Virus record (IMG/VR): IMGVR_UViG_3300010371_000090
Span: 1-30,285 of that record
Length of the DNA: 30,285 nt
Direction: 5' to 3' (one strand)
Origin: a virus
This document shows, piece after piece, positions 1-30,285 of the stretch. The translations under genes were made by a program, and so were the position numbers. The notes beneath the pieces were generated by a model. The model saw only the letters and a program-made list of their open reading frames with translations. It had not been told where the DNA came from and ran no database searches. Numbering within the stretch: position 1 is the first letter of the stretch; each line of letters starts with the position of its first letter.

Positions 1-227
1 ACTTCGGGCTTGGCGGCAAGGCGAAATGTAGCCATCAGCTTTTCGGCGCCAGCCTTGTACAGACTTTTCGACTTTGTGCCGGGAATCGTCCCGTAATGCG
101 TGCCGTCTTTCATGACCTCAAGCATCACGTCCTGCATCAAATTGACGTGCGAGCGCACATCAGCCGCCGTTAGCGAGCGGGAGCCGTAGGCATCTACCGC
201 TGGCTGGAATTGCACTACCTGGTTCAT
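1..227 (-). CDS. conserved phage early protein, 3' part beyond window
   Basis: First 75 codons of a gene that runs off the left edge. The start is ATG at 227, preceded by GAGGAAT about 7 nt upstream; the next gene has the same ribosome-site sequence. The visible part contains a block reading roughly DG-x-HYG-x-IPG-x-K-x-x-LYKAGAEKLM, then TFRL. From memory this 'MKDGTHYG..PG...L.KAGAEKL' block belongs to a conserved protein of phages and integrative elements, often found near recombination genes, whose biochemical role I do not know. It is the most distal visible gene of the leftward operon, separated from its neighbour by 44 nt, unlike the overlapping genes upstream. Confidence 0.8.
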   Translation of the reverse strand, partial: MNQVVQFQPAVDAYGSRSLTAADVRSHVNLMQDVMLEVMKDGTHYGTIPGTKSKSLYKAGAEKLMATFRLAAKPE

Positions 228-271
228 CACGATTCCTCGCCGGAGTGCGCCGGCTCGCTATTGGAAAGGGG

Positions 272-529
272 TTAGGTCGTTTTGTTTCCGATGTGCGCTT
301 CACACTCGCGCCTCAGCCGAGATGTGTCGTGGTGCATCGTGAACGCGAGAAGAATTTTTAGTGCGTCGCGATCCATTCCGAGGCTGAATACCGGATCGTG
401 TTGGCTGATAAGCAGCCGGCAACATTCGCGCGCGCGAGCCAGTTCGAGCCGCGCAGAAGCGTTCTCGCGCTCAGCTGTCCAGCGCCGAACCTCATCCGTA
501 TTGCTCGGGTACATTCCAAACTCATTCAT
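272..529 (-). CDS. small hypothetical phage protein (85 aa)
   Basis: No family recognised. The protein is charged, with an Arg/Glu-rich helical first half (VRRWTAERENASARLELARARE) and a C-terminal part with HHDTSRLRRECEAH. No membrane segment or signal peptide is visible. ATG at 529 overlaps the stop of the upstream gene by 4 nt (ATGA) and has a GAGGAAT ribosome site, so translation is probably coupled. It belongs to the leftward early operon. Confidence 0.7.
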   Translation of the reverse strand: MNEFGMYPSNTDEVRRWTAERENASARLELARARECCRLLISQHDPVFSLGMDRDALKILLAFTMHHDTSRLRRECEAHIGNKTT

Positions 530-795
530 TTCGATTCCTCGCCAGCCTCAGCCGGCACAGTGGGAAGTGGTGCCGGTACGGTGACCGGTATCTTGTTCGG
601 CTTGCCATGCAGAGCCAGCAGCACGGGACGTCCATCGACCAAGCGCACCTTGGGTGGCGCCGCGCCAGCGTTCTCGCGATCCCGCATGTCGGCAGAATGG
701 CGAAGGCTGTAGCGGGCCATGCGCTCGGCAGCTGACGGCTGGTGACACTGCGCCCAGCGATCGCGCGGGAAGAAAATGGCGGAGAGAATGTTCAT
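526..795 (-). CDS. small hypothetical phage protein (89 aa)
   Basis: No family recognised. I chose the internal ATG at 795 because it has a good ribosome site (CGGAGG about 5 nt upstream) and overlaps the upstream stop as ATGA. The open frame extends further back to 975, but that part would overlap the upstream gene. The protein starts MNILSAIFFPRDRW and has a basic middle (ERMARYSLRHSADMRDREN). The C-terminal half contains PPKVRLVDGRPVLLALHGKP and a Pro-rich tail. The weak N-terminal hydrophobic run is too short to call a membrane segment. Confidence 0.65.
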   Translation of the reverse strand: MNILSAIFFPRDRWAQCHQPSAAERMARYSLRHSADMRDRENAGAAPPKVRLVDGRPVLLALHGKPNKIPVTVPAPLPTVPAEAGEESK

Positions 796-1034
796 GCGAC
801 CTCCGGTGAAAAGGTGCTGACCGCCGCACGCCCAGGGGGAGTGGCTACCGGCGGGAGGACCGGCGCGGAATCCAGCGTTGAAAGTGGTTTGCCGGCAGCG
901 AATGGAATGGCGCGAACGACAGGGGTACGAGCCTCTCGTGCGGATGTGGCAGCCTGTTTCGTTGCGAGCATGCATTCGATCTCGCGCATCAGGTCGTCAA
1001 GCGGAAGGCTCGCGAAGGCGATAAGGTCGGTCAC
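792..1034 (-). CDS. small hypothetical phage protein, GTG start (80 aa)
   Basis: No family recognised. The open frame could begin at ATG 1103, but that would overlap the upstream gene by 73 nt. GTG at 1034 has GAGG 8 nt upstream and overlaps the upstream TGA as GTGA, matching the coupling pattern of the whole operon, so I take it as the start. The N-terminal half is an acidic helix (TDLIAFASLPLDDLMREIE), followed by an Ala/Pro/Val-rich tail of low complexity. Its stop overlaps the next ATG (ATGA at 792-795). Confidence 0.65.
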   Translation of the reverse strand: MTDLIAFASLPLDDLMREIECMLATKQAATSAREARTPVVRAIPFAAGKPLSTLDSAPVLPPVATPPGRAAVSTFSPEVA

Positions 1035-1300
1035 AGGCAATGCCTCAAGCTGTGGCTCATGGCCGTCATGCCGCAACGCGAGCACGTCGCGCTCCATGTG
1101 CATCCGTCATCGGACTCGTAGGGTGTGCCATTCCAATCGTGCTCGCATGGGCCGCCGGTGCCGCAGGCGCAGTAGCAGGCAGAATCATCACGCAAACTGC
1201 ATTCAGCGATTTCCCATCCATCGGCGCGCATCTTCGCCTCCCATGCGCGGCGTTGTGCGTTGCGTTCTGCGCGCAATGCCTCGAAGTCGTGGTCGGTCAT
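1031..1300 (-). CDS. small Cys-rich, probable zinc-binding phage protein (89 aa)
   Basis: The N-terminal third is a charged helix (TDHDFEALRAERNAQRRAWEAKMRADGW). The rest is rich in Cys and His, with a CYCACGTGGPCEHDW stretch and a later CTWSATCSRCGMTAMSH stretch, consistent with one or two structural zinc sites. The 'DGCTWSATCSRCGMTAMSHSL' type of ending recurs in small accessory proteins of temperate phages. I infer zinc binding from Cys spacing only; no function is known to me. ATGA overlap with the upstream gene supports the start at 1300. Confidence 0.75.
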   Translation of the reverse strand: MTDHDFEALRAERNAQRRAWEAKMRADGWEIAECSLRDDSACYCACGTGGPCEHDWNGTPYESDDGCTWSATCSRCGMTAMSHSLRHCL

Positions 1301-1587
1301 GACTTGGCCTCGCGGGCGGAGAGCATGGCATCGGCAACGCGATATGCGTCAGTAGCTATGCCATCTGGCCACTTCTCGTCGGGCGCATATTCGTTTTCGC
1401 GCCATCCGATGAACAACTCTCTGTACGCCGCGCCGATCACTTTCCCGGCCAAGTAGTCGCGCAGGGTCATGCCGCCGACATAGAAGTCGTTATTCCCGAA
1501 CTGGTACGGCACGGCATCACCGGTATCGCGGTTTACAGACACCTTGGCTGGAAACGCCGGCCCACCATTTTTGATCTGCTCGCTCAT
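1297..1587 (-). CDS. conserved small phage protein, NGGPAFP...GMTLRDY type (96 aa)
   Basis: The sequence carries the NGGPAFP block near the N-terminus, GMTLRDYLAGKVIGAAYRE in the middle, and a C-terminal DAYRVADAMLSARE helix. This combination is common in proteins of unknown function from early or accessory regions of temperate phages of Gram-negative bacteria. I place the start at ATG 1587, which overlaps the upstream stop (1584-1587), rather than at the farther in-frame start at 1647. It is probably soluble and cytoplasmic. Function unknown. Confidence 0.85.
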   Translation of the reverse strand: MSEQIKNGGPAFPAKVSVNRDTGDAVPYQFGNNDFYVGGMTLRDYLAGKVIGAAYRELFIGWRENEYAPDEKWPDGIATDAYRVADAMLSAREAKS

Positions 1588-1925
1588 TTGCCTTCCCTCC
1601 ACGCATCCACAGGCGCCGGCTTGCACCGATCCGGCGTCTGCGCCCACGCCTTGAAGTCAGCGCGAACGGAGTCGATCAGGTCGTCATACCGATCGCACAG
1701 GATGTCGTCGCGCTCGCTCTTGTCCTTGCGCGGCAGCCCGCGATCCATGATCAGCGAGAGCAGGCCCGCGACCGATGACGGGCACGGACGGCCGCTCAGC
1801 CAGTTGTCGAAGCAGTCCGGCTCGGCGACCATTTCGTCGATGATCGAATCATCGTCGGCGGAGTAGGCCGGGTCGTCGGCGACGGGCGATTGCAGCCAGA
1901 GGTCGTGGGCAGACAGGGCGCTCAT
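1584..1925 (-). CDS. hypothetical acidic phage protein (113 aa)
   Basis: No family recognised. The N-terminal half is very acidic (DDPAYSADDDSIIDEMVAE), followed by a CFDNWLSGRPCPSS segment. The C-terminal half, DDILCDRYDDLIDSVRADFKAWAQTPDRCKP, is probably helical. ATG at 1925 gives ATGA overlap with the upstream gene; the frame is open much further upstream, but those codons lie antisense to or inside other genes. No membrane segment. Confidence 0.7.
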   Translation of the reverse strand: MSALSAHDLWLQSPVADDPAYSADDDSIIDEMVAEPDCFDNWLSGRPCPSSVAGLLSLIMDRGLPRKDKSERDDILCDRYDDLIDSVRADFKAWAQTPDRCKPAPVDAWREGK

Positions 1926-2095
1926 GGGATGCGCTCCATTTCTTCGATCGTGTAGCCGCGTTTCTCGAAGTTTTCCCATGTGCCGTAGGGCATATGGGCG
2001 GCGTCTTTCAGCAGCTTCTTGATCGCCTGCTCGCGCGTGTTCGACGCGAGCCAGAAACACAGCGTGCCGCCCGGAGTGCACGGTACGAATTTCAT
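1922..2095 (-). CDS. small hypothetical phage protein (57 aa)
   Basis: ATG at 2095 overlaps the upstream stop as ATGA. The protein starts MKFVPCTPGGTLCFWLASNTREQAIKKLLKDAAHM and continues with PYGTWENFEKRGYTIEEME. The pattern 'W-x-NF-x-KRGY-x-IEE' recurs in tiny phage proteins of unknown function. Two Cys residues are present, with no clear zinc site. The longer in-frame extension up to 2416 is Arg-rich shadow sequence, and I reject it. Confidence 0.7.
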   Translation of the reverse strand: MKFVPCTPGGTLCFWLASNTREQAIKKLLKDAAHMPYGTWENFEKRGYTIEEMERIP

Positions 2096-2376
2096 GCGAT
2101 CCACTCCCACAGCTTCGGCAGCCACGCGACGAACTTGATCGCGCCATACGTGCAGCCACCGGAGAACGCCAGCATCCCGATCCACGCCAGCCAGAACTTG
2201 ACCGGCGGCAGCGAGTCGTCGCCGCGCTCCCACGTCGGCCGGTGATCCAGACTGGCGATGTAGTCCAGCTGATCCCGGACGCGCTGGGGGACGTTGCGAC
2301 GGGCAAACGCGGCAGACTCGGCGGCATGCTCGCGGGCTTGCTGCAATTCGCGGCACAGAAGGGCGTGGCGATTCAT
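2092..2376 (-). CDS. small single-pass membrane protein (94 aa)
   Basis: ATG at 2376 overlaps the upstream stop by 4 nt. The first 50 residues are a charged helix (LCRELQQAREHAAESAAFARRNVPQRVRDQLDYIASLDHR). A hydrophobic stretch, FWLAWIGMLAFSGGCTYGAIKFVAWL, near residues 62-88 is long enough for one membrane span, leaving a very short C-terminal tail. This predicts a tail-anchored inner-membrane protein with its coil in the cytoplasm. Role unknown; early membrane proteins of phages sometimes act in host takeover or exclusion, but nothing here shows that. Confidence 0.7.
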   Translation of the reverse strand: MNRHALLCRELQQAREHAAESAAFARRNVPQRVRDQLDYIASLDHRPTWERGDDSLPPVKFWLAWIGMLAFSGGCTYGAIKFVAWLPKLWEWIA

Positions 2377-2573
2377 GCCGCCACCCCCGCATCGACCTGC
2401 GCCGCTTCCGCTGCACTCAGCAGCTCGGCGGCGAGTTGAGCGGCTTCTTCGCGGGATAGGCTGATCGCCGCGTCGCCGCTCTCGATCCTGATCGCCTGCC
2501 ACGATTCGGCATGGACGCTGCCGCGTCGAACCCTGATGGGCGTGTCGAAGGTGCTTGTGAAGATGCTTGCCAT
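2373..2573 (-). CDS. first gene of the leftward early operon (66 aa, unknown)
   Basis: ATG at 2573 has a good ribosome site (GGGAGA, 7 nt upstream) and is the first start after the left operator cluster, so it is probably the promoter-proximal gene of the leftward transcript. The sequence contains FDTPIRVRRGSVHAESWQAIRIESGDAAISLSREEAAQLAAELLSAAEAA: a beta-rich first half and an Ala/Glu-rich helix at the end. It shows none of the Arg-rich N-terminal motif of lambda N-type antiterminators. Function unknown. Confidence 0.75.
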   Translation of the reverse strand: MASIFTSTFDTPIRVRRGSVHAESWQAIRIESGDAAISLSREEAAQLAAELLSAAEAAQVDAGVAA

Positions 2574-2605
2574 GTTTCGTTCTCCCGGTTGGCTGATGCG
2601 TCGAA

Positions 2606-2667
2606 CTTGCAGCAAGTGTAAGACTAGTCTTGCAGCAAATGCAAGGATGTATTGCAGCAAACGCAAG
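2606..2667. promoter_or_regulatory. left operator cluster: three 17-bp repressor-site candidates
   Basis: Three imperfect inverted repeats lie at 2606-2622 (CTTGCAGCAAGTGTAAG), 2629-2645 (CTTGCAGCAAATGCAAG) and 2651-2667 (ATTGCAGCAAACGCAAG), 22-23 bp apart, about two helical turns. Read on the minus strand they match the right-hand sites, with consensus CTTGCATTTGCTGCAAG. They lie between the repressor gene and the first leftward gene, where a lambda OL equivalent would sit. An AGACTAGTCT palindrome (2621-2630) fills the gap between the first two. No clear -35/-10 pair could be assigned. Confidence 0.85.
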
Positions 2668-2692
2668 GAGATTTAATTGCCGTTCAGAAAAG

Positions 2693-3016
2693 TTAGCCTC
2701 GTCTCGGCGCGAGCGCGGCTTGAGCTATCTCACGATCACGCTCAGCCGCTTCTCGAAAGTCACGCAATAAGGCGCGTTCCTTTTCGTTCTGCGCAACATC
2801 TTCGAGGTCAAGTAAGGCGGCGACAGCTGCGCCTGTAGCCTGGTTTAATTCTCTTAGCATGGTCACGGTTACGTCCCCTGTCACGTTGTTCAACAATCGG
2901 GACACCTTCGCCTCTGACCATCCTGTTGCTCTTGCGAGATCAGCTGGGATCATGCCTATGGCGTCCATCTGCAAGCGCAGATTCTTCAGTGAAATCTTGG
3001 GATCTTCTCGTTTCAT
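2693..3016 (-). CDS. short HTH repressor of the lysogeny switch (CI-like)
   Basis: The protein has about 107 residues with a helix-turn-helix region MIPADLARATGWSEAKVSRLLNN, followed by GDVTVTMLRELNQATGAAVAALLDL, the usual layout of XRE/Cro-CI type DNA-binding domains. It then ends in a charged helix (EKERALLRDFREAAERDREIAQ). It lacks the S24 autopeptidase domain of lambda CI, so RecA-stimulated self-cleavage is not expected and induction must differ. It sits on the minus strand between two operator clusters, divergent from the cro-like gene. I took ATG 3016 (AAAGG 9 nt upstream); an in-frame ATG at 3052 would add 12 residues. Confidence 0.85.
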   Translation of the reverse strand: MKREDPKISLKNLRLQMDAIGMIPADLARATGWSEAKVSRLLNNVTGDVTVTMLRELNQATGAAVAALLDLEDVAQNEKERALLRDFREAAERDREIAQAALAPRRG

Positions 3017-3079
3017 GGCGTGAGACCTTTGTTGGAGCAAGTCTTCTGCCATGTCGCCATCCGGGACGCTACTACCGTA

Positions 3080-3129
3080 CTTACATTCAGTGCAAGATGA
3101 CTCTTGCGTAGCCTTGCATTTGGTGCAAG
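3080..3129. promoter_or_regulatory. right operator cluster between repressor and cro-like gene
   Basis: Two good 17-bp sites lie at 3080-3096 (CTTACATTCAGTGCAAG) and 3113-3129 (CTTGCATTTGGTGCAAG), with an extra CTTGC half-site at 3103-3107. They match the left cluster read on the opposite strand. The last site ends 3 nt before the cro-like ATG at 3133, so a bound repressor would cover the transcription or translation start. The region must hold both the rightward early promoter and the repressor promoter, but I could not assign hexamers with confidence. Confidence 0.8.
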
Positions 3130-3132
3130 ACT

Positions 3133-3345
3133 ATGCTCATGCAAACCTTCTCCGATTTCTGCGAATGGATGAAATCCCAGCGCCGGGCAGCTGATGCGCT
3201 GGGCATTTCCGAGTCCACGGTAAGCCGCATGGCGAACGGCAAGATGCCGATTACGCCCGAGATCGCGGAGCGCGTCGAAGACGTCTCCCACGGTCTGTTC
3301 AAGAAAGAACGGGTGCTCTGGCCCGACAAGAGCGAGGCCGCCTAA
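3133..3345 (+). CDS. Cro / YdaS-like HTH regulator (70 aa)
   Basis: A small DNA-binding protein with the helix-turn-helix RRAADALGISESTVSRMANGK, then MPITPEIAERVEDVSHGLFKKERVLWPD. This resembles the YdaS family of phage Cro-like regulators ('ADALGIS.STVSR...G...ITPE.A..IE...'). It is divergent from the repressor and is the first gene of the rightward early operon. It has two candidate starts, ATG 3133 and ATG 3139, and neither has a visible ribosome site, so the message may be leaderless or nearly so. Expected role: repress the repressor promoter and damp early transcription after the lytic decision (inference from position). Confidence 0.85.
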   Translation: MLMQTFSDFCEWMKSQRRAADALGISESTVSRMANGKMPITPEIAERVEDVSHGLFKKERVLWPDKSEAA

Positions 3346-3381
3346 CCCATGAATGCATCGAGTTTTCATGGGATTTTTTTT
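3346..3381 (+). terminator. Rho-independent terminator after the cro-like gene
   Basis: A perfect 8-bp stem, CCCATGAA (3346-3353) pairing with TTCATGGG (3365-3372), encloses an 11-nt loop and is followed by A and eight T (3374-3381). It starts directly after the cro-like stop codon. It would stop much of the rightward early transcript before the replication genes, in the position of lambda tR1. Confidence 0.9.
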
Positions 3382-3416
3382 CGCACGAAGCCGACCTTCA
3401 ACCAAAGGCAATTCCC

Positions 3417-3833
3417 GTGAGCGCCATTGCTGGTCAACTTGAACTTCGTGTCCGCAGGCCATTGAAGCCTATACCGGATGCCGATTACGCGAAGCTTCGC
3501 AGCGAGGCGGAAGCGGTCAAATATGCCTGCGAAAACAGCGGCCTACTGGACAAGTCGATAGCTATCGAGGCCGACATTGATCCAGCCATTCTATCCAAGG
3601 CCAAGAGCGGCCAAGCGCGCCTGAATGACGAAAAGCTCAACGCGCTGATGGATGCGACAGGCATCGAGGCTCCGATGTTTTCCATGGTTCTGCGGCGCGG
3701 TTACGACCCGCGCAGCCTGCGCAGGCTCGAAACCGAAACCGAACGTCAATTGCGCGAGGCACGGGAACAGCTTGACGCCGAGCGATTGAAGGTGCGCGTC
3801 CTGACCGCTGCATTGCGCGGGGAATCCGCATGA
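3417..3833 (+). CDS. phage transcriptional regulator with HTH and C-terminal coil (CII-position, 138 aa)
   Basis: GTG at 3417 has AAAGG 8 nt upstream. The region VKYACENSGLLDKSIAIEADIDPAILSKAKSGQARLNDEKLNALMDATG looks like a Cro/CI-type helix-turn-helix domain. It is followed by MFSMVLRRGYDPRSLRRLETETERQLREAREQLDAERLKVRVL, an extended coil. Proteins of this type ('SGQ..L....L..LMD.TG...RRGYDP.SLR..E.E.E') sit in the CII position of many phages of Burkholderia and relatives, so it is probably a DNA-binding early regulator. Whether it activates like CII is not shown. The last codons overlap the next ATG. Confidence 0.75.
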   Translation: MSAIAGQLELRVRRPLKPIPDADYAKLRSEAEAVKYACENSGLLDKSIAIEADIDPAILSKAKSGQARLNDEKLNALMDATGIEAPMFSMVLRRGYDPRSLRRLETETERQLREAREQLDAERLKVRVLTAALRGESA

Positions 3834-4033
3834 CCGAGCGCCAGCCACACATCGACTTCCGCGCCATGAACACCGTGGCGCCCGACTCGCTGGACTTCAC
3901 CATCCAGCCCGACGACAGCCTGGTCGCCTACATCGCCGACCGGCTGCCCAACGCCAAGGCGCGCAAAGACCTGCAATCGCAGCTCGACGACAACGAGCAC
4001 CAGATTCTTCGCTGGGTGGAGGCGATGTCATGA
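3830..4033 (+). CDS. small hypothetical phage protein (67 aa)
   Basis: ATGA overlap with the upstream regulator supports the start. The sequence has an acidic, polar N-terminal half (NTVAPDSLDFTIQPDDSLVAYIADRLPNAKARKDLQ) and a C-terminal helix (SQLDDNEHQILRWVEAM). No known domain, membrane segment or Cys is seen. Its stop overlaps the next gene as ATGA, so it is part of a tightly coupled early block. Confidence 0.7.
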   Translation: MTERQPHIDFRAMNTVAPDSLDFTIQPDDSLVAYIADRLPNAKARKDLQSQLDDNEHQILRWVEAMS

Positions 4034-4206
4034 CACTCGCCAAGCGCCGATTGATCGCTGCCGGCACCACGCTGGCCTGTTGCGCAACCTTTTTCTGGCT
4101 CTCCGGACTGCCGTGGGTACGCAGCCCCGGCATGGCGTTCTACTGGTTCTGCGCCTGCGTGTGCGCCGTCATCGTGGCGTTTGTCGGCGTGGGGAGCAGG
4201 CGATGA
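4030..4206 (+). CDS. tiny two-TM membrane protein (58 aa)
   Basis: A 58-codon gene fixed by ATGA overlaps at both ends (4030-4033 and 4203-4206). It begins MTLAKRRLIAAGTTLACCATFFWLSG, a positively charged start followed by a membrane span. After a short WVRSPG turn comes a second span (MAFYWFCACVCAVIVAFVGVG) ending in SRR. Two spans with both ends cytoplasmic by the positive-inside rule are predicted. The five Cys residues are unusual for its size. It could be an early membrane-acting protein; no family recognised. Confidence 0.7.
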   Translation: MTLAKRRLIAAGTTLACCATFFWLSGLPWVRSPGMAFYWFCACVCAVIVAFVGVGSRR

Positions 4207-4340
4207 ACGATGTGATCGCGTGGGTGGTTTACGACCGCGAAACCCGCGAACTAGTGATCGTCTGCAAGAGCCGGGCAGAGGCCCGGAAGCTCGCGGCGGA
4301 GTGCGATGGGGAAGTGGCTGTGGTGCGGAGGGCGCGGTAA
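4203..4340 (+). CDS. tiny hypothetical protein (45 aa)
   Basis: Starts at ATG 4203, overlapping the upstream TGA, and ends at TAA 4338-4340, whose last base is the A of the next ATG. The sequence MNDVIAWVVYDRETRELVI then VCKSRAEARKLAAECDG then EVAVVRRAR suggests a small beta-alpha-beta fold. No family recognised. The longer frame starting at 4080 is shadow sequence inside the previous gene. Confidence 0.65.
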   Translation: MNDVIAWVVYDRETRELVIVCKSRAEARKLAAECDGEVAVVRRAR

Positions 4341-4696
4341 TGGACGGTCAGACCGCCTTCGACTTCGCCGCCGCACGCGCTGCCGGTGACCGTGGCATGC
4401 GGATCGCCATCGAACGCGCCGAGCTCCTGGACGACACGTTCCCGGCTCGCGCCGAGGCGTTCATCTACGCCTACGCCCGCACGCACTTCGAGTTCACCAG
4501 CGAACAATGCACGGCCGCCGCTGAGCGCGAGGGCATCGTTCCGCTATCCGATGGCAGGGCATGGGGCGCGCCGATCAAGCGCGCCGTGTCCAAGGGCGTC
4601 ATGGAGGCCACAGACCGCACAGCGCCCAGGCTCAAGGGTCACGGGTCGCCGGCTGTGGTTTGGGCGTCACGGGTTTTCGATGGGGGTGGGGAGTGA
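4340..4696 (+). CDS. conserved protein upstream of phage replication initiators (118 aa)
   Basis: ATG 4340 shares its A with the upstream TAA. The protein begins MDGQTAFDFAAARAAGDRGM, then a long helix with DTFPARAEAFIYAYARTHFEFTSEQC, then DGRAWGAPIKRAVSKGVMEATD, and ends with RLKGHGSPAVVWAS. This order ('FTGE..T.AA......DDRAWG....RA...G.I...G......GHG.P..VW') is a recurrent small protein just before DnaT/O-like genes in many phages, probably a helical winged-helix type nucleic-acid-binding protein. I know no experimental function. Confidence 0.75.
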   Translation: MDGQTAFDFAAARAAGDRGMRIAIERAELLDDTFPARAEAFIYAYARTHFEFTSEQCTAAAEREGIVPLSDGRAWGAPIKRAVSKGVMEATDRTAPRLKGHGSPAVVWASRVFDGGGE

Positions 4697-4881
4697 TTCA
4701 GCGATTCAAGGACTGGCGCCACGAGCGCTATATCGACCGTCTGGCGCGGCGCTGCGAACGCGCACGAACGTCTGGCGACCGTCTCAAGGCGAAGTTGTAC
4801 TGGGATCTGATGGTGGTCGCGATTCGCGGCCGGTCTGTCGCCCAGGTGCGGCGGATGGAACGTGCGCAAGGGCTTGGGTGA
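4693..4881 (+). CDS. small basic hypothetical protein, GTG start (62 aa)
   Basis: GTG at 4693 overlaps the upstream TGA (GTGA), and the preceding GGGGTGGGGA run could serve as ribosome site. The product is strongly basic: IQRFKDWRHERYIDRLARRCERARTSGDRLKAKLYWDLMVVAIRGRSVAQVRRMERAQ. It is probably all-helical and could bind nucleic acid (inference from charge only). Its stop (TGATG) overlaps the start of the initiator gene by one base. Confidence 0.65.
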   Translation: MIQRFKDWRHERYIDRLARRCERARTSGDRLKAKLYWDLMVVAIRGRSVAQVRRMERAQGLG

Positions 4882-5600
4882 TGGCTCGCATACGTTCGAT
4901 TAAGCCGGAGTTTCCCCAGTCCGAAAGCATGGGTCGCGTATCGCGCGATGCCCGCCTTTTGTTTGTGATGCTCTGGCCGATTTGTGATGACCACGGTAGG
5001 ACTCGCGCGGCCTCGCGAATGCTCGCGAGCCTTCTTTTCCCCTATGACGACGATGCTCCGGGCCTGATTGATGGATGGCTGGACGAGTTGGAGCGTGAAT
5101 CGTGCATTACGCGGTATGAGGCCAACGGATCGACGTTCCTGTTCATAAATAACTGGTTGATTCACCAGAAGATTGACAAGCCCAGCAAGCCTCAATTCCC
5201 CGAACCCTCGGAGACTCTCGCGAAGCCTCGCGAGGATTCGTGTTTGGAAGGGAAAGGAAGGGAAGGGAAAGGAGAGGAGGAGAGCGCCGTCGAAACGTCG
5301 CCGGCTGAACGCAAATCAGCCAAGCCATCGGAAGCGCTCGGCACCCGACTGGCAAAAGACTGGCAACCACACCCCGACGAACTGCGGTGGGCAACAGACG
5401 CGCGCCCCGACATCGACCTGAGCGTCGAAGTCGAATCGTTCCGGGATTACTGGATCGCCAAGCCGGGCAAGGACGGCCGCAAGTCGGACTGGCCGGCGAC
5501 ATGGCGAAACTGGATTCGCCGAGCCAATCCGTCACGCGGTCACGCACCCAAAAACACGACAGCGACCGAATCCGTCGCCGCATCCAGACCAATGCCATGA
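4881..5600 (+). CDS. phage replication initiator, DnaT-like C-terminal domain (O-like, 239 aa)
   Basis: The N-terminal part (residues 1-95, starting MARIRSIKPEFPQSESM and containing SRDARLLFVMLWPICDDHGRTRAASRMLASLLFPYDDDAP) is the DNA-binding N-domain common in phage replication proteins. A charged linker of EGKGREGKGEEE type follows (around residues 118-135). The C-terminal part, with KDWQPHPDELRWA, then DIDLSVEVESFRDYWIAKPGKDGRKSDWPATWRNWIRRA, matches the DnaT C-terminal (DnaT_2) DNA-binding pattern. It should bind the origin and load the helicase encoded next (5597). Six 10-bp iterons lie inside this gene, as in lambda O. ATG 4881 overlaps the upstream stop by one base. Confidence 0.88.
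   Translation: MARIRSIKPEFPQSESMGRVSRDARLLFVMLWPICDDHGRTRAASRMLASLLFPYDDDAPGLIDGWLDELERESCITRYEANGSTFLFINNWLIHQKIDKPSKPQFPEPSETLAKPREDSCLEGKGREGKGEEESAVETSPAERKSAKPSEALGTRLAKDWQPHPDELRWATDARPDIDLSVEVESFRDYWIAKPGKDGRKSDWPATWRNWIRRANPSRGHAPKNTTATESVAASRPMP
5001..5285. other. candidate replication origin: two clusters of 10-bp iterons plus purine tract
   Basis: CTCGCG occurs at 5002, 5012 and 5022, exactly 10 bp apart. A second cluster lies at 5207 (variant CTCGGA), 5217 and 5227, again 10 bp apart. Because 10 is not a multiple of 3, the copies fall in different codon frames, so the repetition is at DNA level and not an amino-acid repeat. A GGAAGGGAAAGG-type polypurine run follows at about 5246-5285. 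Iterons inside the initiator gene are the layout of lambda ori. Not proven to be an origin. Confidence 0.6.
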
Positions 5601-6895
5601 ACCTACTCGAATCCAGCACCCTGCTCGAAATTGAGCGCTCCCTGCTTGCCACGCTGATGCTCCGGCCCAGTGATTGTCATCGTGTGCAGATCAGCGCCGA
5701 ATACTTCGCTGGCGAAACGCACGCCGACGTTTACGCAGCCATCCAATCGCAGCTGGCGGACGCCAAGCCCTTCGATCCCGTCACGCTGGCCGATCTGTTC
5801 CAGCAGGCCGGACGCAAGGCTCTGGCGAACCTGGTGATGGAGATCGGCTCCGATGCGCTGATCACCGCCGTCCCCGAGGCGTTCGCACACCGCGTCACGA
5901 CGGCATGGAGGCATCGGCGTTCCCGCGAAATCGGCATGGCTTTGGTCGAATCCACGAGCGAGAAGGCAGTGGATCAGGCCATCAATGCACTGATGAGCTT
6001 GCACGCTACGGAGCAAAACCACGAGTGGGACGCAAGACAGGCGGCGAAAGCGGCGTTTGCCGAGCTGACGACGATCTACAACAGCGGCGGGAAATTGCCG
6101 GGCGTGACAAGCGGACTGGTCGATCTCGACGACAAACTAGGTGGCTTTCATCGCGGCGACATGATCGTGATCGGCGGTCGCGCCGCGATGGGGAAAACCA
6201 GTTTCCTGCTGAGCATCGCGCGCGCGGCAGCCAAGGCGGGTCATCCGGTGGGCATCATTTCCGGCGAGCAGCCGGTGGAGCAGATGACGCTGCGCATGAT
6301 GTCGGCGGCGGCGAACATCGACTCCAAGAAATTTCGCACCGCGCAGTTCGAGGATTTCGAATGGGGCAAGCTGGCTGGTGTCGTGGGATCTACGTCCGAA
6401 CTTCCGATGTGGTTTCTGGACCGCTCTGCACCAACGATGGCTGACGTGACCCGTGTGGCAAGACGCTGGAAACACAAGCACAACATCCATGCGCTGTACG
6501 TCGACTATCTCCAGCGCGTGGGTGGGGAAGGGGAACGCAAGTACGAGCAGGTCAGTTTCGTTGCGCGGGCCATGAAGAACCTGGCCCGTGATCTGGATAT
6601 CCCGGTGATCGTGCTGGCTCAGGTCGCCCGCGCCGTGGAAAACCGCGCCGGGTCCGTGCCACGCATGAGCGATCTGTCCGATTCCAGCGAGATCGAAAAG
6701 GAAGCCGATCAGGTGCTGATGCTCTACCGCGAAGGGTATTACGACGCGCAGGCGGATCAATCCACGGCACGCGTGATCGTCGAAAAAAACCGGCACGGCG
6801 CCACGGGTTACATCGACCTTTACTGGCAGGGAAACACGATGACGTTCGGCAATTTGTCGCGCGGCTACGACGACACCTTTGGGACCAGCGCATGA
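5597..6895 (+). CDS. replicative DNA helicase, DnaB-like (432 aa)
   Basis: An N-terminal DnaB-type helical domain (IERSLLATLMLRP..., residues 10-110) is followed by a RecA-fold ATPase. The ATPase has Walker A GGRAAMGKTS at residues 193-202, Walker B ALYVDYLQ (Asp303), and DLSDSSEIEKEADQVLMLYR plus VEKNRHGATG, the usual C-terminal DnaB signatures with the arginine-finger region. It should form a hexameric ring that unwinds DNA at the fork, loaded by the upstream initiator. It is slightly shorter than bacterial DnaB. The start ATG 5597 overlaps the initiator stop (ATGA); the open frame upstream to 5387 lies inside the initiator gene. Confidence 0.95.
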   Translation: MNLLESSTLLEIERSLLATLMLRPSDCHRVQISAEYFAGETHADVYAAIQSQLADAKPFDPVTLADLFQQAGRKALANLVMEIGSDALITAVPEAFAHRVTTAWRHRRSREIGMALVESTSEKAVDQAINALMSLHATEQNHEWDARQAAKAAFAELTTIYNSGGKLPGVTSGLVDLDDKLGGFHRGDMIVIGGRAAMGKTSFLLSIARAAAKAGHPVGIISGEQPVEQMTLRMMSAAANIDSKKFRTAQFEDFEWGKLAGVVGSTSELPMWFLDRSAPTMADVTRVARRWKHKHNIHALYVDYLQRVGGEGERKYEQVSFVARAMKNLARDLDIPVIVLAQVARAVENRAGSVPRMSDLSDSSEIEKEADQVLMLYREGYYDAQADQSTARVIVEKNRHGATGYIDLYWQGNTMTFGNLSRGYDDTFGTSA

Positions 6896-7116
6896 CCGGC
6901 CCGAAAATCCACGACCGCCGAACGGAACTGCGCAGGGATATCACGAAGCTACTGCAGGGACGGTCGCTGACGGCTATCGACATCGGCGCCATGCTCGAAA
7001 AAGATCAGGCTGGCGTGGACAGCGCGCTGCGCGGGATGGAGCGGCGGGGCGAAGTGGTGCGGTTGCCGTGCCTGCCCGGGACGTGGGCGAAGTGGGCGCT
7101 GCGGGGTGGGGCGTGA
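6892..7116 (+). CDS. small winged-helix-like phage protein (74 aa)
   Basis: Starts with ATGA overlap after the helicase. The sequence DRRTELRRDITKLLQGRSLTAIDIGAMLEKDQAGVDSALRGMERRGEVVRLPCLPGTWAKWAL has the pattern of a winged helix: three helices (ending in VDSALRGMERRG), then a two-strand wing (EVVRLP...WAKWAL). This suggests DNA binding, perhaps as an accessory to replication or regulation; no specific family recognised. Confidence 0.7.
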   Translation: MTGPKIHDRRTELRRDITKLLQGRSLTAIDIGAMLEKDQAGVDSALRGMERRGEVVRLPCLPGTWAKWALRGGA

Positions 7117-7736
7117 ACGTGATCGTCGCGGGCGAAGAATCTGGAATCACGCGCGATGCGTTTGCTCGGCGCGGGCATAACGCATGGTCTTGTGATCTCA
7201 AGCCAAGCCGATCATCTGGCGGGCAGCATTATCAGGGCAGCTGGCGAGACGTGTGCTGGGAAAGCTTTGACATCGCGATCATGCACCCGGAATGCACGCA
7301 TCTTGCCGTGAGTGGCGCCAAGCACTTCGCCGAGAAGATCGCAGATGGCCGCCAACAGGCGGCGATTGCCGAATTCCTGTATCTCGCAAACGCACCTGTC
7401 TATGCGTCGTGCGTCGAGAACCCGGTCTGCATCATGTCCACACGCTACCGCAAACCGGATCAGATCGTACATCCGTGGATGTTTGGGCGCTGGGAAACGA
7501 AGGCGACCTGCTACTGGCTAAAGAACCTGCCGCGCCTTGTTGTGTTGTATCGCACGGCGGGAGAGTGCCGCGAGGCGCTAGGTCTGCCCGCTAATGCAAA
7601 GCCAGAGGCGAAAGTACACCGATGTCCGCCCGGCCCGCTGCGCTCGCAGATCAGGTCTGAATCATTCCCCGAGATTGCTGCCGCGATGGCGCTGCAGTGG
7701 GGCGGTCAGGTCGAGCGCGCACGGGTGGCGGCATGA
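7113..7736 (+). CDS. DNA cytosine methyltransferase-like protein (207 aa)
   Basis: GTG 7113 overlaps the upstream TGA (GTGA). The protein starts VNVIVAGEESGITRDAFARRGHNAWSCDLKP, resembling the SAM-binding motif I/II of C5-methyltransferase-like phage proteins. MHPECTHLAVSGAKHF is in the position of the Pro-Cys catalytic loop (motif IV), and CVENPV resembles the ENV/ENP motif VI. The loop reads P-E-C rather than the classical P-P-C, but the Cys is kept. At 207 aa it lacks the large target-recognition domain of full-size enzymes, so either a minimal enzyme or a degenerate relative is possible. Its 3' end overlaps the convergent GIY-YIG gene by 31 nt. Confidence 0.7.
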   Translation: MNVIVAGEESGITRDAFARRGHNAWSCDLKPSRSSGGQHYQGSWRDVCWESFDIAIMHPECTHLAVSGAKHFAEKIADGRQQAAIAEFLYLANAPVYASCVENPVCIMSTRYRKPDQIVHPWMFGRWETKATCYWLKNLPRLVVLYRTAGECREALGLPANAKPEAKVHRCPPGPLRSQIRSESFPEIAAAMALQWGGQVERARVAA

Positions 7737-8182
7737 ATCAGTGCAGCCGTAACCGCAGCCGTCACGCCTCTGTGCTTCTCGACCAGCTTGTCGAGCGCAT
7801 CAATGGCCACAGGATCGCGCAACACCACGGCGATCTGACGGCCACGCGCCACGCTGGCGGCTTGGCGCTGGGCGCCAGTCTTGGGGTTGATGTCACCTCC
7901 GCGCAACCCGCACCTCCCAGCTTCAGTCGAGTTAAATCCGCGCGGGGTCATGCAATCGAAATGATCCACCCACTTGGCCTCTGCGGCGTTCAAGCGAGAC
8001 GAATCACATGTCTCAATTATTTCATGCGAGAAAGCATCCCAGCCGAACTCCTTGATTGCTTTCGCCAACGCGCCGCGAGTTCCGTAGGGGTGGTTGCTTA
8101 TGCGAGCCTCGATGTTAATGCTTTGCCCGACGTATTTTCTACCGCTGGCGACGTGGGTGAGCATATAGATCCCGCAAGTCAT
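7706..8182 (-). CDS. GIY-YIG nuclease with C-terminal RHH-like tail (158 aa)
   Basis: The N-terminal 80 residues form a GIY-YIG nuclease domain: GIY at 4-6, YVG at 17-19, Arg27 in EARISNH, and candidate metal-binding Glu68 in AAEAKWVDHF. The segment HPYGTRGALAKAIKEFGWDAFSHEIIE is typical of the family. The C-terminal 40 residues (IAVVLRDPVAIDALDKLVEKH, then GVTAAVTAALIHAATR) look like a ribbon-helix-helix DNA-binding unit: strand, helix, helix. It should cleave or nick DNA at sites chosen by the tail (inference). It runs against the early operon, overlaps the RHH gene by ATGA, and is served by the promoter at 8545-8573. Confidence 0.88.
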   Translation of the reverse strand: MTCGIYMLTHVASGRKYVGQSINIEARISNHPYGTRGALAKAIKEFGWDAFSHEIIETCDSSRLNAAEAKWVDHFDCMTPRGFNSTEAGRCGLRGGDINPKTGAQRQAASVARGRQIAVVLRDPVAIDALDKLVEKHRGVTAAVTAALIHAATRARST

Positions 8183-8313
8183 AGCTTTTCCTTTTTTAGA
8201 GCAGCCTCAATGGCTCGCCTGATGAATTCGGCGGCAGGCATTCCGGTTTTTTCCTTTGCGGCCTTGAGACGCGCGATCAGTTCTTCGGGCAGGAATACGT
8301 TTGTGCGGATCAT
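8179..8313 (-). CDS. very small ribbon-helix-helix protein (44 aa)
   Basis: ATG 8313 has GAGG about 9 nt upstream. The sequence MIRTNVFLPEELIARLKAAKEKTGMPAAEFIRRAIEAALKKEKL is a minimal CopG/Arc-type fold: one strand (IRTNVFLP), helix A (EELIARLKAAKEKTG), helix B (PAAEFIRRAIEAAL). Such proteins bind palindromic operators as dimers, often their own promoter. It sits between the small gene 8318-8506 and the GIY-YIG gene, overlapping the latter as ATGA. It is probably the autoregulator of the cassette (inference). The longer upstream open frame is shadow. Confidence 0.85.
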   Translation of the reverse strand: MIRTNVFLPEELIARLKAAKEKTGMPAAEFIRRAIEAALKKEKL

Positions 8314-8317
8314 GGGG

Positions 8318-8506
8318 TCAGGCCTCTTTCGGCGGGAATATTTCGCCACCGTGCGCGGCGAGCATGGCGCGCGCCTTGGTTTCGCTGACGTAAAACGTAC
8401 CGCCGTCGGGCGCGGCATAGCACCAGCTGGCCGCTGCTTTCTCGGTTACGCGAGCAATGACCGAAGCTGGCAGGCCGGATGGGTTGAACTCAGGGCGGAC
8501 ATTCAT
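8318..8506 (-). CDS. small hypothetical protein of the antisense cassette (62 aa)
   Basis: First gene after the cassette promoter; ATG 8506 with GGAG 9 nt upstream. The sequence includes SGLPASVIARVTEKAAASWCYAAPDGGTFYVSETKARAMLAAHGGEIFPP. It is probably alpha-beta, with no known domain, membrane segment or signal peptide. The stop lies 4 nt from the start of the RHH gene, so the three minus-strand genes form one operon. Unknown function; in such a cassette it could be an effector or partner, but there is no evidence. Confidence 0.7.
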   Translation of the reverse strand: MNVRPEFNPSGLPASVIARVTEKAAASWCYAAPDGGTFYVSETKARAMLAAHGGEIFPPKEA

Positions 8507-8544
8507 GGCTTGCTCCGAAGCGGGTCAATCCCGCCGATGTGCCT

Positions 8545-8573
8545 AAAGTACACCACACATACACACGTGTCAA
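8545..8573 (-). promoter_or_regulatory. near-consensus sigma70 promoter for the antisense cassette
   Basis: On the minus strand a perfect -35 TTGACA (8573-8568) is followed by a 17-nt spacer and -10 TACTTT (8550-8545). Initiation would fall near 8538, giving a leader of about 30 nt before ATG 8506. A perfect ACACGTGT palindrome (8563-8570) overlaps the -35 edge and could be the site of the cassette's RHH protein. It lies in the short divergent gap before the RusA gene. Confidence 0.8.
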
Positions 8574-8586
8574 CAGGTATTGCCCG

Positions 8587-8991
8587 ATGAGCGCTGATCC
8601 GTCCGTCATCGCGCCCGCGCGGAATCTTGATGAGCTGGTGCTGCCGTGGCCTGACCGCGTGCTGCATCCGAACGCCAGGCCGCACTGGGCGGCCAAGGCG
8701 AAGGCTGCGAAGAAGGCTCGGCACCAGGGCAAGCTGTATGCGCTGGAATGCCGCTGGAACCGTGTGGTGTTGCCGGACGGCCCATTGCATCTGTGGATCG
8801 ACGGCTACCCGAAAGATCGACGGCGGCGTGATGCGGATGGGCTGCTTTCCAGCCTCAAGCCGTGGATTGACGGTATCGCTGATGCGCTTGGCATCGACGA
8901 CCGCCGTTTCGTGCCGCATCCGTGGGTCAAAAGCGAGACGCGGCCCGGCGGCGAAGTACGTGTCCGGATCACCGGAGGGCCACAAGCATGA
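8587..8991 (+). CDS. rusA: RusA-family Holliday junction resolvase (134 aa)
   Basis: The sequence shows an N-terminal PWPDRVLHPNARPHWAAKAKAAKKAR region (junction-binding basic part), a PLHLWIDGYPKD strand, and the family's acidic active-site helix RRRDADGLLSSLKPWIDGIADALGIDDRRF. Asp82 or Asp84 and Asp104/Asp105 are the likely metal ligands. RusA cleaves four-way junctions formed in recombination and replication, and phage versions usually lie downstream of the replication genes, as here. ATG 8587 has AGGT 8 nt upstream. It resumes the plus-strand early operon after the antisense cassette. Confidence 0.92.
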   Translation: MSADPSVIAPARNLDELVLPWPDRVLHPNARPHWAAKAKAAKKARHQGKLYALECRWNRVVLPDGPLHLWIDGYPKDRRRRDADGLLSSLKPWIDGIADALGIDDRRFVPHPWVKSETRPGGEVRVRITGGPQA

Positions 8992-9233
8992 TTCCCGTCC
9001 ACGGCGCCATCCGCCAAACGATCACCGGCGTGGAAGGCTACTGCTACCTGTGCCAGCAGCGCGGCGAACCGCTGGACGAATGCTGGTGGCCGCTCACGGA
9101 TACGTTCTTCCCAGTCAAGCATCGCGGCATGACGCGCGTGCTGCACTTCGAGAAGTTTTGCCGAGCCTGCCAGCGTGAGCGCTCATCGGTGTATGAGTCG
9201 CGCTGTCGCTCGCGCAAGCAGGTTGCCGCATGA
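8988..9233 (+). CDS. small probable zinc-binding protein (81 aa)
   Basis: ATGA overlap with the RusA gene. Two Cys pairs, CYLC (around residues 19-22) and CRAC (around residues 58-61), are spaced like a zinc ribbon. Between them lies QQRGEPLDECWWPLTDTFFPVKHRGM, then VLHFEKFCRACQRERSSVYESRCRSRKQ with a basic tail. Zinc binding is inferred from Cys spacing; nucleic-acid binding is possible. No family name recognised. Confidence 0.75.
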   Translation: MIPVHGAIRQTITGVEGYCYLCQQRGEPLDECWWPLTDTFFPVKHRGMTRVLHFEKFCRACQRERSSVYESRCRSRKQVAA

Positions 9234-9931
9234 CGACGCGCATTGAAAAAGTAATGATTGGGAATGCGACCCTTTACAAGGGAGATTGCAGGCTTGTCCT
9301 GCCGACGCTGCCCAAGGTGGATGCGGTGATTACTGATCCGCCGTATAGCGCCCGCACACACAAGATGGCAAAGACGAACAAGGGCAAAGGCCACGGTTCG
9401 AAACTGGTTACATTCGCAGCGTTGACTGATGAAGATTTCGCCGCGTGTGTTCAGCAGTGGTTTGCTGTGGCATCTGGATGGTGTGTTGCAACTTGCGACT
9501 ATCGGCATGCAAGACTGGCTTTCGACCTGCCGCAGTTTGTTAGGCTCGGTGCATGGGTGAAGCCAAACCCCATGCCGCAGATCAGCGCAGATAGGCCGGG
9601 GCAGGGATTCGAAACCGTCCTCATCATGCATGCCGGAGAGGTAAAGAAGGCTTGGAACCGTGGCGGCGGATCTGGCGTGTGGACATTTCCCGTCATTGAC
9701 GGCGCCGAAGTTTCAACGCAGAAGCCGATCTCATTGCTTCGCGCTTTTGTCTCCGACTTCACGAACTACGGTCAGAGCATCGCTGATCCATTCATGGGTA
9801 GCGGAACAACTGGGGTTGCCGCAGTAGAGCAAGGGAGAAGATTCGTAGGCATCGAACAGGACGCCGAGCGTTTCAACATCGCCTGCCGCCGCATCGAGGA
9901 CGCACAGCGCCAAGGACGGTTACTCGCATGA
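9230..9931 (+). CDS. DNA adenine/N4-cytosine methyltransferase (DPPY type, 233 aa)
   Basis: The protein begins with a strand-turn MIGNATLYKGDCRLVLPTLPKVDAVITDPPY; the catalytic DPPY is at residues 36-39. The SAM-binding motif DPFMGSGTTGVAA comes late, at residues 186-198, followed by GRRFVGIEQDAERFNIACRRIE. Catalytic motif first and SAM motif last is the beta-class order of amino-methyltransferases. It would methylate exocyclic amino groups in DNA and may protect the phage from host restriction. No cognate endonuclease is adjacent, so it looks like an orphan enzyme. ATGA overlaps flank it on both sides. Confidence 0.93.
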   Translation: MTTRIEKVMIGNATLYKGDCRLVLPTLPKVDAVITDPPYSARTHKMAKTNKGKGHGSKLVTFAALTDEDFAACVQQWFAVASGWCVATCDYRHARLAFDLPQFVRLGAWVKPNPMPQISADRPGQGFETVLIMHAGEVKKAWNRGGGSGVWTFPVIDGAEVSTQKPISLLRAFVSDFTNYGQSIADPFMGSGTTGVAAVEQGRRFVGIEQDAERFNIACRRIEDAQRQGRLLA

Positions 9932-10110
9932 CGCCCGTCCAATGCCGCACCTGCCGCCACTTCATCCCCTGGCCGTCGAACCCCGAGCAAGCCGTGGGCG
10001 AGTGCGGGCACGGGCACGGCTCTCACTTCGCTGGCGAGACGCATCGGTGCGCGGATCACGAGCCCAAACCCAAGCCCGAGGATGCGCATGATGCCGCCAC
10101 TAAAGCCTGA
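9928..10110 (+). CDS. small Cys/His protein, probable zinc binder (60 aa)
   Basis: Begins MTPVQCRTCRHFIPWPSNPEQAVGECGHG and continues with HRCADHEPKPKPED. Two Cys in CRTC plus later Cys and several His can form one zinc site. Small proteins of this kind ('C..C.HF.........G.C') are frequent in phage early operons. Overlaps the methyltransferase stop as ATGA. Function unknown. Confidence 0.75.
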   Translation: MTPVQCRTCRHFIPWPSNPEQAVGECGHGHGSHFAGETHRCADHEPKPKPEDAHDAATKA

Positions 10111-10270
10111 GGTAGCTGTGATCGACGGGAAAGTATGGCAATTCATGGGTGGCGCTTACCATCGCATGACTGCTGACGAAACGAGCGCCCTAATCCGCAA
10201 ACTGCAAAACGCTGAATCGCAGTTGCGACAAGCACAGCTTGACGAGGACGCGCATGATCCGGCCGCATAA
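10088..10270 (+). CDS. small hypothetical protein (60 aa)
   Basis: Three in-frame ATGs lie at 10082, 10088 and 10091. GAGG at 10078-10081 is best spaced for 10088 or 10091, so I use 10088. The sequence VAVIDGKVWQFMGGAYHRMTADETSALIRKLQNAESQLRQAQLDED has a short beta part and then a long helix, possibly a coiled coil. It overlaps both neighbours. No family recognised. Confidence 0.6.
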   Translation: MMPPLKPEVAVIDGKVWQFMGGAYHRMTADETSALIRKLQNAESQLRQAQLDEDAHDPAA

Positions 10271-10460
10271 AGCCCCGCGTCCCGATACCTGCTGCGTATC
10301 CGCCGACGTGCTGACCGGCCCGGAGCGCGCCTGCCAGCTGCCGAAGCTGCCCGACGTCCCCAAGCACCGGCAGGGCATCGAATGGCACTGCGGGCTGCGC
10401 TGGGGCGACATCGAATCCATTGCCTGCGTGTTGCGGGCTATCAGGGGCGACCATGACTGA
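10254..10460 (+). CDS. small hypothetical protein (68 aa)
   Basis: ATG 10254 has GAGG 6 nt upstream and overlaps the end of the previous gene by 17 nt. The sequence is HKAPRPDTCCVSADVLTGPERACQLPKLPDVPKHRQGIEWHCGLRWGDIESIACVLRAIRGD. The five Cys and two His are scattered rather than in clear CxxC pairs. No family recognised; real status rests on spacing and ribosome site. Confidence 0.6.
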   Translation: MIRPHKAPRPDTCCVSADVLTGPERACQLPKLPDVPKHRQGIEWHCGLRWGDIESIACVLRAIRGDHD

Positions 10461-10998
10461 CGAAATCTTCAACTATGCCGACCGGGCTGGATTCTTGGAG
10501 CGGCTGGGGCGATTGGCAGGACAGACGACATTCCGGGAGCCATCTGGCGGCGGATCGCCCTACAGCGCACGCATGATGACCACCGAAAACGCTCTGGTGT
10601 TGGCGCTCGCATTTGCTCGCCGGGACGTGCGCGACATCGGCCCGGAGATCGCCTACAGCATCGGGACGGGCATCCCGCATCAGCAAGACCGAGTGATGTT
10701 TTGGCTGGACATCAAGTTCCAGCGCGACGCCGGCTACGAAGGACGGCGACTGCAGCTTCGCAGCATCCTGTCCCGGCACTGCTACGAAATGGTTGCGATC
10801 GGCAAGCAGGTCACCAAACTCCCTCGCGAGTCACGGCTGCCCAAGAGTTGGGACAGTTTGCGCAACATCGGGATTGGTTGGTTGTGGATGCAGGCCGAGG
10901 CCACGATCGAACGCGCCGAATACGCCATGCGGTCGTCCGTCACCCACAAACCGCGTCAGATGGGGATTGACACCGGAAAACTAGGCGCTATCGTATAG
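10453..10998 (+). CDS. hypothetical protein at the end of the early operon (181 aa); positional candidate for late regulator
   Basis: ATG 10453 overlaps the upstream gene by 8 nt. The sequence includes ADRAGFLERLGRLAGQ, then MTTENALVLALAFARRDVRDIGPEIAYSIGTG, then QRDAGYEGRRLQLRSILSRHCYEMV, and ends in SWDSLRNIGIGWLWMQAEATIERAEYAMR. It is probably mostly helical and basic. I recognise no family. It is the last early gene before a terminator and the lysis genes, the place where lambdoid phages carry the late antiterminator Q, but I see no Q motif, so this is a positional guess only. Confidence 0.7.
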   Translation: MTDEIFNYADRAGFLERLGRLAGQTTFREPSGGGSPYSARMMTTENALVLALAFARRDVRDIGPEIAYSIGTGIPHQQDRVMFWLDIKFQRDAGYEGRRLQLRSILSRHCYEMVAIGKQVTKLPRESRLPKSWDSLRNIGIGWLWMQAEATIERAEYAMRSSVTHKPRQMGIDTGKLGAIV

Positions 10999-11021
10999 CC
11001 TGACAAAGTCACCCCAACCGA

Positions 11022-11056
11022 AAGCCTCGCCTAACCCGCGGGGCTTCTTCGTTTGT
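11022..11056 (+). terminator. probable terminator between early and lysis regions
   Basis: AAGCCTCGC (11022-11030) pairs with GCGGGGCTT (11038-11046), with one T-G pair, around a 7-nt loop, followed by CTTCTTCGTTTG, a weak U-tract. It separates the last early gene (stop at 10998) from the lysis genes. The rest of the 195-nt gap (10999-11193) shows no convincing gene or promoter. Confidence 0.7.
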
Positions 11057-11193
11057 GCGGCAGGCACGCCACGGCGCGCCTGAACAGGTCGTCTCCCCGA
11101 TCGTCCCGCACGGCCGGCGCCGTTCTCCCCAGCGGTCGCCGGCCACCTATTCATCCCGCCGCGTGCGGGTTACCACTTGCACGCGGAGGTTCC

Positions 11194-11436
11194 ATGACCG
11201 ATTCGGATTACATCAGCCTCATCGTGGGAGGCGGGAGTCTGGTTGTGATTATCGTCGGCTGGCTGTTGAAACATAGCGCGAGGCTGACCAGCACTGAGGT
11301 TCGCGTGGAAAACCTCGCCAGCAATGCCCGGGATGACCGCGAACGCGCCGACCGCCAGAACAACAACATCATGGGCGCGCTGATCCGGATCGAGGAAAAG
11401 GTGGACCGCAAGATGGACAGGCACGGGGCGAACTGA
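11194..11436 (+). CDS. small membrane protein of the lysis cassette (80 aa)
   Basis: ATG 11194 has CGGAGG 5 nt upstream; the open frame upstream to 11053 is not needed. One membrane span near the N-terminus (YISLIVGGGSLVVIIVGWLL) is followed by a long polar helix (TSTEVRVENLASNARDDRERADRQNNNIMGALIRIEEKVDRKMDRH), likely coiled coil and periplasmic or cytoplasmic depending on topology. Position just before the endolysin suggests a holin- or antiholin-related role, but one-span topology with a long coil is not diagnostic. Its TGA overlaps the endolysin ATG by one base. Confidence 0.75.
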   Translation: MTDSDYISLIVGGGSLVVIIVGWLLKHSARLTSTEVRVENLASNARDDRERADRQNNNIMGALIRIEEKVDRKMDRHGAN

Positions 11437-11921
11437 TGCCACGCATCACCCCGGAGCAGGCTGGGGGCCAGAATCGGTGTGCCTTTCTGGACATGCTGGC
11501 GCAAAGCGAGATCGGCGCGGCATTGTTGCAGCACAGCGACGATGGCTACGACGTGCTGGTTGGCTCGACAGGCCGCGCACCGCTGCTGTTCGACAGCTAT
11601 GCCACGCACCCGGACGTCTACAACCCGCGCTACAGCTCGACGGCGGCGGGCAGGTATCAGGAGTTGTTCCGCAACTGGCTGGCCTACAAGCAGCTTCTGG
11701 CGCTCCCGGACTTCGGGCCGGTGAGTCAGGACTTGATGGCGCTGCAACAGATCCGCGAGGCGCGGGCGTTGCCGCTGATCGACGCCGGCAAGCTCAATGC
11801 CGCCATTGCGCTGTGTTCGCACCTGTGGGCTAGTTTGCCCGGGAATGACTACGGCCAGCACCAGCAGGCGTTGAATGACCTGCAGACATGGTTCACCCAA
11901 GCCGGCGGCGTACTGCAATGA
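11436..11921 (+). CDS. endolysin, lambda R-like (GH104) lytic transglycosylase (161 aa)
   Basis: Strong likeness to lambda endolysin R throughout: FLDMLAQSEIG with catalytic Glu25 (lambda Glu19), GYDVLVG, STAAGRYQ, then LPDFGPVSQDLMALQQIREARALPLIDAGKLNAAI, and CSHLWASLPGNDYGQH. Lambda R is 158 aa. It cleaves the glycan strands of peptidoglycan as a transglycosylase. There is no signal peptide, so it needs a holin to reach the periplasm. It overlaps both neighbours in the lysis cassette. Confidence 0.95.
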   Translation: MPRITPEQAGGQNRCAFLDMLAQSEIGAALLQHSDDGYDVLVGSTGRAPLLFDSYATHPDVYNPRYSSTAAGRYQELFRNWLAYKQLLALPDFGPVSQDLMALQQIREARALPLIDAGKLNAAIALCSHLWASLPGNDYGQHQQALNDLQTWFTQAGGVLQ

Positions 11922-12199
11922 ACAACCATCGCGGCATCACCGCCAGCCTGGTCGCTGTGATAGTGGTGATCGGTGCCGGCTATCTCGACTGGTACATCCT
12001 GCAGAACGGACTACCGAAGTCGACCGACACCGCGAACGTCGTCGTCATGGTGCTGACGGCGTGGAACGGATTGGCCGGCGTCGTGGCCAGCTACTACTTC
12101 GGCGCCAGCCATGACAGCGCACGACAGGCCGAGATCAAGGCGAATGTGAAGCCGACCGTGACCGTGCCACCCCCTTTGTCCACAGAGACCAAGCCATGA
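11918..12199 (+). CDS. holin-like two-TM protein (93 aa)
   Basis: ATGA overlap with the endolysin. Two hydrophobic spans are visible: GITASLVAVIVVIGAGYLDWYIL (about residues 6-28) and ANVVVMVLTAWNGLAGVVASYYFGAS (about residues 40-65). They are followed by a charged, proline-rich cytoplasmic tail (HDSARQAEIKANVKP..., VPPPLSTETKP). The GVVASYYFGASHDSARQAEI segment is common in small phage holin-like proteins next to endolysins. Expected role: timed pore formation in the inner membrane. Confidence 0.8.
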   Translation: MNNHRGITASLVAVIVVIGAGYLDWYILQNGLPKSTDTANVVVMVLTAWNGLAGVVASYYFGASHDSARQAEIKANVKPTVTVPPPLSTETKP

Positions 12200-12678
12200 A
12201 AACCAAGACCCTGCTGCTGGCGCTGATCGCGCTGGCCCTGACGTGTGTGTCCGGTTGCGCCACCACGGGCGCCAAGCCGCTCAGCCCGGCCCAGATCGCC
12301 GCCATCGCCTGCCCGCAAGTCAACCTGGTGTATAGCCAGCTGACCGTGATCAATGCCGCGATGCTGGCTTCGCCGGCAACCGCGTCCTTCGCCACGAAGG
12401 CCAATGCCGAGCTGGTGGCGATCCAGCCGACCGTGGCGGCTGTCTGTGCCGCTGGCGCGACCGTGACGGCCACGAACCTGCAGGCGTTGGCCCAGCAGGC
12501 ATTGCCGGCGCTCGGAACCATCGTGGGCACCTTGCCGATCACCCCTGCCCAGCAGGCGCAGGCGCAGGCCGGTCTTGTGGTCGCGGAAACGGCACTGGGA
12601 CTCGCGGGCGTGGTCGAGCAGCAGATTCAGGCGGCCAAGGCTCAGGCCGCGCCGGCTCGGGCGTCCAGCGTCAAGTAA
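12196..12678 (+). CDS. lipoprotein of the lysis cassette (160 aa)
   Basis: A lipoprotein signal: KTK, a hydrophobic core LLLALIALALTC, then lipobox VSGC with lipidated Cys21. The mature part is rich in Ala, Gln and Val, with two Cys (CPQVNLVY, VCAAG). It ends in an Ala/Gln-rich helix (AQQAQAQAGLVVAETALGLAGVVEQQIQAAKAQAAPA). Its place after holin and endolysin suggests an outer-membrane lysis protein comparable to an o-spanin, though it is longer than most and no i-spanin partner with a clear overlap is seen. Start overlaps the holin-like gene as ATGA. Confidence 0.8.
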   Translation: MKTKTLLLALIALALTCVSGCATTGAKPLSPAQIAAIACPQVNLVYSQLTVINAAMLASPATASFATKANAELVAIQPTVAAVCAAGATVTATNLQALAQQALPALGTIVGTLPITPAQQAQAQAGLVVAETALGLAGVVEQQIQAAKAQAAPARASSVK

Positions 12679-13036
12679 TCCACGAACAACGCGCGTAGGC
12701 GTCGCGGAGTACAAATAGCCCTACACGGTCTAGATCCATGCCGACCGACCAAAACCGCATGGCGCCGGAGTTGACCGCTCCGCGAAGGCTGACTGACAGC
12801 CGACGCACACACGTCCTTTTGAAGTGCACCTGAGATTGACCTGACCCGGGCCGGCGAAATGCTGGAGGGTTGCACGCGGCTGGCCCCCGATACAGGGCAG
12901 GACGATAAAGGCTGAATCAGTGCCAGCGATAAAGCAGGTGCACGATACGGTCAAAGACCCTTATTGCCTGTAGAAAAGTCGATAAGGAAAGTTTATAGTT
13001 CAACCAAGGTTCGGCGGCGGTCACCGACGAAACCTA
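12679..13036. other. intergenic stretch without a convincing gene
   Basis: About 360 nt between the lipoprotein stop and the terminator stem. Open frames here are short, start with rare codons and lack ribosome sites. The stretch holds a more AT-rich part (about 12960-13010) with TTATAGTT, and a possible hairpin GGTTCG...CGAAACC around 13009-13035, but no tRNA fold and no promoter pair good enough to call. It could carry a late promoter, a small RNA or a remnant gene. Confidence 0.5.
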
Positions 13037-13080
13037 GAAGGCCCGGAAGCTGTCAGTCAGCGGCGGGCCTTCGCCTTTTC
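13037..13080 (+). terminator. Rho-independent terminator after the lysis cassette
   Basis: A perfect 9-bp stem, GAAGGCCCG (13037-13045) with CGGGCCTTC (13064-13072), encloses an 18-nt loop, followed by GCCTTTTCT. It lies only about 10 nt before the GTG of the lipase gene, so the late genes beyond need either read-through, antitermination or an unseen promoter. Confidence 0.75.
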
Positions 13081-13089
13081 TGGAATCCC

Positions 13090-13683
13090 GTGCAAGCAAT
13101 CGACTACGCCAAGCTGGCCCAGCGGGCGTACAACGACGCGCCGACCGTCGGCGAGCCGGACAGCGCGAGCCGGATGCATGTCTACCAGATGGTGACGGCG
13201 ACCGGAACGCAGACGGTGCACGTCTTTCGGGGTACGGACGATCTGCGCTCCCTGCTGGCCGATGGCGACATCATCGTGCGCGATGTGCCGGGCATGGGCA
13301 ACGTGCACGCCGGCTTCCATCTGGCGCTGGCGGCGATCCTGCCCGCCTGCCTTGCACTACCGCGCCCTGACGCGATTGCCGGGCACAGCCTGGGCGCTGC
13401 CATGGCGCTGTTGTACGCCGGGGCGCTGGCGCTGCTGGGTGACGTGGTGCCGGTCTATGCGTTCGAGCCGCCTCGCCTGTGTGCCGACTCGACGCTGGCG
13501 GACCTGTTCCACGGGAAACACGTCCCGGTCTACGCCACCCGTAACGGCCGGGACATCGTGACGCAGGTGCCACCGCAACTGGCGCACGCCTGTCCGATCA
13601 CCCCCATCGGTCATGCCGTGCTGCCGTTCGACAACATTCAGGACCACGCCATCGACCGCGTGATCGCCGCGCTTGGAGACTGA
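13090..13683 (+). CDS. class-3 lipase-like alpha/beta hydrolase (197 aa)
   Basis: The nucleophile elbow GHSLG has Ser100; Asp155 (NGRDIV) and His186 (QDHAID) complete a plausible Ser-Asp-His triad in the right order. HVFRGTDD upstream matches the 'FRGT' oxyanion-loop motif of Lipase_3 proteins, and AFEPPR follows the third strand as in that family. There is no signal peptide or membrane span. Expected to hydrolyse lipid or ester bonds; the substrate is unknown. GTG 13090 has GGA 5 nt upstream; longer open frame to 12964 would cross the terminator hairpin. Neighbours are small virion or accessory genes. Confidence 0.85.
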   Translation: MQAIDYAKLAQRAYNDAPTVGEPDSASRMHVYQMVTATGTQTVHVFRGTDDLRSLLADGDIIVRDVPGMGNVHAGFHLALAAILPACLALPRPDAIAGHSLGAAMALLYAGALALLGDVVPVYAFEPPRLCADSTLADLFHGKHVPVYATRNGRDIVTQVPPQLAHACPITPIGHAVLPFDNIQDHAIDRVIAALGD

Positions 13684-13684
13684 C

Positions 13685-13867
13685 GTGGACGCCACCGAAA
13701 CCGTAGGCACCTGGATCGGCCTGGGCTTTGCCCTGACCGCGCTGATGCTGCTGGTGGGGATAGTCGCGTTCGATGAATTCGCCGGATGGCTGCGAAAGCG
13801 CCGCGAACGGCCCAAGCACTACCGCGTTTCCGTACCACGCTCGGCGCAAGGGATCGACCATGAGTGA
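13685..13867 (+). CDS. small single-TM membrane protein (60 aa)
   Basis: GTG 13685 with GGAG 6 nt upstream is preferred over the TTG at 13673. After DATETVGTW comes one membrane span (IGLGFALTALMLLVGIVAF), then DEFAGWLRKRRERPKHYRVSVPRS, a strongly basic cytoplasmic tail. No family recognised. It follows the lipase by one base and overlaps the next gene by 8 nt. Confidence 0.65.
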   Translation: MDATETVGTWIGLGFALTALMLLVGIVAFDEFAGWLRKRRERPKHYRVSVPRSAQGIDHE

Positions 13868-14060
13868 CGAACCGCTGATCTGGACGAGCAAGGGCAACCT
13901 GCCCATTGCGTCGCTGGAATACACGCACGCATGGGATGAAACCCCGGAATACCTCAAGTTCAGCGAGACCTACATGCTGGACGGTGAAATCGTCAAACAA
14001 TCCGCCCATGTCTACGTCAAGCAAGGCGCGCAGGCCCAACCCGAACAAGGGACATTCTGA
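13860..14060 (+). CDS. conserved small phage protein (66 aa)
   Basis: Begins MSDEPLIWTSKGNLPIASLEY and contains HAWDETPEYLKFSETYMLDGEIVKQSAHVYVK. The pattern 'KGN.P...L.Y...W.ETP.Y..F.E.Y.LDGE.V..SAH' recurs in small proteins near structural genes of many phages. Function unknown. ATG 13860 is in frame and overlaps the previous gene; its TGA shares a base with the next ATG. Confidence 0.8.
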   Translation: MSDEPLIWTSKGNLPIASLEYTHAWDETPEYLKFSETYMLDGEIVKQSAHVYVKQGAQAQPEQGTF

Positions 14061-14512
14061 TGAGCAATACGGCAGCCGTCTGTACCAGTTTCAAGGTCGA
14101 TCAGCTCAATGCCATTCACGCCTTTGGCACGACCGTCGTCCGTGCCGGCACCACGGCCGACACCTTCAAGGCGGCGCTGTATCTCGCCTCGGCCACGCTG
14201 GGCGCATCGACCACGGCCTATTCGACCACGGGCGAAGTTACCGGCACCGGCTATACGGCCGGCGGCGTGACCGTGACCAACGCCACCGCGCCGACCAGCT
14301 CAGGCACGACCGCATACTGGACACCCTCGGGCAACTTCGCCTGGACGACCATGACGGCCTCGGCCTTCGACACGGTGCTGCTCTACAACTCCACGCAGAG
14401 CAACAAGGCTGTCGCGGTCTATACCTTCGGCTCGCAGACGGTGACGGCCAGCAATTTCACCCTCACCATGCCGGCGAATGCGGCAGGAACTGCGCTGTTG
14501 CAGCTCGCGTAA
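14060..14512 (+). CDS. phage structural protein, Thr/Ala-rich beta type (150 aa)
   Basis: The sequence contains HAFGTTVVRAGTTADTFKAALYLASATLG, then TGEVTGTGYTAGGVTVTNATAP, AYWTPSGNFAWTTMTASAFDTVLLYNS, and a final beta strand set ending TALLQLA. The pattern 'Y..TGEV.G.GY.AGG...' and 'W......' is common in phage baseplate, fibre or decoration genes of unknown exact role. It is rich in Thr, Ala and Gly and probably all-beta. It precedes the long repeat protein, with which it may assemble. Confidence 0.75.
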   Translation: MSNTAAVCTSFKVDQLNAIHAFGTTVVRAGTTADTFKAALYLASATLGASTTAYSTTGEVTGTGYTAGGVTVTNATAPTSSGTTAYWTPSGNFAWTTMTASAFDTVLLYNSTQSNKAVAVYTFGSQTVTASNFTLTMPANAAGTALLQLA

Positions 14513-14525
14513 AGAGTAGCGCGCC

Positions 14526-16115
14526 GTGACGATCACGCGCACCGATACCACAACAGCGGGCGGCACAGCCAATAACTGGACAGTTGCGACGCCCAGCGGA
14601 TCGGGCGGCCTGTTCGTCATCTACTGCATGGACAACGGTGGCGCTTCGGCGCCGACCGGATTCACCCAGCTGATTCAGCAGCGTTTTGGCGGCAACGGCC
14701 AGTACATCAATGTCTTCTGGCGCGAAGCGGATGGCACGGAGGGATCTAGCTTCACCAGCACCGATGGCGGCGACACCAGCGGATGGTCGGTCGAATGTGT
14801 GCGCTATGCCGGCGCAGCCACATCATCGCCGATCGACGCCTATGCTGGCACCGCGAGCAGCGCCGGCGGCGCCAGTCCGAAATCCATGCCAGCCACCGGC
14901 ATCACGACGACGGCGGCGAATGACCTGGTGGTCTATGCCGGCGGCCTGGGCAGCTATAGCGGCGTCACCAGTCCAACCTTCACCCCGCCGAGCGGCTTCA
15001 CCAGCCCGGCGACACCACCCACAGGCGGCTCGGCCAATCTCTGCGTATCGGAGGCGATACAAGCCACCGCTGGCGCCACCGGCACAAAGACGGCCTCGGG
15101 TGCTTTCACTGGCGGCACATGCATCGGCTTCGGTGCGGTGCTGCTGGCCATCAAGGCAGCGGCAGGGGATGTCACGGTCGGATTGACCGGGCAGAGCGTC
15201 ACATCGGTACAAGGAAGCGTCACCGTCGCGTCTACTGGCGTCAGCGTGGCGCTTACCGGACAGGCGGCGACCTCGGGGCAGGGAGCGTTCACGCAAGCCG
15301 TTTCCAGAGCGCTGACGGGCCGCAGCATTACCTCGGGGCGCGGCACGCTCAAGGGGGCGGTGAGCAAGTCGCTTGCCGGAAGCGCGGTCACCAGCGGGCA
15401 GGGCGCGACGGTTCCCACGCTGGCGGCTGTGTTGACGGGCCAGGCCGAAACGACCGGCGCGGGATCACTCTCGCCGGATGCGCACGTAAGCGTTTCCGGA
15501 CTCCCTGAAACGGCAGCCCAAGGATCGGTCACGCCAGAATCCGGCGGCATTTCGGTGGCGTTGTCAGGTCAGGCCGTCACGACGGCACAAGGCGACGTCA
15601 CGGCGGCGCTGACGCAAGGAGTGATCGGCCAGTCAGTCACCGCAACAGGCGGAACGGTTACCGCTGTCCCCGAAGTGCGCATTGCGCTCTCGGGTCAGTC
15701 GATATCCGTCCAGATCGGAACGGTACAGCCAGCCTTCACAGCACCGGTCGCCGGCCAGGATGCCAGCTACGCCCAAGGCGTCCTGACGGCCACCGCAGGG
15801 CATGACGTTTCCGTTGGACTGACGGGTACAGGAATTACAGCCGCACAGGGTTATCTGGCCGCCAGCGCATCGTTCGGCTTGCTGGGTTCAGGGTTCGATA
15901 TCGCGCAGGGCGCCGTCAGCCCCATTTCTTCCGTGGCGATGGTCGGTCGTTCGGCCGTATTCGTCGCCGGCACGCTAACTAGCAATGGCAAGCTGATTAT
16001 CGAGCCCGGCCGCATGGCCATCCTGCCGCCCGAAACGCGCATGGCAGCACTGGACGCCGAGACACGCATCGCCATTCTTCCGCCCGAGCAGCGCATCGCT
16101 CGGCTCACCGCCTGA
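14526..16115 (+). CDS. large repeat-rich phage surface protein, fibre-like (529 aa)
   Basis: GTG start at 14526. Residues 1-215 form a Gly/Thr-rich beta domain (WTVATPSGSGGLFVIYCMD, GYINVFWREADGTEG-like region, TAANDLVVYAGGLGSYSG) seen in many phage surface or fibre proteins. Residues 218-488 are 13 tandem repeats of 19-23 residues with consensus LTGQ-x-x-T-x-x-QG-x-x-T. The last 40 residues form a second repeat (RMAILPPETRMAALDAETRI, AILPPEQRIARL). Expected to be a virion surface or receptor-binding component, with the repeats as a beta-rich stalk. It is unusual in being placed upstream of the terminase. Confidence 0.8.
   Translation: MTITRTDTTTAGGTANNWTVATPSGSGGLFVIYCMDNGGASAPTGFTQLIQQRFGGNGQYINVFWREADGTEGSSFTSTDGGDTSGWSVECVRYAGAATSSPIDAYAGTASSAGGASPKSMPATGITTTAANDLVVYAGGLGSYSGVTSPTFTPPSGFTSPATPPTGGSANLCVSEAIQATAGATGTKTASGAFTGGTCIGFGAVLLAIKAAAGDVTVGLTGQSVTSVQGSVTVASTGVSVALTGQAATSGQGAFTQAVSRALTGRSITSGRGTLKGAVSKSLAGSAVTSGQGATVPTLAAVLTGQAETTGAGSLSPDAHVSVSGLPETAAQGSVTPESGGISVALSGQAVTTAQGDVTAALTQGVIGQSVTATGGTVTAVPEVRIALSGQSISVQIGTVQPAFTAPVAGQDASYAQGVLTATAGHDVSVGLTGTGITAAQGYLAASASFGLLGSGFDIAQGAVSPISSVAMVGRSAVFVAGTLTSNGKLIIEPGRMAILPPETRMAALDAETRIAILPPEQRIARLTA
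15177..15989 (+). repeat. 13 tandem ~21-residue repeats in the fibre-like protein
   Basis: Copies begin with a hydrophobic-polar strand and LTGQ (variants LSGQ, LAGS, VAGQ, LLGS, MVGR), then a short T/S-rich segment and QG (variants AG, GG, IG), then a strand and turn. Unit lengths vary from 19 to 23 residues. The repeats are diverged at DNA level, so they are old rather than recently expanded. The regular period suggests one beta hairpin or one turn of a solenoid per unit (inference). Confidence 0.85.
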
Positions 16116-16129
16116 CAGGAACCGCCACG

Positions 16130-16426
16130 ATGTTCGTTCTGTCACCGATGAGCCCGGAGGATGAGAACGTACCGACGGGCATTGATTTCAGCGCCTTGCT
16201 GGCCACAAGCGAGACGATCGCCAGCGTCACCAGCGTCACCGCTCTCCCTGCCACGATCACGGTAGGGCAAGGCTCCGTGACCGATGGAGCTAAGCCGAAC
16301 AGCGCCGTCCAGTTCACGCTGGGCGCCGGGCAATTGGATCAGGGATACACCGTGACTGCCGAAATCGTCACTTCCAACAACGTCATCTTGGCGCGATCGT
16401 GCTATGTGCCGGTAAGGGCTGTGTGA
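16130..16426 (+). CDS. conserved small phage protein, beta-rich (98 aa)
   Basis: Begins MFVLSPMSPEDENVPTGIDFSALLATSETIASVT and continues with SVTALPATITVGQGSVTDGAKPNSAVQFTLGAGQLDQGYTVTAEIVTSNNVILARSC, an Ig-like strand pattern. The 'DY.IDWS..L.TD.TIA.S.W.....' relatives occur widely before terminase or head genes in phages. It is probably a virion-associated or assembly protein. Unknown exact role. Confidence 0.75.
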   Translation: MFVLSPMSPEDENVPTGIDFSALLATSETIASVTSVTALPATITVGQGSVTDGAKPNSAVQFTLGAGQLDQGYTVTAEIVTSNNVILARSCYVPVRAV

Positions 16427-16429
16427 TGT

Positions 16430-16867
16430 ATGGGGCGCCCAACCCTTTACACGCCCGAATTGGCGCTGGCCATTTGTGAGCGCTTGGCTGACGGGGAATC
16501 GCTACGCAGTGTGTGTCGAGACGAAGCGATGCCGGGAAGAACGGCGGTGTGGCAATGGTTGGACGCCCATCCGTCCTTTGCGAACCAATACGCCCGCGCC
16601 TGCGAAATGCGGGCAGAGTTTTACGTTGAAGAGGCCATGGAGATTGCCGATACCCCGGCGATGGGGCAGAAGACAATCACGAAGGCGAGTGGCGTGGAAA
16701 TCGTTGAAGGGGACATGATCGAGCATCGCAAGCTGCGGATCGACATACGCAAATGGACGGCAGCCCGGATGGCGCCGAAACGCTGGGGGGTTAAATCGCC
16801 GCAGCCACCGACAGGTGATGAGGAAAACGGCCCGAAGCTGATCGACCCGAATGGCGAGATTCCGTGA
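16430..16867 (+). CDS. terS: terminase small subunit (145 aa)
   Basis: An N-terminal helix-turn-helix: GRPTLYTPELALAICERLADGESLRSVCRDEAMPGRTAVWQWL, typical of small terminases of the Sf6/Terminase_5-like type. It continues with HPSFANQYARACEMRAEFYVEEAMEIADTP, then LRIDIRKWTAARMAPKRWG, also conserved in this family. It recognises the packaging site on the concatemer and feeds DNA to the large subunit encoded next. ATG 16430 follows the previous stop by 3 nt; the 3' end overlaps the large-subunit start as GTGA. Confidence 0.93.
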   Translation: MGRPTLYTPELALAICERLADGESLRSVCRDEAMPGRTAVWQWLDAHPSFANQYARACEMRAEFYVEEAMEIADTPAMGQKTITKASGVEIVEGDMIEHRKLRIDIRKWTAARMAPKRWGVKSPQPPTGDEENGPKLIDPNGEIP

Positions 16868-18135
16868 GCAGGAATGTCGAGCTGCAGGCGCTTCATGCAG
16901 GGCAGATACCCATTGCACAAGGATTCGGGCAGCACAAGAAAACCGTATTGCGCTGCGGTCGCCGCTTCGGCAAGACCAGTCTTCTGGAAAACCGGGCGGC
17001 GAAGTGGGCGTTTCAGGGCAAGCGGATTGGCTGGCTAGGACCGAAGTACAAGATCAATGCGCCAACGTATGGAAACCTCATCCATACGCTGAAACCGGTG
17101 ATCGAATCAAAGTCCAAGATCGACCAGCTGATCCAGCTGAAAACGGGCGGTCTGATCGAATTCTGGACGCTGGAGGATGAGAACGCCGGGCGATCACGCA
17201 AATACCACACGGTGATCGTGGATGAGGCGAGCCTTAAAGCGAAGGGCTTGAAGGAGATCATCGACCAGTCCATCCGGCCCACGCTGCTGGACTACAACGG
17301 CAACATCATCATGGCCGGCACCCCCAAGGGTATCGACCAGGAAAACTACTTCTACGAGGCATGCACCAATCCCGCCGAAGGGTGGGTTGAATACCACGCG
17401 CCCACGGCAACGAATCCACACCTGGACCCGGAAGTCGTCGCCAAGCTGATCAATGACTATCCGCCGCTGGTGTATCAGCAGGAATATCTGGCGGAGTTCG
17501 TCGACTGGAACGGCTCAGCGTTTTTCAGCGAAAACTCATTGCTGGTTGACGGTCAGCCCGTCGATTACCCCAGCAAGTGTGATCAGGTATTCGCCGTGGT
17601 GGATACGGCACTCAAGGACGGGGTCGAGCACGATGGCACGGCGGTCACCTACTACGCGCGCAACATCCATTACGGGACGAAGCTTATCGTCCTGGATTGG
17701 GAGGTGCTGCAGATCGAAGGTGCGCTTCTCGAAAGCTGGTTGCCCAGCGTGTTTGCCCGGCTGGATGAGCTCTCGGCGATGGTCGGTGCGAGGCAAGGAA
17801 ACCTGGGCGCATGGATCGAGGACAAGGCGAGCGGCATCGTGCTGCTGCAGCAGGCCATTCGGCGCGGCTGGCCGGCGACACCCATTGACGGCGACCTGGT
17901 TTCGATGGGCAAGGAAGGCCGGGCGCTTTCGGTTTCCGGGTACGTCTATCGCGGCGACGTGAAGATCAGCCGCTATGCGCATGACAAGACGGTCAACTAC
18001 AAGGGCCAGGTGCGTAACCACTTCATCTCGCAGGTTTGCAGTTTCCGGATGGGGCAGAAAGACGGCCCACGGGATTTGCTGGACACCTTCACTTACGGCG
18101 TAGCAATCAGCCTCGGCGACACCGAAGGCTACTAG
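16864..18135 (+). CDS. terL: terminase large subunit, ATPase and nuclease (423 aa)
   Basis: Packaging motor. Walker A CGRRFGKTS at residues 31-39, Walker B VIVDEAS with Asp120-Glu121, and a coupling-like TPKG motif (AGTPKGIDQENYFYEA). The C-terminal RNase-H-like nuclease has VVDTALKDG (Asp247) and the late acidic motif DLLDTFTYG (Asp404/Asp407). Length is normal for the family. It cleaves concatemeric DNA and pumps it through the portal encoded next. GTG 16864 overlaps the small-subunit stop. Confidence 0.96.
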   Translation: MSRNVELQALHAGQIPIAQGFGQHKKTVLRCGRRFGKTSLLENRAAKWAFQGKRIGWLGPKYKINAPTYGNLIHTLKPVIESKSKIDQLIQLKTGGLIEFWTLEDENAGRSRKYHTVIVDEASLKAKGLKEIIDQSIRPTLLDYNGNIIMAGTPKGIDQENYFYEACTNPAEGWVEYHAPTATNPHLDPEVVAKLINDYPPLVYQQEYLAEFVDWNGSAFFSENSLLVDGQPVDYPSKCDQVFAVVDTALKDGVEHDGTAVTYYARNIHYGTKLIVLDWEVLQIEGALLESWLPSVFARLDELSAMVGARQGNLGAWIEDKASGIVLLQQAIRRGWPATPIDGDLVSMGKEGRALSVSGYVYRGDVKISRYAHDKTVNYKGQVRNHFISQVCSFRMGQKDGPRDLLDTFTYGVAISLGDTEGY

Positions 18136-18141
18136 GACCCC

Positions 18142-19692
18142 ATGGCCAATATCGACAACAACGCGACGGGTGCCGCGAGCTTGGGTGTGGGCAATACCTT
18201 GTCCCCGGCCTTGACTGATCTTCTGTTATGCGACGACATCCAGCCCGGCAGCGCGCCGTCGTACCAGATCGCCAAGACGATCTATACCTATCATCCGCTC
18301 GGCGCCAAGATGGCCGAAAAGCCGGTGGTAATTGCGCAGAGCCAGCAGCGCGAGATTGAGATTCCCGGAGGCCCGGAAGAGGACTTGATCGACGCCTTTC
18401 GCAAGGAGTGGGACCGATTGGGCGGAACGGGCGCCACGACGATCATTCGCAACGTCAAAACGCTTTCGCGCGTCTACGGCATCGCGTCCGTGGTCATGGT
18501 CTGCCCGGAAGTGCCAACTGATCAGCCGATCCCGCTGGAGGATCTGTGGAAGCATGACCTGTACTTCAACATCGCTGATCCGCTGAATACGGCGGGCAGC
18601 CTGGTGTTGAACCAGGACCCGAATGCGCCTGACTTCCTGCGCCCCCGGCAGCTGACGGTGGCGGGCAAGTCATACCACCCAAGCCGCGCCCTGGTGATGT
18701 GCAACGAACAGCCGATCTACATCGACTGGAGCAATTCGGCTTTCGGCTTCGTGGGGCGATCCGTCTATCAGCGCGCGTTGTTCCCGCTGAAAAGCTACGT
18801 GCAGAGCATGGTCACGGATGACATGGTGACGCAGAAGGCGGGCCTGCTGGTGGCCAAGGTGCAGTCTCCCGGATCTATCGTCGATCAGCGGGCGCGTAGT
18901 TTCTTCGGTTTTCGCCGCGAGTCGATCAAAGGGGCGCGTACCGGGAATGTGCTGTCGATTGGCACGCAGGAGGAAATCGAATCGCTGGACATGAAAAACT
19001 TGCGGGAAGCTGCCGAGTTCGCGCGGAACAACATCCTGAAAAACATTGCATCGGCCGACAACATGCCGGCGAGCATGCTGAATGACGAAACGCTGGCCGA
19101 AGGCTTCGGGGAAGGATCGGAGGACGCCAAGCAGATCGCCACGTACATCGACGGCCAGCGTCTGGAGATGACGCCAGCCTATCTGTGGTTCGATGCCATC
19201 GTGATGCACCGGGCATGGAATCCCGAGTTTTACGAATCCATGCAGCGGAAGTACCCGGCCGAGCTGGGCGACGTTCCCTATGAGACGGCCTTCTACGGCT
19301 GGAAGAACGCCTTCAAGGCGACCTGGCCGAATCTCCTGACGGAGCCTGACAGCGAAAAGGTCAAGGTCGATGACGTGATCATGAAGGCGGGTATCGCTAC
19401 GGTCGAAGTGATGGCACCGCTGTGCGACCCGGAGAACAAGGCGCTGCTGGCCGGCTGGCTGTCCGATGTCGTGAATGCACGCACGCTGATGTTCTCGGCG
19501 CCACTCAATCTCGACTTGGAAGCGATCGCCAGCTATGTGCCACCAGCGCCAATGAGCGAGCAACAGGACGATGATCCGGAGCCGGTCACCGTGGCGCCGA
19601 ATGAGCGGGACGAGAAGCGCCAGATCAAGCGCGATAGCGTACCGAAAGGCGTCAGCTACGCCTTGTCCGATTACAAGAAGGTGCGCCGGTGA
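18142..19692 (+). CDS. portal protein, DUF1073-type (516 aa)
   Basis: The central region has GLLVAKVQSPGSIVDQRARSFFGFRR, LDMKNLREAAEFARNNILKNIASADNMPASMLNDETLAEGFGEGSEDAKQIATYIDG, the signature stretch of DUF1073 phage portal-like proteins. The N-terminal half has YHPLGAKMAEKPVVIA and IRNVKTLSRVYGIASVVMV. Such proteins form the dodecameric ring at the portal vertex. It lies 6 nt after the large terminase, with AGGA before ATG 18142, and overlaps the MuF-like gene as GTGA. Confidence 0.92.
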   Translation: MANIDNNATGAASLGVGNTLSPALTDLLLCDDIQPGSAPSYQIAKTIYTYHPLGAKMAEKPVVIAQSQQREIEIPGGPEEDLIDAFRKEWDRLGGTGATTIIRNVKTLSRVYGIASVVMVCPEVPTDQPIPLEDLWKHDLYFNIADPLNTAGSLVLNQDPNAPDFLRPRQLTVAGKSYHPSRALVMCNEQPIYIDWSNSAFGFVGRSVYQRALFPLKSYVQSMVTDDMVTQKAGLLVAKVQSPGSIVDQRARSFFGFRRESIKGARTGNVLSIGTQEEIESLDMKNLREAAEFARNNILKNIASADNMPASMLNDETLAEGFGEGSEDAKQIATYIDGQRLEMTPAYLWFDAIVMHRAWNPEFYESMQRKYPAELGDVPYETAFYGWKNAFKATWPNLLTEPDSEKVKVDDVIMKAGIATVEVMAPLCDPENKALLAGWLSDVVNARTLMFSAPLNLDLEAIASYVPPAPMSEQQDDDPEPVTVAPNERDEKRQIKRDSVPKGVSYALSDYKKVRR

Positions 19693-20504
19693 GCTTCCAC
19701 GAGTTGTTGCAGGAGGCCATTCGCCATTTTTCCGAGCATGGATATGCCGACGTGCCGATGCTCACGCTGTGGGTGAATCGCCTACGCAAGGCGGCCGAAG
19801 CGGAATTGAGGCCCGAGAAAGACGTGGTGAAGGCACTGGAAAGGTCGCTGCAAGCATCCTTTGATCGCGTCCTGACGCCCGTGTCAATCAAGCGCAGGCA
19901 TCCCGATGCGCCGCGCTACACCATCGCGCAGATCAAGCCGGAACTTCGCGATGAGCTTTCCCGGCGCATCATGGCCAGCGCCAACCTGATCAAGTTGAAC
20001 CGGGAACAGGCGATTGACCGGACGATGCAGCGGTTTTCGGGCTGGGCGACATCCATCCCAGATGGCGGATCGCGCGTGGTGGATAAGCGCGATGTCAAGG
20101 CGGACATCAGCAAGTCACTGCGTCAGTGCAGCTACGAAGAGCGCAGAGTGGCGATCGACCAAGGTCACAAGCTGATGGCATCCATCGACGCGGTGATTGC
20201 CCAGCATACGGGGGCCATTGCGGGGCGGTGGCGCGATCATGGAAGCATCGACAAGACCTACGACGCACGCCACTCACACATGCAGCGCGACGGCAAAGTG
20301 TATGCCGTGCGCGGTAGCTGGGCCGCCGACAAGGGACTGATCAACAAGGGCGCCGGCTACCTGGATGAGATGACGGCGCCCGGCGAGGAGGTCTTTTGCC
20401 GCTGTTACGTGGTGTATCTGTCCAACATGCGCGACCTGCCGGACGACATGCTGACGGCCAAGGGGCGCAAGGCGCTGGAGGATGCGCGGAAGGCGGCGGC
20501 TTAG
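19689..20504 (+). CDS. minor head protein, MuF / SPP1 gp7-like (271 aa)
   Basis: GTG 19689 overlaps the portal stop. The N-terminal two thirds are helical. The C-terminal part has the Mu F / SPP1 gp7 signature: TYDARHSHMQRDGKVYAVRGSWA, then PGEEVFCRCYVVYL, including the CRC motif. These proteins are packaged minor head components associated with portal, often involved in morphogenesis or ejection. The 3' end overlaps the convergent antisense gene by 4 nt. Confidence 0.88.
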   Translation: MSFHELLQEAIRHFSEHGYADVPMLTLWVNRLRKAAEAELRPEKDVVKALERSLQASFDRVLTPVSIKRRHPDAPRYTIAQIKPELRDELSRRIMASANLIKLNREQAIDRTMQRFSGWATSIPDGGSRVVDKRDVKADISKSLRQCSYEERRVAIDQGHKLMASIDAVIAQHTGAIAGRWRDHGSIDKTYDARHSHMQRDGKVYAVRGSWAADKGLINKGAGYLDEMTAPGEEVFCRCYVVYLSNMRDLPDDMLTAKGRKALEDARKAAA

Positions 20505-20968
20505 TAACCCAGCGGACGCCACTGGTAAATCACGGATTGGCCCGGGCCTTTGAAGATGCCGGCCACGCCATGCTGTACGCCGTGATCGCGCCACGTCGCG
20601 ACGACCAGGCAGTTATAGCCAGCGTGGCTGGGTGTGCCGATGCCTTGGGTCACGCGAAAGTCGACAAGCTCATCACCCATCGGGTTGCCGGCGTAAACCT
20701 GGACCATCTGGGCCAGCTGGACATTCGCCATGTCGGACAGGCAAGAGGCAGGGAATAGTCCAGAGTTGGGCGCGGTGGCGGCCATGAGGGCGGCCAGCTG
20801 GTCGGAAGTGGCGCTTGCATCCGGCGAGTCGCCCGTCGTGATGGAGATATCGGCGGTTTGACCCGGCGCCACGTTCACCGTCTGCCCGGGCGCGGCATGG
20901 ATGATCTTGGGCTGCTGGGCGAAAGCCATGGCAGGCAGTAGTGCGGCGAAAAGCAACAGTTTTTTCAT
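20501..20968 (-). CDS. secreted protein on the antisense strand ('moron', 155 aa)
   Basis: A Sec signal peptide, MKKLLLFAALLPAMAFA|QQ, predicts export to the periplasm or beyond; mature size about 138 aa. The mature part begins PKIIHAAPGQTVNVAPGQTADISITTGDSP, has two Cys (PASCLSDMAN and YNCLVVATW) that could form a disulfide, and ends WRDHGVQHGVAGIFKGPGQSVIYQWRPLGY. ATG 20968 has GGGGA 5 nt upstream. It interrupts the plus-strand head operon, so it must have its own promoter, not identifiable by eye. No family recognised. Possible roles: superinfection exclusion or lysogen fitness (inference). Confidence 0.82.
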   Translation of the reverse strand: MKKLLLFAALLPAMAFAQQPKIIHAAPGQTVNVAPGQTADISITTGDSPDASATSDQLAALMAATAPNSGLFPASCLSDMANVQLAQMVQVYAGNPMGDELVDFRVTQGIGTPSHAGYNCLVVATWRDHGVQHGVAGIFKGPGQSVIYQWRPLGY

Positions 20969-21012
20969 GACGTTCCCCATCGTGGTTTGAGTAGAAAGGA
21001 CAATCAAAAATC

Positions 21013-22926
21013 ATGCCATCCGTGAGCCTCCAACAGCACAAGGCTATGGAGGCGGCGGCGCATGGTCATTCTACGCTGGGCATTCCCGAGAAGGTGGGGA
21101 AAGAGTTCGTTGCGGCGGACGCGGCGCCCATTGCTTGCGCAGGCATCCTGTTGCGTGCGCCCGGCCCACTATTCCTTCTGGTGCGCAATGCCGATGACGG
21201 GCAATGGGTGCAGCCAGGCGGCCATGTGGAAGCCGGCGAGACCCCGGAAGAGGCTGCGGAAAGGGAATGCAAAGAAGAAGTAGGAAGCCTTCCTGAAGGC
21301 GTGCGCTGGATGCTTCGGCGCAGCCAGTCGGAAGGCGTCGATTTCACCTGCTACATGCAAGACGTCGATGTGTTCGAACCCACGCTGGATGATGAGTCGA
21401 CCGGATGGCGCTGGTGTGCCCCCGGCGATCTTCCCGAAGGTGTGCATCCGGAAGTCGCGCGGTCGATCGAGCTGGCGTCAGGGCACGAGCTGGACATCGC
21501 CAAGGCCATCCGTGATGGCGAACTGGCCAGCCCGCAGCGATACGAGAACGTCTGGCTGTTCGACATACGCATCACCGGCACCGGCACCAGCTACCGGCAG
21601 TCGCTGGATGAGTACGTCTATCGTCCGCCAGAAGATTTCCTGTCCGATGACTTCGTGCAGCGCTGCAACGGGTTGCCGCTTATTTTCGAGCATCCCAAGA
21701 CTTCGCTGCTGGATACCCAGGAATTTCGTGATCGTGCCATCGGTACGGTCACGCTGCCCTACGTCAAAGACGACGAAGTACGGGGCATTGCAAAAGTGTT
21801 CGATGAGGATGGGGCGGCGCTCATGCGTTCGTCCCACGCATCAACAAGCCCGGCCGTTGTGTTCCGTGACGCCGGATCAACTCAGAGCATCGAGCTTAAC
21901 GATGGCTCGACCGTTCTAATCGAAGGCAAACCCTCTTACCTCGACCACCTCGCGATCTGCGTGGAGGGCGTGTGGGACAAGGGCGGCGAGCCGACTGGTG
22001 TCAACCTCGAAGGAGACAGCAAAGTGGAAAATGAAGAGAAGGTGCCGGCCTGGGCTGATGCGCTGGGCAAGAAACTGGATTCCGTGTGCAGTCGCATGGA
22101 CGCCATCGAAAACAAGGGCGGCGACAAGTTCGACGACGCCAAGAAGGATTCCGCGAAGAAAGACAGCTTCGAGGGTCTGGAACACAAGGTCGAGGGCGAA
22201 GGCTACGACAAGGAAGCCGCCGAAAAGATCGCCGGTAAGGTTGCGGAAGAGAAGAAAGCCAAGGCCGACCGCAAGGATTCCGGCGAAGAACTGATGGATG
22301 CCCGCAAGGATTCCGAAAAGGAAGCCGAGAAGGACGGCAAGAAAGAACACGAGGACGAGGAAAAGGCGATCAAGGAAGGCGACAAGGAAGCGAAGGCCGA
22401 GCGCGACGACGCTGCCCGCAAGGACAGCCAGCGCGAGAACGCCGAACTTCGCCTGCGCATCGCCGCGATGGATGAGCGCTTGTCCGGCCTGACGCGCCCG
22501 CTCAGCTCCGAAGATCGCGATCAGCTCAGCGTGGCCCAGCGCCGTGCCGATTCGCTGGCGCAGATGTTCGGGGATTCGGTGCAGCCGCCGCTTCATGGCG
22601 AAGGTCCGATCGCCTATCGCAAGCGCCTGGCGGCGAAGTTTCAGAAATACTCGCCGAGCCTGAAAACCGTGAAACTGGATTCGCAGTCTCCCGAAGCGTT
22701 CGCGCTGATGGAAGAGAGGATCTACAACGACGCGCAAAACGTGGCGCTGAATCCGGCGTCCGCGCCCAAAGGCCGCTTGATTCCCTCCGTCCGCGTCGAT
22801 GCCGCTGGCCGTCAGATCACCACCTACACCGGCGATATCGACAGCTGGCTTACCCATTTCAAGTCGCCGGGTTATAGCGCGACGATCAACCGCAACCTGC
22901 ACAACGAAAACAAGGGAGCCCGCTAA
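21013..22926 (+). CDS. Nudix hydrolase + DUF2213-type prohead protease + scaffold fusion (637 aa)
   Basis: Residues 1-37 are a short helical lead (SLQQHKAMEAAAHGHSTLGI, then PEKVGKEFVAADA). Residues 38-160 hold a Nudix domain with a complete Nudix box GHVEAGETPEEAAERECKEEVG at 70-91. Residues about 178-335 resemble DUF2213 prohead protease: FDIRITGTGTSYRQSLDEYVYR, GLPLIFEHP, AIGTVTLPYVKDDEVRGIAKVFD, and LDHLAICVEG. From about 338 on, a highly charged Lys/Asp/Glu coil (to about 480) and a C-terminal SPSLKTVKLDSQSPEAFALMEERIYNDA region look like a scaffold. It lies between MuF and capsid genes as expected for protease-scaffold. ATG 21013 has AAGGA 12 nt upstream. Confidence 0.85.
   Translation: MPSVSLQQHKAMEAAAHGHSTLGIPEKVGKEFVAADAAPIACAGILLRAPGPLFLLVRNADDGQWVQPGGHVEAGETPEEAAERECKEEVGSLPEGVRWMLRRSQSEGVDFTCYMQDVDVFEPTLDDESTGWRWCAPGDLPEGVHPEVARSIELASGHELDIAKAIRDGELASPQRYENVWLFDIRITGTGTSYRQSLDEYVYRPPEDFLSDDFVQRCNGLPLIFEHPKTSLLDTQEFRDRAIGTVTLPYVKDDEVRGIAKVFDEDGAALMRSSHASTSPAVVFRDAGSTQSIELNDGSTVLIEGKPSYLDHLAICVEGVWDKGGEPTGVNLEGDSKVENEEKVPAWADALGKKLDSVCSRMDAIENKGGDKFDDAKKDSAKKDSFEGLEHKVEGEGYDKEAAEKIAGKVAEEKKAKADRKDSGEELMDARKDSEKEAEKDGKKEHEDEEKAIKEGDKEAKAERDDAARKDSQRENAELRLRIAAMDERLSGLTRPLSSEDRDQLSVAQRRADSLAQMFGDSVQPPLHGEGPIAYRKRLAAKFQKYSPSLKTVKLDSQSPEAFALMEERIYNDAQNVALNPASAPKGRLIPSVRVDAAGRQITTYTGDIDSWLTHFKSPGYSATINRNLHNENKGAR
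22010..22026 (+). promoter_or_regulatory. strong internal ribosome site and GTG start for a separate scaffold
   Basis: AAGGAG (22010-22015) followed by 8 nt and GTG (22024-22026), which is in frame with the fusion gene (codon 338) and lies exactly where the protease-like domain ends and the charged scaffold part begins. It is a better ribosome site than the one before the full-length start. Confidence 0.7.
22024..22926 (+). CDS. nested in-frame scaffold protein from internal start (300 aa)
   Basis: Predicted shorter product of the same frame, beginning VENEEKVPAWADALGKKLDSV. It holds only the charged coil (EKDGKKEHEDEEKAIKEGDKEAKAERDD type sequence) and the C-terminal conserved part. Lambda makes its scaffold Nu3 from an internal start inside protease gene C, and this layout matches: few copies of protease-scaffold, many of scaffold alone. 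Evidence is the internal ribosome site plus the domain boundary; expression is not proven. Confidence 0.65.
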   Translation: MENEEKVPAWADALGKKLDSVCSRMDAIENKGGDKFDDAKKDSAKKDSFEGLEHKVEGEGYDKEAAEKIAGKVAEEKKAKADRKDSGEELMDARKDSEKEAEKDGKKEHEDEEKAIKEGDKEAKAERDDAARKDSQRENAELRLRIAAMDERLSGLTRPLSSEDRDQLSVAQRRADSLAQMFGDSVQPPLHGEGPIAYRKRLAAKFQKYSPSLKTVKLDSQSPEAFALMEERIYNDAQNVALNPASAPKGRLIPSVRVDAAGRQITTYTGDIDSWLTHFKSPGYSATINRNLHNENKGAR

Positions 22927-23522
22927 TGGCCAACGTATCGTTCAACCCCAGCCTGACCACGGCTCCGCAAAACACCTTTCTCGCCCAGACCCAAGGGTTT
23001 GTGCAGGGTGATTTCGTGGATGATCCGTCGTCCCGTATGTACCTCAACTCCGGCGTCATCGACGCCAGCGTGACGCAGCCCGTGTGGGGTGCGCTCGCGA
23101 TTCAGGAACTGGTGCCGGCCAACGGCGACTCCAGCTTGGGCAGCACCCTCAAGCTCGCCACCAACGACGCCACCACCACCGGATTCAGCGTGTTCACCCA
23201 GGGTTACAACATGGTGATCGTGCCGGGCAATTCGGTGCAGACCGCCCAGGCCGGCCAGACGGTGCCGTATTTCCGCCTCGGCTCGGGCGCGCGTATTCGC
23301 GTCAAGTGCAGTGGGGCGCTGGCGGCTGCCGTCGAAAGCGGGCAGATCAGCCAGAACGTGTCGTGGGATTTCACCAACGATCAGCTGATCCCCTACGACA
23401 GCTCCAACGCACTGAACGTGAAAATCCTGTCCGTCAACTCGAACAGCAAAGTCGTCAGCTACAACTCCGGCACCGGCGCGGTGACCTGGGTGGCTGGCTC
23501 CGCTGCCACCATCCTGCTGTAA
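22926..23522 (+). CDS. capsid decoration / structural protein (198 aa)
   Basis: ATG 22926 shares its A with the fusion gene's TAA. The sequence begins ANVSFNPSLTTAPQNTFLAQTQGFVQGDFVDDPSSRMYLNSGVI and is rich in Thr, Ser, Ala and Val, with AQAGQTVPYFRLGSGARIRVKCSGALAAAVESGQI and a final AVTWVAGSAATILL. The small barrel-like pattern and its place directly before the major capsid gene fit a head decoration or stabilising protein; relatives in this gene order are usually annotated as structural. Confidence 0.78.
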   Translation: MANVSFNPSLTTAPQNTFLAQTQGFVQGDFVDDPSSRMYLNSGVIDASVTQPVWGALAIQELVPANGDSSLGSTLKLATNDATTTGFSVFTQGYNMVIVPGNSVQTAQAGQTVPYFRLGSGARIRVKCSGALAAAVESGQISQNVSWDFTNDQLIPYDSSNALNVKILSVNSNSKVVSYNSGTGAVTWVAGSAATILL

Positions 23523-23535
23523 GGAGCCCTGAACC

Positions 23536-24564
23536 ATGAGCAATTACTTCCCGGCGCAAGCCAAGATCACGCCGAGTTTTTCGGAACCGGACCTGATCGT
23601 CACCTACTCGCAGCCTTCCGGCGCCTTCGCGGCACTGCAGGGCGGCAAGCCGCGCGTGAAGATCAGCAGCGAGGATATGTATGTCTACATCAACTCGCTG
23701 GATCTGCGCACCGACACGCAAGCATCGCAGTCGTCGTTCAACCAGCTGCCTTCGGCGACCCTGACGGCCAGCTACTTCTCCACGCAGACCTACCTGATCC
23801 GCACCCGCGCGATCTACGACCACCACGACATGGCGGCGGCTGGCAACTACAGCGTGTCCCTGCCGCATGCGCAGGACCTTGCCATGCGTCAGGGTATCTT
23901 CCAGCAGATGCGTACGGCGCTGCTGTACGGGTTCAGCCCGGCCAACGGCGAAGGCTTGGTCAACACGGCAGGCGCGACGTCCGTCACGTTGCCTCCGGAC
24001 AGCTACGGCAACGATGCGGTGACCACCTACGACAACGGCGAGATGGCGCTTTGGCTTCTGGGTCAGATCGTCGCCCTGAAAACCGGCATGTTCCAGTCCG
24101 GAGCAGTGGTGGGCAACAACATCAAGATCATCTGTCCACAGCGCGTGGGTCTGCAGCTCGGGTACGCCAACATTGTCCAGGTCGTGCAGTACCAGCGTCC
24201 CGGTGCCGGCACGGCGACCACCGCCGAAGTGGTCAGCGAGACCGCCAAGGCCAATGGCGACACCGTCGAATGGTTCTATGACGACACCCTGATCGGTCAG
24301 GGCGCCGGAGGCACCGACATGGTCATCATGACCTTGCCGGAAATCGAGCAGCCGGACATCCCAGGCATCAACACCAATGTGTTCGCGGAAGTGAATCCGA
24401 ACATGAAGGCGGTGAACGTCCAGTACGCTGACATGGCCGCGCCGATGAAAATCCCGACGCCCACGCCGGACGGCGCCATCACCGAAGTGCAGGAACTGCG
24501 CATCACTTCCGGCTGGTGCATCCGTCCGCAAGGTCTGCGCCTGATCAGCATGGCGTACAGCTGA
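23536..24564 (+). CDS. major capsid protein, DUF2184-type (342 aa)
   Basis: Contains ALQGGKPRVKISSEDMYVYINSLDLRT and SATLTASYFSTQTYLIRTRAIYDHHDMAAAG, ARQG-like helix LAMRQGIFQQMRTALLYGFSP, and ends with TPDGAITEVQELRITSGWCIRPQGLRLISMAYS. This matches the DUF2184 group of HK97-fold major capsid proteins found with DUF1073 portals and DUF2213 proteases. AAGGAG 10 nt before ATG 23536 is a strong ribosome site, and a double terminator follows, both fitting a highly expressed gene. Confidence 0.9.
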   Translation: MSNYFPAQAKITPSFSEPDLIVTYSQPSGAFAALQGGKPRVKISSEDMYVYINSLDLRTDTQASQSSFNQLPSATLTASYFSTQTYLIRTRAIYDHHDMAAAGNYSVSLPHAQDLAMRQGIFQQMRTALLYGFSPANGEGLVNTAGATSVTLPPDSYGNDAVTTYDNGEMALWLLGQIVALKTGMFQSGAVVGNNIKIICPQRVGLQLGYANIVQVVQYQRPGAGTATTAEVVSETAKANGDTVEWFYDDTLIGQGAGGTDMVIMTLPEIEQPDIPGINTNVFAEVNPNMKAVNVQYADMAAPMKIPTPTPDGAITEVQELRITSGWCIRPQGLRLISMAYS

Positions 24565-24590
24565 TACCAACGCACAGCGTCATCCCGATG

Positions 24591-24611
24591 GCTCCGAAAG
24601 GAGCTTTTTTT
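24591..24611 (+). terminator. terminator 1 after the major capsid gene
   Basis: GCTCC (24591-24595), a GAAA tetraloop, GGAGC (24600-24604), then seven T. A compact stem with a stable tetraloop and full U-tract, 26 nt after the capsid stop codon. Confidence 0.85.
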
Positions 24612-24619
24612 ATGCCTCA

Positions 24620-24639
24620 GCCCCGGATTCGGGGCTTTT
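24620..24639 (+). terminator. terminator 2 after the major capsid gene
   Basis: GCCCCG (24620-24625), loop GATT, CGGGGC (24630-24635), then TTTT and a further CTTT. It follows terminator 1 by 8 nt, making a tandem pair just before the ribosome site (AAGGGGAAAACC) of the next gene. Confidence 0.8.
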
Positions 24640-24656
24640 CCTTTAAGGGGAAAACC

Positions 24657-25160
24657 ATGTCTCTTTTCATCGCCAATACCACCAAGCAGGACTGGCACCA
24701 TCATTTCCGCGTGCTGGAAACCAACCGTCCCTATTACACGCAAATCCCGTCAGGGAGTCAGGTGGAACTGGGCAAGGACTGGAATGCTGCCCAGACCGAT
24801 TCGGTCATTCGCCAGCTGGAAAAATACGGCGCACGTCATGCCGTCGATGTCAACAAGAAGATCGGCAAGTTCCACGGCCTGCTGTATCGCACGGACAAGC
24901 CGATCACCGAAAACCAAATCCTGACGGGGCACGACGCCGTGGTTGAAACGCAAGAGAAGCGCTCAGCCACCGAAGCGACGCGAGCGGTCCTGGGGTTCGA
25001 GAAGTCCAACCGAGACAAGCGCAGCGGCAAGCGATTGGCCAAGGTGACGGAAGTCGAAATTCATCAGGACATCCCGCGCCATCAGAAACCCAGCAAGGAC
25101 GACATTCATCTGAAAATCAGCGTGGCCGAAGATGGTCGCGACAGCGTGGATGTCGGCTGA
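24657..25160 (+). CDS. head / neck structural protein, unknown role (167 aa)
   Basis: ATG 24657 with AAGGGG 7 nt upstream. The sequence starts MSLFIANTTKQDWHHHFRVLETNRPYY and continues TQIPSGSQVELGKDWNAAQTDSVIRQLEKYGARHAVDV, ending in a charged tail (NRDKRSGKRLAKVTEVEIHQDIP..., DDIHLKISVAEDG). Relatives with 'IPSG.Q..L.....AQ.D.II.Q...YG' occur after major capsid genes in this phage group. It is probably a head or neck component. Exact role unknown. Confidence 0.8.
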   Translation: MSLFIANTTKQDWHHHFRVLETNRPYYTQIPSGSQVELGKDWNAAQTDSVIRQLEKYGARHAVDVNKKIGKFHGLLYRTDKPITENQILTGHDAVVETQEKRSATEATRAVLGFEKSNRDKRSGKRLAKVTEVEIHQDIPRHQKPSKDDIHLKISVAEDGRDSVDVG

Positions 25161-25161
25161 C

Positions 25162-25617
25162 ATGGCCTTCGTCGATCCGACCACGCCCAATCTGGCGGAC
25201 TTCATCACCTTCTGCCAAGCGCAGGGGGTGACGACGACCATTCTTCCGGCCGACTCGGATTACTACGCATGGGCTTTCGACTACTCCAACGACATCGTGA
25301 CCACGGTGCCGCAGATGCCGCCGGGCTTGTATGTCATGGCGGTCTACAACCTGGGTCTGCATCACTTGTTGACGATCGCACAAGATCAGCCGGGGCAAAC
25401 CTTCTTTGCTGACGCGCGCACGCAATTCAAGCTGATGTCGTTCGTCATCGGCGGCGTGCAGTCCAGCAGCGACGAGGCTACCAGTCAGACGCTGGTGGCA
25501 CCGGACTTCATGAAGAACCTGACTTATTCGGACATCGACGTACAAAAAACGCCGTGGGGTCGCCAGTATCTGGCCTATGCGCAGAGCTGGGGTCCGTCCG
25601 TTTTCGGGGTGTCGTGA
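25162..25617 (+). CDS. head-tail connector-region protein (151 aa)
   Basis: I chose ATG 25162, right after the previous stop, over in-frame starts at 25132 and 25150. The sequence AFVDPTTPNLADFITFCQAQGVTTTILPADSDYYAWAFDYSNDIV, then LYVMAVYNLGLHHLLTIAQD, then FMKNLTYSDIDVQKTPWGRQYLAYAQSWGPSVFGVS, has the helical plan (helix, loop with W/Y, helix) of small head-completion or adaptor proteins. Position in the capsid-to-tail series supports this. No firm family assigned. Confidence 0.75.
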   Translation: MAFVDPTTPNLADFITFCQAQGVTTTILPADSDYYAWAFDYSNDIVTTVPQMPPGLYVMAVYNLGLHHLLTIAQDQPGQTFFADARTQFKLMSFVIGGVQSSSDEATSQTLVAPDFMKNLTYSDIDVQKTPWGRQYLAYAQSWGPSVFGVS

Positions 25618-26045
25618 TGGAACTCAAGTTCGGCGTGGTGGATGTCGCGTACTCCGATGCCGGAAAAGTCACTACCACGGGCGACGTGGCGGAATATCTG
25701 GAAGAAAGGTATCACGTCATGCGGTCGTTTCTTGAGCTGAACGAGGAGGACATCGGGCAGATTCTTGTCGATCAGGTGGCGGGTGCCATTGAAAACATCG
25801 CGATGGGTGGTGGTGCGCAAAAGGACTTTCTAGCCCCCGCCATGGGAAAGATTGAGGAACGTTTCCGCAACTTCCTCGACAGCGGGGAAATGGCGCGGCT
25901 TCTTCCCGAAACGCAACAGATCGCAGCAGCACAGCAAGGCGTCAACACGCGCAAGAAAGCGAAAAAGAACAAGGGCGGGAAACCTCGGCAAGCATTTGTT
26001 GACACCGGCCTGTATCAGGCCAGTTTCCGGGCGTGGGTCGGCTGA
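25617..26045 (+). CDS. tail-completion / neck-like protein (142 aa)
   Basis: ATG 25617 shares its A with the previous TGA. Starts MELKFGVVDVAYSD; TTGDVAEYLEERYHVMRSFLELNEEDIGQILVDQVAGAIENI; then ETQQIAAAQQGVNTRKKAKKNKGGKPRQAFVDTGLYQASFRAWVG. The 'ALE.RYH.M..F.......I...L...' helix and the 'DTG.Y..SF..WV' ending recur in small neck or tail-completion proteins of contractile-tailed phages. A basic loop (KKAKKNKGGK) lies between. Confidence 0.75.
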   Translation: MELKFGVVDVAYSDAGKVTTTGDVAEYLEERYHVMRSFLELNEEDIGQILVDQVAGAIENIAMGGGAQKDFLAPAMGKIEERFRNFLDSGEMARLLPETQQIAAAQQGVNTRKKAKKNKGGKPRQAFVDTGLYQASFRAWVG

Positions 26046-26998
26046 TGTCCCTTATTTCCGAAGCGTCGGCTGCCTCAGGTCCATTGCAGGCGGCGCTGGC
26101 GTCGGGTGTTGCCAGCATTTCCGGCAACCAGTCGATCACCTTCACGCAATACACGCGGCAAGTGGTTTCTCCGGATGGCATGGTGTTTTGGGTAGCGAGC
26201 GCCACCACGGAGGATTTCACGGGTTCATTGCACTACATCAGCGACCGCCATCAGGACGAAGACGAAACGATTGCGGCCAATCGCTTCATCTTCACCGCCA
26301 CGCAGGAAGTGACTGCGCTTAACGCGGTCAGTCCGTCGACGATGTGGATCGGCACATGGACCGTGGATGGAACGTCCATCCAAATCGCGTTTTCGGATCG
26401 CGGATCGTTCTACGAACAGGCCGGATTGTGGCATTACAGCGGGTATGCCGTTTATCCCGCGATGGCAACGCAGCTTGTCGCGACGCCCTACGACCTGCCT
26501 GCTGGACTGATCGTATCGAACAGCTTGCCGATCTGGCTGGCGCAAAACAGCATGGCCCCGGTATACCCGTCATTCCTTGTCCCGGACAACGTCGTGCCGC
26601 CCTACATCGTGGCGCACATCGAACCGGCGATGACAGATGCGCTGGGATCGTTTCCCATCTACCGGTGGCCCGGAACCACGCAAAGCGGATCACCCGATCC
26701 CTTGCACGATCTTCCGTCCTCGCAGCTCATGCGCGACACCGTCAAATTGACGCTGTACGGATTCACCAATCAGCAGGCGATTCAGTATTACGTCTCGCTG
26801 ATGGAGTACTCGCTCGCCACGGACGACTTCGGGTTTTGCAACTCACCCGCCATTCGTGACGAAAAGCGCGGACAGGTCGAAATCGCGGCGCTCGCGATGA
26901 AAAAGACCATCACGATCCTCGCCTCCTACTACCAAGGCACTGCCGACGCCGTGGCACGTCGTCTCATTCTTTCGGCCACCGTGACAACCACCCCATAA
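26045..26998 (+). CDS. tail-associated structural protein (317 aa)
   Basis: ATG 26045 overlaps the previous stop by one base. Contains ASISGNQSITFTQYTRQVVSPDGMVFWVAS, YISDRHQDEDETIAANRFIFTATQEVTALNAVSPSTMWIG, FSDRGSFYEQAGLWHYSGYAVYPAM, and the C-terminal half PPYIVAHIEPAMTDALGS, QLMRDTVKLTLYGFTNQQAIQYYVSLM. Beta-rich. It belongs to a conserved group located between neck proteins and sheath in contractile-tailed phages; probable neck/tail terminator or adaptor. No firm function. Confidence 0.75.
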   Translation: MSLISEASAASGPLQAALASGVASISGNQSITFTQYTRQVVSPDGMVFWVASATTEDFTGSLHYISDRHQDEDETIAANRFIFTATQEVTALNAVSPSTMWIGTWTVDGTSIQIAFSDRGSFYEQAGLWHYSGYAVYPAMATQLVATPYDLPAGLIVSNSLPIWLAQNSMAPVYPSFLVPDNVVPPYIVAHIEPAMTDALGSFPIYRWPGTTQSGSPDPLHDLPSSQLMRDTVKLTLYGFTNQQAIQYYVSLMEYSLATDDFGFCNSPAIRDEKRGQVEIAALAMKKTITILASYYQGTADAVARRLILSATVTTTP

Positions 26999-27010
26999 GG
27001 AGTTCATCCC

Positions 27011-27307
27011 ATGTCGCAGAATCCCATCGTCCCGCGTCCCGGCGGCAACGCCTCGGTCCTGAACATCACGGCCGCCACCGTCGTCAAGGCCGCTCCCGGC
27101 ACCATCTTCACCGTGACAAACAATGTACTGGGAACGGCTTCGGCTGGAACCATCCACGACTGCTTGACCACAGGTGCCGCCACTGCCGCCAATCTCGTCG
27201 GGTCCATTCCTCTTGCCGTGGGCGTTTATTCGTTCACGTTCCCTTGCGCGACCGGAATCGTCGTGACTCCGGGGACTTCGCAGGTACTTTCTGTCAGCTA
27301 CGCGTAA
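27011..27307 (+). CDS. small Thr/Ala-rich structural protein (98 aa)
   Basis: AAGGAG 9-10 nt before ATG 27011. The sequence LNITAATVVKAAPGTIFTVTNNVLGTASAGTIHDCLTTGAATAANLVGSIPLAVGVYSFTFPCATGIVVTPGTSQVLSVSYA is a small all-beta pattern similar to decoration or head-fibre type proteins. Two Cys. It lies between a tail adaptor and the sheath gene. Confidence 0.75.
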   Translation: MSQNPIVPRPGGNASVLNITAATVVKAAPGTIFTVTNNVLGTASAGTIHDCLTTGAATAANLVGSIPLAVGVYSFTFPCATGIVVTPGTSQVLSVSYA

Positions 27308-27319
27308 GGGGCCATCATC

Positions 27320-28654
27320 ATGACGACTACCGTCACTCCCAACATCGTCAACGTCAACACGACGATCACCGCCTCGCCGGCGCCTAACACCCTGCAGCAA
27401 TCCGGTGCCATCGTCTCGGCGGGCGCGACGACGCTGGCCTCGAATACCAGCAGCTTTTGCGGTTCGGTATCGCAGGTCGCATCCTTGCTGGTGGCTCCCT
27501 ATGCGATCACCTCGCTGGCATGGGCATCGAGCACGGTGACGGCGACCGTCGACGCGGCTGATCTGGAAGGCCTGGGCGTGGGCGATACCTTCGCCACCGT
27601 CATCAGTGGCGCCGTGCCTGCCGGATACAACGGCACGTTCGTCGCCACGGTAGCCTCGACCACGACGTTCACCTACGCTGTCACTGCCAACCCTGGCACT
27701 GAAACGTCGCCCGGCACGTTCACCGGGCCGGAATCGTCGTACATCCTGGATGCGGCAACCACGTTTTTTGCGCAGGGCAGTTCGGTCGGGTTCTACCTGC
27801 TGGAGCTTGGCGTGGCGGCTTCGGATGTGGCGGGCGTCGCCGCCCTGTCCACCTACCTCACCACCTACACCACGCCGCAAGCGTTTTATGCCTACCTGGT
27901 GCCGCCCTATTGGGACGATTCCGCATCGACCCAGCTGGCGGCCCTGGCCCTGGCCTACAACGGACCCACGGCACAGACGTATTTCTTCGTCACCACCACC
28001 AGCGGGCACTTGTCCGCCTACGCCGGCAACAAGGCGGTTTTTGCCATCGTGCCATCGCCGACCCAGACGCCGCAGGAGGTGCAGATTGCCGCCCTGTTCT
28101 ACAACTGGATCGCCAACAATCCCGGCTCATCTAACCCGCTGGCGCCGATGCAGTTCCGGTTCCTGTATGGCGTGACGCCATGGGTTCGCGGTGCCAACAA
28201 CACCACGATCAACGCGATCCTTACCGGGTTCGGCAATATCGCACTCACGGGATCGGAAGGCGGCATCTCCAATGCCTGCCTGTTCAAGGGCACCACCATG
28301 GACGGGGCACAATCCGCTTCATGGTTCGGCCTGGACTGGTTCCGCATCAACGTCAAGCAGCGTCTGGCGGCGGCCATCATCAACGGGTCGAACAGCAATC
28401 CGCCGCTGCTCTATGACCAGAACGGCATCAACACGCTGGAAGCTGTCGCCAATCAGGTGGGAAGCTCGGCGGTCGCCTTCGGATGCGCGCAATCGGTGAC
28501 CGTCTCGGCCGTCGATTTCAACACCTACGTCACGCAAAACCCCTCCGACTATGCGGCAGGCATCTACAACGGCCTGACCGCCACGATGACGCTGCAAAAC
28601 GGCTTCATGTCCATCACCGTGAATCTGGACGCCGTCCAGTTCGCCAGCGCGTAA
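27320..28654 (+). CDS. contractile tail sheath protein (444 aa)
   Basis: The N-terminal part includes a small Ig-like insert (residues about 65-135: SLAWASSTVTATVDAADLEGLGVGDTF, GYNGTFVATVASTTTFTYAV). The C-terminal half matches sheath-type proteins of the DUF3383-like group: AFYAYLVPPYWDD, MDGAQSASWFGLDWFRINVKQRLAAAIINGSNSNPPLLYDQNGINTLEAVANQ, DFNTYVTQNPSDYAAGIYNGLTATMTLQNGFMSITVNLDAVQF. Position directly before a tube-like gene supports the call. This makes the virion a myovirus. Confidence 0.82.
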   Translation: MTTTVTPNIVNVNTTITASPAPNTLQQSGAIVSAGATTLASNTSSFCGSVSQVASLLVAPYAITSLAWASSTVTATVDAADLEGLGVGDTFATVISGAVPAGYNGTFVATVASTTTFTYAVTANPGTETSPGTFTGPESSYILDAATTFFAQGSSVGFYLLELGVAASDVAGVAALSTYLTTYTTPQAFYAYLVPPYWDDSASTQLAALALAYNGPTAQTYFFVTTTSGHLSAYAGNKAVFAIVPSPTQTPQEVQIAALFYNWIANNPGSSNPLAPMQFRFLYGVTPWVRGANNTTINAILTGFGNIALTGSEGGISNACLFKGTTMDGAQSASWFGLDWFRINVKQRLAAAIINGSNSNPPLLYDQNGINTLEAVANQVGSSAVAFGCAQSVTVSAVDFNTYVTQNPSDYAAGIYNGLTATMTLQNGFMSITVNLDAVQFASA

Positions 28655-28664
28655 GGAATCCACC

Positions 28665-29105
28665 ATGGCACTCAATCCTGTTACGCAAGGCACCCTGAAC
28701 CGACTTCGCGCCGCTGTCATCGTGCCAAGCTTCCCGAGCCTCAATGTGACCTCGCCTTACATGGGCAAGTCCTTCGTGCATGTCACCCCCAAGGGAAGGT
28801 TCAACAACCTGATCCCGACCGCAACAGGGGCGGTCACTTCCCCGGAACCGTATGTCGAGGCAGACATTACGTTCATGCTTCTGCGTACTCAATCGCTGGG
28901 GGCATCGTGGCGAAGCCAGTGGGAGCTGCAGTCCACCATCGGTCAGGTCAACGTGATCCCCGACTCCATCGCATGGGCATCGGTGACGTTGGATACCTGT
29001 GTGATCGGTGAAGTGGATTTCGGCGCCTACGATGGCACCGACCCGATGATCAAGGTGACGATGTCGGGGATCTACTACATCAACAGCGCGCTGTGGAGCG
29101 TCTGA
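28665..29105 (+). CDS. tail tube protein (146 aa)
   Basis: AAGGAA 8 nt before ATG 28665. The sequence starts MALNPVTQGTLNRLRAAVIVPSFPSLNVTSPYMGKSF, then PKGRFNNLIPTATGAVTSPEPYVEADITFMLLRTQSLGASWRSQWELQSTIG, and ends VDFGAYDGTDPMIKVTMSGIYYINSALW, a beta-sandwich pattern with the tube family's 'V.SPEPYV...I...L...' middle. It is of usual tube size and lies between the sheath and the chaperone genes. Confidence 0.82.
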   Translation: MALNPVTQGTLNRLRAAVIVPSFPSLNVTSPYMGKSFVHVTPKGRFNNLIPTATGAVTSPEPYVEADITFMLLRTQSLGASWRSQWELQSTIGQVNVIPDSIAWASVTLDTCVIGEVDFGAYDGTDPMIKVTMSGIYYINSALWSV

Positions 29106-29662
29106 TGCGCATTGACGAGCAATTGCGCCTGGTGACGGCGGTGGAAGGAGATATCCGGGCCTACCATGTGCCGTTGCCCCGAGATGTATTCGAGGCAAAC
29201 TATCGCCTCCTTGCGTCGACCAAAGCGGCCATGATGGCCAAGGGCGCCGCCTTCATGGCGGATGCCGGGCCGCGTATCGCCACCCTCCTACTCAAGGACG
29301 AAGCGCGTGCCGATCGCGAAGATAGCGAAGCGGCGGTGACCAGCCTGTTGCAGGACATCCAGCGCCTTACCACCGTGCTGGTACCTACGCCCAACGGATG
29401 GGAGCAGTTGCCGGTACAGACGGCCATCACACGGCAGGCCATCGACGCGGAAAGCTGGGCAGAAGTGGAATCCTCCCTGCTTTTTTTTACATGTCACTCC
29501 TGCATGAGTCGACGCATGGAGAGAGCGGGCGTCATGAAGGCGCTAGCCTTGATCGTGGGGGGCGAGATTACCTCCTCTTCCATTACGGACTACCTCGCTT
29601 CTTTGCCGACGTCGACGGCAACTTCCGGCACCCAGAAACCGGCCTCATCGGTTCCTTCCTGA
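29105..29662 (+). CDS. tail assembly chaperone, short (G-like) product (185 aa)
   Basis: ATG 29105 shares its A with the tube gene's TGA. The product includes VEGDIRAYHVPLPRDVFEANYRLLASTKAAMMAKGAAF, an RADREDSEAAVTSLLQDIQRLTTV segment, and FFTCHSCMSRRMERAGVMKALALIVGGEITSSSITDYLASLPTSTATSGT. The last segment is typical of G-type chaperones. Placed between tube and tape-measure genes, the standard position of lambda G/GT. A run of eight T at 29481-29488 falls at codons 126-128. Confidence 0.85.
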   Translation: MRIDEQLRLVTAVEGDIRAYHVPLPRDVFEANYRLLASTKAAMMAKGAAFMADAGPRIATLLLKDEARADREDSEAAVTSLLQDIQRLTTVLVPTPNGWEQLPVQTAITRQAIDAESWAEVESSLLFFTCHSCMSRRMERAGVMKALALIVGGEITSSSITDYLASLPTSTATSGTQKPASSVPS

Positions 29663-29790
29663 ATGAGCTGATGGGCGAAACGTTTCCGTTGTTCGCCCAA
29701 GACTACGAGTTGCCCTGGTTGACGGCTTCGGAGTTCCGGAACCGCCATTTTTCTATGGCCTTGACGAAGATATTCAGCCGACATGCCTAA
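29105..29790 (+). CDS. tail assembly chaperone, -1 frameshift (GT-like) product (228 aa)
   Basis: The 0-frame is read to Phe128, then a -1 slip on T_TTT_TTT (29482-29488) continues at TAC (29488-29490) for 100 more codons to TAA at 29788-29790. The new part reads YMSLLHESTHGESGR..., DYLLFHYGLPRFFADVDGNF, GSFLNELMGETFPLFAQDYELPWLTASEFRNRHFSMALTKIFSRHA. In lambda and many others the rare fused protein bridges tape measure and tube subunits. Frames: 29105 frame plus two versus the downstream frame differ by exactly -1. Confidence 0.8.
29482..29488 (+). other. -1 ribosomal frameshift slippery site T_TTT_TTT
   Basis: Seven T inside a run of eight (29481-29488), phased as X_XXY_YYZ relative to the 29105 frame, with both Phe codons able to re-pair perfectly after slipping. 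It is an outlier in this GC-rich sequence. A downstream GACGC...GCGTC stem (29511-29533) is rather far (22 nt) to be a classical stimulator. Confidence 0.8.
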
Positions 29791-30285
29791 CAAGCCGATT
29801 ATCACGATCCAGGTCAACGACGAACAGTTCAAGGCGTTTTCCGAACTGTTCGACAAGCACCAGGAAAAGGTCCAGGCGCTGCCCAAGGAGTGGGAGAAGA
29901 TCAGCGGCAGCGCGTCCGAAGGCTCCGAAGCGATGGCAGCGGCCATTGCCACGGTGACCGCTGGACTGATGGAAGCGGGCAAGCATGCCCACCTGCTATC
30001 GTCGCACCTGCACTCGGCCTCCGAAGCCCAGCGTCAGTTCGGCGTGGCCTCGCGTCAGGGTGCCGTGCACATGCACAGCATGGCCAAGGACGCCAAGACG
30101 CTCGCTGATCGCGTGTTCGGCATCGGCAAGTTCCTGTTCAAGGTCGGCGTACTGGGCGGCGCGTCGGGGTTGTTGGGCGGCTTCGGCCTGGACAAGCTGG
30201 CGCAAAGTGCCGTCAGCAACCAGCGCGGCGCCCGCAGCTTAGGTCTTAGCACCGGGCAATACCGCGCCTTCGGCACGGACTTCGG
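29783..30285 (+). CDS. tail tape measure protein, 5' part (cut by window end)
   Basis: ATG 29783 overlaps the frameshift product's stop by 8 nt, which is the usual place for a tape measure. The visible 167 codons start MPNKPIITIQVNDEQFKAFSELFDKHQEKV, then long Ala-rich helical sequence (SEAMAAAIATVTAGLMEAGKHAHLL), then FGIGKFLFKVGVLGGASGLLGGFGLDKLAQSAV, a hydrophobic Gly-rich stretch, then RGARSLGLSTGQYRAFGTDF. The last part ('G.S..Q..AF') is common near the start of tape measures. It sets tail length and is ejected with the DNA. The gene continues beyond the window. Confidence 0.88.
   Translation, partial: MPNKPIITIQVNDEQFKAFSELFDKHQEKVQALPKEWEKISGSASEGSEAMAAAIATVTAGLMEAGKHAHLLSSHLHSASEAQRQFGVASRQGAVHMHSMAKDAKTLADRVFGIGKFLFKVGVLGGASGLLGGFGLDKLAQSAVSNQRGARSLGLSTGQYRAFGTDF

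Follow-up and report, generated by a model that had tools for sequence, protein, structure and literature searches.

Five related 17-bp sites flanking a small repressor gene as probable immunity operators of an uncultured phage

Gene content of the switch region

The window (the whole stretch of DNA analyzed, a 30285-base virus record) encodes two divergent genes for helix-turn-helix (HTH) proteins, a predicted repressor and a Cro-like protein, with a cluster of 17-bp sites flanking the repressor gene. The predicted features are given below. Operator sequences are read toward each operon, and mismatches are scored against CTTGCA-N5-TGCAAG.

2373-2573, minus strand: first leftward gene, 66 aa, no assigned function; downstream of the left operators
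2595-3333, no strand: putative exchangeable immunity cassette; no DNA homology to the related record G002, although both flanks align
2606-2622, minus strand: predicted operator 1 (left, proximal to the leftward gene), CTTACACTTGCTGCAAG; one mismatch to the 6-5-6 palindrome
2615-2644, minus strand: guessed left promoter, TTGCAT-18-TACACT; by eye; overlaps two operators
2629-2645, minus strand: predicted operator 2 (left, middle), CTTGCATTTGCTGCAAG; perfect 6-5-6 palindrome
2651-2667, minus strand: predicted operator 3 (left, distal), CTTGCGTTTGCTGCAAT; most degenerate, two mismatches
2693-3016, minus strand: predicted HTH repressor with a CI-like role, 107 aa; Pfam HTH_26, barely above the cut-off (23.3 against 22 bits); without S24 domain
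3080-3096, plus strand: predicted operator 4 (right, nearer the repressor gene), CTTACATTCAGTGCAAG; one mismatch to the palindrome
3105-3132, plus strand: guessed cro promoter, TTGCGT-16-AAGACT; by eye; transcription would begin at the cro ATG
3113-3129, plus strand: predicted operator 5 (right, adjoining cro), CTTGCATTTGGTGCAAG; perfect 6-5-6 palindrome, 9 nt before the cro start
3139-3345, plus strand: Cro-like HTH protein, 68 aa; Pfam HTH_3 above cut-off (run with the start at 3133)
3417-3833, plus strand: possible CII-like regulator (weak), 138 aa; PHROG 2439 'transcriptional regulator', E=0.005

Rightward of cro are the possible CII-like gene, a replication initiator gene (4881-5600), and dnaB, an order that resembles the early gene order of lambda. 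A CII role for the product of 3417-3833 is possible from the position of its gene; homologues in the related loci L012 and L010 are 57-58% identical. The initiator gene contains the repeats CTCGCGAATGCTCGCGAG and CTCGCGAAGCCTCGCGAG (5012-5029 and 5217-5234), reminiscent of the lambda origin, which lies within O. Loci L017, L022, L027, and L023 have CACCGT/ACGGTG-type repeats directly upstream of dnaB. The first leftward gene has a good ribosome site (-7.4) and is 73% identical in L010, 51% identical in L013, and partially present in L012. No match to an N-type antitermination protein was found with Pfam or PHROG among the two to five leftward genes scanned.

The cro start was set at 3139 because L005, a locus with a related Cro, is conserved from the methionine at that position. 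Both promoters are guesses, since a scan for sigma-70 promoters and terminators between 2300 and 3500 returned nothing above its threshold. With cro start codons that are our own choice, the gap from the last operator to the start is 0-11 nt in the window, L005, L010, L017, L022, L024, and L027, and in L012 the two overlap by one base. Predicted ribosome-site energies lie between -4.0 and +0.6 for cro (eight loci) and between -6.6 and -12.1 for the leftward gene (five loci). They are also weak for the repressor genes (-4.1 to +0.9 in five loci, with L017 and L022 excluded) and for dnaB of the window (+0.4), so a weak cro ribosome site does not by itself prove a leaderless message. That cro of the window is leaderless is a guess.

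Operator sites

A preliminary description had placed five shared sites here, three to the left and two to the right of a repressor gene of about 107 aa, with a left spacing of 22-23 bp. All five were located, and the open reading frame at 2693-3016 has exactly that length. The sites are 17 bp long, as are lambda operators, and mostly CTTGCA-N5-TGCAAG palindromes. Their start-to-start spacing is 23 and 22 on the left and an unequal 33 on the right. Neither the palindromic form nor the unequal right-hand spacing is mentioned in the preliminary description.

The 17-mer of the preliminary description, allowing three mismatches, matches at four positions (2606, 2629, 2651, and 3113), compared to 0.11 expected and a shuffle maximum of 2. 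A degenerate pattern picked up the site at 3080 and misses the one at 2651. Independent of that consensus, a scan for clusters of mutually similar 6-5-6 palindromes within 700 bp returned the five-site cluster as its top result, and once 2550-3200 was excluded no cluster in the window had more than 2 sites. Among 200 dinucleotide shuffles of the window, the largest cluster was 2 in 171 and 3 in 29. Sites of the window class are confined to the two gaps flanking the repressor gene, except for one stray with two mismatches.

Repressor and Cro proteins

The AlphaFold2 model of the repressor, built from a two-row alignment (mean pLDDT 77.4, pTM 0.48), has an HTH followed by two long C-terminal helices and no peptidase domain. 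The protein, only 107 aa long, has no Pfam match to the S24 self-cleavage domain, and RecA-stimulated cleavage is therefore unlikely. A Foldseek search with the model found nothing at E 0.001; its best matches (best E 0.29) were to CapH, HigA, SinR, and similar HTH proteins, amid unrelated helical folds. Matches of the sequence to solved structures are also weak (best E 0.05). The repressor has a homologue in L005 (47% identical), and an alignment search returned this contig alone, with no bacterial genome contig. No relative occurs among 18 pattern stretches from IMG/VR, and tblastn against the phage collection gave no match at E 0.01.

By tblastn, Cro weakly matches (33% identity) the Cro proteins of D3 and other Pseudomonas phages. 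There are 21 weak matches in phage records and one weak match in plasmids. The Cro search of IMG/VR returned four loci, including L005; three were read (L005, L006, and L008) and L007 was left out. L006 and L008 were dropped as Cro-linked relatives, having no matching repressor/cro layout on reading. Below-cut-off matches to the HigA antitoxin and YdaS were found, and the Cro profile matches solved structures of HigA chains (best E 0.0009) and 1rzs, 'Regulatory protein cro' (E 0.002).

In both the window and L005, the repressor and Cro share the residues S-E-x-x-V-S-R in the presumed recognition helix (helix 3). This may indicate that the two proteins use common sites, although it is weak evidence because the stretch is common in HTH proteins of this type.

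Comparison to a close relative with a different switch

The record behind locus L010, G002, is 47185 bases long. It aligns to window positions 15301-30285 in one piece at 96.4% identity and is 95% identical near dnaB. The early half is mosaic, with 15 aligned pieces and 14 unaligned stretches between them over window positions 789-15641.

Homology to G002 halts at 2594, immediately ahead of the first leftward gene's leader, and restarts at 3334. The 739-bp stretch replaced contains the five sites, the repressor gene, and cro minus its last 12 bases. The corresponding 1221 bases in G002 (L010 2356-3576) encode a 186-aa protein with a match to a PHROG of repressors (E 8e-7) and no Pfam match, together with a small protein whose matches to P22 Cro and YdaS stay below the cut-off; they also include the greater part of another small open reading frame. 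Five exact TAGG-N4-CCTA cores occur in this region, two on the left and three on the right, with no others in 13.3 kb. Neither the repressor nor Cro of the window has a significant protein match at the corresponding place in L010, whereas the flanking leftward gene and CII-like gene do. Heteroimmune lambdoid phages show replaced switch regions of this kind. As the early half is mosaic in general, the cassette swap is weaker evidence than it would be if it were the sole difference.

Operator classes in related phages

DnaB searches identified five viral loci and then, with these included, 16 viral contigs and two bacterial contigs, one from Dyella halodurans and the other assigned to Elusimicrobia by binning. 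Of these 18, nine were examined upstream of dnaB (L010, L012, L013, L017, L018, L022, L024, L027, and L028). In eight of the others the upstream sequence does not exceed about 2.6 kb, and the ninth, L032, has an identity of only 28%; L023, L029, and L032 were covered by the automatic palindrome listing alone. L005 was found through Cro, and its DnaB is only 26% identical.

Operator sets were recognized in L005 and in six of the nine DnaB contigs. In L012, the repressor gene is flanked by four TAGCAC-N5-GTGCTA sites. L017, L022, and L027 each have three exact ATGG-N4-CCAT cores and a fourth degenerate site, flanking the repressor gene. L024 has two strict sites, seen by eye and then counted, and the set in L010 is described above. 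L013, L018, and L028 have no operator set of the classes tested. In L005, a palindrome related to that of the window, CTTTCA-N5-TGAAAG, occurs at 4454, 4477, and 4974, and 10 nt separate the last of these from cro. The L005 Cro is 65% identical to that of the window, the repressor is 47% identical, and the presumed recognition helices are nearly the same, so the proteins of one phage could possibly recognize the operators of the other in part.

With strict thresholds, each class is private to its own phage type and present only in the expected region in the eight loci counted; a hybrid site in L005 is the sole cross-match. Each class pattern came from the loci in which it was counted, so these counts test the privacy of the classes and not their discovery. 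With two mismatches there are strays: for example, sites of the L010 type occur in L022 (two), in L013, L024, L027, and L028 (one each), and in the window outside the region (three), and there is one of the window type in L017. Mononucleotide shuffles (30 per locus) gave at most one site, and two once (L027), compared to two to five observed; L024, with two sites, is not clearly above chance by count. The automatic listing of palindrome clusters lacks the operators of L005, L010, and L024 because coding repeats filled it; those of L005 and L010 were also read by eye and then counted by pattern.

The L022 repressor (3820-4479) has an S24 domain and the L017 repressor (3833-4360) has no S24 match, but their HTH parts look homologous by eye. 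Given their common operator class, the class seems to follow the HTH part of the repressor.

Tandem coding repeats lie to the left of the switch in L005 (3157-3497), L010 (1713-2017), L012 (1676-1773), and L024 (1132-1346); the repeated peptides include SAATNTGNW in L005 and CSGCSGC in L012. In L013, whose DnaB is 74% identical, the leftward gene lies at 1300-2100 together with a small gene on the right whose product resembles an HTH protein by eye; no repressor-sized open reading frame was seen between the two. This phage is possibly virulent or differently controlled.

Search for the operator set elsewhere

A scan of IMG/VR for CTTGCA-N5-TGCAAG-ACTA found 25 stretches, about as many as chance would give for 16 fixed bases by a rough estimate from the approximate collection size. 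None of the 25 encodes any of the seven window proteins tried. When 11 whole records were scanned with up to one mismatch, the window had four of its sites and the L005 record had one; eight records had either no site or host sites only. Two bacterial genomes, G007 (4.7 Mb) and G008 (2.9 Mb), have 23 and 4 sites, compared to 3 and 2 for the reversed control. These are mostly far apart, with one pair in G007 separated by 120 bp. Neither the 11 records nor the 25 IMG/VR matches contained a second phage with this operator set.

An unrelated 17.2-kb record, L046 (IMGVR_UViG_3300014326_000292), has 13 exact CTTGCA-N5-TGCAAG palindromes, 0.35-3.4 kb apart, against none for the reversed control. In its 14.5-kb locus, the base that follows CTTGCA on the plus strand is a purine in each of the 18 copies with at most one mismatch, and this strand carries 14 of the 16 open reading frames of at least 150 aa. 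The palindromes could be stoperator-like or a host repeat. Four L046 proteins have no PHROG match and one has no match in phage records.

Lifestyle and host

No tyrosine integrase was found in the 30-kb window record. G002 extends 14.7 kb past the window end and encodes an integrase at 41727-42191, beyond the part aligned with the window. This phage type is therefore probably temperate. G002 was the one record over the cut-off in an integrase search of seven records, with the L005 record below it. A second search of five genomes and records found matches in the L022 record and in the Dyella genome that carries the L017 prophage (seven matches in all in that genome). In the 45-kb record of L012, searches for a tyrosine integrase and for a resolvase both found no match.

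One DnaB match of 69% suggests that the window phage may have a Dyella-like host. L018, a 9-kb contig of the Elusimicrobia MAG REEB4, has a DnaB relative (66%), the other bacterial match being Dyella. It is possibly a misbinned phage contig.

Proposed function and alternatives

We think it very likely that the five sites are the operators of a phage lysogeny switch and that the cassette swap marks another immunity group. The sites are called immunity operators, as in the preliminary description, mainly because G002 carries a different repressor, Cro, and operators in the same place; the private operator classes in relatives and the HTH repressor/Cro pair add support. In a lysogen, the 107-aa repressor would bind the five sites, presumably as a dimer. 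Bound at 2606-2667 it would shut off leftward transcription, and at 3080-3129 it would shut off rightward transcription of cro and the replication genes. The site at 3080, on the repressor side, would let the repressor regulate its own gene. Cro, which shares the S-E-x-x-V-S-R residues, would bind the same sites and favor lytic growth. A different cassette at the position of 2595-3333 would confer another immunity group.

In a variant of this model, only one of the proteins recognizes all sites, or Cro uses a single one. Cro of the telomere phage PY54 is reported to bind one operator only (PMC4488713), and the right-hand spacing of 33 bp is unlike that on the left. Set against these points are the helix 3 residues common to the repressor and Cro in the window and L005, and the presence of sites both on the two sides of the repressor gene and before cro. 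We consider the variant unlikely. It is highly improbable that the genes are instead the divergent HTH pair of a toxin-antitoxin module, autoregulated through palindromes. The HigA and YdaS matches of Cro speak for such a module, but the Cro profile also matches 1rzs, the rightward genes are phage replication genes (initiator and DnaB), sites also precede the leftward gene, a different repressor/cro pair occupies this place in relatives, and no toxin family was found among the window proteins scanned, a subset of the open reading frames. Short repeats spaced out in an early region, close to genes for replication, could also suggest iterons or some other repeated element, but we consider this reading highly improbable: the one two-mismatch stray aside, the sites are confined to the gaps beside the repressor gene, and the initiator gene has a different, CTCGCGAATGCTCGCGAG-like repeat.

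With the five sites taken as operators of the lysogeny switch, they give a sequence definition of an immunity group for an uncultured phage. It is reasonable to predict the group from the operator set, as the preliminary description had suggested, provided that it is taken as a predicted group only. The window and G002 have almost identical late genes but different switches, which makes them a natural pair for comparing operator specificity and superinfection immunity, although they also differ elsewhere in the early region. More tentatively, these phages (one of them in a Dyella contig) might form a group that exchanges operator-repressor-cro cassettes of about 0.7-1.2 kb, with at least five DNA specificities, repressors of S24 or non-cleavable type, heteroimmune sisters 96% identical in late genes, and a possibly leaderless cro within about 11 nt of the last operator. 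We noticed no published title that seems to concern this phage group and make no claim of its absence from print.

Comparison with known switches

In Pseudomonas phage D3 and similar phages, Cro is distantly related to that of the window (33% identity), whereas a tblastn search of the phage collection found no match to the window repressor at E 0.01.

Gifsy-type lambdoid prophages have non-cleavable repressors and antirepressors (PMC3121763). They are like the window in that the repressor apparently lacks a cleavage domain and heteroimmune relatives have different operators. A difference is that the window has no LexA box of the E. coli or Xanthomonas type. Antirepressor-type induction of the window phage would be a guess by analogy with these prophages (PMC3121763).

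In the immB regions of the telomere phages N15, phiKO2, and PY54, operators lie between divergent repressor and cro genes, as in the window (PMC4488713). Leaderless cI and cro mRNA is reported for PY54 (PMC4488713); in the window a leaderless cro would be only a guess, and the likeness is one of layout.

The preliminary description had proposed a lambda-like OL/OR system. It departs from lambda in having 3+2 and not 3+3 sites, a 33-bp right spacing, and a 107-aa repressor without the self-cleaving S24 domain. The layout does agree with the lambda cI-cro region (for OR, PMC4488713): the HTH repressor and Cro genes are divergent, and related palindromic operators lie in both the leftward and the rightward control regions, with putative promoters in the window. 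As in relatives of lambda, the region is replaced by one of other specificity in a close relative, in an early region that is mosaic elsewhere too. The switch follows the known lambdoid pattern and looks like an ordinary lambda-style switch.
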